This document shows, piece after piece, positions 1 through 64,000 of a stretch of DNA of 64,000 bases. The DNA lies in NCBI RefSeq assembly GCF_033063295.1, contig NZ_JAWJZH010000001.1, positions 2,046,001 to 2,110,000 on the forward strand, in the 5' to 3' direction. The stretch comes from Nitrosomonas sp. Is35. Lineage in GTDB: Bacteria > Pseudomonadota > Gammaproteobacteria > Burkholderiales > Nitrosomonadaceae. Below the pieces are notes generated by a model that had not been told where the DNA came from, searched no databases, and saw only the letters and a list, made by a program, of their open reading frames with translations. The position numbers were made by a program, and so were the translations under genes. Every line of letters begins with the position of its first letter. Within the stretch, counting starts at the first letter, position 1.

Positions 1-2
1 TG

Positions 3-47
3 GTTGGTTTAGGCCTGCTAGGATTCTCGGCACGCCGTAGAAAATAA
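3..47 (+). CDS. C-terminal end of a PEP-CTERM sorted protein (partial)
   Basis: The frame that begins at base 3 reads VGLGLLGFSARRRK and then a TAA stop. A short glycine/leucine-rich hydrophobic stretch followed by a terminal run of Arg/Lys is the end of a PEP-CTERM sorting signal, the C-terminal tag handled by the exosortase system in exopolysaccharide-making Gram-negative bacteria. The PEP motif and the rest of the protein lie before the window, so its function cannot be judged. A strong hairpin follows 29 bases after the stop. Confidence 0.75.
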   Translation, partial: VGLGLLGFSARRRK

Positions 48-75
48 TTGGTAAGGTAGTTATTTTGATTTAATT

Positions 76-103
76 CAAAACGGGAGCTTAAGCTCCCGTT
101 TTG
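76..103. terminator. Perfect palindrome, probable bidirectional terminator
   Basis: A perfect 28-base inverted repeat (CAAAACGGGAGCTT and its complement with no loop spacer) sits 29 bases after the PEP-CTERM stop codon. The GC-rich core is flanked by A-runs on one side and T-runs on the other, so it could stop transcription in both directions: from the upstream PEP-CTERM gene and from the minus-strand gene at 269-655. Confidence 0.8.
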
Positions 104-268
104 TTTCCTATGTACTTTCAGTTGAATCAGTAAACACATATCCACAGTCCACCGCTCAATCCGATCAAACCAGAAAAGCGGTTTGCTAAATCGTGTGCGC
201 AAAAATCCGGATACGTGTTGTGGTGCTTCTTCCCCAAACTGAAACGAACGATCTGCATTAGTTAAAAA

Positions 269-655
269 TCACCGGCCCATCCGCCAACCGTGATATTCCG
301 ATTCTTTTGAGAAATCATCCCAGACAAACAGCGGATCCGGAATCGGATAAGTGGGTAACCAGAAAGTCACAAGATCCAATGCGCCATTGCCTGTCCTGCC
401 AACCGTATGAAAAACGCCCCATAACAATCCTTCAGTAATACCAATCAACGCATTTTGATCTCTTTGGTTCCATAAAGAGATATTTTTCGGCAACTCCATC
501 CAACCGGTAGCCACATTAGCAACACCGCTTAGAATCTTCGTGCCAGCCCTGTTAAAATAAACGTCGGCAGTTATTGTTTCACGCGCATGCGCTTGAAACG
601 AAAAAAGTAATGATAGAACAACAAGCAAGGTAAATCTGGATATTATGTATATCAT
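269..655 (-). CDS. Exosortase system-associated protein, TIGR04073-like
   Basis: A 128-aa protein with an N-terminal signal peptide (hydrophobic residues about 7-22, then AHA-R cleavage region). The mature part has the pattern KILSGVANVATGWMELPKNI and later GLLWGVFHTVGRTGNGALDLVTFWLP, which I recognise as the TIGR04073 family, small exported proteins that co-occur with the exosortase/PEP-CTERM system. The molecular function is not known. The start is supported by AAGGAA about 9 bases upstream. It sits next to the end of a PEP-CTERM protein, which fits the association. The family assignment is from memory of its motif, not a search. Confidence 0.65.
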   Translation of the reverse strand: MIYIISRFTLLVVLSLLFSFQAHARETITADVYFNRAGTKILSGVANVATGWMELPKNISLWNQRDQNALIGITEGLLWGVFHTVGRTGNGALDLVTFWLPTYPIPDPLFVWDDFSKESEYHGWRMGR

Positions 656-817
656 TAAAAATATTCCTTTGAAATTTTTAAACTATCATACTGTTAATTA
701 TTCAATTTAAAAAGACTTCAACATTAGTCGTCATATAATAAAAAAACGCTCCTTATTTCACTATGAAACCTAAAATTGCCAATCTGTCACTTGATCCAGT
801 TATGGATAATTTTCTTT

Positions 818-1183
818 ATGAATAAGAGATTCGCTATTACAGTGATTGCAACAGTCCTAATACTGAGTGGATGTAGCGCGGTAAGAGACAATCGCATCCA
901 GCAGGAAGTTTTAGCAGACAACAATCTGCCGGAAGAAATTCGCAGAGCGATCAATCTTAAGGAGCTCGCCGTAGGCATGACGCAGGAGCAAGTGATTGCT
1001 TCCTGGGGATCTCCTTGCAAGTGGTGTTATAGAACCCGCAATAGCTCGAGCGGAGATACCTGGGAATACCATATTCCCGGAGCGGACTCCATCATTGTCG
1101 GATCCGACTTCATTGGCATTGGAACCGGAACTTATTTGTACTTTGATAAGGATAGAATACTCAGATACTGGTCCAATCAGTAA
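818..1183 (+). CDS. Small outer-membrane lipoprotein (SmpA/OmlA-like)
   Basis: From ATG 818 the product is 121 aa and begins MNKRFAITVIATVLILSGCS, a lipoprotein signal peptide with lipobox LSGC. The mature part contains AVGMTQEQVIASWGSPCKW, the 'GMTxxQVxxxxGxP' pattern of SmpA/OmlA (BamE-like) small lipoproteins, followed by an aromatic-rich beta segment (DTWEYH, GTYLYF). An upstream ATG at 776 would only add a non-signal N-terminal tail, so 818 is preferred. A MITE starts 9 bases after the stop. It is not BamE itself by context; a BamE-fold domain is the inference. Confidence 0.6.
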   Translation: MNKRFAITVIATVLILSGCSAVRDNRIQQEVLADNNLPEEIRRAINLKELAVGMTQEQVIASWGSPCKWCYRTRNSSSGDTWEYHIPGADSIIVGSDFIGIGTGTYLYFDKDRILRYWSNQ

Positions 1184-1192
1184 ATTTCCTAA

Positions 1193-1334
1193 GGAAGCGC
1201 TGATTAATTGACTGCACGAACGAATTGCTTCGTTGCGCGGTACTCACTCCTCGCCTATCAGATTGATATGTCTCGGTTGTTGCGTTCCGTGCGCCTCGCC
1301 CTTCATCACGTTCGTTGAATTAATCAACGCTTCC
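1193..1334. mobile_element. MITE copy 1 (142 bp, IS5-type ends)
   Basis: A 142-bp element with terminal inverted repeats GGAAGCGCTGATTAATT / AATTAATCAACGCTTCC. Near-identical copies lie at 20122-20264 and 27554-27694. It is flanked by CTAA on the left and CCAA on the right, an imperfect 4-bp target duplication. There is no transposase inside. An internal AACGAA-TTGC-TTCGTT stem is visible. Its ends resemble the end of the IS5-family remnant at 63412. Confidence 0.85.
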
Positions 1335-1424
1335 CCAAGCTACGGATACATAATCACCTTACAGCGGCGATAATAATTGTGTCTCCTGGATTAAGAAAAA
1401 AGACTTGATGGACGATTTAATCCG

Positions 1425-2834
1425 CTACGCTCTGTCATTTAATCCTAAACGTTCCATCCGGTAACGCAGCGAACGGACCGTAATCCCCAGAATCTTGGCC
1501 GCTTTGGTGCGGTTGTACCGGTTTTCATTTAATGCCTTGACGATGGAATCTCTCTCCAGTCGATCGAGAAAATCCTGCAGCGGCAGATTCTGTTCCAGAT
1601 CGACGGGGAGCCTGATCGTGGCAATTTGCGGAATCTCTTTTGCTTTATGTGGTAACTGCAAATCCTCTTTTCCAATTTCCGTGTCAAAACACAGCGCAAG
1701 TGTTCGCTCCAGTATATTTTCAAGCTCACGCACATTACCCGGATAATCGTAGCTCTTGAGCAGTGCCAGCGCGTCTTTCTTCAGACCACAAGCTGGCCGC
1801 CCCGCTTCCCGGCATAGCTTGGCCAGCACGGCTTCTGCGATCAGCGGAATATCTTCGCGCATTTCGCGTAGCGCCGGCATATTCAATTCGATCACATTCA
1901 GCCGGTAGTACAAATCCTGGCGGAATTGCCCGGTCTCGACGCACAGGTTGAGTTTTTTATGTGTGGCGCTAATGATGCGCACATCGACACTTTTTTCTTG
2001 TGTCTCACCGATTCTCCTGACTTGTTTTTCCTGTATCACCCTGAGCAGTTTGACCTGCATCGTCAATGGCAAATCGGCGACTTCATCCAAAAACAGAGTA
2101 CCGCCATTCGCTGCCAGAAAAAAACCGTCATGATCTTTTTCCGCACCGGTAAAGGCGCCCTTCTTATACCCGAAAAACTCGCTTTCCATCAAATTCTCCG
2201 GGATCGCACCGCAATTGACGGCGACAAAAGGCTGTGTGTGACGCGCGCTCCTCTCATGAATCATTCTGGCCGCAAGTTCCTTGCCGCTACCGGATTCACC
2301 GCTGATGTAAACCGCAGCCTGACTACGGGAAAGTTTATCAATCGTTGCGCGCAGCTGAAGCATCGGCGGAGATTCGCCTAATAACACACGCTGACTGACT
2401 TGCACTGCCGATTCAGGCTGCATCGGCGGCAGGCTCAAAGCTGATTTGACCAGATCGCGCAGTTGTTTTAACGAAACCGGTTTGGGCAAATAATCAAAGG
2501 CGCCGGCTTTAAGCGCAGCCACGGCATTTTCCGTGGTGCCATGCGCAGTGATCACGGCGACCGGCAAATCCGCGCAATGCTGTGCAATATATTTAACCAG
2601 CTCCAGCCCATCTCCATCCGGCAAACGCATATCGGTCAAACATAACTGAAATTGCCGGGATTGCAGCAACTGCTTGGCGTCGCCAATACACTGCGCACTG
2701 GAAACATCCATTCCCATGCGAGCCAGCGTCAATTCAAGTAATTCGATAATATCGGGTTCATCATCCACAATCAGAATATGCGGAGAAGCGGTTTTTCTAT
2801 GGGAATTGACGGATCGTTCGCTATCTACAGACAT
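1425..2834 (-). CDS. pilR: Sigma-54-dependent response regulator PilR
   Basis: A 469-aa NtrC-type regulator. Order: receiver domain (about 18-135; IVDDEPD, phospho-Asp in LTDMRLPDGDG, Lys in YLPKPVS), AAA+ domain (Walker A GESGSGKE, the sigma-54 contact motif GAFTGA, Walker B GGTLFLDEV), and a C-terminal Fis-type HTH (NRTKAAKILGITVRSLRYRM). It activates sigma-54 promoters, in this family classically pilA of type IV pili. It overlaps the 3' end of pilS by 10 bases, so the pair is co-transcribed and translationally coupled. The Pil assignment rests on the membrane-bound PilS-like partner and their order; the pilus genes themselves are not in the window. Confidence 0.85.
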   Translation of the reverse strand: MSVDSERSVNSHRKTASPHILIVDDEPDIIELLELTLARMGMDVSSAQCIGDAKQLLQSRQFQLCLTDMRLPDGDGLELVKYIAQHCADLPVAVITAHGTTENAVAALKAGAFDYLPKPVSLKQLRDLVKSALSLPPMQPESAVQVSQRVLLGESPPMLQLRATIDKLSRSQAAVYISGESGSGKELAARMIHERSARHTQPFVAVNCGAIPENLMESEFFGYKKGAFTGAEKDHDGFFLAANGGTLFLDEVADLPLTMQVKLLRVIQEKQVRRIGETQEKSVDVRIISATHKKLNLCVETGQFRQDLYYRLNVIELNMPALREMREDIPLIAEAVLAKLCREAGRPACGLKKDALALLKSYDYPGNVRELENILERTLALCFDTEIGKEDLQLPHKAKEIPQIATIRLPVDLEQNLPLQDFLDRLERDSIVKALNENRYNRTKAAKILGITVRSLRYRMERLGLNDRA

Positions 2835-4477
2835 GATTGATTACTTTGGCAAATAATACGGAAATGTCCGCCGCTGGAACCTTCAATGTAATCCAGCGAG
2901 GCTTGATTGGTTTCGCACAATTCGCGCGCAATATATAAACCCAGACCGGTACCTCCGGCAGCCGTGGTAAAAAACGGCTCAAAAATCTGCTTCACCTGTT
3001 GCGGATCGATACCCGGACCATCATCCACGATATCCAGGCAGACATTATTTTCATTGGCCGCTACGGATAACTCGATGCGAACACTACCCACCTGTTTGCA
3101 GCAGTGTCTCCACGCATTGCGGCATAAATTCCAGAGTACTTGATTCAAGTGATCGCGATCAAAACTTATCCAGTGATGGTTGGAATTTCTCAACACGAAC
3201 ACATTCCCGTCCATTTTTTCCGCGTGACAAAACTCCTCCAGAAATTTTCCCATAAACTCATGTAAATCAATCAAATCAGGCTTTGCAATATTACGCCGGT
3301 TTAATTGCAGCACATCCTGGACGATCTTGTTTAAACGCCGGGTATTATCACAAATGATGCGTACAAGGCGCGGATCTGTATTGCTCTCAAGCTGCTCTTC
3401 TTCCAATAGTTCAGCCGCGTGATTGATGGCGGACAGCGGATTACGGATTTCATGGGCAATGTTAGCCGTCAGACGTCCTAAGGCGGCAAGTTTTAACTGC
3501 TGTAACTGCGCCTGTATGCGCCCCATATCCTCGAGGAAAATAACAACGCCGTTGCGGGAATCCGCTTGTATTGGAAGAAAACGCGTCCGCACCAGGGCGT
3601 TACTATGGGCTAGGCGCAGCAAATCGAAACTGATACTGCTATCACCCTGCCAGCTGGTAAGACGGCTGGCTAACTCGGGCATACAATCGGATAATTTGAG
3701 CCGTTCCGCTTTATCCGCAGATACATTCAGATCAAATAACCGTTCCGCATAGGCATTACGCTGCCGGATATAACCGTACTGATCGACAACCAATACCCCT
3801 TCATGCAAGTCTTGAATAACCAATTGATTGACTTGCGCCATATTCGCCAGATCGATGCCGCGCTCTTTGGCCAGCTGTTCACTGGCCAAGGTATATTTGG
3901 CCAATCGATGCGCCAGCCAGGCAACGGCAAAATACGCCATGCTCAATAAACCAGCCTGCGAATATTGCGCAGCGTAATGATCGACCGTCCATAAGGAGTA
4001 CGTTTCCTGCAGCAGCAGGCTGATCGTCGCAATAGAAGCAAAAAACAACGCTAAGCGACCGCGGCTGATAAGACCCGCTCCAGCCAGCGATACCAACAAT
4101 AAAACACCCAAACCGCTTTGTAAGCCGCCACTGGCATAAAGCATCAGCGAGAAAAATGCGATATCGCTGATGACCTGGATTGCCAGTTGCCGGTTAAAAC
4201 AAGGAAAACGCAACCTGATCAGCAGCATGAACAAGCCGCTGAAAAGCACATGGCCAATGCCGGCATATAAAAACAGCTGATAGTGATAAGAACCAAGGTT
4301 CGCGAATCCGGATTGCCATGAGACAATCAATAGACCACTGCCGATCACAAAGCGGAAGCAATTGAAATAATAGAGAGAACGCCAGTATTGACCAGTATAA
4401 TCAGCCGCCGTTGTGCCTGATTCTAGCGGCCAAGATAATGAATGTTTATGGGGTGAGAGGTATCGTGAAGTTGACAC
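2825..4477 (-). CDS. pilS: Membrane sensor histidine kinase PilS
   Basis: A 550-aa kinase with about six N-terminal membrane helices (residues ~30-185), a PAS-like region (~205-320), HisKA with H-box ANIAHEIRNPLSAINHA, and a HATPase domain (N-box LWNLCRNAWRH, DDGPGID, FFTTAAGGTGLGLYIAREL). This is the PilS arrangement: a polytopic sensor that phosphorylates PilR to control type IV pilus genes. The start is a GTG ten bases after the stop of the upstream small gene, with only a weak ribosome site, so expression by coupling within the operon is likely. Confidence 0.85.
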   Translation of the reverse strand: MSTSRYLSPHKHSLSWPLESGTTAADYTGQYWRSLYYFNCFRFVIGSGLLIVSWQSGFANLGSYHYQLFLYAGIGHVLFSGLFMLLIRLRFPCFNRQLAIQVISDIAFFSLMLYASGGLQSGLGVLLLVSLAGAGLISRGRLALFFASIATISLLLQETYSLWTVDHYAAQYSQAGLLSMAYFAVAWLAHRLAKYTLASEQLAKERGIDLANMAQVNQLVIQDLHEGVLVVDQYGYIRQRNAYAERLFDLNVSADKAERLKLSDCMPELASRLTSWQGDSSISFDLLRLAHSNALVRTRFLPIQADSRNGVVIFLEDMGRIQAQLQQLKLAALGRLTANIAHEIRNPLSAINHAAELLEEEQLESNTDPRLVRIICDNTRRLNKIVQDVLQLNRRNIAKPDLIDLHEFMGKFLEEFCHAEKMDGNVFVLRNSNHHWISFDRDHLNQVLWNLCRNAWRHCCKQVGSVRIELSVAANENNVCLDIVDDGPGIDPQQVKQIFEPFFTTAAGGTGLGLYIARELCETNQASLDYIEGSSGGHFRIICQSNQSCL

Positions 4478-4487
4478 AAAAATCGGC

Positions 4488-4715
4488 TCAAGTTGAAGAT
4501 TTTATATACAAGTCACAATGCTCGTGACTACAAAAATATTTAGTATGACTATGGATAGCTTCACTTTTCGGCAGATAAACACCGCATTGCGCGCAATTCA
4601 CCATATCCTCAACAGATTCCGGTGAAGCTTCATGCTTTTCCTGCTTGGGGCGGCGGCTTCTGATTATCCAATAAATCAGCAGTGCGATCAGTACGTAAAA
4701 AATTAATTTACCCAT
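4488..4715 (-). CDS. PP0621-family small membrane protein
   Basis: A 75-aa protein: one membrane helix at residues 3-19 (LIFYVLIALLIYWII), a basic stretch RSRRPKQEK, then a cysteine motif CAQCGVYLPKSEA...HTKYFCSHEHC that can bind zinc. This matches the PP0621 family, which is found directly upstream of pilS in many betaproteobacteria. The same arrangement is seen here, with 10 bases to pilS. Its function is unknown; a role with the PilS sensor is only suggested by location. Confidence 0.75.
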   Translation of the reverse strand: MGKLIFYVLIALLIYWIIRSRRPKQEKHEASPESVEDMVNCAQCGVYLPKSEAIHSHTKYFCSHEHCDLYIKSST

Positions 4716-5095
4716 ATTGATTCTGATACTTCCTTTATGGCATCAATCTGATTTATTGAGTGTATTGCATTCGCATTGCCGCGCATCAATAACCTGCCAA
4801 TCCGGATTTAATTGCCATAGCCGGATCAGCATAACAATTTTTTGCCGTGGCAAATGATCGATTAACCGGGGTTTTATTCCCTATCAATAGAATATGAAAT
4901 ATAAAATAATAATTTGATCAGATCAAAATAATTTTGATGGAAAAACGGATAAAACTCAGGAGTGGAAACACAAAAAAATGTTGCGTTGCATATACCGTAG
5001 TTGAAACAACCTTGATCGATAGAAGAGAAAAAACACTTCCTTCAAAATCCATAGGGTGATCACGAGTTAATCAGCACAACAATTTCTCATGTTTT
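4716..5095. other. AT-rich intergenic region between ispB and the pil genes
   Basis: No convincing coding region. A TTGATCAGATCAAAA palindrome at about 4914-4928 lies in an AT-rich stretch and could belong to the promoter of the minus-strand PP0621-pilS-pilR operon. I see no clear terminator for ispB. Confidence 0.4.
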
Positions 5096-6064
5096 TTAAT
5101 GATTGCGGGTAATGGCGAAATCCGCCAATTGCATAAGGCATTTTTTGTTTTCCGAATCCGGCAAGGATGCTATCGCAGCGGTCGCGGTTACAATCTCAGC
5201 CTCGGCGCATTTCCGCGCATAATCCAGTGCTGCGGTTTTCTGGATCACATCAAGGACGGGCTGAAACCCCTCTTCCCCGCCATTTTCAATCGCCCTGCGG
5301 ATAATGCCGGCTTGTTCCGGGGTACCCACACGCATGGCATAAATAAGCGGCAATGTCGGTTTTCCTTCGGCCAGATCGTCACCCAGATTCTTGCCGATAT
5401 CTTGATTGTTGCCGGTATAGTCGAGCATGTCGTCAATAAGTTGAAATGCTGTGCCCAAATGCATACCGTAAATCGACATGGCATTTTCTTCTTCCGGCGT
5501 CGCACCACCGAGAATCGCGCCTAACCGGCTTGCTGCTTCAAACAATTTGGCGGTTTTATAACGAATGACTTGCAGATAGTTTTCTTCCGTCACTTGCGGA
5601 TCGCGGCAATTGAGCAGCTGCAGGACTTCCCCTTCGGCAATCGTATTGGTAGCGTCCGCCAAGACCTGCATTACGCGCATGTTGTCGACTTCCACCATCA
5701 TCTGGAATGCCCTGGAATAAAGAAAATCCCCTACCAGAACACTGGCGGCATTGCCAAACAATGCATTGGCGGTTTCTCTATTGCGCCGTAGTTCCGACTC
5801 ATCGACCACATCATCATGCAGCAAAGTTGCGGTATGGATAAACTCGACAACCGCTGCGAGGTTGTAATGAAATTTACCCTTATACCCAAACGCGCCCGCC
5901 GATAAAATCACCAATGCAGGGCGTAGCCGCTTACCTCCGCTATCAATTATATATTCACTAACCTGGCGAATCAGAAGGACATGAGAATGCAATTTTGCGC
6001 GAATCACATCGTCAACGATGTTCATGTCTTGCGCGATGAAGCTTCTAATATTTTCGATTGACAC
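5096..6064 (-). CDS. ispB: Octaprenyl diphosphate synthase
   Basis: A 322-aa trans-isoprenyl diphosphate synthase that builds the ubiquinone side chain from farnesyl diphosphate and isopentenyl diphosphate. The first Asp-rich motif is LLHDDVVDES (D84, D85, D88), the second is QLIDDMLDYTGN, and GGKRLRPA near residue 43 binds substrate. Length is normal for IspB. It is divergent from rplU-rpmA, the standard gammaproteobacterial and betaproteobacterial order ispB / rplU-rpmA-obgE. The chain-length assignment (C40) is from context; a C45 or C50 product cannot be excluded. Confidence 0.9.
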   Translation of the reverse strand: MSIENIRSFIAQDMNIVDDVIRAKLHSHVLLIRQVSEYIIDSGGKRLRPALVILSAGAFGYKGKFHYNLAAVVEFIHTATLLHDDVVDESELRRNRETANALFGNAASVLVGDFLYSRAFQMMVEVDNMRVMQVLADATNTIAEGEVLQLLNCRDPQVTEENYLQVIRYKTAKLFEAASRLGAILGGATPEEENAMSIYGMHLGTAFQLIDDMLDYTGNNQDIGKNLGDDLAEGKPTLPLIYAMRVGTPEQAGIIRRAIENGGEEGFQPVLDVIQKTAALDYARKCAEAEIVTATAAIASLPDSENKKCLMQLADFAITRNH

Positions 6065-6169
6065 AATAATACCTTGTAGAAAACGCTATGTTAGGAATGA
6101 CGACGCCCAAGTGTCAAGCATAATGATAAATTGCATGAAATTTTCCACCACAATCAAAGGCTATTTATG

Positions 6170-6175
6170 TATAAT
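6170..6175 (+). promoter_or_regulatory. TATAAT -10 box upstream of rplU
   Basis: A consensus TATAAT lies 36 bases before the rplU start. No good -35 hexamer is visible at 17 bases spacing. It would give a short leader that ends in a GGAG ribosome site at 6201-6204. Confidence 0.5.
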
Positions 6176-6210
6176 TCGCGGTTCTGTAAAAGGGAAGCAT
6201 GGAGTTAATT

Positions 6211-6522
6211 ATGTATGCGGTCATAAAAACCGGCGGTAAACAGTATCGAATTCAAGTGGGTGAGAAACTGAAGGTGGAGCAACTGCAAGTGGAAAATGGC
6301 AGTGAGCTTGTTATCGATCAGGTATTGATGGTGGCTGATGGTGACAAAGTATCCGTGGGCACACCGCTTATCAGTGGCGCCAAAGTCAGTGCGACGGTTC
6401 TTGGTCAAGGCCGTCACGACAAAATTCGCATTTTCAAGATGCGCCGTCGCAAACACTACCAAAAGCATCAAGGTCACCGGCAGAATTATACTGAAATACA
6501 AATCACCGGTATTTCAGCTTAA
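6211..6522 (+). CDS. rplU: 50S ribosomal protein L21
   Basis: A 103-aa protein beginning [14 protein letters not shown], the L21 signature, and ending with the RNA-binding segment [19 protein letters not shown] 6211 is preferred over 6199 because GGAG (6201-6204) lies seven bases upstream and the length then equals the family norm. It binds 23S rRNA in the large subunit. First gene of the rplU-rpmA pair. Confidence 0.97.
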
Positions 6523-6539
6523 GGCTTAAGGAGCAATAA

Positions 6540-6797
6540 ATGGCACATAAGAAAGCGGGCGGAAGTTCTAGAAACGGACGCGATTCACACTCAAAACGGC
6601 TTGGTGTTAAACGCTACGGCGGTGAATTGATCTCAGCCGGATCGATTATCATCAGACAGCGCGGCACGCAGGTTCACCCGGGAGAGAATGTCGGCATCGG
6701 TAAAGATCATACTTTATTTGCCAAAGTGACAGGAACAGTGAATTTCAGTATCAAGGGTGCATTACGACGCAAAGTAGCAAGCGTAATACCTGCGTAA
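6540..6797 (+). CDS. rpmA: 50S ribosomal protein L27
   Basis: An 85-aa protein beginning [20 protein letters not shown], the invariant L27 start, and containing [14 protein letters not shown]. It lies near the peptidyl-transferase centre of the large subunit. It follows rplU by 17 bases with a GGAG ribosome site. A terminator hairpin follows it. Confidence 0.97.
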
Positions 6798-6821
6798 AAA
6801 ACAAATACACCTGATTTACTT

Positions 6822-6855
6822 AAAAAGCCCTGTCGCAACCGATGGGGCTTTTTTG
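6822..6855 (+). terminator. Rho-independent terminator of rplU-rpmA
   Basis: An inverted repeat AAAAAGCCC...GGGGCTTTTTT with a GC-rich stem and a run of six T on the plus strand, 24 bases after the rpmA stop. It separates the ribosomal pair from obgE-proB. Confidence 0.85.
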
Positions 6856-6872
6856 TTTGCAGGATGCCGTAA

Positions 6873-9070
<2,198 letters not shown>

Positions 9071-9089
9071 TTACTGCCAATCCGCAACC

Positions 9090-10199
9090 ATGCCACTCGA
9101 TAAAAACGCGCAACGCATCGCCGCCATCGACTGGCTGCGCGGCATCGTCATGATTCTGATGGCACTCGATCATACCTCGTGGTTTTTCAACAGCCAGCGC
9201 ATTTTCGCCGATTCGGTTTTACTCTACCAACCGGGTGCTCAGTTCGCAGCCGATCAGTTTTTCACCCGTTGGGTCACCCATATCTGTGCACCCACGTTTA
9301 TATTTCTCGCCGGCACCTCGATCGCCATCAGCAATTTCCAGCGGCAACAACAAGGCATGAGCACCGCCGCGATTGACCGCGAGCTACTGCTGCGCGGCGC
9401 CTTCATCGCATTACTCGACATCGCGCTATTCTCGCTGATTGGCGGCAAACCGGTGCTGCAAGTGCTGTACGCCATCGGCATCAGCATGATGCTGATGGTG
9501 CATCTGCAACGTCTCGGCGCTGGCACTGTTTTCTGGCTGGCGATTCTGATCGCCGCCGGGAGTGAATTACTGCTCATGGCATTGTGGCAACCGGGTGGCG
9601 AGGTTCCCTTCTGGCTCGCCATCACCTTTGCCCCGGTGTTCGGCGAAAAGTATTCGGTGTTATACCCAGCATTGCCGTGGCTCGGCATCATGATGCTCGG
9701 CTGGGTATTCGGTGAGCGGCTCATCGCTAGGCAATCCAACTCATGGAAACCGGAGCGCCTGCTGATGACCTGCGGCTGGTTTGCATTGACGCTATTCGTG
9801 GTGATCCGCGGCCTGGACGGCTACGGTAATCTATTCATGCACCTGGAAGGCAACACTCTGGTGCACTGGCTGCACGTCAGCAAATACCCGCCCAGTCTGG
9901 CGTACACGCTGCTGGAACTGGGTCTGATGGCGATCATGCTGTCGTTGCTGATGCGCCTGGAGTCATGGAAAAAAACCATCCACCCCAATGGCCCCGTGCT
10001 GGTATTCGGGCAAACCGCGTTATTCTTCTATCTCGCCCACTTCGCCGTGCTGACGGCACTGAAGCCTTTGTTTGAACGCGGCAGCCTGGAACAAACCTAC
10101 GCGATCACGTTGCTGGCGCTGATCATTCTGTACCCCATCTGCCGTGCCTACCGCAATTTGAAATGGCGGCATCCTCAAAGCTGGTTGCGCTTTCTTTAA
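9090..10199 (+). CDS. Heparan-alpha-glucosaminide N-acetyltransferase-like membrane protein (DUF1624)
   Basis: A 369-aa polytopic protein with about ten membrane helices. The N-terminus reads RIAAIDWLRGIVMILMALDHTSWFF; the RGxxMILMxLDH pattern is the signature of the DUF1624/HGSNAT family of transmembrane acyltransferases. The conserved aspartate and histidine (LDH) are present. It starts 19 bases after proB and may be read from the same transcript. The acceptor in bacteria is unknown; a cell-envelope sugar is plausible. The first possible ATG is used. Confidence 0.75.
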   Translation: MPLDKNAQRIAAIDWLRGIVMILMALDHTSWFFNSQRIFADSVLLYQPGAQFAADQFFTRWVTHICAPTFIFLAGTSIAISNFQRQQQGMSTAAIDRELLLRGAFIALLDIALFSLIGGKPVLQVLYAIGISMMLMVHLQRLGAGTVFWLAILIAAGSELLLMALWQPGGEVPFWLAITFAPVFGEKYSVLYPALPWLGIMMLGWVFGERLIARQSNSWKPERLLMTCGWFALTLFVVIRGLDGYGNLFMHLEGNTLVHWLHVSKYPPSLAYTLLELGLMAIMLSLLMRLESWKKTIHPNGPVLVFGQTALFFYLAHFAVLTALKPLFERGSLEQTYAITLLALIILYPICRAYRNLKWRHPQSWLRFL

Positions 10200-10294
10200 C
10201 ATCAACCGGCGCAGCATGCCGCCAGTAATCGATCCGGCTGCGTGACATCGGCTTTCTATACCGATTTATGATTTATCGATGCGGGCTTTGTGGC

Positions 10295-10300
10295 TATAAT
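10295..10300 (+). promoter_or_regulatory. TATAAT -10-like box upstream of the porin at 10441
   Basis: A consensus TATAAT about 140 bases before the porin start. If used, it leaves a leader of roughly 130 bases. I could not identify a riboswitch or a known structured RNA in that leader, and there is no strong -35 box. Confidence 0.35.
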
Positions 10301-10440
10301 GTGCGCCCCGCTGAATTGGAGTAACCACAGTCTTGTCATGCTGTAGCAGCAACGGGAATATCGTGTCAGAAATACCGCTTCCCATTGACTTCGGAATCAC
10401 GCGCCATCGATTAAAACATTTTTAAACATACATTTTCCCA

Positions 10441-11796
10441 ATGCAAGGCCGTTCGATATATTCAAAATGGTTATTGTTAACCATTGCTTGTTATTTTTCC
10501 GTTTTTTTCATGGATACTGAAAATCTCTACGCTAATGAGCTGAGAAAATTTCTAACCTATAAAAAACTGGAATTCGGCGGCTGGATTCATGGCGGCGCCA
10601 CATTCAATCCCAGTCAATCAGGCGGCTATAACGGCCCGGTCATTTTTGCAGACCAAGCCAATCGCTTTCAACTGAACCAATTAAACCTGTTCATGCGCCG
10701 CCCCGTGGTGTCGGAAGGCAATAAATGGGATTTCGGCGGACGCTTTGATTTCATGTTCGGCACCGATGCCATTTTTACTCAAGCCTTCGGTGTACCCGCC
10801 TTCGATGTCAATACCGGCGCCCCCCTAAAAAGAAGCAACTGGGATCTCAATTTATGCTGCGCCTCCACGCGCACATACGGTATTGCCTTGCCACAGGCAT
10901 TCTTGGAGACTTATGTACCGATTGGCAACGGCCTCAACATCAAGCTCGGTCATTTTTATACACCAACCGGCTTCGAAACCGTTCCAGCGCCGGATAATTT
11001 CTTCTATACGCGCGCGTATACTTTAAATATCGGCGAGCCGTTCACGCACACCGGCGTGCTCTTTAATTACAAAATCAATTCCAATTGGCTGATTCTAGGC
11101 GGTCCGCTCACCGGCAGCGCCAACGGCGGATGGGACGCAGGTTGGGACAAACAGTTGAAAAATTGGAACGGCATTACCGGTTTTACCTGGAGCAGCGACG
11201 ATAAAGCGACTTCATTCCATCTTTCCGGCACTTATGGTAAAACCTCGGAACAAAGCAGCGAAATATGGGGGTTTTATAATGTCGTGCTACAACACAAGAT
11301 CACACCGCAGACTCAGATAGTTCTACACCATGTTCATGGCCATGCCGGCGGTATTTTGCTGAATAATCTCAAATACAACAACGTCATCAAAGACGCCGAA
11401 TGGTTCAGCGCAATTGCGCATTTATACCACGACCTTACCGATAACGTATCGGTCGGCATACGCGGCGAATGGTTCCGCGATCAAGATGGTTTCCGCAATC
11501 CTTCGCCGTTCCGCGTTGCAGCCGCCACCAACAATATCAATGGCATACCCGCCAGTTACGCCGGCAACATCAACAGCGTAACGATCGCACCCGCCGACTA
11601 CTATAACTTCACCGCCGGTATTAACTGGAAAATAGCCAGAACATTTAAATCCCAGTGGGATTTCATCAAAAAATTGAATATCCGTTCAAATATTCGCTAC
11701 GACCGGGTTGATGCCTATAAAACCTCAGCTTACCGGCCGTTCGCAGGCAACAAGGATCAAATTTTATTTTCGCTGGATTTCGTCTTACCGTTTTAA
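10441..11796 (+). CDS. Putative beta-barrel porin (BBP2/OmpL-like)
   Basis: A 451-aa outer-membrane protein with an N-terminal signal segment (residues ~10-31). The rest is alternating aromatic beta-strand sequence and ends in LDFVLPF, the terminal phenylalanine of a beta-barrel. Segments such as FGGWIHGGATFNP, LNQLNLFMRRPV and IKLGHFYTPTGFETVPAPDN match the BBP2 (OmpL-like) porin family. It is a single gene with no operon partner close by. The substrate is unknown. Confidence 0.75.
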   Translation: MQGRSIYSKWLLLTIACYFSVFFMDTENLYANELRKFLTYKKLEFGGWIHGGATFNPSQSGGYNGPVIFADQANRFQLNQLNLFMRRPVVSEGNKWDFGGRFDFMFGTDAIFTQAFGVPAFDVNTGAPLKRSNWDLNLCCASTRTYGIALPQAFLETYVPIGNGLNIKLGHFYTPTGFETVPAPDNFFYTRAYTLNIGEPFTHTGVLFNYKINSNWLILGGPLTGSANGGWDAGWDKQLKNWNGITGFTWSSDDKATSFHLSGTYGKTSEQSSEIWGFYNVVLQHKITPQTQIVLHHVHGHAGGILLNNLKYNNVIKDAEWFSAIAHLYHDLTDNVSVGIRGEWFRDQDGFRNPSPFRVAAATNNINGIPASYAGNINSVTIAPADYYNFTAGINWKIARTFKSQWDFIKKLNIRSNIRYDRVDAYKTSAYRPFAGNKDQILFSLDFVLPF

Positions 11797-11979
11797 GGCG
11801 GTTATGAAAAAAGACGGCGAACAATGTTCAAATATTCTACTCACGAGCATTACCGAATAGACCAAACATCATTCGGCTCGCTACTTTTTCCATTCAGTTT
11901 TTGTTCATACAAACCGGCGTAGATTGGCTCCATCAGCAATCAATTTGCATGAACAACTAACAACTGAGAGGAGAATAAA

Positions 11980-12291
11980 ATGGAAACCAGAAAAATAAAA
12001 TTATCCGGTCTTATGCTTGCCTTGTGTTTAGCTATCACTTTGGCCGCCCCATCGCTTGCGCAAGCAGGCAGAGGTCATCATCGCCACCATCATCATCACC
12101 ATGACCACGGACATCACCGGCACCAGCATTTCATCGGTGGCGGATATAATTACGGTTATAGCCAACCACGCGGATATTATCCGCCAGCGCAATATAACTA
12201 TAATTACTACCCAGCACCGGTATACGTTGTCCCTCCGCAAATGATGATGGGCATTAATACCGGAAATATGGACTTTATGATACGCTTCTGA
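11980..12291 (+). CDS. Small exported His-rich and Tyr-rich protein
   Basis: A 103-aa product with a strong ribosome site (GAGGAGAA) and a signal peptide (residues ~1-29, ending AQA). The mature protein has a cluster of about 18 histidines in some 25 residues (about 32-56), then a Tyr/Pro-rich stretch (YGYSQPRGYYPPAQYNYNYY), then a Met-rich patch PPQMMMG. Histidine and methionine clusters suggest periplasmic binding of nickel, copper or cobalt. No family is recognised. The next genes are a PepSY protein and a PhoPQ-like system, so metal or envelope stress control is possible but inferred. Confidence 0.65.
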   Translation: METRKIKLSGLMLALCLAITLAAPSLAQAGRGHHRHHHHHHDHGHHRHQHFIGGGYNYGYSQPRGYYPPAQYNYNYYPAPVYVVPPQMMMGINTGNMDFMIRF

Positions 12292-12376
12292 CGCGCGTTG
12301 TGACTGGTAACAGGCATGAAAATACCGTATCTGTTACCAACCTGATTTCTACCTCCAATGTATGGGATTGTTGTTT

Positions 12377-12667
12377 ATGAATAGATGGTGGAAAATTTCA
12401 ATCATTGCACTGCTAGCGATCATTGCATTCACGCCCGCGACAGCCGGCAGGCATAGTGCGGCCAATGAACATCCCACGCCAAACGATCCGGCTACTGGCA
12501 TCACGGAGCAGCGGGCAATCGCCATCGCGCAACAGCATTTCAAAGGCCGCGTGCTGGCGATCAATCAGACCGATCATACTTACCGCATCAAAATTCTCAG
12601 CAACCAAGGCACAGTCCATATGGTTCTGATCAATGCGCTGGATGGCACGGTCATTTCAACGCATTAG
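12377..12667 (+). CDS. Exported PepSY-domain protein
   Basis: A 96-aa protein with a signal peptide (MNRWWKISIIALLAIIAFTPATAG) and a PepSY domain (about 35-96: GITEQRAIAIAQQHFKGRVLAINQ, then VHMVLINALDGTVIS). PepSY domains are small periplasmic regulators or inhibitors and are often encoded next to two-component systems. ATG 12377 is chosen over 12362 because GGGA lies nine bases upstream and the signal peptide then starts cleanly. It is 60 bases before the response regulator. Confidence 0.8.
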   Translation: MNRWWKISIIALLAIIAFTPATAGRHSAANEHPTPNDPATGITEQRAIAIAQQHFKGRVLAINQTDHTYRIKILSNQGTVHMVLINALDGTVISTH

Positions 12668-12727
12668 CACGCGCACTGCAATCCCATGGTTCAACCAAGC
12701 AAATTATTATGTACGCAGGAGTAAACG

Positions 12728-13414
12728 ATGCGCATCCTGGTCATTGAAGACGAATTCCGCTTACAAAACCAGATCCGGCAGCAACTGGAAGCGGCCGGTT
12801 ATATGGTCGACACGTGCAGCAACGGCGATGAAGGATTGTTTCTCGCCACCGAATATCCGCTCGATGCCGCCATTATCGATATCGGCCTGCCCGGCAAATC
12901 CGGTTTGGAGATTATCAAAGCATTGCGCGAACGCGGCAGTTTGCTGCCGATTCTGATTCTAACCGCGCGCAGCAGCTGGCAGGACAAGGTACAAGGGCTG
13001 GAAATGGGCGCGGATGACTACCTGACCAAACCATTCCAGATGGAAGAGCTGCAAGCCCGGGTCAAAGCACTGTTGCGCCGCTCTACCGGCATACCGCAAA
13101 CCCTCCTGAAATGCGGCCCGATCACGCTCGATGTCACGGCTCAATCCGTTACCGTCAATGGAGAGAGCATCGAACTGACCTCGTTTGAATACCGCTTGCT
13201 GGAAGAATTGGTGCGTCATCACGGTGAAGTGCTATCCAAACACACCTTGGCTGATTATCTCTACCCGCACGACGAAGATCGCGACAGCAACGTGCTCGAA
13301 GTGATGGTCGGCAGGCTGCGTCGCAAACTCGACCCCGAGGGTACCTTGAATCCGATCGAAACCATGCGCGGCCGCGGCTATCGCTTCACGCTGGAGTGCA
13401 ACAAATCGTCATGA
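12728..13414 (+). CDS. OmpR/PhoP-family response regulator
   Basis: A 228-aa regulator with ribosome site AGGAG. The receiver domain (1-115) starts MRILVIEDE, with phospho-Asp in AIIDIGLPGKSG and YLTKPF. The winged-helix DNA-binding domain (130-225) shows SFEYRLLEELVRHHGEVLSK and MRGRGYRF. It overlaps the kinase gene by an ATGA junction. The PepSY gene upstream and the PhoQ-like H-box of the partner suggest a PhoP/QseB-type system that answers to cations or envelope stress. The specific signal is not shown. Confidence 0.85.
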   Translation: MRILVIEDEFRLQNQIRQQLEAAGYMVDTCSNGDEGLFLATEYPLDAAIIDIGLPGKSGLEIIKALRERGSLLPILILTARSSWQDKVQGLEMGADDYLTKPFQMEELQARVKALLRRSTGIPQTLLKCGPITLDVTAQSVTVNGESIELTSFEYRLLEELVRHHGEVLSKHTLADYLYPHDEDRDSNVLEVMVGRLRRKLDPEGTLNPIETMRGRGYRFTLECNKSS

Positions 13415-14751
13415 TGTCGCTTAACCGGCGCATTTTATTCAGCGCAACGCTGGTGTTATTGATTTTTATCGTCGGCATCGCCTGGACGCTGGATCGCGCT
13501 TTTTATGACAGTGCCCGCGTCGGCGTCAAAGACCGGCTGTTTGCGAAGGTACTGATGCTGATGGGTGACGCCGAAGTGGAAGATTCCGGCGAGCTGGATG
13601 TGCCGACCAACTTACTCGATGCCGAACTCGGTCACGTAAACTCAGATACTTATGCCTTCATCATCGGCCCGGCCAACACCATCGCCTGGCGCTCCACATC
13701 ATCGCTGAACAAACCGATCCCGAACATTACCTTGCTGGAAAAAGGCAAAAAAGAATTCGCGCAAATCATGATTAACGACGAGTCGCATTTTATTTACCGC
13801 TATGGCGTGGCTTGGGAAACACCGTCCGGCGATTATCCGCTGACTTTCAATGTCATCACTGATACCGTACTGTTTGAAGCGCAAATTGACCGTTATCGCG
13901 AAGATTTATGGGGTTGGCTCGGCGCCATGGCCATTTTGCTGTTAGCCACGCAAATGCTGGTATTGCGCTGGGGCTTGCAGCCATTGCGCAAGGTATCGGT
14001 GGAGCTTGCCGCGATCGAATCCGGCCAACAGGAAAGGTTGAAAGGCGTTTATCCGAGCGAACTCCAGTTGCTGACCGACAGCATCAACTCTCTGATCGCG
14101 CATGAGCACAAACAGCAAAAACGCTACCGCAACGGCCTCGCCGATCTGGCGCACAGCCTCAAGACACCGCTTGCCGTCCTACAGGGCGCCATTCATAGTG
14201 AAGACGATGAAGCCATCCGGCGCAAAACGATTCAGGAACAAATCGACCGCATGGACAACACGATCCAGTACCAGCTGCGCCGCGCCGCAACCGCCGGCAG
14301 CTCACCGGGCATGGGATTGATTCTGTTACGCCCGATGGCCGACCGGATCGTCAACACCGTCACCAAAGCCTACCGCAACAAACAGCCTGCAATAACCGTC
14401 GCCATCGATGACAGCATCGGCCTGCGCATCGACGAAGGCGACTTGATGGAATTACTCGGTAATCTGGTCGACAACGCCTTTAAATGGTGCCGCAACAGCA
14501 TCCATTTAGCGGCGGGTTATCAGGAAAATCAGGTGGTGATCCAAATCAAGGACGACGGCCCCGGTATCCAACCGCATGAAATCGCCAGAATCCTGGAACG
14601 CGGTGTGCGCGCCGATCAATCCACCCCCGGTCACGGCATCGGCTTGGCGATTGTGCGCGATATCATGCAGGTGTACGGTGGAGAACTACTGATTGAGAAC
14701 AATCCAAACGGCGGTCTCTGCGTGACTTTGCGTTTAAAGAAAAGCAAATAA
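13411..14751 (+). CDS. PhoQ-like sensor histidine kinase
   Basis: A 446-aa inner-membrane kinase. Membrane helices are at about 8-28 and 168-188, enclosing a ~140-residue periplasmic sensor. A HAMP-like linker follows, then an H-box with the PhoQ-type motif LAHSLKTPLAVLQG, and HATPase motifs (LGNLVDNAFKWC, DDGPGIQ, GHGIGLAIV). The HSLKTPL form, in place of HELRTPL, is typical of PhoQ-like kinases. ATG 13411 overlaps the regulator stop as ATGATG; either ATG is possible. Confidence 0.85.
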   Translation: MMSLNRRILFSATLVLLIFIVGIAWTLDRAFYDSARVGVKDRLFAKVLMLMGDAEVEDSGELDVPTNLLDAELGHVNSDTYAFIIGPANTIAWRSTSSLNKPIPNITLLEKGKKEFAQIMINDESHFIYRYGVAWETPSGDYPLTFNVITDTVLFEAQIDRYREDLWGWLGAMAILLLATQMLVLRWGLQPLRKVSVELAAIESGQQERLKGVYPSELQLLTDSINSLIAHEHKQQKRYRNGLADLAHSLKTPLAVLQGAIHSEDDEAIRRKTIQEQIDRMDNTIQYQLRRAATAGSSPGMGLILLRPMADRIVNTVTKAYRNKQPAITVAIDDSIGLRIDEGDLMELLGNLVDNAFKWCRNSIHLAAGYQENQVVIQIKDDGPGIQPHEIARILERGVRADQSTPGHGIGLAIVRDIMQVYGGELLIENNPNGGLCVTLRLKKSK

Positions 14752-14807
14752 TACTCACGACGCCACTTATAGCGAGCTTGAAAAACCTGGGATGTGACCG
14801 CTCCCGC

Positions 14808-15080
14808 CTACGCCTTAATCAGCGTCCACGCACCAATCAGAATAAACCCCGCCCCTGCGATATAGTGCAAATGTTTTTCGCTGATATAATCGGAAATCAC
14901 GCTGCCAGCCAGTACACCAAGCGCCGAAGTCGCAATGAGCGCCAGCGATGCGCCGACAAATACCGTCAGCTTGCTGACTTCCTTGTCGGCGGCAAACAGC
15001 ATCGTAGCCAATTGCGTTTTGTCACCCAGTTCCGCGATAAACACCGTGGCGAAAACCGTCAGTAAAATTTTGTAATCCAT
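14808..15080 (-). CDS. Single-repeat TMEM165/Gdt1 family cation transporter
   Basis: A 90-aa protein with three membrane helices and the family motif ELGDKT (residues 17-22), the cation-binding signature of TMEM165/Gdt1 (UPF0016), which exchanges Mn2+ or Ca2+ for protons. Full-length members have two such repeats (~190 aa). Here only one repeat is present, in an intact frame, so it would have to act as a dimer, as single-repeat members are thought to do. It is encoded alone and convergent to the kinase. Confidence 0.8.
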   Translation of the reverse strand: MDYKILLTVFATVFIAELGDKTQLATMLFAADKEVSKLTVFVGASLALIATSALGVLAGSVISDYISEKHLHYIAGAGFILIGAWTLIKA

Positions 15081-15258
15081 TCCGTTTCCAAGACCTGTAA
15101 GAATCTAATACCGGGTGATCGCCGATAAACTGCTTCACCACCCTTCCTCTTTAGATCATACCGTTTATCTTCTTCGTTGTAATAACAAAACATCACGTCT
15201 TATTTCGGCTCATCCGCAACCGGGCCATACAAAAACAGGAAAACCGCGTCAAGCAACA

Positions 15259-15460
15259 TTAAGACTTAAAGGTCACCATGGTGTAGCCATAATTGGTGTC
15301 CTTCATGCCCGGGCTGAATGGAACCTTATCAAAGTAATCGCCTTTGAATCTCCGTCTCCCCTTTTTCCACTTCCGCTGCGAATAAGTGCGGGCTCCATAA
15401 AAAACACCCAATAATGAAAAAAACCATCCAACACGTGACCATAATATTTTTCCAAGCCAT
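15259..15460 (-). pseudogene. Internally deleted remnant of an alginate_exp porin
   Basis: The last 27 codons (GDYFDKVPFSPGMKDTNYGY region) and about 30 bases around the signal-peptide end are almost identical to the intact porin at 20333-21823, but about 1.3 kb between them is missing. The join puts the signal-peptide part out of frame, although a chance 66-codon frame with a GGAGG ribosome site runs through. The terminal F of the barrel is changed to S. It is a decayed second copy of the porin. Confidence 0.8.
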
Positions 15461-15509
15461 GGTTTTATACCTCCTCCAGTAATTTTCTCGAGCAAAACGG
15501 CGATCCAAT

Positions 15510-15701
15510 CTATTCAGCTGTTTTGAATATTACGTGGGAACAACGGGTTGAAAAATCTGTGCGAGCACTTAAGCGTAAGCCCTTATAAGCCATAGGGTTT
15601 GGTGCTCGGGCATAATAGCGATAAAACGGAGACCGGTATCCGGCACGGGTATAAGCAAAGATAGTGTTGACAAGAGCGGCAGCCCGCTTGAAATGCCTCA
15701 T
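15510..15701 (-). CDS. Hypothetical short ORF
   Basis: A possible 63-aa protein, basic and aromatic (TRAGYRSPFYRYYARAPNPM). No domain or signal peptide is recognised and no clear ribosome site is seen. It lies between the porin remnant and the sbtB terminator and may be chance or decayed sequence. Confidence 0.2.
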   Translation of the reverse strand: MRHFKRAAALVNTIFAYTRAGYRSPFYRYYARAPNPMAYKGLRLSARTDFSTRCSHVIFKTAE

Positions 15702-15792
15702 CCGGCGGAAGTAGTGCAGCAATCGGCCGGAACTGCGCTTTCACGATTGATCGCACAGTTTTTTACAATTCCAGGAAAAGGTTTGAATGAAT

Positions 15793-15818
15793 AATCCCGG
15801 CTGATCACAGCCGGGATT
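15793..15818. terminator. Hairpin after sbtB
   Basis: A perfect inverted repeat AATCCCGGCTG-N4-CAGCCGGGATT, 49 bases after the sbtB stop on the minus strand. There is only a weak T-tract, so it may be a terminator or an RNA-stabilising end. Confidence 0.6.
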
Positions 15819-15866
15819 CTGTTTGATGCGCAAGGACTAACCGTCCAAGAGGTAATAGTAATCCGG

Positions 15867-16199
15867 TTAAAATGAAATGGCCGGCCCTATCACCCATTGG
15901 CAATCGGAAATCAGGCACATACCGCCGAAATCCTTTAGTTTCGGTTGAAGCGTCATAATGACTTTCTCTGCTTGGTCCTCTTCACAGGCAAGAACCATCA
16001 CCGCATTATGCTCTTCCAACACATAATCATCCGGGTTGCGCTCACCGGTTGAACCCAACCCTCCCGCCTTCTTGATGACTGTGTAGCCACGCACATCGGC
16101 ATCCCGAAGCAGCTTCAGCATATCATCCAGCGACTTTTCATCAATGACGATCTCGATGCGCTTCATAGTCACTAAAATATCTGGTCTTAACACCATCAT
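15867..16199 (-). CDS. sbtB: PII-like regulator SbtB
   Basis: A 110-aa PII-superfamily protein: MKRIEIVIDEKSLDDMLKLLRDADVRGYTVIKKAGG, a T-loop-like region GSTGERNPDDYVLEE, and VMVLACEEDQAEKVIMTLQPKLKDFGGMCLISD. It follows sbtA in the same direction; SbtB proteins bind adenine nucleotides and regulate the SbtA bicarbonate transporter. A start at 16199 (MMVL) is supported by GGGAGAG just upstream, while the ATG at 16166 gives the shorter core form. The CGPxGC redox motif found in some cyanobacterial SbtB is absent. Confidence 0.8.
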   Translation of the reverse strand: MMVLRPDILVTMKRIEIVIDEKSLDDMLKLLRDADVRGYTVIKKAGGLGSTGERNPDDYVLEEHNAVMVLACEEDQAEKVIMTLQPKLKDFGGMCLISDCQWVIGPAISF

Positions 16200-16335
16200 T
16201 TCTCTCCCAAAATTGTTTATGTCGTACTCAGGCTCTGCACATTCCGGATCAATTCCCGAGGCTATCCTGAGTCATTTCAATCACTGATACATTCCAGCCG
16301 GTGCTTTTTTGATTGAAACATTCCATATCGTGGCA

Positions 16336-16363
16336 GGCAGCGATTCATCATCGCATCGCTGCC
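16336..16363. promoter_or_regulatory. Hairpin between sbtA and sbtB
   Basis: A perfect 9-bp stem GGCAGCGAT / ATCGCTGCC with a 10-base loop in the 219-base gap between sbtA and sbtB. There is no T-run, so it is more likely an RNA processing or attenuation site that lets the transporter be made in excess over its regulator. Confidence 0.45.
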
Positions 16364-16418
16364 CCATACCCAATATGCTTTCAATCATGCGTAACCAAAC
16401 CAGCAGCGGAAATATCCA

Positions 16419-17411
16419 TCACCACGGATAATAAGTCTCGTGCAAGTACTGGGCAGCCGCATAGTACATAGGAATACCCACCACCACGTTGAATGGGAAA
16501 GTCACCCCGAGCGACAGCGTCAGATAAAACGATGGATTCGCCTCTGGAATCGCAAGCCGCATGGCCGGGGGCACCGCGATATAGGAGCAGCTGGCTGCGA
16601 GTACGGTTACCAACGTGATACCACCGATTGAGTACCCCAAGAGGAAGTGACCGACGAACAATCCGCATACCGCGCCGATTAAAGGCATAGCAATGCCAAA
16701 ACCCACTAGGAAAACACCGACGGTCTTAAATTCCGATAACCTTTTCCCGGCTTCCATCCCCATATCGCACAGGAATATACACAGCGCACCCATGAAGATG
16801 AGTTCAAAGAACGGCTCAATTTTCTTGTAGCTCGGATCGGAAACCACCCAGCCGATCGCCATCGAACCGAACAACAACAGAATACTGCCGTTGGTAAAGG
16901 CTTCGATGATCAGATGTTTATACATTCCTTTGTCGGCTTTGGTGGCTCCGCCCAAAATTTTCCGGGAATAGCCGGCCAGCACCAAACCAATCATGATCGC
17001 GGGTGATTCCATGATCGCCAGCATGATCACGGGATAGGCTTCATACGTCACGCCGATACCCCCCAGGAACGCAACCGCCGTCATATAGGTTCCTGCGCTC
17101 ACCGAACCATAGTGCGCGGAAATGGCCGCGGCATTGAGCGGATCGATTTTTCCCAGCGCCCGCAAAATAATATAAGCCACAATGGGCAACCCGCAACCAA
17201 ACGCAAGTGCCGCCCATACGGCGGGAAGCGCGGATCCCATATCAGATCCTGCAAGCGCCTTGCCGCCATGAAGTCCGATACCGATCAGCAAATAGATAAC
17301 GATCATCTTGTGCATATCGGGCGGAAATTTCAGATCCGATTTGATGAGGCAAGCAAACATACCCAGCGCGAAAAAAAGTATCGCCGGTACGAGAAGACTG
17401 GACAGAGACAT
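16419..17411 (-). CDS. sbtA: Sodium-dependent bicarbonate transporter SbtA
   Basis: A 330-aa integral membrane protein with about ten helices in two inverted halves. It begins MSLSSLLVPAILFFALGMFACLIKSDLKFP and contains LLIGIGLHGGKAL and SAHYGSVSAGTY, which are conserved SbtA (DUF897) features. It imports HCO3- with Na+ for carbon fixation. A strong GAGGAGTG ribosome site precedes the ATG. An exported 57-aa peptide gene lies just upstream and sbtB downstream, which makes a transporter-regulator unit suited to an autotroph. Confidence 0.85.
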   Translation of the reverse strand: MSLSSLLVPAILFFALGMFACLIKSDLKFPPDMHKMIVIYLLIGIGLHGGKALAGSDMGSALPAVWAALAFGCGLPIVAYIILRALGKIDPLNAAAISAHYGSVSAGTYMTAVAFLGGIGVTYEAYPVIMLAIMESPAIMIGLVLAGYSRKILGGATKADKGMYKHLIIEAFTNGSILLLFGSMAIGWVVSDPSYKKIEPFFELIFMGALCIFLCDMGMEAGKRLSEFKTVGVFLVGFGIAMPLIGAVCGLFVGHFLLGYSIGGITLVTVLAASCSYIAVPPAMRLAIPEANPSFYLTLSLGVTFPFNVVVGIPMYYAAAQYLHETYYPW

Positions 17412-17439
17412 GGTTACACTCCTCTTATACGAATAGTTA

Positions 17440-17613
17440 TTAAACGAGGGAGACTCTACGTGTTACATCCGGGAGTATCGTATCGGGACTTGTGTTAGCT
17501 TTGACCGGGCTCTCTTTACAACCCGCCAGCGCTTGCCCGGCAGCGAATATTTTGCCCGGCAATAGGGATAGCGTAGCCAGAACAAGTCCGTAAGCTATTA
17601 TTTTTCTACTCAT
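17440..17613 (-). CDS. Small exported peptide upstream of sbtA
   Basis: A 57-aa product: MSRKIIAYGLVLATLSLLPGKIFAAG is a signal peptide and the mature remainder is about 32 residues with one cysteine (LAGCKESPVK). GGAGAA lies nine bases upstream of ATG 17613; the longer frame to 17649 lacks this. It ends 28 bases before sbtA and is likely in the same transcript. No family is recognised. Confidence 0.5.
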   Translation of the reverse strand: MSRKIIAYGLVLATLSLLPGKIFAAGQALAGCKESPVKANTSPDTILPDVTRRVSLV

Positions 17614-17830
17614 TTCGTTTCTCCAAACAGTTAAAGGGGTTAATATCATGTAGTGAAAACAACACGCCGCCGAACGCGGTTAATGCCTCCAATAATCCGC
17701 ACGATTGAAAAAAGCCCACCAGCAAACTTAGACGATGCAAACGGAATGGAATGGTGGGCAAACTCGCGTCATATTCCCTACCCGGCAAATCCTACAAGAG
17801 AAAAACAGGGGGCAATATTCGTGCTGACAC

Positions 17831-17848
17831 GTAAGGGCAAACCCTTAC
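17831..17848. promoter_or_regulatory. Palindromic operator GTAAGGG-N4-CCCTTAC upstream of the PAS kinase
   Basis: A perfect 7+7 inverted repeat with spacer CAAA, 86 bases before the kinase start in a region that has no gene. Almost the same site lies at 21927-21944 before the paralogous kinase gene. A conserved dyad of this size in front of a FixJ/LuxR-type two-component system is most simply the binding site of its own response regulator; this is inference. The rest of 17614-17933 shows no gene. Confidence 0.6.
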
Positions 17849-17933
17849 ATATCAATAAATTGATAGAAAATTACAGGTTTTTATCGTAAGCTTCACCGCG
17901 GTACACACTCGAATTCAACAGCAGGAAAACAAT

Positions 17934-19430
17934 GTGAATAGCGCAGTGAAAAACTTGAATTTCCGGACAGTGTTCGATGCAGCGGCGGATGCGATGCTGT
18001 TGACTGAAAACACGGGACATATCGTCTTGGCCAATCCGACAGCACAAGAATTGCTGGGTTACAGCGCGGATGAAATGAAAGGGCTGGCCATCGAAATGCT
18101 GATCGCACCCCGCTATCGCAAACAGTACCGCTACTATCAACGGCTGTTCTTGAACCGGCCGGTAAAGCGCTCCATGAGCGTTGGCAATGAATTGATCGCA
18201 TTAAATCGCGATGGCAAAGAAATATTGCTGGATATCAGTCTCAGCCCCATCAAAACGGGACAACAACTTTTCATTCTTATCCTATTCACGATCGCTAACC
18301 GGCGTCTCGATACCGAAGATGCGCTGCGTTCCAGCGAGGAACGCCTGCGTTTGGCCAAGCAAGCAGCCGGCTTAGGTATTTTTGACTACGACTTCAAGCG
18401 CAATATCATTTATTGGGACAGGCAGATGCGCAAGCTGTGGGGCAAGCATTCCGAGAAAACTGTCAGTTACGAAGAATTCGTCGCCGCAATACATCCGGAA
18501 GATCGTGAGGCGCGGCAAGCGGCTATCGATAAAGCGATGGATCCCAACAGCAATGGCGAATTCAAAGCGCAATACCGCATTATCAATCCCATTAACGGCG
18601 TTGAACGCTGGATATCCGCCAGGGGCCGGGTATATTTTGAGGCCGGGTGCCCGCACCGCCTGATAGGCGTTACACGCGACGTCACAGAACAGAAAAACAT
18701 TCAGAAAAAACTGCAAGTGCACCGCAACGAAACCGAAAATATTCTCAAGCAGCAAGTAGCGGCACGCACGGCTTCGGCAATCGCGCATGAACTCAATCAA
18801 CCGCTGGCGGCAATCTCCGCTTATAGCGAAGTGGTGCTGCACGCACTGCAAAACGACAGTTTCAGCGCGGACAATTTAAAGCGTGCGTTGCAAGGTTGCG
18901 TGGAACAAGCCCAGCGGGCCGGACGCAGCTTGCACGAACTGCTGGCTTTTCTGCAAAAAGGCGAATTGGTGACCGAACGGTCGAACTTGACCGATGTCAT
19001 TCATGGCGCGCTGAGCATTGTATACAATGACGGCTACGGAAGATTTCACCCGATACTGCATTTGCAGCAGAATCTCCCGGCAGTCCAGTGTAACCGCACG
19101 CAAATACAAAAAGTGCTGGTCAATCTCTTCAGAAATGCTATCGAAGCGATGCGCAACATCGATTTCCCGGTTCTGACGATCACCACCACGGTGCAGACTG
19201 TCAATGATCAGGATGTCGCGGTTGTGATCGTGCAGGATAACGGCCCGGGATTTGATCAAGTGGTAGCAAAGCGCATATTTGAGCCTTTTTTTACCACCAA
19301 GCCATCCGGCATCGGCATGGGACTTTCGATCAGCCGTGCGTTGATCGAAGACAACGGCGGTCAACTCTGGGTTGATTCCGATGCAAAAACAGGCGCAAAA
19401 TTCCATTTCACCCTCCCCTTTGGACCATGA
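17934..19430 (+). CDS. PAS-domain sensor histidine kinase (FixL-type)
   Basis: A 498-aa soluble kinase without membrane segments. Two PAS domains: about 8-120 (VFDAAADAMLLTENTGHIVLANP) and 130-250 (RLRLAKQAAGLGIFDYDFK...WISARGR). The H-box is ASAIAHELNQPLAAISAYS and the ATPase motifs are LVNLFRNAIEAM, DNGPGFD and PSGIGMGLSIS. The HELNQPL form is that of FixL/TodS-type kinases that pair with LuxR-type regulators, as here. It starts with GTG after AGGA. The signal is unknown; the neighbours (SbtAB, a porin) suggest carbon supply or an organic ligand. Confidence 0.85.
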   Translation: MNSAVKNLNFRTVFDAAADAMLLTENTGHIVLANPTAQELLGYSADEMKGLAIEMLIAPRYRKQYRYYQRLFLNRPVKRSMSVGNELIALNRDGKEILLDISLSPIKTGQQLFILILFTIANRRLDTEDALRSSEERLRLAKQAAGLGIFDYDFKRNIIYWDRQMRKLWGKHSEKTVSYEEFVAAIHPEDREARQAAIDKAMDPNSNGEFKAQYRIINPINGVERWISARGRVYFEAGCPHRLIGVTRDVTEQKNIQKKLQVHRNETENILKQQVAARTASAIAHELNQPLAAISAYSEVVLHALQNDSFSADNLKRALQGCVEQAQRAGRSLHELLAFLQKGELVTERSNLTDVIHGALSIVYNDGYGRFHPILHLQQNLPAVQCNRTQIQKVLVNLFRNAIEAMRNIDFPVLTITTTVQTVNDQDVAVVIVQDNGPGFDQVVAKRIFEPFFTTKPSGIGMGLSISRALIEDNGGQLWVDSDAKTGAKFHFTLPFGP

Positions 19431-20044
19431 TCATGCAGGAACTCACCGTTTTTATCGTAGATGACGATGCAGCCGTGCGCGATTCCCTCACATTGATGAT
19501 CGAACAGGCTGGTATGCGGGTGCAATCCTTCGAGAACGCCAAAACCTTTCTGAATGCTTACCGTCCGGATTTTTTCGGCTGTGTCATCATTGACGTAAAA
19601 ATGCCCGGAATGGACGGTTTGCAACTCCAGGAAGAACTGGCTTGGCGTAAGATTTTGCTACCGGTCATTTTTCTGACTGGGCATGGCGACATTCCCATGA
19701 GTGTCAGGGCGATCAAGGGCGGTGCGATCGATTTCCTGACCAAACCGGTGATCCGGGAAAAACTCTTGATCTGCGTACGTGCTGCGTTTACCGAAGCCAA
19801 AAAACGATTGAGTGACGCCACGCAAAACCGGGAAATAACCACATGCCTGACAAAGCTCACCCGGCGTGAGCGGGAAGTCATGCTCCTCGCGGTGCAAGGA
19901 CATTCCAATAAGGAAATCGGCTCTTATCTGGGCATCAGCTATCGCACGGTGGAAATCCACAAATCCAAAATCATGCAAAAGACTGGCGCCAATAATCTGC
20001 TGGATCTCGCGCGCATTGCACGCGAAAGCGAGTTGAGCGAATGA
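19427..20044 (+). CDS. FixJ-family response regulator
   Basis: A 205-aa regulator with a receiver domain (FIVDDDAAVRDSL, phospho-Asp in VIIDVKMPGMDGL, DFLTKPV) and a C-terminal LuxR-type HTH (LTRREREVMLLAVQGHSNKEIGSYLGISYRTVEIHKSKIMQK). The ATG at 19427 overlaps the kinase stop; ATG 19433 is an alternative. It is the partner of the upstream PAS kinase and the best candidate to bind the GTAAGGG-N4-CCCTTAC dyads. Confidence 0.88.
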   Translation: MIMQELTVFIVDDDAAVRDSLTLMIEQAGMRVQSFENAKTFLNAYRPDFFGCVIIDVKMPGMDGLQLQEELAWRKILLPVIFLTGHGDIPMSVRAIKGGAIDFLTKPVIREKLLICVRAAFTEAKKRLSDATQNREITTCLTKLTRREREVMLLAVQGHSNKEIGSYLGISYRTVEIHKSKIMQKTGANNLLDLARIARESELSE

Positions 20045-20121
20045 TGCCGCTTTACCCGACAAACGGCGCCGCAATGATCACACACCTTCCATGACGCAAT
20101 TTCTAACAAGCATTACACTAA

Positions 20122-20264
20122 GGAAGCGCTAATTAATTGACTGCACGAGCGAATTGCTTCGTTGCGCGGCACTCACTCCCTCGTCTATCAGATTGATATG
20201 TCTCGGTTGTTGCGTTCCGCGCGCCTCGCCCTTCATCACGTTCGTTGATTTAATCAGCGTTTCC
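20122..20264. mobile_element. MITE copy 2 (143 bp)
   Basis: Same family as the element at 1193, with ends GGAAGCGCTAATTAATT and AATCAGCGTTTCC. It is flanked on both sides by CTAA, a perfect 4-bp target duplication of the YTAR type. It lies between the response regulator and the terminator of the convergent porin gene. Confidence 0.88.
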
Positions 20265-20278
20265 CTAAGTAATGCACC

Positions 20279-20310
20279 GGCGGCTCCTTAAAGTTATTTA
20301 AGGAGCCGCC
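20279..20310. terminator. Strong hairpin terminator of the porin gene
   Basis: A perfect 14-bp stem GGCGGCTCCTTAAA with a 4-base loop, 22 bases after the minus-strand porin stop. The stem is GC-rich at its base. It probably ends transcription from the porin. Confidence 0.75.
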
Positions 20311-20332
20311 TGCTTCTCAAATATTGACGACA

Positions 20333-21823
20333 CTAAAACTTGAAGGTCACCATGGTGTAGCCATAATTGGTGTCCTTCATGCCCGGGCTGAATGGAACCT
20401 TATCAAAGTAATCGCCCTTGAATAAATGACTATAACCAAAGTCGAAGCTCATTCGTTTCATGTAACTCCACTGCGGATCCCAGCCTAAACTGACATCGAG
20501 CATATGACCGAGAAAGCCCCCGGCCCCGCCGGTCGCATCTTGCAGGCCACTGCCGACAAACGCGCCGCGCTTATCCGCCAGCCAGTACGCACGGTGCGAC
20601 ATCATCAGGCGCACCGTGGGGGTGGGAACGAGCGTGGCGCGAAAGCCGACGGGCGACATCAGATTGGACGGGAAGAACGGCCCGAACATACCGGTCGGAC
20701 CATATTCAACCCGGCGTTTTGCATACAAAATGTCAAAGTTCTTGTCCGGATCGCGGTCTCCCGATGCAAAGTCGAATAAGTACAGCGCCCGCAACGGCAT
20801 CGAGGTATTGAAGCTATACCCGACTTCGCCGTGATGGCGATGGGCGAATAGGCTCTTGTTCCGGGTATCGCCGAATTGGTACATGGATTCAATTTCATAA
20901 TCCATGCTGCCTTTCGTCGGCTTGGCGAACAGCCTGAAACCGGTGGTCGATAAGTTACGCTGTCTGAGATTATCGCTTTCGTTCAACTGCAAGAAATAAC
21001 CGTCGAAGTTAGCCCAACGCAGATCGCGATTGGTAACGTAAGCGCCGGAGAAGTAAGTTTCGGGAGTGTTCCAATTCAACGATGTCGGATCACGTTGCAC
21101 CGGACGGGCGCCAAACACGCGCAAACTCCATTTTTGATCGGTATTGCCCATCATGAAGTGCAAACCATCAAACGCGGGTGATAAGGTACCCCAACGGTGC
21201 CCCCCTACCAGGCGGGCTTCACCCAAGTCCATCATGAAACGGCCGACTTCGAATTTCGCCGCATAGCCTGTGCCGAGAAAGTTTTTGTCGTGCAGACCGA
21301 GATGCATTTGGGTGAAGTCAAAATGATCGGCCATAGTCGGGTTATGATCTTGCCCGAAGTTGGCCAGTGGAGCGCGGATGTCGGTCAGTTCGAGGGTGAA
21401 CTTCAGCGGATCGATGATGTTCTTGACTTCAAACAAGAACCGGGTACGTTGATGAATCTGATCGTTGAATCCCGGAATACTCTTGGTAAAACCGTGATCG
21501 TATACGTCGTAACGGGTACGGTGTTCGATTGCCACATTGAGCCAATCCGGCGCCATAGCGGCAAGCGGCGTTTTGTGATCCTCCATCAATTTGGTCAGAT
21601 TATCGAAGTCAAAGCGCGTACGCCCAGGTGATTCCAGTGCGCTGAAAGGTGCGCCATTGGCTCCATTGGCTACGGTCTTGTTTTGAACGACAACGGATGG
21701 TTTCGTTGTCTTCTCCGTCTCCCCTTTTTCCACTTCCGCTGCGAATAAATAATTGCTGCCTAAAAGAAACCCGGTAACGGCTAAAGCCATCCAACGGGCA
21801 CACCGAGCATTTTTCCTAATCAT
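20333..21823 (-). CDS. Alginate_exp-family outer-membrane porin
   Basis: A 496-aa protein with a signal peptide (residues ~10-29, LFAAE) and a linker, then a beta-barrel that begins LNVAIEHRTRYDVYDHGF and contains FLFEVKNIIDPLKFTLELTDIR, VGRFMMDLGEARLVGGHRWG and FDFGYSHLFKGDYF, ending in MVTFKF. These are features of the alginate_exp (PF13372) porins, which pass anionic or small organic substrates. It is divergent from a kinase paralog (22028) and convergent with the FixJ-like regulator. A deleted copy lies at 15259. Control by the neighbouring two-component system is likely but inferred. Confidence 0.8.
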   Translation of the reverse strand: MIRKNARCARWMALAVTGFLLGSNYLFAAEVEKGETEKTTKPSVVVQNKTVANGANGAPFSALESPGRTRFDFDNLTKLMEDHKTPLAAMAPDWLNVAIEHRTRYDVYDHGFTKSIPGFNDQIHQRTRFLFEVKNIIDPLKFTLELTDIRAPLANFGQDHNPTMADHFDFTQMHLGLHDKNFLGTGYAAKFEVGRFMMDLGEARLVGGHRWGTLSPAFDGLHFMMGNTDQKWSLRVFGARPVQRDPTSLNWNTPETYFSGAYVTNRDLRWANFDGYFLQLNESDNLRQRNLSTTGFRLFAKPTKGSMDYEIESMYQFGDTRNKSLFAHRHHGEVGYSFNTSMPLRALYLFDFASGDRDPDKNFDILYAKRRVEYGPTGMFGPFFPSNLMSPVGFRATLVPTPTVRLMMSHRAYWLADKRGAFVGSGLQDATGGAGGFLGHMLDVSLGWDPQWSYMKRMSFDFGYSHLFKGDYFDKVPFSPGMKDTNYGYTMVTFKF

Positions 21824-21926
21824 TCCTTTTTCCTCTCCCTATTTAATTTTGATGGTTTGAACAGAGAATCCTGTTTTCGAAGGAATAGTACTTATGTATA
21901 AGAAATAGCAACATACGCGTAAGCAC

Positions 21927-21944
21927 GTAAGGGTAAACTCTTAT
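21927..21944. promoter_or_regulatory. Second copy of the GTAAGGG dyad between porin and kinase paralog
   Basis: GTAAGGG-TAAA-CTCTTAT, which matches the site at 17831-17848 with one mismatch in each half except the spacer. A further CGTAAG lies 10 bases to the left. It sits in the 204-base divergent region, so it can control both the porin and the truncated kinase. Confidence 0.55.
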
Positions 21945-22027
21945 GTAATGGAATCTAATAGAGAAAAATAAATTTTGAACACAAACTTCAGCAACTAAAA
22001 AGCTGAGCTCTACAATCGGAGCGTAAT

Positions 22028-22320
22028 GTGACCGAAGCGATAAAAAACTTAAGTTTCAAGGTATTATTCGATGCTATGGCGGATGCGATGGTGTTAATTG
22101 AAAGTGACGGGCGTATCGTGTTAATGAACCCAGCAGCGCTGCAATTGTTCGGTTTCAGCGAGAATGAACTCGAGGGGCTAACGATTGATAGGCCAATCGC
22201 GCCACGATACCGGAAACAGTACCAGCATTATCAAGCACTTTTTTTCAATAAACCGGTCAAGCTGCCAATGGGCAGTGGCACCGAATTCATAGTACTCGAT
22301 CGTTCCGGCCAGGAAAATGC
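22028..22320 (+). pseudogene. PAS kinase paralog cut off by an IS256 element
   Basis: Begins GTG like the intact kinase and its first ~98 residues are closely similar (NLSFKVLFDAMADAMVLIESDG, APRYRKQYQHYQ, LDRSGQE). It stops where the IS256 end begins; the second PAS, HisKA and ATPase parts are absent on the far side of the IS. It is a broken duplicate of the gene at 17934. Confidence 0.85.
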
Positions 22321-23649
22321 GGAGGTGTAAATAATTTTGTGTAAATGGTCATATTGCAGGAAACTGTTTATATATTTTTGGAGCAAAAATGACCACACCC
22401 AAACCCCTGCCAGCCGGCTTAATTGATAGCCTGCTGGCCGATTACAAAAAGCCAGAAGATTTAATCGGTGAGCATGGTCTTCTCAAGCAACTCACCAAAG
22501 CGTTGGTTGAACGTGCCTTGCAAGCAGAAATGGCCGATCATCTTGGTCACGATAAGCACGAAACGGTAGTCAATGCCACTGGCAATACCAGAAATGGTAA
22601 AAGCCGTAAGACCCTGAAAGGTGAATTCGGTGAGTTACCCATCGAGATCCCCCGTGACCGTGAGGGCAGCTTCGAGCCTCTGATCATTTCCAAGCATCAG
22701 ACCCGCTGGGCGGGCTTTGATGACAAGATCCTCTCGCTGTATGCCCGTGGCATGACAGTGCGTGAAATCCAACAGCACCTCACTGAAATGTATGGCACAG
22801 AAGTATCGCCTACGCTCATTTCTACGGTCACTGATGGCGTAATGGATGAAGTGAAGCAGTGGCAATCCCGGCCTCTCGATGCGGTGTATCCTGTGATCTA
22901 TCTCGATTGTATCCATGCCAAAGTTCGTGACGCTGGTAGCGTTCGTACCAAAGCGATTTACCTGGCGATCGGCATTAACATGGAGGGCCATAAAGAAATA
23001 CTGGGCTTATGGATTGCTCAGACCGAGGGTGCCAAGTTCTGGCTCAGCGTTGTCACTGAACTCAAAAATCGTGGCGTGCAAGATATCTTTATCGCCTGTG
23101 TCGATGGCTTAAAGGGCTTTCCCGAAGCGATTGAAACCATCTATCCACATGCCATTGTACAACTCTGTATCGTGCACATGGTTCGTAATAGTCTCAACTA
23201 CGTCGGCTGGAATAAACGCAAGGAAGTAGCTGCTGATTTACGTTTGGTCTACAGCGCCGCCACGATTGATGAGGCTGAACACGCGTTAGCCGACTTTGAA
23301 GATAAATGGAACTATGCTTATCCACCGATCGCCCGATCTTGGCGCAATAACTGGCAACGCATCATTCCATTCTTCGACTACCCGCCTGAGATACGGCGCA
23401 TTATTTACACCACCAATGCGATTGAGTCAGTCAATATGAGCCTACGCAAAGTCAGCAAAAACCGTGGATCGTTTCCCAACGATGAAGCTGTGATCAAATT
23501 GTTCTATTTGGCTCTCAGCAATATCGCCAAAAAATGGTCTATGCCACTAAGAGATTGGAAACCGGCACTAAACAGGTTTACTATTCAATTTAACGAAAGA
23601 ATGCCTCGGCATTATTAACCACCGTTTACACAAAATCTAGGACACCCCC
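22321..23649 (+). mobile_element. IS256-family insertion sequence
   Basis: A 1329-bp element whose ends are imperfect inverted repeats: GGAGGTGTAAATAATTTTGT on the left and, on the complementary strand of the right end, GGGGGTGTCCTAGATTTTGT. It holds one full transposase gene. The bases next to each end (GAAAATGC and TAAAACAA) do not match, so the expected 8-9-bp target duplication is missing. This suggests a deletion or recombination after insertion. Confidence 0.85.
22389..23618 (+). CDS. IS256-family (mutator-type) transposase
   Basis: A 409-aa transposase that looks intact. It starts after GGAG. The N-terminal part shows LTKALVERALQAEMADHLGHDKHE, and the catalytic core has VIYLDCIHAKVRD (first Asp), FIACVDGLKGFPEAI (second Asp) and TTNAIESVNMSLRKVSKNRGSFPNDEA (Glu), the DDE residues of the family. 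Confidence 0.95.
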   Translation: MTTPKPLPAGLIDSLLADYKKPEDLIGEHGLLKQLTKALVERALQAEMADHLGHDKHETVVNATGNTRNGKSRKTLKGEFGELPIEIPRDREGSFEPLIISKHQTRWAGFDDKILSLYARGMTVREIQQHLTEMYGTEVSPTLISTVTDGVMDEVKQWQSRPLDAVYPVIYLDCIHAKVRDAGSVRTKAIYLAIGINMEGHKEILGLWIAQTEGAKFWLSVVTELKNRGVQDIFIACVDGLKGFPEAIETIYPHAIVQLCIVHMVRNSLNYVGWNKRKEVAADLRLVYSAATIDEAEHALADFEDKWNYAYPPIARSWRNNWQRIIPFFDYPPEIRRIIYTTNAIESVNMSLRKVSKNRGSFPNDEAVIKLFYLALSNIAKKWSMPLRDWKPALNRFTIQFNERMPRHY

Positions 23650-23734
23650 TAAAACAAAGCAAATTTCCAATACAAGACGCAATCTGATGGTTGACCGGAA
23701 GGCTTCAAAACGTTAACATGCGCATCTCATCAAT

Positions 23735-23810
23735 TCCCTGATAGCTCAGTCGGTAGAGCGACGGACTGTTAATCCGCAGGTCCCAGGTTCGAGCCCTGGT
23801 CGGGGAGCCA
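23735..23810 (+). tRNA. tRNA-Asn (GTT)
   Basis: A 76-base cloverleaf with acceptor stem TCCCTGA / TCGGGGA, D-arm GCTC-AGTCGGTA-GAGC, anticodon loop CTGTTAA (GTT), T-arm with GGTTCGAGCC and an encoded CCA. Its 3' part is copied, in degraded form, at 29435, which marks it as the attachment site of a decayed island. Confidence 0.95.
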
Positions 23811-23903
23811 ATTCGGTACAAAACTGGGCACTCTTTGAAGCGAGTGCTTTCTTGTTTCTTCCACAGCGTGAGCAAGCGCAGAATAACTGCCGGTTATCTC
23901 CGC

Positions 23904-24248
23904 TTAATTGTCTTTGATACGGATTTCACTCACCAGCAGTTTGAAATATTTCTTACCGAATCCGCTTTTTCTGTCCGGTAGCTTAGTTCGTAGTGCTTTG
24001 GTGAAAGCTTCAAGCTGATTCTGCTTGATTTCGGAGAATTGCTGCTGGCGTCGGTATTCCGCAACCTGAATCAATAACTCCTGCTTTCTCGCATTCAGTT
24101 TGTGAGAGCGCTCATGCAATGAAGCATCCAACGGTAAAAATCCTTTCTCAACGACCTCATACAGTCGATCAATGGCAAGCTTTATTACAAATCTATCAAG
24201 TACAGCCACATCAACGAGCTGTCTAAGCTTGATAACATCATTTCGCAT
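23904..24248 (-). pseudogene. C-terminal remnant of a large serine recombinase
   Basis: A 114-residue frame: VIKLAIDRLYEVVEKGFLPLDASLHERSHKLNARKQELL is the coiled-coil region, and FGKKYFKLLVSEIRIKDN is the typical end of large serine recombinases. The catalytic resolvase domain and zinc-ribbon part are missing upstream. It sits 94 bases from tRNA-Asn and faces it, where an island integrase is expected. A matching N-terminal piece is found at 29639-29838. Confidence 0.7.
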
Positions 24249-24581
24249 GAATTTTATTTTCTCTCATGTTATTCAGTTCAGAGAAATCACTTCATTCTGC
24301 ACAAATTATTTCAAGTAATACTTCAAATCTTAGCCTTATATATCTGATCTAATAAATTTCTGTTTTTTCTTTTTTAAGTATTATCTTAGAGAAAATTAAG
24401 GTTTTTGCTTATTCTAATTTTCTCTAACGAAGAATAATCTCTAATTAAGTATGGCTTATAAAAGTTGTATTCCCGTTCAACGGAACTACAGTACATATTT
24501 GGCAGAATTATGTATTTTACTTATATAATCAAGTGCTTGCATTGTCATTATCATAGTTTCCCAATTTAATGGAGAACAATC
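24249..24581. other. AT-rich intergenic region
   Basis: No coding region recognised. It is markedly AT-rich and holds TTTTCTCT / AGAGAAAA inverted motifs (around 24391-24425) that could form the promoter region or a silencer-bound region of the gene at 24582. Confidence 0.35.
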
Positions 24582-26792
24582 ATGGCTAATCAGGAAAAAT
24601 CTCAATCAAATGATGCAAATGAATTAAATTTGCGAAAAAACTTCAAAGCAATGCTCGCAAATAATCTTAATTATTTTGGAAATTTACCGCAGAGCAATTT
24701 CAAAGCAGAAAACAAGAAAATATCCGATATATCCTATGAGCAACTCACTTGCGTCGGTTTTAACCCGGAAACCAACTTTCTGGAAGCCACTATCGCAATT
24801 AAGCGTCCTTTCGGTTACGGAGGGGATCTGTGCAGCAAAGGTAGCACTGAATTCGTTCGATTCTTTGTCGATTATGGCTCCGGTTGGGAAGATGCTGGTG
24901 TTACAGCTGTTACGGTTCACGATATTCCCACTGGGACAGACTGTTCAGAGCAACCCGAGAAGCCGCTTATCTATGTTGCTAATCTCCGCTTGGAACCCAA
25001 AACTAATTGCTGCAACTCTCCTCTATTGCCCAAGGTGCATGCAATACTTTCCTGGCAATGGCAACCGCCAGCCGGTGCCGCCAATGTCAGCTGGACTCCG
25101 GTATGGGGTAATTCTCTTGATTGCCAGATTCAGATTAAACCCAGGCCGTGGAACCTGTTCTGCCTTTTCGATCTGATTAGTGCCTCTCTCCCTCAGAAAA
25201 TCAAGATTCCTCCGCTTTTCGAACAAGTTAAGTATCAACCAATTCCGCAACCGGATCCTGCACCTTTCGGTGTTACCCAATTAGCTAAACTTTACAGTCA
25301 GAAAACAACCTCCAACATGGCTTTGAGCGTTCCTGCACACCGGTTCGGCGTAAAAGAGATTCACTCAATCGTTTCTACCGGAGTGTTTAGCCAGGAACTT
25401 GCCGCCGCGAAGACTACGGAATGGACATCAGCCGGTTTGGATTTTGCCAGTGCTATTGGAGCGCTGCTGAAGACTAGCTCGGATGTGAACTATGAAGAGA
25501 TCGAGTGCCTTGGACTCGACGAGGGCGCACCTGAAAGATTAGTCGCTACTTTCCGAATTAAACAACCACTGGGTTACTCTGGCGACCTATGCCATGCTGG
25601 CAGCCAGGAATATGTAGCTTTCTGGGCTGATTTTGATAACACATGTGAGTGGACCTACATGGGAACCGTACAAGTCAATGTGCATGATATCCCATCAGTT
25701 CCTAAAATGGGATTGTGTTATTCGGCCATTCTTCCTGTCGATCTGACCAAATTTCGCCAAAGTTGTAAAAAACCTAAGATTGCCAGGATTCGAGCAGTTC
25801 TCTCCTGGAATATCCCTCCATCTACGACCGATCCAGACGCCCTAAACTACTACGGGAATCGTATGGACACGCACGTTCAGATCAATCCATCCGAGCCTGG
25901 TTCTCCAAAGCAGCCAGAAATTCGGAATATCGGCGGCATACCTGTGGAATTTATCAATACGACTGTCAGCGGTCTAACTCTATCTGGCGTCGGCGCCGCA
26001 TTCGCACACTACCCTGGTGTGCCAGCCGATGCTCATGATCGTGAGTGCCCCTTTGGCGGTGCTCTCTACATGGATGCACAATTTTACCCTGGCTTTTTCT
26101 ATCGAGTAAGAGTACGAAAATCCAGTGATCACTCCATCGTCAAGGTTTTGGATGACGGCTTCCAGGTGGAGCGTTGGAATCACCCGCCAACATTCGACAC
26201 ACAAACTGCAGTGGGCGGTTTCTTCAAGTATCTAAATCCAATTGACTACGTGACAAGAACCATCGCCGTGTGGTCCTCCTCTTCCTTGGCGTTGGCAGAT
26301 AGGGATGATCTCTGGGAGATGCAGCTCGACATCGCCACTGCGCCCAATGATCTAAACATTATCGGCAGCAGCCCATGGTACCGTGTACAACTCGATAATA
26401 CTGCACCAGCCTTGCCACCAGCTAACCCTCCGAGCATCGATATTCATATCGCGGCAGGCGGCGATTGCAAGGATTTCAGTCAAGACTCGACTATTACTGG
26501 TAATTTTGTTGCAAACGATCTTTATTTCGGATCATGGAGCCTTTCAACTGAACCTAACACGTCCACCACACCTTCGAATCAGCCCCACCCTAACCCATTT
26601 TTAGCGAATACGTCACCCGCTCCGGCTCCAGGCGGACAAGGCTGGTCTCTTGATACGCTTAACCCCATCCAGATGAAGCCCTGCGGGTATGTCGTTCGAC
26701 TGGATGTAGTCGATCGCTCGATTGTGAATAGCATCCCAGGCAGTCACAATTGGAATCACATCGAGGTTGGGTTCTGTTTGCGCGAAAAATAA
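24582..26792 (+). CDS. Large protein of unknown function with an internally duplicated domain
   Basis: A 736-aa protein with ribosome site GGAGA and no signal peptide or membrane helix. A domain is present twice: about 47-190 (YEQLTCVGFNPETN..., KRPFGYGGDLCSKGSTEFVRF, VHDIP) and about 300-450 (YEEIECLGLDEG..., KQPLGYSGDLCHAGSQEYVAF, VHDIP). Each copy ends with a similar AxLSWxxPP...GNxxDxxxQI segment. A C-terminal ~280-residue region is different and includes a PAP-rich linker. The conserved DLC and VHDIP blocks suggest a beta-sandwich fold. I recognise this as a widespread uncharacterised domain but know no function. It lies inside a decayed island and stands alone. Confidence 0.75.
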   Translation: MANQEKSQSNDANELNLRKNFKAMLANNLNYFGNLPQSNFKAENKKISDISYEQLTCVGFNPETNFLEATIAIKRPFGYGGDLCSKGSTEFVRFFVDYGSGWEDAGVTAVTVHDIPTGTDCSEQPEKPLIYVANLRLEPKTNCCNSPLLPKVHAILSWQWQPPAGAANVSWTPVWGNSLDCQIQIKPRPWNLFCLFDLISASLPQKIKIPPLFEQVKYQPIPQPDPAPFGVTQLAKLYSQKTTSNMALSVPAHRFGVKEIHSIVSTGVFSQELAAAKTTEWTSAGLDFASAIGALLKTSSDVNYEEIECLGLDEGAPERLVATFRIKQPLGYSGDLCHAGSQEYVAFWADFDNTCEWTYMGTVQVNVHDIPSVPKMGLCYSAILPVDLTKFRQSCKKPKIARIRAVLSWNIPPSTTDPDALNYYGNRMDTHVQINPSEPGSPKQPEIRNIGGIPVEFINTTVSGLTLSGVGAAFAHYPGVPADAHDRECPFGGALYMDAQFYPGFFYRVRVRKSSDHSIVKVLDDGFQVERWNHPPTFDTQTAVGGFFKYLNPIDYVTRTIAVWSSSSLALADRDDLWEMQLDIATAPNDLNIIGSSPWYRVQLDNTAPALPPANPPSIDIHIAAGGDCKDFSQDSTITGNFVANDLYFGSWSLSTEPNTSTTPSNQPHPNPFLANTSPAPAPGGQGWSLDTLNPIQMKPCGYVVRLDVVDRSIVNSIPGSHNWNHIEVGFCLREK

Positions 26793-27059
26793 AAAATATT
26801 TCGCCCTCACAGACACAAAATATTGATTGCCGGAAAAATTAAAGCTTATATTTGACCTCTATCTCGGTAGAGGTCAAAACGCAGCAAGACAAGCCAATTT
26901 ATAAGATATTGATCGACAATTTCTTCCACAAAAATAAATTATTGAAATTAATCAATTAGCTGCATGATTAATACTAAAAATAACAAGCAAGATAATTTCA
27001 TAGCCATACATTAATTTTCAATTAGCTTAATTATCAAATGCTGTTACTGCTGCCAATTT

Positions 27060-27428
27060 TTATTTGATTTTCCCATCGCTTGCTTCAGCTTGATAATCAG
27101 TAAGTATGCCAACTAAGATAATAGTAATACCCATCGCAATGTAAAAATTTCTTGCGGCTTCTTCGGTTGAAAAATTAAGGAGAAAAGGTATGGCTATTAA
27201 CAAGGGGCCGACCATCCGCTCGATCCAGCCATGAACGGTAAATGGAATTAGCTTTACTACCCCAAAAGGAAAATCAGAAGCCAGAGTGACAAGCAAATGT
27301 ACTACAGCAAGACTATAGGCAAGTATGGCTGATAGCTGACCTAATCCTAAAAGTGTAGGGGCAAGTAAAAAAATAAAGACGGTCAAAAAATCAAGATAAC
27401 CATGTATACGCGGCGAGATCACTTTCAT
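27060..27428 (-). CDS. SPW-repeat-like small membrane protein
   Basis: A 122-aa protein with four membrane helices. It begins MKVISPRIHGYLDFLTVFIFLLAPTLLG and has a related second half VHGWIERMVGPLLIAIPFLL. The SPRxHGYLDF opening and two similar helix pairs resemble SPW-repeat (PF03779) proteins. AGGAG lies seven bases before the ATG. Function is unknown. It is isolated on the tRNA-Asn island. Confidence 0.65.
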   Translation of the reverse strand: MKVISPRIHGYLDFLTVFIFLLAPTLLGLGQLSAILAYSLAVVHLLVTLASDFPFGVVKLIPFTVHGWIERMVGPLLIAIPFLLNFSTEEAARNFYIAMGITIILVGILTDYQAEASDGKIK

Positions 27429-27553
27429 GTAAATGCTCCTGTATTAATTTTTGGTCACTCCAATAGTCACCATGACCCATAAATTAATACAGCGCTATCA
27501 TCGATGTCTGTTATCTACACAACAAATCTACAAATTCCTTACTAGGTTGTTAG

Positions 27554-27694
27554 GGAAGCGCTGATTAATTGACTGCACGAGCGAATTGCTTCGTTGCGCG
27601 GCACTCACTCCCTCGCCTATCAGATTGATATGTCTCGGTTGTTGCGTCCCGTGCGCCTCCCTTCATCACGTTCGTTGAATTAATTAGCGCTTCC
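27554..27694. mobile_element. MITE copy 3 (141 bp)
   Basis: Third member of the family, with TIRs GGAAGCGCTGATTAATT and AATTAATTAGCGCTTCC. It has perfect TTAG target duplications on both sides. The right-hand TTAG provides the stop codon of the Crp/Fnr gene on the minus strand. Confidence 0.9.
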
Positions 27695-28408
27695 TTAGGG
27701 GCGCAGGAATCTGCAAGAATCGACAAGAGCAGCGTCATTAATACAAATCTGATCGCGCGTATAATCAAGCATTCCACGATTTCTGAAATCATTCAAAACC
27801 GTACTCACCACTGAGCGGCTTGCCCCCACCAAATCCGCCACTTCCTGCTGGGTCAAATGGATTTCCAAGGTATACCCATGCGTACATCGTATTCCAAACA
27901 TCCTAGCCAATTCTAATAATGTAGTTACAACGCGTACTTCAACGGATTGAGTCAAAATAGTTCTTAACTTGCGCTCAACTCTCTGTCTCCGAGCATACAT
28001 ATCTTCAATGACATACCAAGCCAACTCTGTTTGATGAGACATCATTGCTTTAAAATCGCTATAGGCTATTCGATAGAAATTAACATTATCCAATGCCTGC
28101 GCAGTCTCATCTATTTCCTGACTGGCAGAATTATTTTGAAAGCAACCAGTGACATCCCCTCTTTTAAGCAGATCAATAGTAATTTCACTCCCTTGCTCTG
28201 CTAAATGAGAAAGCTTAACAATACCGCTTTTTATCCAAAATAAATTGCAACAACGATCACCTTGGTGGTAAAGAAAAGCTTTTTTAGAAACATTCATTTC
28301 CTGAATGGAAGGATAAATTTTCTGCAATTGATTCAAATCATGTTCAAAGAATTCGTTAATCAACCTGGATTTAGCATCGCATACTATGGATTGCATTTTC
28401 AATTCCAC
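27695..28408 (-). CDS. Crp/Fnr-family transcription regulator
   Basis: A 237-aa regulator with a cNMP-binding-like beta-roll (about 30-140; FLYHQGDRCCNLFWIKSGIVKLS) and a C-terminal winged helix (LTQQEVADLVGASRSVVSTVLNDFRNRG). It lacks the N-terminal four-cysteine iron-sulfur set of FNR. The start is GTG at 28408 or ATG at 28396. The stop codon lies in the TTAG target duplication of a MITE, so the natural C-terminus may differ slightly. An IS481 copy begins 25 bases upstream of the start and probably separates it from its promoter. Confidence 0.8.
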   Translation of the reverse strand: MELKMQSIVCDAKSRLINEFFEHDLNQLQKIYPSIQEMNVSKKAFLYHQGDRCCNLFWIKSGIVKLSHLAEQGSEITIDLLKRGDVTGCFQNNSASQEIDETAQALDNVNFYRIAYSDFKAMMSHQTELAWYVIEDMYARRQRVERKLRTILTQSVEVRVVTTLLELARMFGIRCTHGYTLEIHLTQQEVADLVGASRSVVSTVLNDFRNRGMLDYTRDQICINDAALVDSCRFLRP

Positions 28409-28433
28409 TAAAATTTAACTGTATTTAATTATG

Positions 28434-29307
28434 TGTAAGAAATCTCAGGGTTGTTTACAGAGAGGTTGATTGAAATAAGCGTGAAGTATTTCATAAGGGG
28501 TAGCATTATTCAAACTCTTATGAGGTTTGACGGTATTGTAGAAGTTAATGAAACGGGAAAGCAGAATGCGCCGATCGGCGCAGTCTTTAAAGGAAATCTG
28601 GCTGTGCCACATATCCATCAGGGTGCGGATGACTCGTTCGGCTTTGCCATTGGTTTGCGGACGATTGATGCGGGTAAACTTCTGTCCGATACCGTGTTGT
28701 GTGCAAGCTTTGCCGAAAGCATGGCCGTCAGTTCCTTTAAATTCCTTGCCGTTATCGGAATAAGCGCAGTCGATCTGATACGGACATTGGGCAATGACAG
28801 TGTCTATGAGAAAGCGAGCTGCGCTGTGTTGAGTTTTATCGGGAAAAATATCGGCATACAGCTCCCTGGAAAAATCATCGATGGCCACAAACAGGTACTC
28901 GCGAGGTTCATTGGCGGATTGCCCTTTCAACAAGGAAAGCCGCTTGGTATCAAAGTGAACAAGCTCACCTGGGTAAGACTTGTTATAGCGTTTGGCTTCA
29001 CGCTTGAGCCGTTCCTGGATGGCTTGTTCGACCTTAGCCAGGCGCTTAAGACCGTATTGCAACGTCTTGAACCGCTGATTGGTGCTGTCACGCGGCGTAA
29101 ATTCCTGCAGTCTCGCGCGTTTCAGTACATCATAAATCGTTGGCCGGCTGACATGAAAGCGTTCCGCCAAATGCGCCACCTTCCACAGCCGGGTTTGATA
29201 AAGCCGCCAGATTTCCTGACGATCTAATAAAGTTAATCGGGTGCGTTTGTGTATGTTCATCTACAGTATTCTCCCAAATACTGTAAACAACGCTAGTAAT
29301 TCTTACA
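28434..29307 (-). mobile_element. IS481-family insertion sequence
   Basis: An 874-bp element with terminal inverted repeats that begin TGTAAGAA and share GTTGTTTACAG 16 bases in. It is flanked by perfect 7-bp direct repeats AATTATG. It carries one intact transposase. A 103-bp derivative with the same two ends lies at 61549-61651. Confidence 0.9.
28445..29260 (-). CDS. IS481-family transposase
   Basis: A 271-aa transposase. An N-terminal HTH (VAHLAERFHVSRPTIYDVLKRA) is followed by an rve-type integrase core with HFDTKRLSLL (Asp), DCAYSDNGKEFKG (Asp) and NRPQTNGKAERVIRTL (Glu), the DDE triad. It seems complete and without frameshift, so the element may be active. Confidence 0.93.
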   Translation of the reverse strand: MNIHKRTRLTLLDRQEIWRLYQTRLWKVAHLAERFHVSRPTIYDVLKRARLQEFTPRDSTNQRFKTLQYGLKRLAKVEQAIQERLKREAKRYNKSYPGELVHFDTKRLSLLKGQSANEPREYLFVAIDDFSRELYADIFPDKTQHSAARFLIDTVIAQCPYQIDCAYSDNGKEFKGTDGHAFGKACTQHGIGQKFTRINRPQTNGKAERVIRTLMDMWHSQISFKDCADRRILLSRFINFYNTVKPHKSLNNATPYEILHAYFNQPLCKQP

Positions 29308-29434
29308 AATTATGCAATAGTTTAGCTGCTTAACGAACTTAGAAATCGGCACAAATAAGACGTGACAAATCTGACAAACATTGGCGAATGTTGGAGAGTA
29401 TATTATTAATAAAAACAGTTAATTAAAACACGCC

Positions 29435-29549
29435 AATCCGTAGGTCCCAGGTTCGAGCTCTAGTAGGTGAGCCAATTCGGTACAAAACTGGGCACTCTTT
29501 CAAAAGAGCGCCTTTTTGTTTCTTCCACAACGTGAGCAAGCGCAGAATA
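29435..29549 (+). repeat. Degraded copy of the tRNA-Asn 3' end (att-like repeat)
   Basis: Bases 29435-29474 match the anticodon-stem to CCA end of tRNA-Asn with several changes, and the match continues into the downstream flank (ATTCGGTACAAAACTGGGCA, then GTTTCTTCCACA and GAGCAAGCGCAGAATA). The repeat marks the other end of a 5.7-kb island that starts at tRNA-Asn. It is not a functional tRNA. Confidence 0.8.
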
Positions 29550-29638
29550 TTAGCCAAACTCCAACGAATAACGAAAGAAACATGACAGACTATGCAAAAC
29601 CACCACATCGTAGGGACTGGGTTTCAGTGAAGCTTCAG

Positions 29639-29838
29639 TCAATCATTTGCTGAAACACCGGCCTTTTGCCATCGGTTGCGGATGCACCCGGCTCGACGTA
29701 TTCCATGATTACAGAGTAACCATTGGCCTTGCACCAATCGCGCATTTGCCGCAACTGATCGGGTATCGATAAATCCTTTTCCGCTTGCTTGACCGTGGAA
29801 ACGCGAGCATAGAGCGCTATCCGGATTTTTCTTGTTCC
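29639..29838 (-). pseudogene. N-terminal remnant of a serine recombinase
   Basis: The minus-strand frame reads IALYARVSTVKQAEKDLSIP, then DQLRQMRDWCKANGYSVIMEYVEPGASATDGKRP-type sequence to a TGA. This is the resolvase catalytic N-terminus with the active serine in YARVST. No start codon is left upstream and the rest of the protein is missing. The matching kind of C-terminus lies 5.4 kb away at 23904-24248, on the same strand. I see nothing definite in 29850-30155. Confidence 0.8.
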
Positions 29839-30155
29839 GTGTTGGAGAATTGATGCGTCATGTTATATCAAAGCCGCAAGCGCGCATAACTCCACAGGTA
29901 TCCCCCTATGGATTTATGCGCTTGCCGAGTCTCATGGCTACCAGCAACGCCGCCTTGCCTGCGCGCCCGTCCTCACGTCCGGTTGCTCGCACAGGCAGCT
30001 TTAATGATATTTAATTGATTGTCGAAAAATCTAAGAACCTTTATAGTTGTTCTTTATTTTTCAAGGGTATGTATTTGTAGCCCCCCGTGTTACTTGAACG
30101 GGGTTCATAGAACACAGCAAGATAAACATAATGAAATGGAGAAATTACCATACCG

Positions 30156-30659
30156 ATGAAACCAGCGTGGAACAAGTTTATTTGCCTACTTATACTTATG
30201 ACCTTGCCTTCGTTTGCCCTTGCTGATATCAGAAGTGCCACTGGTAAGCCATTATTAGATTTTTACACTATTTATGGTGCAATTGACTCTGTAAAAATAA
30301 TTAACGAATTATGCAATATAGAGTTTCCTGAATATAAAAAACAAAATGACATCGCATATAGTTTATGGCGTTCTCGATATAAGGATTTCATATATAAAAT
30401 AGAACAATATAATCATGAAATCGTAAAGAAAACTTCTAAAGGGAATGAAGCTTCATATGCAAAACAAATACTTGATACAGCTCATACTTATGAGAAAAAT
30501 AAAGTATTTATGAATCAGATGTTTTTAGATTACGGTGAAACCGTATATCGCCAAACATGTTCAAATTATCCAGCATACACAGAATCGGAGAAAACTGATT
30601 TTCCAAATTACTATAAAGAGCACTTGCAAGTATTCGAGAGTTACTGGCGTAAGCAATAG
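30156..30659 (+). CDS. Hypothetical exported protein
   Basis: A 167-aa protein with a signal peptide (FICLLILMTLPSFALAD) and a mainly helical, Lys- and Tyr-rich mature part with two cysteines (ELCNIEF, RQTCSNYP). No domain recognised. It is AT-rich compared with the core genes, consistent with accessory DNA. It is separate from the HNH-like gene 69 bases downstream, though co-transcription is possible. Confidence 0.55.
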   Translation: MKPAWNKFICLLILMTLPSFALADIRSATGKPLLDFYTIYGAIDSVKIINELCNIEFPEYKKQNDIAYSLWRSRYKDFIYKIEQYNHEIVKKTSKGNEASYAKQILDTAHTYEKNKVFMNQMFLDYGETVYRQTCSNYPAYTESEKTDFPNYYKEHLQVFESYWRKQ

Positions 30660-30728
30660 TAAGGAGAATCTATGTCGGCTTTCGCTATCTTGGTAATTTC
30701 TTCAAAAAATTAACATTTTGGATTTTTA

Positions 30729-31448
30729 ATGTCTATTTGCCAATTATGTCTTAAAGATCTTGATCTTAGAAATTCTCATATTGTTCCTGAATTTTTGCAT
30801 AAGAAGTTGTATAACAATAAGGGGCATTTAGCCGCTATAAATGGTCAAGGCAATAAAGGCTATAAACCCCTTCAACAAGGGCTCCGTGAATATTTATTTT
30901 GTGAATGCTGTGAACAACATTTTAATGAATATTGCGAGAAACCATTCCAGACTCAGTGGATAAACGCTAATCCTAATCCACTTCCAGATCCTTGGAGCAT
31001 TTCTGAGCCCTATTGGATTACAGTTGACTACAATTCATTTAAGTTATTCCATCTTAGCGTGCTATATCGCGCTAGCGTCAGTAGTCTGCCTAACTTTGCT
31101 GAAGTTTCTCTGGGGCCGCATCAAGATAGCTTACGTCAAATGATTTTGAATCGAGATCCTGGCAAATTTTGGCAGTATCCAATATTTGGCGCAGCAGTCA
31201 TTCATCACAAGACCAAAGAAATTATACATTCAGTCACAATGGCTTATCGAACAAAATATAAAGAGCATACTTGTTATAGCATCATCTATGGTGGAGTTCA
31301 ATGGTCGACATCTGTTTCATCGCACCGCAATCACGAGTTTGAACGCTGTGCTTTACAAGAAGATGGTCGTATGCCTTTTCATGCAGTAAGTTGGAATGAA
31401 CTGGAAGTTTTTCAAACTGCTGCAACAATGCTTCGGAATACACGTTAA
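30729..31448 (+). CDS. HNH-like zinc-binding protein of unknown function
   Basis: A 239-aa protein. The N-terminal part has CQLC...NSHIVPEFLHKKLY and then FCECCEQHFNEYCEKP: two cysteine pairs around an S-H-I-x-P motif, the layout of treble-clef/HNH-like domains. The remainder (about 90-239) is mixed alpha/beta with many conserved aromatics and is not recognised. Similar solitary proteins occur in accessory regions, sometimes near defence genes; no defence partner is present here. Codon use is AT-rich. Confidence 0.55.
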   Translation: MSICQLCLKDLDLRNSHIVPEFLHKKLYNNKGHLAAINGQGNKGYKPLQQGLREYLFCECCEQHFNEYCEKPFQTQWINANPNPLPDPWSISEPYWITVDYNSFKLFHLSVLYRASVSSLPNFAEVSLGPHQDSLRQMILNRDPGKFWQYPIFGAAVIHHKTKEIIHSVTMAYRTKYKEHTCYSIIYGGVQWSTSVSSHRNHEFERCALQEDGRMPFHAVSWNELEVFQTAATMLRNTR

Positions 31449-32016
31449 CGAACTTAGAATCAATGACTTTAGAAACTCTACAATTGTTTTAGTTACAAGA
31501 AAATAATGGATATTTGCCAGTTACCAGACTTATCCGTTTTGGTGAGCCAAAAAATCATGAAGTCTCAATAGTTACTTAGAAAGTATTCAATCCTTGTGAC
31601 TGTAAATTGATTGCATTGAAGATCTACGCAATCCGGAATTACATAGTAGCCGGTCCACTCGGATAGTACTTTCAAGCCGTTACGCATATTTCCCCATTTC
31701 AGATTATTCTGTTTAATACACAAAAATCATCTGCCCAAGCTTTTATTTTTTTCAATTCACCTTTGATCTGATTCCAAGCGCTTTACAGTGCTTCATCATT
31801 GCGCGAAGCCTTTTTCTGTCAACATTCCGATTCCGATGAGAAGAAAATATCTACGAATCAACACCACTACTTCAAATCAAACGTAATTTCATGAATTCCT
31901 GATCATAAAATCATTGGTTTGACAAACGTTCAGTTCTTTATTATCGTCCCCCCTCGGTAAAAAAGTGGCCATCGCTCTTTGACGTGATAGCCCGGAAAAT
32001 TCTAAGGAAATCGATA
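31449..32016. other. Non-coding or decayed stretch before the MHS transporter
   Basis: No intact gene. On the minus strand about 31575-31710 a 45-codon frame reads NLKWGNMRNGLKVLSEWTGY and onward to a stop; it has coding-like composition but no start and no recognised family, so it may be a gene remnant. Confidence 0.3.
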
Positions 32017-33273
32017 ATGACCAGCCCCTATCGCCAGCATCGCCGAATACTAGTCGCAAGTCTGGTGGGAACGGCGGTGGAGTTTTACGATTTTTACATT
32101 TACGCGACAGCGGCGGCGTTGGTGTTCGGGCCATTATTTTTTCCAGCCAGCTCTGCATCCGCGCAGTTGATGCTGTCATTTCTGAGTTTTGGTCTCGCGT
32201 TCATCGCGCGCCCTTTCGGGGCGATTTTATTCGGCCATTTTGGTGATCGGATCGGGCGGAAATCCACGCTGGTTGCATCATTGATGTTGATGGGGGTGTC
32301 AACCTTGCTGATCGCTTTCCTGCCAACCTACGCGATGGTTGGATGGGTTGCGCCTCTTCTGCTGTGTATCCTGCGCTTCGGGCAAGGGCTTGGTCTTGGC
32401 GGGGAATGGGGCGGCGCGGCGCTACTGGCGGTTGAAAATGCCCCTGAGGGGTGGCGGGCGCGGTTCGGCATGATTCCACAACTGGGCGCGCCGATCGGAT
32501 TCATCGCCGCCAATGGACTGTTCCTGCTGATCGGCATGGCGTTGAGCGAAGCAGAATTTGCTGCGTGGGGATGGCGTATACCGTTTCTGGCCAGTGCAAT
32601 CTTAGTCGGCCTCGGTCTGTGGGTGCGCTTAAAGATCAACGAAACGCCCGAATTCGCGCAAGCGTTGGCAAAGGACCCGCCGGTTCCAGTGCCCATCGGT
32701 GAACTGGTCCGCAACCATGCGCTGGTCACCTTCGCCGGGACTTTCGCGGTAGTCGCTTGCTTTGCGATTTTTTACCTTTCGACCGCTTTTGCACTCGCGC
32801 ACGGAACGGTTGCCTTGGGATACAGCCGTGAGGTTTTCCTGACTACCCAGCTTTCTGCCATTCTGTTCCTTGCGCTCGGTATCATCGTCTCGGGTATATG
32901 GTCTGATGCAACCAGCGCGGCGCGGGTATTGACTTGGGGATGCGCGGCAACCATCGGCATGGGATTAGTATTTGGACCGCTTCTAGGTTCAGGATCGTTA
33001 TGGCTGGTATGGACAGCGCTGTCGCTCGCGCTATTCGTCATGGGCTTTGTCTACGGTCCCCTCGGCGCGTGGCTGCCATCGCTGTTTCCGCCACGGGTGC
33101 GCTATACAGGCGCTTCATTGGCATTCAATGCGGGCGGCATCCTGGGCGGGGCCGTCGCTCCAATCGCCGCACAGGCGCTCAGTGACTTTGGCGGTACGTC
33201 ACTGGTCGGTCTTTACTTGACCATTGCCGGGGTGTTCAGTTTGATCGGGTTAACGCTGGCTCGACGGTTTTAA
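32017..33273 (+). CDS. MFS transporter, metabolite:H+ symporter (MHS) family
   Basis: A 418-aa, twelve-helix permease. The start of the family is clear: VGTAVEFYDFYIYATAAALVFGPLFFP, then FGHFGDRIGRKST and GQGLGLGGEWGGAALL, typical of MHS carriers such as ProP, ShiA and KgtP. It imports an organic acid, osmolyte or similar with protons. ATG 32017 is chosen because AAGGA lies eight bases upstream. It is higher in GC than the flanking accessory genes and stands alone, followed by a terminator. The substrate is unknown. Confidence 0.85.
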   Translation: MTSPYRQHRRILVASLVGTAVEFYDFYIYATAAALVFGPLFFPASSASAQLMLSFLSFGLAFIARPFGAILFGHFGDRIGRKSTLVASLMLMGVSTLLIAFLPTYAMVGWVAPLLLCILRFGQGLGLGGEWGGAALLAVENAPEGWRARFGMIPQLGAPIGFIAANGLFLLIGMALSEAEFAAWGWRIPFLASAILVGLGLWVRLKINETPEFAQALAKDPPVPVPIGELVRNHALVTFAGTFAVVACFAIFYLSTAFALAHGTVALGYSREVFLTTQLSAILFLALGIIVSGIWSDATSAARVLTWGCAATIGMGLVFGPLLGSGSLWLVWTALSLALFVMGFVYGPLGAWLPSLFPPRVRYTGASLAFNAGGILGGAVAPIAAQALSDFGGTSLVGLYLTIAGVFSLIGLTLARRF

Positions 33274-33282
33274 CAATCTTAT

Positions 33283-33307
33283 CGTTTGCGCAAGCAAGCG
33301 GTTTTGT
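33283..33307 (+). terminator. Terminator of the MHS transporter
   Basis: Stem CGTTTGC / GCAAGCG closed by a GCAA tetraloop and followed by GTTTTGTT, ten bases after the transporter stop. Confidence 0.65.
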
Positions 33308-33662
33308 TCAATTCTTGCAGACGGGATACAATCCCGGCATGCAGATGCTTTAACGATAAACAGAAATCCCGCTCAGGCTAATCAGTGTTAATTTCCGGCC
33401 ATACCGAAAGAAATCTCGCTTAGCGCATGTTAAGTCTTCGCAATATAAAATGAATATCCCCGCCGAATATTGGCTGCATCACACCATCTTTTATGCAATG
33501 CTGTTTTTAATCCACTATATTTGTGGATTACTCGTCATTCATCGAAATTTCAAAGTCAATTACACAAGAAAAATCAATCATTTTGCTTTTTTCTTCCTGC
33601 CAACTTTGCTGCCGATGGTCATTGACTACCCCTATAGCGCAGCAACATTTTTCATCGATTTA

Positions 33663-34466
33663 GGGCCTGTTAACACAATCTGATTGCTTCGACGATGAGA
33701 GCGAAGTGGATAAAGGAGATGAAGACGACATCGAGCTTATCGAACCTGGAGAAGATGCGGCGAAATCCCTTGAGCCTTCTGAACAATCGTTCGATCTCGT
33801 TGCGTTTTTTGTACATGGCACGGTTGTATTCCCAGGGTGACAAGCGATTTGCTTTGGGCGGAACAACCGGGATGTAACCCAAATCTAGTGCCAGTTGCCG
33901 GGTTTGGTCGCCCTCATAAGCACGATCCATCAGCAGGTAGGTGGGCGTATTGACGGGACCGAGGGAAAGCAAAAGCTGCCTGCCCTCTGGCGCATCGTGG
34001 GCGTGACCGGGCGAGAGGGCAAAGCTTATGGTTGTTCTGGAATCTGCGGCAACCAGATGAATTTTGGTGGTCCATCCACCTCGAGATTTTCCGATGGATT
34101 GGGGGCCGTTTTTTTTAACGCACCCGTACCGTCGGGATGGACTTTGATGCTGGTGCTGTCCAGCGAAACAGTTTCAATACGGATACGGATGATTTGCTGA
34201 TGCTGAAGTTGCCCAAATACATGGCTCAGTACACCACTCTTTGCCCAGCGATTCATGCGGGTATAGATGGTATGCCAGTTGCCGAATCGCTTGGGAAGTC
34301 CTCGCCACTTGCAGCCATGCTCGGCAACGTAAAGAATGGCATTGAGAACTTGCAGATTGGAATGGCTGACGTTGCCACGCTGACGCGGCAGGCAGTGCTC
34401 GATCTGTTGATATTGAGTTTCGGTGATTTCCATCACCAAATTATATCAAATAGCGTTAACAGGCCC
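33663..34466 (-). mobile_element. IS5-family insertion sequence (IS427-like group)
   Basis: An 804-bp element with terminal inverted repeats GGGCCTGTTAAC, flanked by TA on each side. It carries a transposase in two overlapping frames on the minus strand. It splits a lipid-kinase-like gene. Confidence 0.88.
33670..34439 (-). CDS. IS5-family transposase in two frames (programmed frameshift)
   Basis: Frame A (34026-34439) has the N-terminal HTH region (CLPRQRGNVSHSNLQVLNAIL, CKWRGLP) and the first catalytic Asp in SLDSTSIKVH. Frame B, ending at 33670, carries the second Asp in LLMDRAYEGD and the Glu in KKRNEIERLFRRLKGFRRI. The frames meet at a run of eight A on the minus strand (34109-34116), a slippery site for a -1 or +1 shift. 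Together they give one full DDE transposase, so the element may be functional. Confidence 0.85.
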
Positions 34467-35051
34467 TAGTCTGTGCCATTATTTTTCTGACATTTTTTAT
34501 AGCGCCCGTGCGTAATAGGGTTGAAGTGCTGTCCGTGATGTTCCGCTCGTTTGACCGGCCGGAAGACAGGCCATTAACGCTGACTTGGCTTTATACCCAG
34601 TTTATCGCCAGCTATTTGGTACTCATTCCCTTACTGGCCTACTTTGAGAGTCATGCGCTGCTACCGGTCATCATGATCATCATTATTGCCAATGGCGTCG
34701 GCGACGGGCTTGCCGAACCGGTGGGGATAAAATTCGGAAAAAGAAAATATACGACTTATGCGCTGTTTACTCGGGAAAAATACGTTCGTAGTTATGCCGG
34801 TAGCGCATGCGTATTCATCACAACTTTTATCGCCATTTTAGCTTTTCACTCCTATTTCAGCACAGTCCAATTCATCGCCGCTGTGCTCACGGTGCCGGTT
34901 CTGATTACCCTGGCTGAAGCCTTCTCTCCGCATACCTGGGATAGCCCGCTCATTTATGCGGTTGGCGGTGCGTCGCTGATCGGTATTTTGCATTTTTTGT
35001 AACAATTGTTAGCCGTGTATTGGCGGTAACTGCATCGATAAATTATGATCC

Positions 35052-35159
35052 ATGCCAAACAATTTCAAATATACTGTGATTCAGCTTCATGACGAGGGCG
35101 ATCCGGGATACTTTTTTACGCACCTCCCCGATCAGCCCGCGCAACCTGTTAAGTATTGA
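35052..35159 (+). CDS. Possible 35-aa small ORF before the peroxiredoxin
   Basis: ATG to TGA without a clear ribosome site; the product has coding-like composition (VIQLHDEGDPGYFFTHLPDQ), which resembles the start of HicB-like antitoxins. It may be a remnant. Confidence 0.25.
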   Translation: MPNNFKYTVIQLHDEGDPGYFFTHLPDQPAQPVKY

Positions 35160-35208
35160 ACTATCATCGATCCATACGTTTAATCAACTTAAAACCAAGG
35201 AGTTATCC

Positions 35209-35865
35209 ATGTCATTGCGCATTAATGATCAAGCACCCAATTTTCAGGTAGAAACCACGCACGGAAAAATCGATTTCCACGAATGGATTGGAGACAAATG
35301 GGCGGTACTCTTCTCGCACCCTAAGGATTTCACCCCCGTGTGCACAACGGAATTGGGTTATATGGCCAGTATTCAATCCGAGTTTGATAAACGGAATACC
35401 AAAATCATCGGACTGAGCATCGATCCGCTGACTGATCATGAAAAATGGCTGAAAGACGTTGAAGACGTCGGCGGGTCGGCGGTTCGCTATCCAGTGATCG
35501 CGGATACCAACCTGCACGTCGCCAAACTGTACAATATGTTTCCCGCGGATGAAACGGGTTCGGCGGAAGGGCGGACCGCGTTGACGAATGCAACCGTGCG
35601 TTCGATCTTTATCATCGGCCCCGATAAAAACATCAAACTGATGATGACCTACCCCATGACGACCGGCCGTAATTTCAATGAGATCTTACGGGTGCTCGAT
35701 TCCATGCAGCTAACCGCGAAACACAAGGTGGCAACACCGGTGAACTGGCAGCAAGGCGACGATGTCATTATCGTGCCTTCGGTCAGTAACGAAGAAGCGC
35801 AGAAGATTTATCCCGAAGGCTGGAAAACACTGAAACCCTACCTGCGTAAAGTAAAACAGCCCTGA
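35209..35865 (+). CDS. 1-Cys peroxiredoxin (Prx6 type)
   Basis: A 218-aa thiol peroxidase that reduces H2O2 and organic peroxides. The peroxidatic Cys45 is in HPKDFTPVCTTELG; there is no conserved resolving cysteine and the long C-terminal domain (VATPVNWQQGDDVIIVPSVSNEEA) is that of the Prx6 subfamily. ATG 35209 follows AAGGAG. An upstream in-frame ATG at 35089 would add 40 non-conserved residues and is rejected. It is convergent with smbP. Confidence 0.92.
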   Translation: MSLRINDQAPNFQVETTHGKIDFHEWIGDKWAVLFSHPKDFTPVCTTELGYMASIQSEFDKRNTKIIGLSIDPLTDHEKWLKDVEDVGGSAVRYPVIADTNLHVAKLYNMFPADETGSAEGRTALTNATVRSIFIIGPDKNIKLMMTYPMTTGRNFNEILRVLDSMQLTAKHKVATPVNWQQGDDVIIVPSVSNEEAQKIYPEGWKTLKPYLRKVKQP

Positions 35866-35966
35866 TTCGTTGATCACCTTCTCGCTATCCTATTGAACAA
35901 CACCGAACTTACTCCAACAGAATCAATTCGATGTGTTATCAGGATAGCGTGATCAATACAATGTAC

Positions 35967-36356
35967 TTACTGGGTGGCAAATTGATGCATCTGTTCCAGC
36001 GCATCGGTAATATGTTCACCGGCGATATCGGTATGTCCCTGTTTGGCGTGGCTGATCGCTTCGACCAAATGCCGGATGGATTCAGTGATGGGTCTCCTTC
36101 CCTTGTCGTTTCCGCCAGCAATCGCTTCCGCTTCAGCTTTCTTGGCATACTCCAGGCTCTTCTCCGCATGTTCAATAATATGCTCGGCATGCGCTTTATG
36201 CGTTCTCGCTTTTTCCGCATGTTTGATGGCCTGGATCATCGAATCAACCCCTTCTCCTCCGGATTCAGTCTTGTTTGCATAGCCTGAGGCATTGATTCCA
36301 TTACTGAATAAAAGTACCCCAATAGCCAGTGCTAAGATCGATAAAATATTTTTCAT
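35967..36356 (-). CDS. smbP: Small metal-binding protein SmbP
   Basis: A 129-aa periplasmic protein with a signal peptide (ILSILALAIGVLLFSNGINASG). The mature helices carry regularly spaced histidines (IKHAEKARTHKAHAEHIIEHAEKSLEYAKKAEAEA and RHLVEAISHAKQGHTDIAGEHI). This is the SmbP pattern first described in Nitrosomonas europaea, a four-helix protein that binds copper and other divalent metals. It supports the nitrosomonad origin of the window. It is probably part of copper handling, important for the copper enzymes of ammonia oxidation. Confidence 0.85.
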   Translation of the reverse strand: MKNILSILALAIGVLLFSNGINASGYANKTESGGEGVDSMIQAIKHAEKARTHKAHAEHIIEHAEKSLEYAKKAEAEAIAGGNDKGRRPITESIRHLVEAISHAKQGHTDIAGEHITDALEQMHQFATQ

Positions 36357-36612
36357 GATATAAGTACCTCACGGATTGTTGATCAAGGTAAAACATACAC
36401 TACCACTTCTTGCCGGTTAAATACGTTTTTCACCGGAATAAACACCGCTTTCGATATGTTCCGGAATAGCGAATGTGATTAAAATGAATCGGTTAGCGGT
36501 TAATTTCCGAATTCGCGATTGTATGAATGCGACAGATCTGTCATGCTGAAAATAATAAGAGTGCCAAGTCAGGTATCCGTTCAGACCACCTACTCGTGAA
36601 GGAGAATAAAAC

Positions 36613-38112
36613 ATGTGTTTCACATTTTCAAAGATCTCACGGACACACAACTGGAATTGGGACGGAGAACGGATCGTTCATGAATCCATCGTTCCTTCAT
36701 CGCGCCCCCCGGTAGGACACAGCAAAGGCAATTACGATATCGATGTGCGAGAATTCTTGGTAAGCGAGCGCAATGTGGTGATGCGCCGCACCTTGGAAAA
36801 CGAGATTAAGAAATTCATGGCCAAACTACCGCACGCCAGCTGGGAGTTTTTCCGCTCTCGAGATCCGGGATCGTTCGATTTCCGGGCAAATGTCATTGCC
36901 GAATTCGTGGCCAAGGAAATTGAATACACACCGACAAACGGTCTCGATCCGTGGCAGTTTCCAGAAGAAACGCTTGCGCTTAAATCGGGTGATTGCGAGG
37001 ATCGCGCATTGCTGATCGCATCGTTATTGCTGGCGAGCGGCATCAGTTCGTTCAATGTCAGGGTGGCGCTGGGGAAATTCAGAACATGGACGAAAGGAAA
37101 ACAGCATGACTTCGATCATGTCTGGGTCATGTACAAGGATGAAGCCGGTCACTGGCAAGTCATCGAACCCGCTCATGCGAAAAAAATACAAAAACAGACT
37201 GAAGTCAAAAAAGATCTGCCGGAGAAAGCCGAGTATGTGCCTTTCTATCTGTTCAACGACGTGCACTTATGGCAAACACAGCAACCCTCCGTGTATAAAA
37301 AGAAAATATCGGAAGATTTAAAACGCGATTGGTCGAGCCTTCATCCGGAATTCGCCGGGTGGGTTCATAAAAGCTTACTGAACAAAGCGCTCTCAGCCGA
37401 TATTTGCCCGCCTTGGGTTTTAAATTCGCTCAACCGGCATTTCACCAGTGTTTTATGGCAGAAAAGCCTAACCGTTGATGACGTCGACTTGCCCGGATCT
37501 TACGATCCAAGGGATCACTTTGATAACGGCTACATCACCGATGGCTGGGATTTAGTCAAAGTCCGGCTGGCGCAATTTGAAAAAGAGAGCCTGAAAAACC
37601 TCAATGCATTTCATCTCGCCGCACATGCGATAGCCGATTTTTACGCGCATACCAGTTATGGCCATTTCGGATCGGTGAGCAAGGGCAGCTTGCAGTTATT
37701 CGACCCCGATCATCCGGACGCCAACCTAGCGCAGAAACCCGATTACGGCTCAGGATCATCCTTCGATTTTGAGAAATTTTCCCGGAACACCAATCTCAAC
37801 AAAGGATCAGCGGCCGATGCGGCCCAATATTGGCAAGGGCAAATCATTTCCGGCCGCTATGCGCAAAAAGGCGATACTCACGGTCCCGCGGAAGCACTTA
37901 CGTTCATTCCGCCCGATCTCGTGAAAAAGAAAGATTTTCCTGGCCGCGGATTACTGCCGCATCACAATGAGATCGCGGTCGATGAAAACGACCGCGACAA
38001 AGCACACATCTTATACACGAACAAGAAAATGTACTTGGAACAATACCAGTTACGTTACGATGCTGCGGTAAGACATATCCGGGATGCTTTCGTGAAACAT
38101 TGGAAGCCGTAG
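36613..38112 (+). CDS. Transglutaminase-like domain fused to a HetC/zinc-phospholipase-like domain
   Basis: A 499-aa protein without a signal peptide, starting after AAGGAG. The first half (about 85-195) has the transglutaminase-core triad: Cys128 in SGDCEDRALL, His169 in DFDHVWV, and Glu185 in WQVIEPA. The second half (about 295-420) has DPRDHFDNG and HLAAHAIADFYAHTSYGHFG (His338, Asp342, His346), a pattern like the metal site of HetC-N and zinc-dependent phospholipase C proteins. The last 80 residues are charged. So it may join a cysteine protease/amidase-like fold with a lipase-like fold. The fusion is not known to me as a characterised family. No operon partner is seen. Confidence 0.7.
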   Translation: MCFTFSKISRTHNWNWDGERIVHESIVPSSRPPVGHSKGNYDIDVREFLVSERNVVMRRTLENEIKKFMAKLPHASWEFFRSRDPGSFDFRANVIAEFVAKEIEYTPTNGLDPWQFPEETLALKSGDCEDRALLIASLLLASGISSFNVRVALGKFRTWTKGKQHDFDHVWVMYKDEAGHWQVIEPAHAKKIQKQTEVKKDLPEKAEYVPFYLFNDVHLWQTQQPSVYKKKISEDLKRDWSSLHPEFAGWVHKSLLNKALSADICPPWVLNSLNRHFTSVLWQKSLTVDDVDLPGSYDPRDHFDNGYITDGWDLVKVRLAQFEKESLKNLNAFHLAAHAIADFYAHTSYGHFGSVSKGSLQLFDPDHPDANLAQKPDYGSGSSFDFEKFSRNTNLNKGSAADAAQYWQGQIISGRYAQKGDTHGPAEALTFIPPDLVKKKDFPGRGLLPHHNEIAVDENDRDKAHILYTNKKMYLEQYQLRYDAAVRHIRDAFVKHWKP

Positions 38113-38138
38113 GAAAACTCAGAACAGGTTACCAATGA

Positions 38139-38166
38139 CCGGGCACAAACTATTTTACGTGCCCGG
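38139..38166 (+). terminator. Hairpin after the fusion-protein gene
   Basis: Stem CCGGGCAC / GTGCCCGG with a 12-base loop, 26 bases after the stop. There is no T-run, so termination is only likely. Confidence 0.55.
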
Positions 38167-38293
38167 ATCTCCAGCGAGAAATCATCAATGATTACAAATA
38201 CTAAAACATTGCGGAAACGCCTACAGAGCCAATCCCCACGAAGAATATGATATTCTTCGGGGTATTATTTTAATAAAAAAAGGAGATTACTCG

Positions 38294-39160
38294 ATGAAAA
38301 ATACCTCGAAAAAATTTGTAATGGGCGCTTATGCCATCATTCTGTCCGGTAACTTCCACCTTGCTTTTGCCGAGATAAGCAACGACACCGAAATCTTATT
38401 GAATTGGGCCGAAAATACCTATCCCGCGTATTTTCCCAATCATCAAGCGACGCAAAGCATTGAACCCTGGCTGTTCCGCTTTTATCCGGATACCGGTATT
38501 TATGCAGGCGTGAACAAAAGCGACAATAAGGTTTACGTCATGGGTGGGCCTTGGGGCGATAATCCAACCATCGTTTCGCCATTAGCGGATTTAATCGCCC
38601 AGATCAACAATTCCGGCGGCAACGGCAGTATTCCGGCGTGTAACACCGCCAACGCGCCGACCGGATTAACCTATACGCAAAGCGGCAATGTCGTCAACGT
38701 AACCACCAACGGCCAGTGCATTCCGATACCGGACAGTAATAGCTTTTGCCAGACACCGCAACAGACCGCCGCATCCGGAATATCGATGCTGTCATCGACC
38801 AACGTGACTTTCTCTAAGATCAACGGCATCAACATTTCGATTCCCGGCATTCCCAATCCGTTTGAATCCTTCGCCAGCAGCTTCGCCAGTGGCAAACATT
38901 GCACCGTCAACGCTCCCGCCGAAGCAACCAATCTGATTATCAATTCCGACACTTGCTTCGACATCACCAATTCATTCGGCAGCTTGCCCACGGGCATACC
39001 AGGCGTCACCGTCACCCCGCCGGTGACCTTGGCGCTTAAAGACACCGTCACCAACCAAACCGTCGCCGATTGCTTCACAACCGATGCCGAATCGATCTTC
39101 GATGCGTTCACCAATGAATTTTGGATCAAGCAAGACGGCCGTTTCGTCAAAATTAATTGA
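38294..39160 (+). CDS. Hypothetical secreted protein with a betaproteobacterial N-terminal domain
   Basis: A 288-aa protein with ribosome site AGGAG and a signal peptide ending AFA. Residues ~30-100 (LLNWAENTYPAYFPNHQ...FRFYPDTGIYAGV...KVYVMGG) form a small domain that is common, often in tandem or fused to others, in secreted proteins of betaproteobacteria; its function is unknown. The rest is Ser/Thr/Asn-rich with about six cysteines. An IS1595 element has inserted 13 bases after the stop, between the gene and its terminator. Confidence 0.65.
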   Translation: MKNTSKKFVMGAYAIILSGNFHLAFAEISNDTEILLNWAENTYPAYFPNHQATQSIEPWLFRFYPDTGIYAGVNKSDNKVYVMGGPWGDNPTIVSPLADLIAQINNSGGNGSIPACNTANAPTGLTYTQSGNVVNVTTNGQCIPIPDSNSFCQTPQQTAASGISMLSSTNVTFSKINGINISIPGIPNPFESFASSFASGKHCTVNAPAEATNLIINSDTCFDITNSFGSLPTGIPGVTVTPPVTLALKDTVTNQTVADCFTTDAESIFDAFTNEFWIKQDGRFVKIN

Positions 39161-39173
39161 TTTGAAAAAAATT

Positions 39174-39885
39174 GGGGCTGTAGTAGATTAGCTTAACTGA
39201 TAAGCTAATTTAATGAAGATAAGTCATTGTAGATTATTAAAGAAAACGCAATCAAGGTTGTTGGAATATTTTGTGTTGGAAGTTACAGCGCGATCAGCAG
39301 CCGATATATTGGGAATTCAACCTAATAGTGCAGCACTGTTTTATCGCAAAATACGGGAAGTGATTGTTTATCATCTAGAGCAAGAATCTCACGAAATTTT
39401 TCATGGTGTAGTGGAATTAGATGAAAGCTACTTTGGTGGTATTCGTAAGGGCAAGCGTGGTCGCGGCGCTGCGGGTAAGGTTGCTGTTTTTGGCATATTG
39501 AAGCGCGGTGGCAAGGTTTATACGAGGGTTGTTGGAGATACTAAGACAGAAACGTTGATGCCGCTAATTACTAGAAAGATAGCGCCTGACAGCATAGTTT
39601 ATACAGACTGCTATCGTAGTTATAATGCGCTCGACGTGAATCATTTTTACCATAAGCGTATCAACCATTCCACACTATTTGCACAAGGTAAGAATCACAT
39701 CAACGGCATTGAAAACTTTTGGAATCAGGCCAAACGCGTCTTAAGAAAATACAATGGTATTCCTAAAGGATCATTTCCATTGTTTCTCAAGGAATGTGAA
39801 TTCAGATTCAATTATGGAACTCCTAAACAACAGTTAAAAATTTTGAAATCTTGGACTCATATTTAACCTGATCTACTACAGCCCC
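39174..39885 (+). mobile_element. IS1595-family insertion sequence, copy A
   Basis: A 712-bp element with ends GGGGCTGTAGTAGAT in inverted orientation and a perfect 8-bp target duplication AAAAAATT. One intact transposase gene. Confidence 0.9.
39213..39866 (+). CDS. IS1595-family (ISXO2-like) transposase, copy A
   Basis: A 217-aa transposase with the ISXO2-like core: GVVELDESYFGGIRKGKRGRGAAG (first Asp), SIVYTDCYRSYNALD (second Asp) and HINGIENFWNQAKRVLRKYNG (Asn/Glu-type third position). No N-terminal zinc ribbon, as in short members of the family. Intact frame. Confidence 0.93.
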   Translation: MKISHCRLLKKTQSRLLEYFVLEVTARSAADILGIQPNSAALFYRKIREVIVYHLEQESHEIFHGVVELDESYFGGIRKGKRGRGAAGKVAVFGILKRGGKVYTRVVGDTKTETLMPLITRKIAPDSIVYTDCYRSYNALDVNHFYHKRINHSTLFAQGKNHINGIENFWNQAKRVLRKYNGIPKGSFPLFLKECEFRFNYGTPKQQLKILKSWTHI

Positions 39886-39903
39886 AAAAAATTTAACCAA
39901 TAT

Positions 39904-39932
39904 CCGGATCGCTCGATAAGCTCGCGATCCGG
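39904..39932 (+). terminator. Hairpin, probably the original terminator of the gene at 38294
   Basis: Perfect stem CCGGATCGC / GCGATCCGG with an 11-base loop. It now lies 18 bases past the IS1595 end and would be about 35 bases after the 38294 gene without the IS. The rest of 39933-40190 shows no gene. Confidence 0.6.
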
Positions 39933-40190
39933 CACAAACCACACCCATTAATTACGTTCGTAAATTGCCGGGAAGGCGTGGTTGAAATCACAACTTCACA
40001 CGCGTCTATTGCGAAAGATTGAATTGCCAAGCACGAGAGACCATTATTTATACCAGCGGCAACGTTACTAACAAAAGCCCAGGCACCATACAGGTTCAAA
40101 CAATTTTGCATCCACACAATCCTCTGTAGGTGAACCTCAGCGACGCCCCCAGTGTCGAAAATTTGTCTAAATTACACCTAGAGATTCATC

Positions 40191-41504
40191 ATGAAAAAGA
40201 CTATCGCGGCAATCGCCGGCTTATTATGTATTCTGACAGCCTATGCAATGGAGAAAAACGTGACACCTACCGATCGGAATAGCACTATCACAAAGGATTA
40301 CATTGTCTTGGGAATGGGTTGTTTTTGGGGCGCGGAGAAACGCATGAGCGAGATCCCGGGCGTGCTCGACGTAGAAAGCGGCTATGCCGGAGGCGATTTG
40401 CCCGGCGTCGGTTATCAGCAGATTCTGGATCACGAGCGGAAATTAAGCGCAGGCCGGACAACGGCACGAAACCATGCGGAAGTCATCAAGGTCACTTTCG
40501 ATCCGGCAAAAGTCACGCTGGAAACCGTGCTGGCGAAGTTCTGGGAGAACCATAACCCGACGCAAGGCGACCGCCAGGGCAACGATGTCGGCAGCAATTA
40601 CCGCAGCGCTATTTATTATCACGATGAAACTCAGAAAGATCTGGCGCTGAATACTCAGAAAGCTTATCAACAAGCACTGAACACCGCCGGATACGGCGCG
40701 ATCACGACCGAAACCCTGCCGCTGAAGAACTACATCACCGCCGAGGAGTATCACCAAAATTACTTGCAGAAAAACCCGAACGGCTACTGCGGCCTGGGCG
40801 GCACGGGGGTGAAATATCCGGCATCCGGCCAGTCTGCAACGCAAACCGCTACCGGCAGCAACCTCACTCAACCGCTGGATGGCAAGGATCTGAACTTTGC
40901 GCAACAATTGGTGATTTTTGAGGCCGAACATTGCGAATACTGCAAGCTTTTTGATAAGGAAGTGCTCAATCAATGGCAGGCAGCCGTACCCGTAGTAGCG
41001 ACAATGAACACCAATCCACCGGCCGGTTGGACACTGGAAAAACCGCTGTTCGCAACACCGACCATCGTACTGTTCAGGAACGGCCAGGAAGTCACCCGGT
41101 ACACCGGGTATAACGGGGAGCAAGCCAATTTCTGGAAATGGCTGGGATTTCAATTATTGACGCCGGAACAACAAAAGATCGCTTTCGCGCAAGGCACCGA
41201 ACCGCCGTTTACCGCGTCCAATCTGGACGAAAAACGCCCCGGTAAATTCGTCGACCCGATTAGCGGCGCCACGCTTTTCCTCAGCCAGACAAAATTCAAC
41301 AGCGGAACCGGCTGGCCCAGCTTTTTCGATCCCGTCGAAGGCTCAGTGACGCTGCACGATGACCATTCGCACGGCATGAAACGCATCGAAGTCCGCAGCG
41401 CCAGCTCCGGCATCCACCTCGGCCACGTCTTCGACGACGGCCCGCCACCGAGCCATAAGCGCTACTGTATCAATGGTAATGTGTTGAAATTTATTCCGGA
41501 TTGA
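40191..41504 (+). CDS. msrAB: Exported MsrA-thioredoxin-MsrB fusion
   Basis: A 437-aa periplasmic repair enzyme with a signal peptide (residues ~1-20). MsrA domain (about 37-200): catalytic Cys44 in GMGCFWGAEK and the family motif GGTGVKYP region. Thioredoxin-like domain (about 228-330): CEYC at 248-251, cis-Pro in FATPTIVLF. MsrB domain (about 335-437): SGTGWPSF, GHVFDDGP and catalytic Cys426 in RYCINGN; the zinc-binding CxxC pairs are absent. It reduces both diastereomers of methionine sulfoxide in proteins and can carry electrons within one chain. Neisseria PilB has the order Trx-MsrA-MsrB; here the thioredoxin part lies in the middle. Confidence 0.88.
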   Translation: MKKTIAAIAGLLCILTAYAMEKNVTPTDRNSTITKDYIVLGMGCFWGAEKRMSEIPGVLDVESGYAGGDLPGVGYQQILDHERKLSAGRTTARNHAEVIKVTFDPAKVTLETVLAKFWENHNPTQGDRQGNDVGSNYRSAIYYHDETQKDLALNTQKAYQQALNTAGYGAITTETLPLKNYITAEEYHQNYLQKNPNGYCGLGGTGVKYPASGQSATQTATGSNLTQPLDGKDLNFAQQLVIFEAEHCEYCKLFDKEVLNQWQAAVPVVATMNTNPPAGWTLEKPLFATPTIVLFRNGQEVTRYTGYNGEQANFWKWLGFQLLTPEQQKIAFAQGTEPPFTASNLDEKRPGKFVDPISGATLFLSQTKFNSGTGWPSFFDPVEGSVTLHDDHSHGMKRIEVRSASSGIHLGHVFDDGPPPSHKRYCINGNVLKFIPD

Positions 41505-41566
41505 TTTGATCACTCCATTGAGTCAACGACTTTGTAACTTCATTAGATCGCAAAACGAGCTATAGC

Positions 41567-41950
41567 GTGAAACCACGTGACGAAATTCAGAAGCAGTATG
41601 CCGCTAGATTGTACGAGCAACGAAGTCAGGGCGTGCTTCTAAAACGCTTGAATGTCAGCGTTGGCGAGTGGCAACCGCTTTCTAATCAATGCCACCTCAA
41701 TGTAACTGAATTGTGCACTTATGATAGCCGTTACAAGCCAGTTCGGGGATGGCTGTACTTTGATCTAGCGCCGTTTCCCTTTGTAAAGTTCGTTTCTCAT
41801 TCTGCAGTGCGTACACCTGATGGTCACTTGTACGACATCACGCCAACCTCCGTGGCAAAAAGCTATCCCTTTATTCCTGCTACAGAATCAGAAGACGAGT
41901 ATGCTGCCATGAACCTGTCAGGAATCACGGAATTGTGGTATTGCAAGTGA
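41567..41950 (+). CDS. Hypothetical protein
   Basis: A 127-aa product from a GTG start. Contains NVTELCTYDSRYKPVRGWLYFDL and KFVSHSAVRTPDGHLYDITPT. No domain that I can name; the pattern suggests a small cytosolic enzyme-like fold with conserved Cys, Asp and His. There is no signal peptide. It is near an Mrr-like nuclease gene and both have the look of transferred accessory genes. Confidence 0.5.
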   Translation: MKPRDEIQKQYAARLYEQRSQGVLLKRLNVSVGEWQPLSNQCHLNVTELCTYDSRYKPVRGWLYFDLAPFPFVKFVSHSAVRTPDGHLYDITPTSVAKSYPFIPATESEDEYAAMNLSGITELWYCK

Positions 41951-42044
41951 GTTGCGATCTAATAAAAGGCTTCAGTCGACGTATTTGCCTTCGCTTTGCT
42001 ATGGTAAATCCACAGCTAAGCAAGAGCGCTAGGACCTTCTCTCA

Positions 42045-42644
42045 ATGAGCTCCGTTGCAAAGGGCAATAAGTTCGAAGATCAAGTGTTTGCCGCAATCTA
42101 TGATGAAGTGTATGAGGGACGGCTCGGGTTACAACCTCAGCAGTGCAGAATTTTTCAGAAGAAGGGGTATTACTCGCGAGATCGAGGCGGCAATATCATC
42201 GTAGATATCTCCATTGAGCTATGGTTACCAGGTGCGCCTCAATGGTCGATGCTCTGGATTTGTGAATGCAAGGACTATTCCGGGTCTCTACCCGTAGACG
42301 ATGTCGAAGAGTTCAAATCGAAGCTGGATCAAATATCCGGAAAAAATGTCAAAGGACTTCTTGCTATCACTGGCGCTCTTCAACGAGGAGCGTTCAACTA
42401 TGCAAAATCTCAAGGCATCGGAGTCGTAAGAATCCTGCCGGAGGACCAAGTTTGCTGGGTTATGTATCACATGACATCTGCAATGTTGTCCCACAGCATT
42501 AATCTACGCGAGTTTGAGCAAGCCTTTATGCTGCCACGCTTCAGAGCCGAGAATCAGTCGTTCTTTGGAAATGCGGATGGCTACTTCTTCGATTCATGGC
42601 GAGGGCTTCTTAAAAAGACTCTTACCAGTGGCGAAGAATCCTAA
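42045..42644 (+). CDS. Mrr-like restriction endonuclease domain protein
   Basis: A 199-aa protein: KGNKFEDQVFAAIYDEV opens the fold, VDISIELW supplies the Asp, and LWICECKDYSGSLPVDDVEEF the E-x-K of a PD-(D/E)xK nuclease of the Mrr type. A later segment GLLAITGALQRGAFNYAKSQGIGVVRI matches the Mrr C-terminal core. Such nucleases cut foreign or methylated DNA, but no methylase or partner gene is next to it, so a solitary type IV-like role or a remnant is possible. Confidence 0.7.
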   Translation: MSSVAKGNKFEDQVFAAIYDEVYEGRLGLQPQQCRIFQKKGYYSRDRGGNIIVDISIELWLPGAPQWSMLWICECKDYSGSLPVDDVEEFKSKLDQISGKNVKGLLAITGALQRGAFNYAKSQGIGVVRILPEDQVCWVMYHMTSAMLSHSINLREFEQAFMLPRFRAENQSFFGNADGYFFDSWRGLLKKTLTSGEES

Positions 42645-42772
42645 TCTTTCGCTTTAGCGGACCGCCTTCGGCATCCGCTAAACTATATTTCAATTCATAT
42701 AGAGTGAGTGGAATATCATACCAATATCTTAGTAAACCAATACCCAAATCCATTGCGGAGTTAAAATTCTAC

Positions 42773-43267
42773 ATGGCTGTTTTAATGATGACCACCCTGA
42801 CACTCACCTCAACATCCTTTGCCTACAACGACATGATCCCCGCCCGTTTCACTTGCGACGGACAAAACATTTCACCCGCGCTTAACTGGAGTGGAATACC
42901 GGAAGGCACGAAGAGTCTGATGTTGATCGTCGACGATCCGGATGCACCCGATCCGGCGGCGCCGAAAATGACCTGGGTGCATTGGGTGCTGTATAACATT
43001 CCACCATCCGCCGCCGGTTTAGCCGAGGGTATTGCTGAGAAAGATTTGCCGCAAGGCACGTTGCAGGGAGTTAACGACTGGAAGCGAACCGTTTACGGCG
43101 GCCCGTGCCCGCCGATTGGCACGCACCGTTATTTTCATAAGTTGTACGCGTTGGATACCGTGTTGCCGGATTTAAAACATCCAAGCAAAACTGCGCTCGA
43201 ACATACGATGAAAGGCCATATTCTTGGCCAAGCTGAATTGATCGGACGCTATCAGCGGCCGCACTAA
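42773..43267 (+). CDS. YbhB/YbcL family (PEBP-like) protein
   Basis: A 164-aa protein of the phosphatidylethanolamine-binding/Raf-kinase-inhibitor-like family. Motifs: IPARFTCDGQNISPALNWSGIPEGTKSLMLIVDDPDAP, WVHWVLYNIP, GPCPPIGTHRYFHKLYALD. These form the ligand pocket with the conserved Asp-Pro-Asp and His. ATG 42773 follows GGAG. A short hydrophobic start may be a weak signal peptide. Bacterial role is unclear. Confidence 0.88.
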   Translation: MAVLMMTTLTLTSTSFAYNDMIPARFTCDGQNISPALNWSGIPEGTKSLMLIVDDPDAPDPAAPKMTWVHWVLYNIPPSAAGLAEGIAEKDLPQGTLQGVNDWKRTVYGGPCPPIGTHRYFHKLYALDTVLPDLKHPSKTALEHTMKGHILGQAELIGRYQRPH

Positions 43268-43341
43268 CCGAGTTAATCGTAGCTGACCCGATCAATAATA
43301 CTCCCAGCACCCATCCGCTGCTGCAAAAGCCGCATGATTCC

Positions 43342-45123
43342 TCACTGTACCGGTCTGCGCGTTTCCCGGAACCAAGCCCGGTACTGTTCCATTTTCACGC
43401 GTTGTTCCGCCGGAGCGCGGCGGCGGCAGGTGGTGAATTCTTCCGTATCCGCTTTGGCACCCCAACGGATTTCGGCGCAGTCGTTGGGGTTGTAGGCCAT
43501 TTCAAAAGCCGGTTTGCGCGCCAACACATCGGCCACCGACAACTCCCACGGGCTGCCGTCGCTGCGCGTGTAGCGGATACTGCTTTCCAGGACGCGTTGC
43601 GCGTGATGCTGTTCGATCTGGGCTTTGGCTTGCGCGGGACTTTGGTTGCCGAGAACAAATAATTCCGGATGGCGCAGAATTTTTTCCGGCAAGCCGGTGA
43701 GCACATTGATCGCGATGATCAAACGCATATCGCGCGACGGCGTGGAATAATCTTCCCAAGGTCCGAGAGTCTGAAAAATCGCCGCGCCGCTGGGCATCGG
43801 GATAACGCTGCGCGGATTTTTGCGTAAATACGCTTCGCCGTTGTTCACCGACGTGACGCGCGTCTCGATTTGTTCCACCAGCGCAGCCAGTGTGGCTTCG
43901 TACGCTTGCACCGGATCAAAACCCTCGGGATTGATCAGTTTGGCTAATTTGGCGTAGAAATCGTCGGGCGTGAGCTGATCCTGCTCCAAGGAATAAGCGG
44001 TAAATTCAGGGTGACCGCTCAGTTCATTATTGCTGAGAACACGCCATTGGCCGGGAGCAGTTTGAGTCAATGGACGGAACGCCTTGAAACCCGGCCCTGC
44101 ATTCGCGGTGTTGGCAAACAACAGGGTGCCTTCCCACACGCGCTTGCGCGTCACCGAGTTGTCCGGTTGCGCATCGACGGCCAGCAGCACGCCGGGATTA
44201 TCTGCCGTCTGCGGCACCCATTCGGCCACGACCAGAATATGACCATAGGGATCGGCGTAGACCGTTCCCGGCCACAGCGTTTCCCGGCTCATCGGAACCG
44301 GATACAGATCGGTTGATTCGTCCGCCAGCCCGGTGCGTGCCGAACCCGAGTGAACGGTATCCACCAGCCGACGGCTGAATTTCGTGAAATTGCTCTGCGA
44401 AGTAACACCACGGGTAAATTCAGACACGATGGTCGGCGCGTTGCAACGTGGCGGCGTCTTGGCCGAGCCGCGTCCGCACGCGCGGAAAGCGACCGGCAAA
44501 CCGGTCTTCCAGGCGAAATACGCCCTCAATGTATACGGCAAATCGGCGCAGTCGGGCGTCAGCGGCAATTTATTGTCTTCGCCCAGACCAAGATAATTGT
44601 GCAAGAAGTTGCGCTCGGCGTTGCGCAATACCGGCTCCAGCGATGTAAAGCTGAGATTTTCTTCGGGCGGCGCGCCAAACAAGGTTTCGATCCAGGCGGA
44701 ATAAAACGCTTCGGCGGCAAGATTCCATTCTTTGAGTCTTTCCTGCGGATTGGGTCCACCCACGGTAAATTGATGGCAGGCAACTGGCTTGACACCCCGG
44801 CTCGCTTCGACGCGATAGTGCCCTGCGCCGGGTTCTTCCCATCTGGCAGCCAGACTCCAGGGCGGGCCGCCGCGGTGGCGCGGCTGCAGCGCTATCCGCT
44901 GGCCTTGATCGCCGGTCAGCGTCAATTCCGCCAGCGGGCCATCGGTCGAAACAGCCATGATCTTGACCGGTTCGCCGTTTCTGGGATTTAACGGCGAAAT
45001 CCAAATGTGCGCCGCGCCGGTCTGCTCACACGCGATGTCCTCGGCGAGCGCTTGCGGAATGCCCACCCCTGCCAGAAAGCACGCAAGAAAACAATTCATG
45101 AAATAGACCCGCAAGCTTTTCAT
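43342..45123 (-). CDS. Large exported protein of unknown function
   Basis: A 593-aa protein starting at ATG 45123, seven bases after AGGAG. The signal peptide is at ~1-28 (CFLACFLAGVGIPQALAE). A beta-sandwich-like segment follows (about 35-115: HIWISPLNPRNGEPVKIMAVSTD...GHYRVEA). The central part has LTPDCADLPYTLRAYFAWK, a Cys-containing helix like the nucleophile helix of papain-fold (NlpC/transglutaminase-like) enzymes, and later YGHILVVAEW, which could supply the His. No family is recognised with certainty. The lipoprotein gene at 45182 lies just upstream on the same strand. Confidence 0.6.
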   Translation of the reverse strand: MKSLRVYFMNCFLACFLAGVGIPQALAEDIACEQTGAAHIWISPLNPRNGEPVKIMAVSTDGPLAELTLTGDQGQRIALQPRHRGGPPWSLAARWEEPGAGHYRVEASRGVKPVACHQFTVGGPNPQERLKEWNLAAEAFYSAWIETLFGAPPEENLSFTSLEPVLRNAERNFLHNYLGLGEDNKLPLTPDCADLPYTLRAYFAWKTGLPVAFRACGRGSAKTPPRCNAPTIVSEFTRGVTSQSNFTKFSRRLVDTVHSGSARTGLADESTDLYPVPMSRETLWPGTVYADPYGHILVVAEWVPQTADNPGVLLAVDAQPDNSVTRKRVWEGTLLFANTANAGPGFKAFRPLTQTAPGQWRVLSNNELSGHPEFTAYSLEQDQLTPDDFYAKLAKLINPEGFDPVQAYEATLAALVEQIETRVTSVNNGEAYLRKNPRSVIPMPSGAAIFQTLGPWEDYSTPSRDMRLIIAINVLTGLPEKILRHPELFVLGNQSPAQAKAQIEQHHAQRVLESSIRYTRSDGSPWELSVADVLARKPAFEMAYNPNDCAEIRWGAKADTEEFTTCRRRAPAEQRVKMEQYRAWFRETRRPVQ

Positions 45124-45181
45124 CCGCATTCTCCTGTGATACGCACACGCCTTCAAAACCAATTGTTCGCTTCGCGACCAG

Positions 45182-45592
45182 CTATTCCTTTTTAATCAGC
45201 GCGATTTCATCCACGATGTCATTTTCGTCATAACGCACTTGAAATGCCATGTCATCGCCACTGAAGGTGATTTCCGTGGGCGTGCCGACCAGCTCCCATA
45301 AACCCAGCGTCACGACATTCGCCGCGCCATGCAGAAAGGCCCTGCTCGCTTTCGCGCCTGTGCTATACCCTTGAACAAACTTAAAGATTTCATAGCGCTT
45401 ACCGTCGCGGAATTCGCTGATAACCGGCGCACCAAACTCGGAAATCAGCATGGCTCGGGACGTGCCTTCCTTTAATAAATCGACATCCTTCTTTTCAGGC
45501 TGTTTGGCCGCCATAAAAACAGAGCAGCCGGAAACTGACAATAGCAATATCAACAGCACCGTAAAAAACATAAACCTTCTTAAATTATTCAT
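45182..45592 (-). CDS. Hypothetical lipoprotein
   Basis: A 136-aa lipoprotein (MNNLRRFMFFTVLLILLLSVSGCS, lipobox SVSGC). The mature part has LLKEGTSRAMLISEFGAPVISEFRDGKRYEIFKFVQGY, an SmpA/BamE-like pattern, and a later ITFSGDDMAFQVRYDEND. It lies 58 bases upstream of the large exported protein on the same strand and is likely in one operon with it. Start 45592 is chosen because the signal peptide begins there. Confidence 0.6.
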   Translation of the reverse strand: MNNLRRFMFFTVLLILLLSVSGCSVFMAAKQPEKKDVDLLKEGTSRAMLISEFGAPVISEFRDGKRYEIFKFVQGYSTGAKASRAFLHGAANVVTLGLWELVGTPTEITFSGDDMAFQVRYDENDIVDEIALIKKE

Positions 45593-45637
45593 ATCTCGCC
45601 AGTTTAATTCACGATAATCCAATTACTTCGGACACAA

Positions 45638-45874
45638 ATGAGGAAAAAATACCGGCCATTGCTGATCCGGATTTTCCTCTTTTTAGTGCTGCATTTTACT
45701 GGAATCGCTTCGCCGGTGTGTCGCTACAGCGATGATTTACTCACTTGTCATTCAATTAATCCGATACTTCAAAAATTACTTTTTATCATAATTATATTGA
45801 TTATCATCTGGTTAGCAATGAAATATCATGTTACCACAGTACAGCATAATGATTTTTACTTATATAGAAATTAG
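45638..45874 (+). CDS. Hypothetical small membrane protein
   Basis: A 78-aa frame with two predicted membrane segments (about 8-25 and 44-62) and two cysteines between them. No ribosome site of note and no recognised family. It may be genuine but this is not certain. Confidence 0.35.
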   Translation: MRKKYRPLLIRIFLFLVLHFTGIASPVCRYSDDLLTCHSINPILQKLLFIIIILIIIWLAMKYHVTTVQHNDFYLYRN

Positions 45875-45953
45875 AAAATATTATTTCTATTTATATAAAA
45901 AAATTGCTATCGTTCGCTTCCATCAATTTTTACTACTGTGTTGAACACTATAA

Positions 45954-46175
45954 ATGACTACCGATTCCGGTTTGGAACACAAAATTGTTGCAAACAATGA
46001 TCCAATCAACAAGGTTCCCGTGGAGGTCGCGCAGGAAATTTTGCGCGCGGTTGCAAGCATCGAATACGGTTCGATTGAAATCATCATCCACGGCAGCAGA
46101 GTAGTTCAAATTGAGTGCCGGGAAAAAATTCGCGTCAACCAAGGCGGACCAAACCGGAAAACGCTAAAACCGTAA
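45954..46175 (+). CDS. YezD family protein (DUF2292)
   Basis: A 73-aa protein with the YezD signature EILRAVASIEYGSIEIIIHGSRVVQIECREKIR. YezD proteins are small, of unknown function, and are often found with sulfate and cysteine genes. Here it lies directly upstream of the porin and sulfate uptake genes, the same setting. It is probably the first gene of the sulfur operon, though a gap of 144 bases could hold a separate promoter. Confidence 0.8.
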   Translation: MTTDSGLEHKIVANNDPINKVPVEVAQEILRAVASIEYGSIEIIIHGSRVVQIECREKIRVNQGGPNRKTLKP

Positions 46176-46319
46176 CTACTTAAATGGGTTAAGTTTTAAG
46201 TTCCACCAATGCAGCAAAGCCAACCTACCCCTTAACAATACCAGCCAAAAAAACTGGCCGGCATAAAACTAAATGAGCAGATCGACGGAATTTCCGGTGA
46301 ACTTACTCAGGAGAATATA

Positions 46320-47999
46320 GTGAAATTTCTTTGGTACATATCGAGAATTATGACATTGAGCGCACTGACTATCAGCGCTACTCAAGCATCTTCCGATCAA
46401 AAAACAACGCTTGATTTTCAAGCAACGCAACAAACAATCCTGCAAGTTGTGCAACAAATGCCGGAAACGGCTAAGCCATCAGCCGTCAAGGCATCGGAAC
46501 AGGGTAAACCATCTGAAGCGGGAAAAGGATTGCCCGCCATCGTGCCGGAGACAAAAACCGCCGAGGCAAAAAAGCCAACCAGCTACCATCAGCGTTCCAA
46601 CAGCTACGCCACCAACCCGGATTCCGATCCGCCGCGCTATGTGCGCCGCTTGAGCGATATCGGTGTTGAGGCATTTAAAGATGTCACCTGGCTGGAAATC
46701 GGTCTGGAATCCCGCATGCGTTACGAGCATCGCCACAACGATATCCGCCGTATTGAAGGTGGAAACGACGATCCTTTTTTCTTGCGCCAACGCGCATGGA
46801 TAGGGATCAAAGAGATTCTGGATCCATTCCGCTTCGCGGTCGAATTTCAAGATTCCCGGGTTTATAACAACCGGTTTGTACGGACCGATCAGGAAAGAAA
46901 CGAGTACGACCTGCTCAACGCATACGGCGAACTGTATTTCAAAAAAGCGCTTGGCGCCGATGACCGGGGTAATGATCGACCGATTCGATTCCGCGTAGGC
47001 CGGATGGCTTATGAAACAACCGACCGGCGTTTTATCGCGCGTAATGAGTGGCGCAATACCACCAATACATTTGAAGGTTTCCGCTTGAATCTGGGTCGTG
47101 AAGCCAATGATTGGGAGCTTGATCTGTTCGGCATGCAGCCGGTGCGGCGTTTGCAAACCAAGTTTGATGAAGCAAATGATAATCTCTGGTTCTTTGGCGG
47201 GATCGGCACTTTACGCAAATGGTCTGACATCGCTACTCTCCAGACTTACTACATGGGGCAGAAGCAAACGGGTGATCCGAATGGTTTCACAGCAACCAAC
47301 CGGCTGGACCGGGAAATTCATATGCCTGGGTTTCGTGTATATGGCAAGGCGAGCGATATTCTCGATTTCGATGTCAGCTATAACCATCAGCTAGGATTCA
47401 GCGGCCCCAATCGCGTGGACGCGCATGGATACACCATCGAAGTAGGAAAAACATTTGACCATGCCTGGAAACCACGGATTGGCCTGTTTTACGGTTATGC
47501 CAGCGGCGACAAGAATCCCAATGACAATGTCGACAACCGCTTTGACCGCTTCTTTGGATTTGCGCGGCCTTGGTCGGCGGATCACTATGTGATTTATGAG
47601 AACTTGAAAGCACCGAAAATTCGCTTTGAATTCAGCCCAACGCAGAAACTAGGATTTGAAGTTGGTTATGGCGCCTATTGGCTGGCCAGCAGCAAGGACC
47701 GCATGTTCGATATTCTCGATGGCAACATCAGTAATACCATCAAGGACCCTGGATTCAATCGCGACCGCACCGGGCAGAGCGGCGATTTCGGTGGCCATGC
47801 CTTCGAAGGACGCATACGCTACCAAGCCACATCGAGAATCAGCACCATATTGGGTTACACCCATTTTACCGCCGGAGAGTTCGTTAAAAACCGTATCGCA
47901 GCGACTTCTTGCGCAACCTTGCACAAGCACCCTTGCACCGATCAACGCTCAGGCAACACGGATTTCTTATATTTTGAAGTGCTTATCAGCCTTTTATAA
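46320..47999 (+). CDS. Alginate_exp-family outer-membrane porin of the sulfur operon
   Basis: A 559-aa protein, GTG start after AGGAG, signal peptide ending TQAS, and a long Ala/Lys/Pro-rich periplasmic linker (about 25-100). The barrel begins [21 protein letters not shown] and shows [41 protein letters not shown] and the end [11 protein letters not shown]. It belongs to the same family as the porin at 20333 but is only distantly similar. Being 32 bases before the sulfate-binding protein gene, it is probably the outer-membrane entry for sulfate or an organosulfur compound; this is inferred from position. Confidence 0.8.
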
Positions 48000-48031
48000 A
48001 CCCTTTTAAATCATTAGTGGAGAAAATTCTC

Positions 48032-49033
48032 ATGAACATCAGAACATGCCTCGCAGTAAGCTTCTTGACAGCCGGTTTGATTGCCGGCGGTAACGCATTG
48101 GCGGACAAAACCTTGCTCAATGTATCCTACGATCCAACCCGCGAGCTCTATCAAGAATTCAATGCGGCCTTCGCCAAATACTGGCAAGCGAAAAACAACG
48201 AAAAAGTCACGGTCCGGCAATCGCATGGCGGCTCTGGCAAGCAAGCGCGTTCCGTCATTGACGGCCTTGAAGCCGATGTAGTGACACTGGCGTTGGCCAA
48301 CGATATCAACGCTATCTCCGAGAAAGCCAAATTGCTGCCGGAAAATTGGCAATCAAGGCTGGCACTCAACAGCACACCGTACACTTCGACCATCATCTTT
48401 CTGGTGCGCAAGGGAAATCCCAAAGGCATCAAGGATTGGGATGATTTGGCCCGCCCTGGCGTGGCGGTGATTACACCGAACCCGAAAACATCCGGTGGCG
48501 CGCAGTGGAATTATCTGGCGGCATGGCAATACGGCAAGCGCAAGTTCGACGACGAAGGCAAAGTGAAGGAATTCGTCAGCAACATTTATAAAAATGTACC
48601 GGTACTGGATTCCGGCGCGCGTGGATCAACCACCACATTCGTCGAACGCGGTGTCGGCGATGTGTTCATTTCCTGGGAAAACGAAGCCTTTTTGGCGCTG
48701 AAGGAATATGGCGCGGAAAAATTCGAAATTGTCATTCCATCGCTCAGCATTCTAGCCGAACCACCCGTCGCGATCGTCGATAAAGTGGTCGACAAACGCG
48801 GCACGCGCCAAGTCGCGGAAGCTTATCTGGAGTACCTCTATTCCGAAGCAGGCCAGGAAATTGCCGCCAAGCATTTTTACCGCCCTACGCATCCTGGCGT
48901 GGCTGAAAAGTATGCCGCCAAATTCCCCAAAATCGAATTATTCAAAATCGATGAGGCGTTCGGCGGGTGGAAAAATGCACACAAAGCCCACTTCGCCGAT
49001 GGCGGCACATTCGATCAGATTTATCTGAAGTAA
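48032..49033 (+). CDS. sbp: Periplasmic sulfate-binding protein
   Basis: A 333-aa protein with a signal peptide (cleavage after NALA). It matches Sbp/Cys[80 protein letters not shown] and [13 protein letters not shown]. These loops bind the sulfate ion. ATG 48032 is chosen by the GGAG site and signal peptide. Its membrane partners CysTWA are encoded 4.5 kb downstream in the same direction. Confidence 0.93.
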
Positions 49034-49081
49034 TGACAACATAGCGCGCTGCGGCGCGCTAACAAACAAAGAGGATTCAAC

Positions 49082-49426
49082 ATGACCGTTCTTATCGTGG
49101 GTGGAGATTACGTGGCATCGTTCAAGCAGCTGATTGCCACGCAACACAATGCACGCATCGAGCATTGGAGCGGCCGCGCAAAAGGCTTTAATAAGCGGCA
49201 GCTTCCACATGAAACACAATTGATCATCGTTATTTGCGACTTCATTAATCATAACTTTGCCAATTCGATCAAAGAGCAAGCGAATCGCAATGGTATTCCG
49301 CTTGTTTATTGCCATCGTTCTGTTAATGAATTGAAACGCAAATTAAAGGATATCTACCCAACCGATAAGGACAGTTGTTGTAACAGTTTTGGTGAAAAAA
49401 GAAATCCAACACACAGATATCACTAA
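49082..49426 (+). CDS. DUF2325 domain protein
   Basis: A 114-aa protein that begins MTVLIVGGDYVASFKQLI and has RIEHWSGRAKGFNKRQLPHETQLIIVICDFINHNFANSIKEQANRNGIPLVYCHRSVNEL, the DUF2325 fold (Rossmann-like, unknown function, often in sulfur or redox operons). It has a CC pair near its end (DSCCNSF). It lies between the sulfate-binding protein and the EAL gene; AGAGGA precedes the start. Confidence 0.75.
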   Translation: MTVLIVGGDYVASFKQLIATQHNARIEHWSGRAKGFNKRQLPHETQLIIVICDFINHNFANSIKEQANRNGIPLVYCHRSVNELKRKLKDIYPTDKDSCCNSFGEKRNPTHRYH

Positions 49427-49526
49427 CCAGTTCAATTGCAGCCTATAGAAACATCTCAAGTCTGTAACAGAACCATTGTTTTCTCTGTCTATGCTTAGCA
49501 GCATTCATTTCCATGAAGATAATTCC

Positions 49527-49787
49527 ATGAATACAGCAGCACAAAAAACTTTTACAGCCTTCGAGGAATTTGAGCTTATCCATTCCGCCACCGGCTCTGC
49601 ATTAAAACGCCCTGACAACGGCTGGATCAGCGGATATTTTCATCAATACGCGGTGCGAATTAAGCTACTCTCCACGATCGAAACAACCGCGTTGCCGCTC
49701 GTTTCAGAATTACTATATACTCATCTTGCTGATAAAGATGGTTGTTGTAACAGCCTGCTTGAAAAAAGAAATATCTTAAGCACGTAA
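49527..49787 (+). pseudogene. Chimeric ORF: start of the EAL gene joined to the end of the DUF2325 gene
   Basis: An 86-codon frame. Its first ~45 residues (AAQKTFTAFEEFELIHSATGSALKR...GWISGYFHQY) match the start of the EAL-like protein at 49846, and its last ~25 (HLADKDGCCNSLLEKRN) match the end of the DUF2325 protein (PTDKDSCCNSFGEKRN). The upstream sequences also match. It is what remains of a tandem duplication with an internal deletion. It could still be translated, but a function is doubtful. Confidence 0.75.
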
Positions 49788-49845
49788 TAAAACAACCGGC
49801 TTTCTCTGTCTGCGCATTGCAGTTCATTTCTATGGAGATAATTCC

Positions 49846-50676
49846 ATGAATTCATCAGCACAAAAAACATTTACCGCTCTCGAAGAATTTGAGCTCATCA
49901 ATTCCGCCACCGACTACGCTTTAAAACGCGCCGACAACGGCTGGATCAGCGGATATTTTTATCAATGCGAATTAACCAGCGTTTTTCAACCCATTTTTAG
50001 CATCGATTTGGGCAAAACCATCGCACATGCCGCGTATGTGCGCTCCAAGTCCAACGAAGAAATTGCACTCTGGCCATGGCAAGTGTTCGCTATGGCGTCA
50101 AAAGACGATCAATTGATCGAATTGGATCGCTTATGCCGGGCGATTCATGCACTGAATTATTATTTCAATCATATATCCCGGTCGGACAATTTGTTTGTCG
50201 AAGTTCACCCGCGTCTGCTGGAGAGCGTCAAGGACGATCACGGCCGCGCATTTGAGAATTTTCTCGATCTGATCGGCGTGAAAACCTCGCGCGTCGTCAT
50301 CGAAATTCCGGCTATCGTCAACCGCAACTGGAAATTGCTGCAGCATGTCATCGGTAATTACCGCTCGCGCGGTTACCGGATTGCCGCCAACTATTCCGGC
50401 AGCAGCAGCGATTGGATGGCGGAACTGGGCAGTTTGTATCCGGATGTGGTGCGAATCGCGGCCAGCGATCTGATGCGCCATGAAACCATTTCCGGACTGG
50501 CGGATACCGTCCATAGCTTCGGCGCAAGTTTGCTGGTACGGGACATCGAAACAGTGGAACAGTTAACGGCCGCTAAACGCACCGAAGCCGATTATCTGCA
50601 AGGCAATCTGCTCGGCAAACCGGCATCCGTGATCAAAACATCCGAGCTGACGGCTGCTTCAAGACCGGATAATTAA
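49846..50676 (+). CDS. Degenerate EAL-domain protein
   Basis: A 276-aa cytosolic protein, start after GGAG. Residues ~45-270 have the EAL fold: VFQPIFSIDLGKTIAHAAYVRSK takes the place of the usual QPIxxL...GxEALxR, and LFVEVHPRLLE, VVIEIPAIVNRN and GYRIAANYSG replace the NxS, ExTE and DDFG motifs. The EAL triplet and the metal-binding residues are missing, so it should not hydrolyse cyclic di-GMP and is more likely a binding or scaffold protein. It lies just before the encapsulin gene, and the pair may be functionally linked. Confidence 0.75.
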   Translation: MNSSAQKTFTALEEFELINSATDYALKRADNGWISGYFYQCELTSVFQPIFSIDLGKTIAHAAYVRSKSNEEIALWPWQVFAMASKDDQLIELDRLCRAIHALNYYFNHISRSDNLFVEVHPRLLESVKDDHGRAFENFLDLIGVKTSRVVIEIPAIVNRNWKLLQHVIGNYRSRGYRIAANYSGSSSDWMAELGSLYPDVVRIAASDLMRHETISGLADTVHSFGASLLVRDIETVEQLTAAKRTEADYLQGNLLGKPASVIKTSELTAASRPDN

Positions 50677-50776
50677 AACAAAAGGAGAACATCCATACGT
50701 CATCTTTTCAACTCGTTTCACAAGCCTGAAGCAGTACACGTTGCAACATTATTGACTTAATCCAAGGAGAATCACA

Positions 50777-51694
50777 ATGACCGATATTCATCAAGGAAAC
50801 ACCGCATTAGGTGACGTAGCCGCCCGCACGCTTGCCAATGCCACAAAAACTGTCCCGATGATGGGAACCATCACGCCGCGCTGGCTAACCCACTTATTGC
50901 ATTGGGTGCCGGTCGAGGCGGGTATTTATCGCGTGAACAAAGTGAAAGACCCCGATCAGGTGGAAGTCGATTGCTCTGCCAAGGATGAACGCGAATTACC
51001 CGCGACATTCGTGGATTATGAAGAATGGGGACGGGAATATGTGTTGAGTGCGGTCAATACCGTGCTGGACGTACATACCCGCGTTTCCGATCTGTACAGC
51101 AGCCCGCACAATCAAATCCGCGAACAGTTACGTTTAACCATTGAAACAGCCAAAGAACGCCAGGAAAGCGAGCTGATCAATAACAAAGAATATGGGTTGC
51201 TCAATAATGCGGCCAAATCGATGCGGGTGAAAACACGCACAGGCGCACCCACACCGGATGATTTGGATGAACTGATTGCGCGCGTGTGGAAAGAACCTGC
51301 TTTCTTTTTAGCGCACCCGCAAGCGATCGCCGCGTTTGGCCGTGAATGTACCCGCCGCGGCGTCCCGCCTCCAACCGTAACGCTGTTTGGTTCACAATTC
51401 CTGACTTGGCGCGGCATTCCATTGATTCCGAGCAACAAGTTCAATATCACCGGTGGTAAAACCAGTATCATCCTGCTGCGCACGGGTGAAAGCCGCCAAG
51501 GCGTGGTTGGACTCTATCAACCGGATTTACCGGGCCAGCAAGGCATGGGATTGTCGGTGCGCTTCATGGGCATCAATCACAAGGCGATCGCTTCTTATCT
51601 GGTTTCTCTCTATTGCTCGCTGGCAGTATTGACCGAGGATGCGCTCGGCGTACTCGAAAATGTCGAAGTGGGTAAATATCATGAGTACAAGTAA
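50777..51694 (+). CDS. Family 2A encapsulin shell protein (SrpI-like)
   Basis: A 305-aa protein, start after AAGGAG. I recognise it as a family 2A (SrpI-type) encapsulin, an HK97-fold capsid-like protein that forms 24-nm T=1 cages: AARTLANATKTVPMMGTITPRWLTHLL, RELPATFVDYEEWGREYVL (E-loop region), FGRECTRRGVPPPTVTLFGSQFLTWRG, and GMGLSVRFMGINHKAIASYLVSLYCSLAV. It lacks the cNMP-binding insert of family 2B. The next gene, which overlaps it by 14 bases, is a cysteine desulfurase with a long N-terminal extension: the known cargo of this family. Known homologs act in sulfur starvation or sulfur storage. Confidence 0.88.
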   Translation: MTDIHQGNTALGDVAARTLANATKTVPMMGTITPRWLTHLLHWVPVEAGIYRVNKVKDPDQVEVDCSAKDERELPATFVDYEEWGREYVLSAVNTVLDVHTRVSDLYSSPHNQIREQLRLTIETAKERQESELINNKEYGLLNNAAKSMRVKTRTGAPTPDDLDELIARVWKEPAFFLAHPQAIAAFGRECTRRGVPPPTVTLFGSQFLTWRGIPLIPSNKFNITGGKTSIILLRTGESRQGVVGLYQPDLPGQQGMGLSVRFMGINHKAIASYLVSLYCSLAVLTEDALGVLENVEVGKYHEYK

Positions 51695-53528
51695 TCTCGA
51701 TCATCCCACAGGCGAAAGCTTGGATGCGGCATCCAGCTATCTGCCGGATGTCGAGTTACTGACCCGCATGGCCAACGAAATGTTTTCCGCTTTGCCCAAT
51801 GCAACGCCTGCCGCAGGCGTACCGTCCTCTGCGGCAGGCACATCCGCGGCCGCATCACCGTCTGCGCTGGAAATTCCCGCATTCCCCGCGGATCATCCGC
51901 GTGCGGGGAGTTCTGTGTACGCTTCAGCCATTCCATTACCATTCGAGGATGAACTCAACACTTTGCTTTCATCGGCAAAAGAGAGTTATTCCGCTGTGCC
52001 CGGCCTAACGCAAACGGCTGGCGCTCCCTCTGCGGAAGCGCTCACGGCTGCACCGCTGCCAGCGCCGGAAATTTCCGCAGTGAGCGTGGATCATTTCAAT
52101 CTGGCCACTTCCCCTATTCCATCGGTCATCCCGCTACCGTTTGAAGAAGAATTACGCACGCTCTTCACACCAGCGCAGAAAGCTACGCTTGCACATACCA
52201 CCATCCCGGCCAATCCAAGCCAGGCATCGTCATTCTATTTTCTCGACAGCATCGCATCACCAGCGACGGGCACGCCGCTACCGTCCTATGCGGCCGCGCA
52301 TCCGCCGTTCGATGTGAATGCCATCCGCCGCGATTTTCCGATACTGAAAGAACTAGTGCATGGCCGTCCGCTGGTTTGGCTGGACAATGCCGCGACGACA
52401 CAGAAACCGCAATCAGTCATCGACCGCCTCAGCTACTTTTATCAACACGAAAACTCCAACATCCATCGCGCCGCGCATGAATTGGCGGCACGCGCGACCG
52501 ATGCCTACGAAGATGCGCGCAAGAAAGTCCGTCATTTCCTGAATGCGTCATCCGTCGATGAGATTGTCTTTGTCCGCGGCACCACCGAAGGTATCAATCT
52601 CGTCGCACAAAGCTGGGGGCGACAACATATCAATGAAGGCGACGAAATCGTCATCTCCTGGCTGGAGCATCACGCCAATATCGTGCCGTGGCAGCAGCTG
52701 TGTACCGAGAAAGGCGCCAAATTGCGCGTTGCGCCCGTGGATGATCACGGCCAGATATTGCTGGATGAGTATCAAAAACTGCTGAACTCACGCACCAAGC
52801 TGGTGGCATTCTCGCAAGTCTCGAATGCGCTGGGTACGATCACACCGGCGCAGCAAATGATCGCGATGGCACACCGCGTTGGCGCGCGCGTGCTGTTGGA
52901 CGGCGCGCAATCGGTTTCACACATGCGCGTCGATGTGCAGCAGCTCGATTGCGACTGGTTCGTTTTTTCCGGTCATAAGGTATTCGCTCCAACCGGGATC
53001 GGCGCACTGTTCGGCAAATTAGAATTGCTCAATTCCATGCCGCCTTGGCAGGGTGGGGGCAATATGATTCAGGATGTCACCTTTGAAAAAACCATTTATC
53101 ATGCGGCACCCGCCCGTTTTGAAGCCGGTACCGGCAATATCGCCGATGCCGTCGGATTGGGCGCAGCGATCGATTACGTTCAGCGCATCGGTCTTGAAAA
53201 CATCAGCCGCTATGAACATCAGCTGCTGGTTTATGCGACACGCGGCCTCAGTACGATTCCGGGTTTGCGCCTGATCGGCACTGCCGCGGAAAAAGCGGGC
53301 GTGCTATCTTTTGTGCTGAAGGGATTCAGTTCCGAAGAAGTCGGCGCAGCGTTAAACCGCGAAGGTATCGCCGTGCGTTCCGGCCATCACTGCGCACAGC
53401 CGATTTTGCGCCGCTTTGGCCTGGAAACCACGGTTCGTCCGTCATTGGCGCTGTACAATACCTGTGCGGATATCGATTTTCTGGTCGCCGCACTGCGCCG
53501 TATCCAAAGCGGACGCACGAGCTTTTGA
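51681..53528 (+). CDS. Encapsulin cargo cysteine desulfurase (SufS-like) with disordered N-terminal domain
   Basis: A 615-aa PLP enzyme that takes sulfur from cysteine, making alanine and a persulfide. The first ~209 residues are Ala/Pro/Ser-rich with three related blocks: LPDVELLTRMANEMFSALP (21-39), LPFEDELNTLLSSA (86-99) and LPFEEELRTLFTPA (152-165), spaced 65-66 residues apart, followed by FYFLDSI (185-191). The SufS-like enzyme starts near 210 (FDVNAIRRDFPIL), with PLP Lys433 in SGHKVFAP and catalytic Cys571 in VRSGHHCAQP. In family 2A encapsulins this N-terminal domain directs loading into the shell. ATG 51681 overlaps the shell gene end, which would fix the ratio of the two. Confidence 0.9.
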   Translation: MSTSNLDHPTGESLDAASSYLPDVELLTRMANEMFSALPNATPAAGVPSSAAGTSAAASPSALEIPAFPADHPRAGSSVYASAIPLPFEDELNTLLSSAKESYSAVPGLTQTAGAPSAEALTAAPLPAPEISAVSVDHFNLATSPIPSVIPLPFEEELRTLFTPAQKATLAHTTIPANPSQASSFYFLDSIASPATGTPLPSYAAAHPPFDVNAIRRDFPILKELVHGRPLVWLDNAATTQKPQSVIDRLSYFYQHENSNIHRAAHELAARATDAYEDARKKVRHFLNASSVDEIVFVRGTTEGINLVAQSWGRQHINEGDEIVISWLEHHANIVPWQQLCTEKGAKLRVAPVDDHGQILLDEYQKLLNSRTKLVAFSQVSNALGTITPAQQMIAMAHRVGARVLLDGAQSVSHMRVDVQQLDCDWFVFSGHKVFAPTGIGALFGKLELLNSMPPWQGGGNMIQDVTFEKTIYHAAPARFEAGTGNIADAVGLGAAIDYVQRIGLENISRYEHQLLVYATRGLSTIPGLRLIGTAAEKAGVLSFVLKGFSSEEVGAALNREGIAVRSGHHCAQPILRRFGLETTVRPSLALYNTCADIDFLVAALRRIQSGRTSF

Positions 53529-53565
53529 TGATGGATTAATCTAAATCAACACAAGGAATTCTTAA

Positions 53566-54399
53566 TTGAGCAGTTTCAAGCAATACAGTATTTTGCCAGG
53601 TTTCAATCTGGCATTGGGATTCACACTGTTGTATCTCAGTCTGATCGTTTTGATTCCGTTGTCGGCCGCGTTCATTCGTACCGCCGAATTGACGTGGCCG
53701 GAATTCTGGTCGATTGTTACCACCCCGCGCGTGCTGGCTTCTTACCGGTTGACATTCGGCGCATCGTTCGCGGCCGCCACTGTCAATGCCTTTTTCGGTT
53801 TGTTGGTCGCGTGGGTGCTGGTGCGTTATCATTTTCCCGGCAAGAAAATAGTTGATGCCTTGGTGGATCTCCCCTTCGCCCTGCCGACTGCGGTAGCGGG
53901 TATCGCACTGACAGCGCTGTATGCCGGCAATGGTTGGATCGGACAGTTTCTTGAGCCGCTCGGCATCAAAGTGGCTTTCACGCCACTGGGGATTTTCGTA
54001 GCGTTGACTTTTATCGGTCTGCCGTTTGTAGTACGCACCGTGCAGCCGGTGCTCGAAGATATCGAAACCGAGCTGGAGGAAGCGGCTGCAACGCTCGGCG
54101 CCAACCGCTGGCAAACCTTTACGCGGGTGATTTTCCCGGCACTCTATCCCGCCTTAATGACCGGTTTTGCGCTGGCTTTTGCACGCGCAATCGGCGAGTA
54201 CGGCTCGGTGATTTTTATCGCCGGGAATATGCCAATGATTTCCGAAATCACACCGCTGCTGATTATCACCAAATTGGAACAGTATGACTATGCCGGGGCC
54301 ACGGCCTTGTCGGTCGTGATGCTGGTGATTTCTTTCACGCTGTTATTGATTATTAACTTATTGCAATGGTGGAGCCGACGCCGCAGCATGCAAGCTTGA
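53566..54399 (+). CDS. cysT: Sulfate ABC transporter permease CysT
   Basis: A 277-aa inner-membrane permease with six helices. The family motif [51 protein letters not shown], the EAA loop that contacts CysA, is near residues 170-220. It starts with TTG after AAGGA; no ATG or GTG near it fits better. With CysW it forms the membrane channel for sulfate or thiosulfate. Confidence 0.92.
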
Positions 54400-54407
54400 G
54401 AACCATA

Positions 54408-55289
54408 ATGACTACAACGATTACATTCCCCTTAACTGGTAAAACCTTCCGGCAGCGCGCCACACAGGAGCCTGCTTGGGTGCGCCGCTCCTTGATCGGC
54501 TTGGCGCTGGTATTTCTAACCCTCTTTTTGTTTGTGCCGCTGATTTCGGTCTTCTACGAAGCTTTGAAAAAGGGCGTGGAAGTTTACGTCGCGGCGATCA
54601 CCGATCCCGATGCGGTTTCCGCCATCAAACTGACGCTGCTGGTAGCAGCCATTGCAGTGCCTTTGAATCTGATATTCGGTATCGCGGCGGCCTGGTCCAT
54701 CGCCAAGTTTGAATTTCGCGGCAAGAATCTGCTGATCACGTTGATCGATCTGCCTTTCTCAGTCTCGCCGGTGGTTTCCGGGTTGATTTACGTGCTCGTG
54801 TTTGGCTTGCAGGGATGGCTGGGGCCGTGGCTGGCGGAGCACGATCTGAAAATTATCTTTGCCGTTCCCGGTATCGTGTTAGCCACCGTGTTTGTAACGG
54901 TACCGTTCATCGCACGCGAATTGATTCCACTGATGCAAGCACAGGGCACCGAGGAAGAGGAAGCGGCCGTTGTGCTGGGCGCCAGCGGCTGGCAGACTTT
55001 CTATCATGTGACGCTGCCGAATATCAAATGGGGTTTGCTGTACGGCGCTATTCTGTGTAACGCCCGGGCGATGGGTGAATTTGGCGCGGTATCGGTGGTA
55101 TCCGGCCATATTCGCGGCAGCACCAATACCATGCCGCTGCACGTCGAAATTCTCTATAACGAATATAACTTCGCCGCTGCGTTCGCGGTCGCTTCGCTGC
55201 TCGCCTTGCTGGCGCTGGTAACGCTGGTGCTAAAAACACTGGTTGAATTTCGTAATAAACAACACCAAAAACAACGAGGTCTCGAATGA
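54408..55289 (+). CDS. cysW: Sulfate ABC transporter permease CysW
   Basis: A 293-aa six-helix permease. The EAA loop reads [55 protein letters not shown] 54408, nine bases after the cysT stop, is chosen over the ORF start at 54366 that overlaps cysT. It overlaps cysA by ATGA. It pairs with CysT. Confidence 0.92.
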
Positions 55290-56374
55290 GCATTGAAGTG
55301 ATTAGTCTCTCCAAACAATTCGGCACGTTTACCGCACTGCATGATGTCAGTTTACAAGTGCAATCCGGTGAATTGCTGGCGTTACTGGGGCCTTCGGGTT
55401 CCGGCAAAACCACGCTGCTGCGTGTGATCGCCGGACTGGAAACCGCCGATAGCGGCCAGGTATTATTTCATGGCGAAGACGCAACCGATCAGCATGTGCG
55501 TGACCGCCAAGTCGGATTCGTCTTCCAGCATTATGCCTTGTTCCGCAACATGACAATTTTCGAGAATGTCGCCTTCGGTTTAAATGTGCGTCCGAAGAAA
55601 TTCCGCCCTTCCAAAGAGGAAATCCATGACCGCGTGATGAAATTATTGCATTTGGTGCAGCTGGATTGGCTGGCGGACCGCTATCCGCACCAGCTTTCCG
55701 GCGGCCAGCGCCAGCGTATTGCTTTGGCGCGGGCACTGGCAGTGGAACCGAAAGTGTTATTGCTTGATGAGCCTTTCGGCGCATTGGATGCCAAGGTGCG
55801 CAAGGAACTGCGCTCCTGGCTCCGCAGATTGCACGATGACATGCACATTACCAGTGTATTTGTCACACACGATCAGGAAGAAGCACTGGAAGTCGCTGAC
55901 CGGGTTGTCGTCATGAACGAAGGCCGGATTGAGCAAATCGGCACACCGGATGAAGTGTACGAGCAGCCTGCCAGTCCGTTCGTGTACGAGTTCCTTGGCA
56001 ACGTTAATTTATTCCATAGCCGCTTGCATCGCGGCCGTGCCTGGATCGGCGATCTGGAAGTCGATGCACCGGAGCACGCGGAAGCGGAAGAACTGGCCGC
56101 CATTGCTTATGTCCGTCCGCATGAAATCGAAGTCGAGCGCACCCAAAATGGTGAAGCGGCGCTGGCGGCGCAGATTGTTCATATTCTATCGGTAGGTCCG
56201 ATTGTCAGGCTGGAGCTGGTACGCGAGAACGACAAAGATAGGCACCCGGTGCACGCTGAAATCAGCAAGGAGCGCTTTCGCGAATTGCAGCTCACCAAGG
56301 GAGAGAAAGTCTTTATCAAACCCAAACGGCTTGATTTGTTCCCCAGCTATCCGCAAAGCCAATTGAAACATTAA
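55286..56374 (+). CDS. cysA: Sulfate ABC transporter ATP-binding protein CysA
   Basis: A 362-aa ATPase: Walker [10 protein letters not shown] (about 36-44), signature [16 protein letters not shown], Walker [13 protein letters not shown], and the H-loop [11 protein letters not shown], then a C-terminal TOBE-like regulatory domain from about 240. It drives sulfate uptake with CysT and CysW and the binding protein at 48032. The ATGA overlap with cysW supports translational coupling. Confidence 0.94.
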
Positions 56375-56417
56375 TGCATGACATTAAAAAACAGATTGAA
56401 CAAAATGGATTGAAGTC

Positions 56418-57371
56418 ATGACAACCGAACTCAAAACACAGGACACAACTGAACCGGAAATCAATCGTATGGAAATCGATCATATTGTTTCCCAATTACG
56501 TGCGTTACGTGTGGCCTCCCTGGAGCACCGTCAGCGGCTTAACAAGCCTCCCAAACTGCCTTCACGAAAAGTCCTGGCATCGATCATTGAACGGTTAAGT
56601 GCGGCGTTGTTTCCGAATCGTTTGGGCACACCCAGCATTTCCGATGAAGGAATCGATTACTACGTAGGACATACCCTGGATGTTACATTACGCGACCTGA
56701 TCGATCAGATTCACCACGAATTGTTTTTTGTCTCGGGGCAGGAAATTGCCGGTCCGTCGATTCGTGAACATGCTGCGAGCATTGCCAATACATTTGCCCA
56801 GCAATTACCCAAAATCCGCAGTCTGCTGGAAAATGACATCCGCGCAGCTTATGAAGGCGATCCGGCAGCACGTAGCATTGACGATGTATTAGTGTGCTAC
56901 CCGGGGATTACTGCGATTATTCACCACCGCATCGCGCATGAGTTGAACCAGCTGGGCGTGCCGCTGATCGCACGCATGATGTCGGAAATCGCTCACTCAC
57001 TCACCGGCATAGAAATCCATCCGGGCGCACAGATAGGCGATAGTTTCTTTATTGATCATGGAACCGGCGTAGTGATCGGCGAGACTACGGTCATTGGCCG
57101 CAATGTGCGGTTGTATCAGGCTGTCACCCTCGGTGCCAAGCGCTTCCCCGTCGATGAACACGGCATTCTGGTGAAAGGCAATCTGCGTCATCCCATCGTT
57201 GAAGACGATGTGGTGATCTATGCCGGCGCTACGATTCTCGGTCGTATCACCATCGGCCGCGGCTCAACGATCGGAGGCAATGTCTGGCTGACACACAGCA
57301 TCCCGCCGGAAAGTCACGTCACGCAAGCGCAAATTCGTACGGATGTAATCGCAGCCGGTACCGGAACTTAG
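56418..57371 (+). CDS. Serine O-acetyltransferase (EpsC-type)
   Basis: A 317-aa enzyme that makes O-acetylserine, the carbon skeleton for cysteine. An N-terminal helical domain (about 1-185, RQRLNKPPKLPSRK...ISDEGIDYYVGH) is followed by the left-handed beta-helix (GIEIHPGAQIGDSFFIDHGTGVVIGETTVIGRNVRLYQAVTLGAKRF), with the catalytic His in DHGTG. The longer N-terminus is that of the EpsC-type serine acetyltransferases that are often next to sulfur genes and encapsulins. It is the last gene of the operon and links sulfate import with cysteine supply for the desulfurase. Confidence 0.9.
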   Translation: MTTELKTQDTTEPEINRMEIDHIVSQLRALRVASLEHRQRLNKPPKLPSRKVLASIIERLSAALFPNRLGTPSISDEGIDYYVGHTLDVTLRDLIDQIHHELFFVSGQEIAGPSIREHAASIANTFAQQLPKIRSLLENDIRAAYEGDPAARSIDDVLVCYPGITAIIHHRIAHELNQLGVPLIARMMSEIAHSLTGIEIHPGAQIGDSFFIDHGTGVVIGETTVIGRNVRLYQAVTLGAKRFPVDEHGILVKGNLRHPIVEDDVVIYAGATILGRITIGRGSTIGGNVWLTHSIPPESHVTQAQIRTDVIAAGTGT

Positions 57372-57425
57372 AATTCTTTGTATTTGAATCCCGTCACAGG
57401 TAAGGCGAATATTTCCTCAATGCGC

Positions 57426-57713
57426 TCAATGAGATGCAAATATTAATTGATCTGAGAATTCACCTGCGGCTATTTTTTCCAGCAATTTTTTCGCTTTCTC
57501 ACTGACCCCCGCCCCATGTTGCAGATAAGATTGCGCCGCCAGCGCGGGTGAATAATCACTGACCGTATATCCCTGCGTATTGATTTCTTGCTGCGATATC
57601 GTTGTCACTGTCAGTTTTCCTTTTCCTAGCTTGATCACAAGCAGCTTCTTTCCACTCGCCCCCGCAATGATTGCAGTATGTCGATGTCGATTGATAATCA
57701 CAGTTGGTTGCAT
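57426..57713 (-). CDS. Hypothetical protein
   Basis: A 95-aa product from ATG 57713: MQPTVIINRHRHTAIIAGASGKKLLVIKLGKGKLTVTTISQQEI, then a helical C-terminal half. No signal peptide. No family recognised. It is convergent with the sulfur operon. Confidence 0.5.
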   Translation of the reverse strand: MQPTVIINRHRHTAIIAGASGKKLLVIKLGKGKLTVTTISQQEINTQGYTVSDYSPALAAQSYLQHGAGVSEKAKKLLEKIAAGEFSDQLIFASH

Positions 57714-57905
57714 TTTTGTCGGTCTCAAACAGTCAATAGCGTATACGCATACGATACCACTGTTCATCGCCCGGAATCTTCATTCACACCTAAGTAAAAA
57801 TGTTTATTCATTCTTGGCCTGCATTTTCTTGACCAAAACGTACAGCATCTCTATAATCCACCCTTCGTTTCTGAAGTGATTCCAGTCACACAGCAACTTC
57901 TTATT

Positions 57906-57980
57906 GCGGGAATAGCTCAGTGGTAGAGCACAACCTTGCCAAGGTTGGGGTCGCGAGTTCGAGCCTCGTTTCCCGCTCCA
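57906..57980 (+). tRNA. tRNA-Gly (GCC)
   Basis: 75 bases including CCA; acceptor stem GCGGGAA / TTCCCGC, D-arm GCTC-AGTGGTA-GAGC, anticodon loop TTGCCAA (GCC), T-arm with GAGTTCGAGCCTC. First of a Gly-Cys-Leu tRNA group. Confidence 0.95.
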
Positions 57981-58090
57981 TTCTTTCTGTGGAATGGCTC
58001 TTTGAAATTTTACTTGCTGGGAATCGAATAATTACTCCTGACCGGCTTTTTTCCGTAGGATTAAAAGACATTTAGAAGTTATGCAATAAT

Positions 58091-58164
58091 GGCGGGGTGG
58101 CAGAGTGGTCATGCAGCGGCCTGCAAAGCCGTCTACGCCGGTTCGATTCCGACCCCCGCCTCCA
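58091..58164 (+). tRNA. tRNA-Cys (GCA)
   Basis: 74 bases including CCA; acceptor GGCGGGG / CCCCGCC, anticodon loop CTGCAAA (GCA), T-arm CCGGTTCGATTCCGA region. Confidence 0.94.
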
Positions 58165-58183
58165 CCGATCTGATATTTCCATA

Positions 58184-58273
58184 GCCCGGGTGGTGAAATT
58201 GGTAGACACAAGGGACTTAAAATCCCTCGGGCCTAAAACGCCCGTGCCGGTTCGATTCCGGCTCCGGGCACCA
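58184..58273 (+). tRNA. tRNA-Leu (TAA)
   Basis: 90 bases including CCA, with a long variable arm typical of Leu tRNAs; acceptor GCCCGGG / CCGGGCA region, anticodon loop CTTAAAA (TAA). Its 3' part is copied at 61427-61482, so it served as the attachment site of an integrated element. Confidence 0.94.
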
Positions 58274-58862
58274 ATAATCAATAAACTAGACTTATTTCAT
58301 CTATCAAAAAATCTCCCTTTCTGTTCCGCAATTCTGAAAAATACAGATCAATTTGACCAACAAAACCATCTGAACGCAGAATTCGTGCAAATGCTCAAAG
58401 CACCTCTCAAAGCAGATAGCCACGCGCCCGATAGTCGTGTTTTTTTACGCCCGTAGTTTGCCTATGGCTGGGTATGAGCACGCTTTATCGATGTTTAAAA
58501 ACGCGGTTGCAAATGATGAATGCGGTTTAGCAGCCGCATAGTGGCGTGCAAACGTGATGATTGCTGAAGCGATCAGCCATGTGGACGACATCAAGTTTAT
58601 GATGGCAGATGTGAATTTGATTTGCTCGATCTATCAAGCCGCAGCGCTTGTCTGAAGTGGCTCATCGGATTGTTTCGCAACCATGAAATTGACTCGGTTC
58701 CGCTATTCGGTACTTTAAAAGAAAAACCGGCAAAACTATCCGCAGAAGTAACTCCACATTGGATTCAGGATGGCATAATTGTTGATAAAGCTATGGAGGC
58801 TGCGGCGTAGTCGGTGAAGCAGGCAGGATTATTGAGATTAGATCGTATAAGGATAGGATGAA
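58274..58862 (+). other. Decayed start of the tRNA-Leu island
   Basis: No intact gene. Short broken frames are present, for example a 62-codon piece at 58622-58810 with GTLKEKPAKLSAEVTPHW that has no recognised family. The stretch looks like former prophage or island genes. Confidence 0.35.
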
Positions 58863-59015
58863 ATGAGTTTTTTCGAATGGCCGTGTGAACTGGTTTTCAG
58901 TGCTTGCACCTTTTTTGTAATGACAAAGGCTTTATTGGCATTAATTCTCTGCGTTATCTCGGCCGGGATGATTTTCATCGTAATAAAAGAAATAATCAAA
59001 GATTTCAGGAAATAA
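58863..59015 (+). CDS. Hypothetical 50-aa membrane protein
   Basis: ATG follows AGGATGA. The product is MSFFEWPCELVFSACTFFVM... with one or two hydrophobic segments and a basic tail (IKEIIKDFRK). No family recognised; resembles small phage-type membrane proteins. Confidence 0.4.
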   Translation: MSFFEWPCELVFSACTFFVMTKALLALILCVISAGMIFIVIKEIIKDFRK

Positions 59016-59051
59016 TAGAAGCTCTTACTCATATCGGAATATCAATAGAAA

Positions 59052-59085
59052 CGCCCGGTGAGGGACTTTGAATCTCAGCCGGGCG
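59052..59085. terminator. Hairpin terminator
   Basis: Stem CGCCCGG / CCGGGCG around a 20-base loop, between the 58863 and 59140 genes, which converge on it. Confidence 0.5.
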
Positions 59086-59139
59086 TGGAGATCATATGTG
59101 GATACGCCAATTTAGTATTGGACGGACATTAAAGAAACT

Positions 59140-59325
59140 TTAGGGATTATTAATCAAATTATTAATCCAGTCCGGGTTGGTATACCAATAATATCCACCC
59201 GCAATAAGCAGGAAAACCACAATTAAAGCGACAACTACGCACATCAGAATATCGCTATTACTAAGTCGCGGACCGTCTGAATTGACAGTTTTGCTCTCGA
59301 ATTCGTTGGGATTATTGGTGCTCAT
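59140..59325 (-). CDS. Hypothetical small single-pass membrane protein
   Basis: A 61-aa protein from ATG 59325 (GAGG seven bases upstream): polar N-terminus MSTNNPNEFESKTVNSDGPRL, one membrane helix (MCVVVALIVVFLLIAGGYYW) and a short Asn/Pro-rich tail. No family recognised. Confidence 0.55.
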   Translation of the reverse strand: MSTNNPNEFESKTVNSDGPRLSNSDILMCVVVALIVVFLLIAGGYYWYTNPDWINNLINNP

Positions 59326-59536
59326 GGTTAACCTCGTTTTTAATAAAATGCAATGTAGCTGCAAAAAAATTATTGATCTGTTCGGTTGTTAACATAGGGT
59401 CAGAAAATTTTGTGCATGATCTTAGAACTGTAATAGCGAAATTTACCGGAAGATTTTGGCGCGTTACTACTGAGCAACTGATTCAGATTTAAACAATTCA
59501 ATAATTGATATCATCTTTAAATGGGGTTATGACCAA

Positions 59537-59713
59537 ATGAGCAAAACTCAATGGATAAAATGCAGCGAACAGATGCCCCCAGAGGACTATACTTTGATAG
59601 TAATAAAGGTCAAAGGAAAAGTGCTCGGAAAAATAGTCAGCCTGGATTTTCATCGGTGCAACTATTACGCAGCAGAGGATACTGAATGGTCTCTGACTCC
59701 AGCAGATAAATGA
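59537..59713 (+). CDS. DUF551-like small phage-type protein
   Basis: A 58-aa product that begins MSKTQWIKCSEQMPPEDYTL, the WIxxSExxPxE opening of DUF551, a domain common in prophages and phage islands. Function unknown. It supports a phage-like origin of the tRNA-Leu island. Confidence 0.6.
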   Translation: MSKTQWIKCSEQMPPEDYTLIVIKVKGKVLGKIVSLDFHRCNYYAAEDTEWSLTPADK

Positions 59714-59771
59714 CGACCCTTACGCGCTCATACGTACAGATAAATTAGAAATGCCGAATCAATAGATTGCC

Positions 59772-59906
59772 ATGAGTTTGTTCCTTGATTCAGAAGACGT
59801 CTCCATACTGACCGGCAGAAAAACAAAATTCGGCCAGATTGACACACTGCGCCGGATGGGCACACTATTTTACGTTAACGCGGTGGGTAAACCCGTTGTA
59901 CCCTGA
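59772..59906 (+). CDS. DUF4224-like small protein next to the integrase
   Basis: A 44-aa product with LDSEDVSILTGRKTKFGQIDTLRRMGTLFYVNAVGKPVV, the pattern of DUF4224 proteins, which are usually encoded directly before phage tyrosine integrases, as here (39 bases). It may act as a small DNA-binding or excision factor; this role is only suggested. Confidence 0.65.
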   Translation: MSLFLDSEDVSILTGRKTKFGQIDTLRRMGTLFYVNAVGKPVVP

Positions 59907-59944
59907 TCCGCGATAGAACCTAGCAGCAGGCCTCAGATTTCACG

Positions 59945-60530
59945 ATGGCCGTTAAAAAATGGTCAGAATTGCAGATTGACGCAAAGCCAGCACATCAAGA
60001 AATAATCACGTTTCGATATGTGGCAGAACGCTATATTAGAGACGTTATCCCACTAAAATCACCGGCAACACAAAAGAACAATCTCAAGGAATTGGAGCGA
60101 CTGTACAAATTCTTTGACGATCCACCCAGCGCCCTTCTGATGTTTTGAGAATAACAGATCATGACATCAGTGATGGAATATTGTCAGTCCAGCAAAATAA
60201 AACCGGAACCATAGCGAGAATTATCATTGAGGATGAACTTGAAAGCTTGATGAAAAGAATCTAAGCTAGAAAATCAGGCTACAAAGCGCGGAGCTTAGAA
60301 CTGATTGTTGATGATAATGGGCAGAAATTGACCGCCAGCGCTTTGCGCGGTCATTTTGATAGCGCGCGCGAAGCGGCCGGAATTGACAAAAAATATTTCA
60401 ATTTCGTGATCTCAGGGCCAAGGCTGCTACAGACACGACCGAATTAACCGGCGACATCAGAGAGGCACAAAAACAACTAGGTCACACAACTATAGCAATG
60501 ACCTAACACTAGGTAAAAGCTCGTCGTGGA
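59945..60530 (+). pseudogene. Broken tyrosine integrase
   Basis: The intact first part (59945-60148) is an integrase core-binding domain: ITFRYVAERYIRDVIPLKSPATQKNNLKELERLYKFF. After it the frame breaks, and pieces of the catalytic domain follow in other frames: VQQNKTGTIARIIIEDEL, LTASALRGHFDSAREAAGI, and REAQKQLGHTTIAMT. Internal stops and frameshifts are present and the final catalytic Tyr is not found. This was the integrase of the island at tRNA-Leu. Confidence 0.85.
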
Positions 60531-60665
60531 GATATAGTAAAGCCGACAAAAACTCGCAAATCCGCTCCGCAAACCTGAAATAGGCTATTGATTGGCGCGG
60601 CCCTTGAGAGTTATTTTTTGTAGCATTTGCGGAGCGGTATTTATAATAAGCCTTTATTTATTATA

Positions 60666-61403
60666 GGGTCTTAGGAAGTTAAAGCGGGTTTAAACGTAAT
60701 AATTTGAGAATCTGATGATAGAGATTATCACGGCGATGATTAAAACGAAATTCGGTTTCTTTCAAATGCAAATAAAAGGTATGTTCAGGAACACCATTGA
60801 ACTTTGCCAAACGCCTTTTTGCAAAGCTCCAGAAAGATTCAATGCCGTTGATATGCCGCTCGCCACTGGCGAATTCATTGTTGCCATGACAAACCCTGAA
60901 GTGCTTATCAAAACCAATATCGACCAGCCCGTCATATCCGCGCCAGCCATCAGAATGGATGATGGTATCGGGTGCTACATGCCCACGGATAATAGCTTGT
61001 AACGTGGCTTTGGAGCAATCAGGAACAATCTCCGTATATACCTTCCCTTGGCGTTTCAGAACGCCAAAGACAATGGTTTTACCATAAGCGCCTCGACCTT
61101 TTTTGCCTCTGACACGCTGCGCGCCAAAATAAGATTCATCAACTTCCACAGCACCTTGAAGCGGCGATTCAAGTTCGCAGCAGTAGGCAATTTTTTGCCG
61201 CACTTTGAGGTAAATCGTATTGACGGATCGGATAGAAATACCGGTCAATTGCGCGGTACTTGTAGCGGTAAAATCCAAAACAAAATAGCGAATAAGTTGT
61301 CTGAATTTAGCTTCTCCAATCCGAGAACGGAAATAGTATCTATTTTTAACATTCATCTCAGTAAGTTAACACACTTCCGTAAGTGCTTAACTTCCTAAGA
61401 CCC
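60666..61403 (-). mobile_element. IS1595-family insertion sequence, copy B
   Basis: A 738-bp element with terminal inverted repeats GGGTCTTAGGAAGTTAA and TATTATA direct repeats on both sides. It differs from copy A in both ends and transposase sequence, so it is a distinct member of the family. Confidence 0.88.
60679..61356 (-). CDS. IS1595-family (ISXO2-like) transposase, copy B
   Basis: A 225-aa transposase: RYFVLDFTATSTAQLTGISIRSV, GAVEVDESYFGAQRVRGKKGRGAYG, TIIHSDGWRGYDGLVD, and HINGIESFWSFAKRRLAKFNG. The core residues are complete and the frame is open. It lies inside the tRNA-Leu island, near its far end. Confidence 0.92.
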   Translation of the reverse strand: MNVKNRYYFRSRIGEAKFRQLIRYFVLDFTATSTAQLTGISIRSVNTIYLKVRQKIAYCCELESPLQGAVEVDESYFGAQRVRGKKGRGAYGKTIVFGVLKRQGKVYTEIVPDCSKATLQAIIRGHVAPDTIIHSDGWRGYDGLVDIGFDKHFRVCHGNNEFASGERHINGIESFWSFAKRRLAKFNGVPEHTFYLHLKETEFRFNHRRDNLYHQILKLLRLNPL

Positions 61404-61426
61404 TATTATAAATATAACTCTGAACT

Positions 61427-61482
61427 AAAAATCCCTCGGGCCTAAAACACCCGTGCCGGTTCGATTCCGGCCCCGGGCACCA
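61427..61482 (+). repeat. Copy of the tRNA-Leu 3' end (att repeat)
   Basis: 56 bases that match the 3' part of tRNA-Leu(TAA), from the anticodon region to CCA, with two changes (AAAACACCC, GGCCCCGGGC). It marks the far end of a 3.2-kb island that starts at 58274. It is not a complete tRNA. Confidence 0.88.
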
Positions 61483-61548
61483 ATAAAAAATAAGCTTCTC
61501 AATCCCGTCAGAGCTGACAAGCATCCAGTACCATTCCGCAATTTTGTT

Positions 61549-61651
61549 TGTAAGAATTTCTAGTATTGTTAGAACGCCACTCTCTATGAAATACTCAACG
61601 CTTATCTTATTTAAATCAATCTCTCTGTAAACACCCCTGAGATTTCTTACA
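61549..61651. mobile_element. 103-bp IS481-derived mini-element
   Basis: Starts TGTAAGAATTTCTAG and ends GAGATTTCTTACA, which match the two ends of the IS481 element at 28434, including a CTCTCTGTAAACA block and the adjacent ATACT..ACGCTTAT subterminal part. The transposase gene is missing. It is an internal-deletion derivative (MITE-like) or relic. No clear target duplication is seen. Nothing else is recognised between 61483 and 61859. Confidence 0.75.
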
Positions 61652-61859
61652 TACCTAAAGAAGTTTTTAGGTAGACCGATGATTGGAGTCTAGCACCCAA
61701 AAATAACGCTGAATTTGACTGCACATCAGGTTTTATGTATATTTTCAAAACAAGTATCTATTTTTCCTACACATTCTATCACCGTAAAAAACGCAGAATG
61801 ACGGTATAAACATTATTAGTCACTCAGCGAATTATCAAAATACAGGACAAAGTTGATCT

Positions 61860-62777
61860 ATGATCAAGTATCTGGCAGCGGCAGTAATGCTAAAAATGTT
61901 TTCACTGAACAAATTTACACGTTCTAGTTATCGGTACCTGGGCAATAAATTTGGTCAAAAAAAACGTCAACAGCAAAACATCGACATGTACGTAAATCGT
62001 GGCGACTTATTAGTCCAGTTAATTAAGAAGCATAATGTATTTAAGGATGATGGAGCAGCTGTTGAGCTTGGTACCGGCTGGATACACTGGTTTGGTTTAT
62101 ATTTAGCGCTACATATCGATAAAAAAATCAGCTTGGATCTATTTGATGTTTGGGACAACCGTCAATTAGATGCATTGAAGGGAGCTTTTAACAAATTATC
62201 ATATCAGTGGGAACATGATACCAGTATAAATACAACACAACGTAATCGACTATCTTCTATCCTGTCAGTCAATTCTTTTGATGAACTCTATCGTATATTT
62301 GATGCAAAATATACCATCGATAATGAAGGTTCACTTGCAGGTTACCCAAGTACAAACTATGACCTGATTTTCAGCTTCCATGTCATGGAGCATGTTAACA
62401 GAGGCTCTATCGAAGAATCAATTGACCATATGTTCCGCATGCTAAAACCGGGAGGTTTCTGCATACACCAAATTGGTATTGATGATCATCTAGCGCACTA
62501 TGATAGCCAAGCTTCGCAAAAAAATTACCTTGAATTCTCACTGACTAGGCGTAAATATCTATTCGAGAATATAGTGCAATATCATAATGTCTTGCAAGGC
62601 GATGACTATCAAAATCTATTCCGCAAGAAGGGTTTTGAAATTATAGAAATTGATCGTGAGCGATGCGATATTTCGAGACTCACTATTCATGATGACTGGA
62701 GCAATTATTCTCGCGAAGATCTGGAAACGACTATCTTTACTATCGTCTGCCATAAACCGGCAAACGTAAATGGTTAG
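61860..62777 (+). CDS. Class I SAM-dependent methyltransferase
   Basis: A 305-aa protein with motif I AAVELGTGWIHWFGLYLAL, the SAM-binding loop, and YDLIFSFHVMEHVNRG and FRMLKPGGFCIHQIG as motifs IV-VI. Such enzymes are common in polysaccharide gene clusters. Five bases separate it from the hexapeptide acetyltransferase, so the two form an operon, probably for sugar or glycan modification. The substrate is unknown. It is AT-rich relative to the core genes. Confidence 0.8.
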   Translation: MIKYLAAAVMLKMFSLNKFTRSSYRYLGNKFGQKKRQQQNIDMYVNRGDLLVQLIKKHNVFKDDGAAVELGTGWIHWFGLYLALHIDKKISLDLFDVWDNRQLDALKGAFNKLSYQWEHDTSINTTQRNRLSSILSVNSFDELYRIFDAKYTIDNEGSLAGYPSTNYDLIFSFHVMEHVNRGSIEESIDHMFRMLKPGGFCIHQIGIDDHLAHYDSQASQKNYLEFSLTRRKYLFENIVQYHNVLQGDDYQNLFRKKGFEIIEIDRERCDISRLTIHDDWSNYSREDLETTIFTIVCHKPANVNG

Positions 62778-62782
62778 TAGTT

Positions 62783-63241
62783 ATGAATGCGATTCATCTA
62801 TATCGTATCGCACATTATCTGCACTGCAAACACATACCACTACTTCCCGGTCTGCTGCGCTTACTTATGTTCCTGCTCTATAACAGTGTAATCCCTCCAA
62901 AATGTAGAATTGGACAAGGGTCTTGGTTTGCGCATGGCGGAATTGGTGTAGTATTACATCCCGATTGCCTTATCGGTGATCGAGTACTGATTGGTCAGGG
63001 TGTCACAATAGGAGGCAACTTTGGGTGCGGAGTACCAAAAATAGGAAACGATGTTTGGATTGGCCCGGGCGCTAGAATACTAGGAGCCATTACAATTGGA
63101 TGTAACACTATTATTGGCGCCAACGCTGTGGTCATTTCGGATGTGGCAGAAAATAGCGTGATTGGTGGAGTACCTGGTAAATTAATAAAATCAATTAGTC
63201 CGGGATCGCTTAATGTCACGGAAGGAAAACTAAACGATTAG
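62783..63241 (+). CDS. Serine acetyltransferase-like hexapeptide acyltransferase
   Basis: A 152-aa protein made of the left-handed beta-helix: CRIGQGSWFAHGGIGVVLHPDCLIGDRVLIGQGVTIGGNFGCGVPKIGNDVWIGPGARILG, with the catalytic His in FAHGG. It lacks the long helical domain of true serine acetyltransferases and matches the short forms in capsule or exopolysaccharide loci that O-acetylate sugars. It follows the methyltransferase by five bases. Confidence 0.8.
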   Translation: MNAIHLYRIAHYLHCKHIPLLPGLLRLLMFLLYNSVIPPKCRIGQGSWFAHGGIGVVLHPDCLIGDRVLIGQGVTIGGNFGCGVPKIGNDVWIGPGARILGAITIGCNTIIGANAVVISDVAENSVIGGVPGKLIKSISPGSLNVTEGKLND

Positions 63242-63411
63242 ATAAATCTATGTTTCCCCGCATAGAAATATGCCTTCTGCCGTACAATTTATCGTAGCGA
63301 CACAAGTTCCAGTCCAGGAGATGAGTGACTATAGATTGTAGTACGTAAGTTAATCATCCAGAAGCAGAAGTGTATGCCCGAAAAACCTCTTTATATGACT
63401 TCTTCCATTAG

Positions 63412-63763
63412 GGAAGCGCTGAACAATTAGCGATTTTCAGATTTTCCGGTAATCCTGCCAGTTTCTTGAACACGAATTCCCGGCAATTCATTTTTCAGAG
63501 GTGTTTTGTAGCCGGATTTCCCCTGTTTGTGCGTCATTATCCGCCGCCGGGGTATGATGGACGGACTTTTCCCTCAAGCGATCATCAACTGCCTGCGCAG
63601 CGGGTACAGGTTGACCAGGCCCATCAACATGTTCACCTGAACGGCATTCTTCATCAGCCCACGGTAGCGAGTCCGGGTGAATCCAAACTGCCGCTTGATC
63701 ACCCGGAATACATGTTATACCCGCGCCCGGATCAAGGAATGCTTCCGGTTACGGTTACCACTT
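63412..63763 (-). pseudogene. Truncated IS5-family element (3' end of transposase)
   Basis: The left end GGAAGCGCTGAACAATTAG is preceded by TTAG, a YTAR-type target. On the minus strand, pieces of an IS5 transposase C-terminus are readable: NRKHSLIRARV, then VFRVIKRQFGFTRTRYRGLMKNAVQVNMLMGLVNLYPLRRQL. There is at least one internal stop and the N-terminal two thirds and the other end are missing. Its end resembles the TIRs of the three MITEs in the window. Confidence 0.8.
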
Positions 63764-63847
63764 AGAAATGGATTGTTTTATTTTTAAGCACTTAAGTGTA
63801 TTTCGCGAAACACTTTGAGATTTATCCTCATACAGTTGGAGACAACA

Positions 63848-64000
63848 ATGAAAAAAATTCAAAAATATATAATTGGCGCCTTGCTGGCATCACCGATGCT
63901 TGCTTCTGCAGCAACAAGTTATAATTTACCCAGTGACTTCAGCAACACAAATAATCCAAACGGAGCTTGGTCTTTCTTACAAGGGACGACACTGCTGGCG
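63848..64000 (+). CDS. Start of a probable PEP-CTERM protein (partial)
   Basis: After GGAG the frame reads MKKIQKYIIGALLASPMLASAATSY, a signal peptide, then LPSDFSNTNNPNGAWSFLQG. The 'NPNGxWS' motif near the mature N-terminus is frequent in PEP-CTERM proteins. The gene continues beyond the window, so the sorting tag itself cannot be seen. Confidence 0.6.
   Translation, partial: MKKIQKYIIGALLASPMLASAATSYNLPSDFSNTNNPNGAWSFLQGTTLLA

Follow-up and report, generated by a model that had tools for sequence, protein, structure and literature searches.

The window analysed here is a 64,000-nucleotide stretch of the Nitrosomonas sp. Is35 genome. Between positions 45954 and 57371 it carries, on one strand (+, as are all features given below), genes for an OscA/YezD-type protein, an outer-membrane porin, the sulfate-binding protein Sbp, a DUF2325 protein, an EAL-domain protein, an encapsulin shell, a cysteine desulfurase (CD), the transporter components CysT, CysW and CysA, and a serine O-acetyltransferase (SAT). 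Profile searches with curated cut-offs found every gene named in a preliminary description of this DNA to be present, intact and on the + strand. The short gaps or overlaps reported there hold for some neighbours, for example the overlapping shell and CD genes, but not for OscA and porin (144 bases apart) or DUF2325 and EAL (419 bases). Mis-assembly is ruled out by the recurrence of the same gene order in independent named assemblies.

The shell gene (50777..51694) encodes a protein of 305 amino acids. It had been called a Family 2A encapsulin, and the profile search bears this out: the curated 2A model NF041162 is passed at 534 bits (cut-off 380), and PF19307 (357 bits) is the sole domain matched, with no trace of the cyclic-nucleotide-binding domain that distinguishes 2B from 2A. 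The protein also scores over the Family 2B model (431 bits, cut-off 400). Lack of the extra domain, together with the curated 2A match, rules out both a Family 2B shell and a phage capsid. What settles the family is identity to a solved shell, SrpI (6x8m), with which 230 of 298 residues are shared (77%) in a gap-free alignment. On the strength of that identity the window's shell would be expected to assemble icosahedrally with an HK97 fold and to package cargo.

The candidate cargo lies immediately downstream. CD (51681..53528) passes NF041166 at 916 bits (cut-off 800) and has an N-terminal extension of ∼200 residues; its start is most likely 51681, which gives a 14-base overlap with the shell gene, rather than 51639. 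Both loading motifs are recognisable (LTRMANEMF and FYFLD; reference motifs LARLANEFFS and AASPYYFLDG) and the catalytic Cys, Lys and His-His are all present in the sequence, so that a desulfurase with a long N-terminal extension beside the shell, as first described, is confirmed. Among relatives, 79 CD rows were compared and 31 omitted (domain start unrecognised or gene cut); of the 48 usable rows, 23 match motif 1 under a strict pattern, 39 have motif 2 and 47 the catalytic Cys.

Genes for sulfate entry stand on either side of this pair. Upstream are the porin (46320..47999; Alginate_exp family, PF13372, 329 bits) and periplasmic Sbp (48032..49033; NF008022, 513 bits, and TIGR00971, 484 bits, both above cut-off); downstream are the permeases CysT (53566..54399; TIGR02139, 440 bits, cut-off 246) and CysW (54366..55289; TIGR02140, 430 bits, cut-off 329) and the ATPase CysA (55286..56374; TIGR00968, 400 bits, cut-off 343; NF008105, 437 bits, below its cut-off of 502). 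The sulfate ABC importer (Sbp-CysTWA) is thus complete: binding protein, two permeases and ATPase, all of sulfate type. Three SulP-like proteins (78–90 bits) occur in the genome and may or may not carry sulfate, so CysTWA cannot be called its sole sulfate importer. SAT (56418..57371) matches the EpsC-type model NF041874 at 166 bits (cut-off 150) and the cysE model TIGR01172 at 167 bits, below 210.65; it is the genome's second copy, a paralogue (70%) being found at C1:135288. The claim of a complete sulfate import and cysteine-making operon stands as regards import but not cysteine-making: PAPS-reductase-family genes (C1:1721940 and C1:145030) and the cysteine synthase gene cysK (C1:134293) lie elsewhere.

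Between Sbp and the shell are a DUF2325 gene (49082..49426; PF10087, 53 bits) and the EAL gene (49846..50676; PF00563, 92 bits). The 419-base gap separating them holds a relic (49527..49787): a duplicated and now decayed 5′-end of the EAL gene followed by a copy of the 3′-part of DUF2325, detected as direct repeats of 147 nt (87%) and 42 nt (81%). In L144, a close relative, the EAL gene occurs as a tandem pair. The EAL protein is degenerate, as first proposed: most active-site residues are replaced, and the full catalytic set (EAL-motif Glu, Asn, two paired Asp, Lys and a later Glu) is not present. Ala occupies the place of the EAL-motif Glu (A62/A63, in either alignment); at the other places, which we take to be the canonical sites, are E119, N182, Y183, R203, A205 and R232, with E153, E235 and Q252 kept. 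These replacements rule out an active c-di-GMP phosphodiesterase in the case of the window's protein, not of its Methylophilaceae relatives: the EAL-motif Glu column of 60 aligned rows contains Glu in 15 (Methylophilaceae and Gallionellaceae among them) and Ala in 38.

The operon opens with an OscA-like small protein (45954..46175; DUF2292/YezD family, PF10055, 51.7 bits); since its score against the OscA model NF033785 (37.4 bits) is under the curated cut-off of 85, "OscA-like" is as far as the naming goes. Ahead of it, the leader (45830..45953) includes a 20-base block (about 45905–45924) that recurs in relatives and is a putative promoter or regulator site. Counted raw over loci having OscA, and allowing at most five edits, the block precedes OscA at 11/16 cage-bearing and 11/17 cage-free loci; it is absent from the other five of the 16. 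A stem-loop just 3′ of the Sbp stop (49042..49061) recurs in relatives with paired changes and may be an mRNA-stability element, although the 12 sequences compared were chosen from 34 for clear hairpins and so lean towards structure. The EAL–shell gap has little in common among relatives except a ribosome-binding site. Promoter-like matches (18, against 14.0±3.6 in shuffles) and terminator-like matches (17, against 15.3±3.3) are at chance level, so that internal promoters are neither supported nor excluded. An Rfam scan of 44000–60000 returned three tRNAs only.

Association of the shell with particular genes extends well beyond this genome and is above chance. Eighty named loci were fetched as nearest relatives, and 36 extend 9.5 kb or more to each side of the shell: within ∼10 kb, CD is found at 36/36, SAT at 33/36, full CysTWA at 23/36 and Sbp at 22/36, counts that are biased upward by the choice of nearest relatives. 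By plain arithmetic (20 kb in ∼4 Mb) a single-copy gene would lie that near about once in 200. A class/phylum draw is fairer, and here CysTWA lies within the fetched stretch at 5/18 shell loci; the 18 represent 14 of 16 other shell-positive genomes plus four more, include two (L190, L191) resembling Family 2B and comprise several short contigs. Named loci L002, L003 and L005–L009 are apparently genomes also in the second locus set, and the two sets were never summed. In the sister genus g273, CysTWA is beside the shell at none of the eight loci fetched (L216 spans just 3.5 kb and L163 <3 kb on one side); the link between cage and importer is therefore not obligatory. In some loci of Nitrosomonas, Methylophilaceae, Gallionellaceae and Methylococcales the shell lies near sulfate-import genes, the gene order differing from one to another; other loci of those groups (e.g., L034, L036, L060) are without sulfate-import genes inside the stretch.

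Within the family the shell is patchy (29/120 genomes over cut-off). Every one of the 18 shell-positive genomes in the draw from the genus was read, and the cassette takes two positions: Shell-CD between EAL and CysT (15/18) or SAT-Shell-CD after CysA (3/18). Shell-negative genomes with an Sbp match number 63; the 20 that were read, mostly those of highest Sbp similarity and not a random sample, include two of a sister genus (L137, L143). Sixteen of the 20 (L124–L136, L138, L140, L142) keep the operon with EAL adjoining CysT. EAL counts in general take in any match of at least 24% identity, so some of those in Methylococcales may be unrelated EAL proteins. The porin-Sbp-CysTWA run without a cage is accordingly found at 16/20 loci, or 18/20 counting two without EAL. 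Shell, CD and SAT were matched in none of the 20 stretches, of which L128, L141 and L142 are too short to judge SAT.

One cage-free locus, L126, retains a deletion scar: the first shell codons are fused to the CD-CysT spacer, and the importer is intact. The scar aligns with the sister locus L149 at 84.7% over 170 nt and 85.4% over 41 nt. In a CysTWA tree, presence and absence of the cassette is repeated, with L149/L126 and L212/L134 as sister pairs; since the tree alone cannot separate gain from loss, direction is read from L126 only. That porin and importer are kept without the cage implies that they serve sulfate uptake in general. Part of the original interpretation survives, namely a Family 2A shell and packaged-type CD inside a sulfate-import run; the dedicated porin and the lineage's own uptake system do not, both being retained in the same order by 16/20 cage-free relatives, and neither does the complete cysteine-making operon.

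We think it rather probable that shell and CD form a removable two-gene sulfur-buffer cassette, built into a sulfate-uptake operon and using its control. The proposal draws on gene identity and intactness, recurring order, cassette presence and absence, the two positions and the one scar. The cage enzyme does not use sulfate, which must first be converted to cysteine. Scarce sulfate would switch on the operon leader, and porin, Sbp and CysTWA would import sulfate, from which the reductase and cysteine synthase genes elsewhere would make cysteine with the help of the operon's extra SAT. A single transcript would also yield shell and CD, the latter being packed inside through its N-terminal extension; CD would take sulfur off cysteine and the cage would keep it as persulfide or elemental sulfur. 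Strongly induced uptake might thus be kept from raising free cysteine or sulfide to toxic levels, and sulfur would be set aside for the next shortage. Against the buffer reading, it is not obvious how an enzyme that uses up cysteine would help a cell short of sulfate.

A less likely, though credible, alternative is that CD mobilises sulfur during starvation, recycling it from cysteine as persulfide to Fe-S and thio-cofactor acceptors, with the shell gating access and not storing. The intact catalytic residues of the window CD suit such a role, and PMC8049743 both reports that the Synechococcus elongatus system is induced by sulfate starvation and offers this model alongside storage. The genome encodes another desulfurase, however, next to a SufB/D gene, so the caged CD is probably unneeded for basic Fe-S assembly; profile searches matched no SufE or rhodanese family among the operon's proteins; and a later paper, to judge by its title, shows storage of elemental sulfur.

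More doubtful is a broader proposal, that ammonia oxidisers add the sulfur-buffering cage to their sulfate-uptake operon, or drop it, as a unit, so that close strains make up natural plus/minus pairs, and that the dead EAL protein adjoining it, retained in this genus to bind a protein rather than to break down c-di-GMP, governs uptake or cage loading. It is improbable that a dedicated line runs from the outer membrane to the cage, with porin and importer there to supply it: Shell-CD does sit inside the importer run in 15/18 shell-positive genomes of the genus, and a one-strand run in Methylomonas koyamae is even longer, but the cage-free runs, the intact importer beside the L126 deletion and the reductase-family and cysteine synthase genes outside the operon all argue otherwise, and the cage-free strains suggest that sulfate uptake and growth are normal without Shell-CD. 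Least of all do we expect the cassette to be a hitch-hiker that landed in a well-expressed operon at a position without functional meaning, for although its patchy, repeated presence and absence and the deletion scar would fit, the shell lies near sulfate-import genes in differing arrangements in the four groups named above, though not at other loci of those groups such as L034, L036 and L060.

The cage-plus/cage-minus pairs of close Nitrosomonas (L149/L126 and L212/L134) are natural comparisons for the favoured sulfur-buffer cassette. The kind of cage is known already; naturally cage-free strains as a handle on its function are new. Family 2A physiology has so far been thinly tested, and PMC8049743 describes S. 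elongatus knock-outs without a growth phenotype, growing normally with or without sulfate, which counts against the buffer reading. In several lineages the cage genes lie within or next to those for sulfate uptake, and this is genome evidence tying the cage to sulfate supply.

The nearest characterised system is SrpI and CyD of S. elongatus PCC 7942 (PMC8049743; PDB 6x8m, 6x8t). The shell family is the same (77% over 298 residues), the SufS-type cargo has the long N-terminal extension with both conserved motifs, and the genes are adjacent; the S. elongatus desulfurase is loaded via its N-terminal domain. The window pair differs in its surroundings: it lies between EAL and CysT, in an operon for sulfate ABC import that also has OscA-like, porin and DUF2325 genes. 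A census of Family 2A CD operons (PMC8346489) likewise pairs shell with CD; in the text available, the accessory genes with the strongest enrichment are SAT and rhodanese, and a sulfate importer or a lost or moved cassette is not described in that text. Literature on OscA with sulfur starvation and on EAL with sulfate ABC operons, judged from listings, yielded nothing on the window's arrangement. The cage-free Nitrosomonas operon (OscA-porin-Sbp-(DUF2325)-EAL-CysTWA) is alike in its other genes, order and strand, DUF2325 being missing in some, and differs in that the stretches read gave no shell, CD or SAT match. A further locus, L053 of Methylomonas koyamae SM2, shares with the window a single-strand run that joins Shell-CD to genes for an OscA-like protein, porin, Sbp, CysTWA and SAT; EAL and DUF2325 were unmatched inside this run, which reads OscA-porin-Sbp-CysTWA-LysR-CysK-SAT-shell-CD, with the cage pair last. 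The window's gene set is therefore not the fullest.

The operon at window 45954-57371 consists of 11 genes, all intact and all on the + strand, and the one-strand gene set claimed in the preliminary description is borne out by Pfam and NCBIfam assignments: a DUF2292 protein (OscA/YezD type), an Alginate_exp porin, a sulfate-binding protein (Sbp), a DUF2325 protein, an EAL protein, a Family 2A shell, a Family 2A cargo cysteine desulfurase (CD), CysT, CysW, the sulfate ATPase (CysA) and a serine acetyltransferase (SAT). The shell, proposed to be a family 2A encapsulin, reaches 534 bits with the curated Family 2A model, above its cut-off of 380, and shares 230 of 298 residues with the solved shell of SrpI; the nearest named shells, from Nitrosomonas sp. 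MAG_20 and N. oligotropha Nm75, are both 98% identical, which makes a Nitrosomonas origin of the window very probable. The cargo desulfurase (916 bits, cut-off 800) retains its catalytic residues (Cys, Lys and a pair of His) and both N-terminal motifs reported by Nichols et al. (PMC8049743), and its start overlaps the shell stop by 14 bases. Three clustered tRNA genes (57906-58270) are located downstream of the operon.

A complete cysteine-making operon, as had been claimed, is not what the genome contains. On contig C1 of the same genome cysK, with a second SAT (70%) immediately downstream, is found at 134-136 kb, and PAPS-reductase-family genes are found at 145 kb and 1722 kb. Since all of these lie outside the operon, it is an uptake operon plus an extra SAT, not the whole cysteine pathway. 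A second desulfurase (52%) is encoded immediately downstream of a SufB/D gene and a third match reaches 26%. The operon holds one CysT and one CysW; the other matches to CysT are 25–41% identical. The genome also encodes three weak SulP-like proteins: these short members of the SulP family (L206, L207 and L208), one of them encoded a short distance behind a CsoSCA-like protein (25.5 bits), perhaps have bicarbonate as substrate.

Among 120 genomes drawn from the family, 29 carry a shell over the cut-off and 92 match Sbp with an E-value of 1e-40 or lower. Additional to the 29 is another decaying copy, a fragment of the shell gene that contains a stop codon, in a genome of the sister genus (G397:C17:74481-74693). 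Gene order in nitrosomonads supports the proposed placement of the cage inside the sulfate operon, and also shows the operon without it: Shell-CD separates EAL from CysT in 15 of the 18 shell-positive genomes that this draw holds for the genus (window included, all covered), and EAL is followed by CysT with no cage in 16 of the 20 loci covered out of the 63 shell-negative genomes in which Sbp is matched. The three other shell-positive loci (L209–L211) define a second Nitrosomonas arrangement, EAL-CysT-CysW-CysA-SAT-Shell-CD-LysR. Gene sets vary among shell-positive loci (L148 is without a porin match, L156 without a DUF2325 match). SAT follows CysA in 10 of the 15 loci with the cage between EAL and CysT; it was not found in four (L149, L152, L156, L212), and the contig of L155 ends too early. 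The four remaining shell-negative loci comprise two with porin-Sbp-CysTWA and no EAL (L137, L143), one with porin-Sbp only (L139) and one that ends 2.2 kb past Sbp (L141). Shell, CD and SAT were found in none of the 20 shell-negative maps, although the stretches from L128, L141 and L142 do not extend far enough for a verdict on SAT. An additional OscA-like and porin pair stands downstream of two sulfate operons (L131:12083-14015 and L135:12255-14178, oriented coordinates).

One cage-free locus, L126, carries a deletion scar. Its EAL-CysT gap measures 203 nt, as against at most 69 nt in the other 15 cage-free loci where CysT follows EAL. The first part matches the cage-bearing L149 from the EAL-shell gap into the opening codons of the shell (84.7% over 170 nt), and the next part matches the CD-CysT spacer of L149 (85.4% over 41 nt); CysTWA trees place the two as sisters with 100/99 support. 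The L126 lineage lost its cage through a deletion, and its importer genes stayed intact. Explaining the cage label on the tree takes five changes, at least three on well-supported branches; with the second arrangement added, the cage-free rows need seven changes, at least six of them on such branches. Most of these changes were probably losses, because repeated return to exactly the same junction is unlikely.

The EAL gene accompanies the sulfate operon with or without a cage. In the window protein, which bears a weak likeness to Bacillus YkuI (34 bits), substitutions have removed the EAL-motif Glu, the Asn, the two Asp, the Lys, the following Asp and the late Glu; a single middle Glu and two residues further on are retained. 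The EAL-motif Glu is kept in 15 of 60 aligned rows and is Ala in 38 (some genomes are represented twice); rows that keep it include Methylophilaceae and L073, the latter with an EALLR-type motif, so active-site loss is a trait of Nitrosomonas-type EAL proteins and not of the whole family. In Methylophilaceae and a Ferriphaselus, too, EAL proteins are encoded next to CysT or Sbp (L010–L024, L045, L046, L073). These look nearer to active phosphodiesterases than do the Nitrosomonas proteins, and the EAL motif is retained in those examined. Sulfate uptake may ancestrally have been linked to c-di-GMP. A second, distant EAL gene (26–31% identity) directly follows CysA in the Nitrosomonas operons L124, L125, L127, L129, L131–L133, L135, L136 and L152; the close relative L144 has two tandem EAL genes, and window 49527-49787 holds the start of the EAL gene a second time, as a decayed tandem duplicate fused to a DUF2325-like tail.

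Upstream of OscA, a 20-base block is shared, allowing five edits, by 11 of 16 loci with the cage and 11 of 17 without it; these are raw counts, uncorrected for chance. The EAL-shell gaps have little common sequence apart from the ribosome-binding site. Leader block, gap and 14-base overlap fit a putative transcription from the operon leader; a pattern scan for promoters and terminators stayed at chance level. Directly past the Sbp stop, a stem-loop (49042-49061) recurs within the genus and shows paired base changes. Across 12 hand-picked sequences 95.8% of cells are paired and two pairs have changed on both sides, compared with none when the alignment is slid by one column. The stem-loop may keep Sbp mRNA above the level of later genes.

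In a wider set, 36 of the 80 named shell loci fetched have long flanks. CD is present in 36/36, SAT in 33, CysTWA in 23, Sbp in 22, an OscA-like gene and an EAL match in 18 each, a porin in 15, DUF2325 in 14, CysK in 11 and a LysR gene (≥35%) in 10. At many Methylophilaceae loci these genes form two blocks that flank SAT-Shell-CD and lie on the strand opposite to it. In a class and phylum draw CysTWA occurs at 5 of 18 shell loci. In the sister genus g273 (nine loci over the cut-off, eight of them fetched) CysTWA was found beside the shell at 0/8 loci, two of which have insufficient flank on one side or on both; a LysR gene follows CD or SAT at 8/8, with L216 showing only the LysR start before its contig ends.

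The operon with its cage is real and well identified, and its kind is already known. Methylomonas koyamae (L053:632-12560) has a fuller set than the window on one strand, OscA-porin-Sbp-CysTWA-LysR-CysK-SAT-Shell-CD. Sulfur storage is reportedly the subject of work by Benisch et al. in 2024. Nichols et al. 2021 (PMC8049743) place Family 2a next to sulfur genes, report cargo loading and induction by sulfate starvation, and offer storage as one of two models; Andreas and Giessen 2021 (PMC8346489) count 1281 Family 2A CD operons, in which SAT and rhodanese show the strongest enrichment. Among the matches listed for encapsulin with sulfate transport, sulfate permease, CysB or uptake, this operon form was not described; bare co-occurrence may already be tabulated in the neighbour tables of the PMC8049743 supplements. 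The novelty lies in its evolution: as a cassette, the cage occupies two positions in a standing sulfate-uptake operon and also drops out of it.
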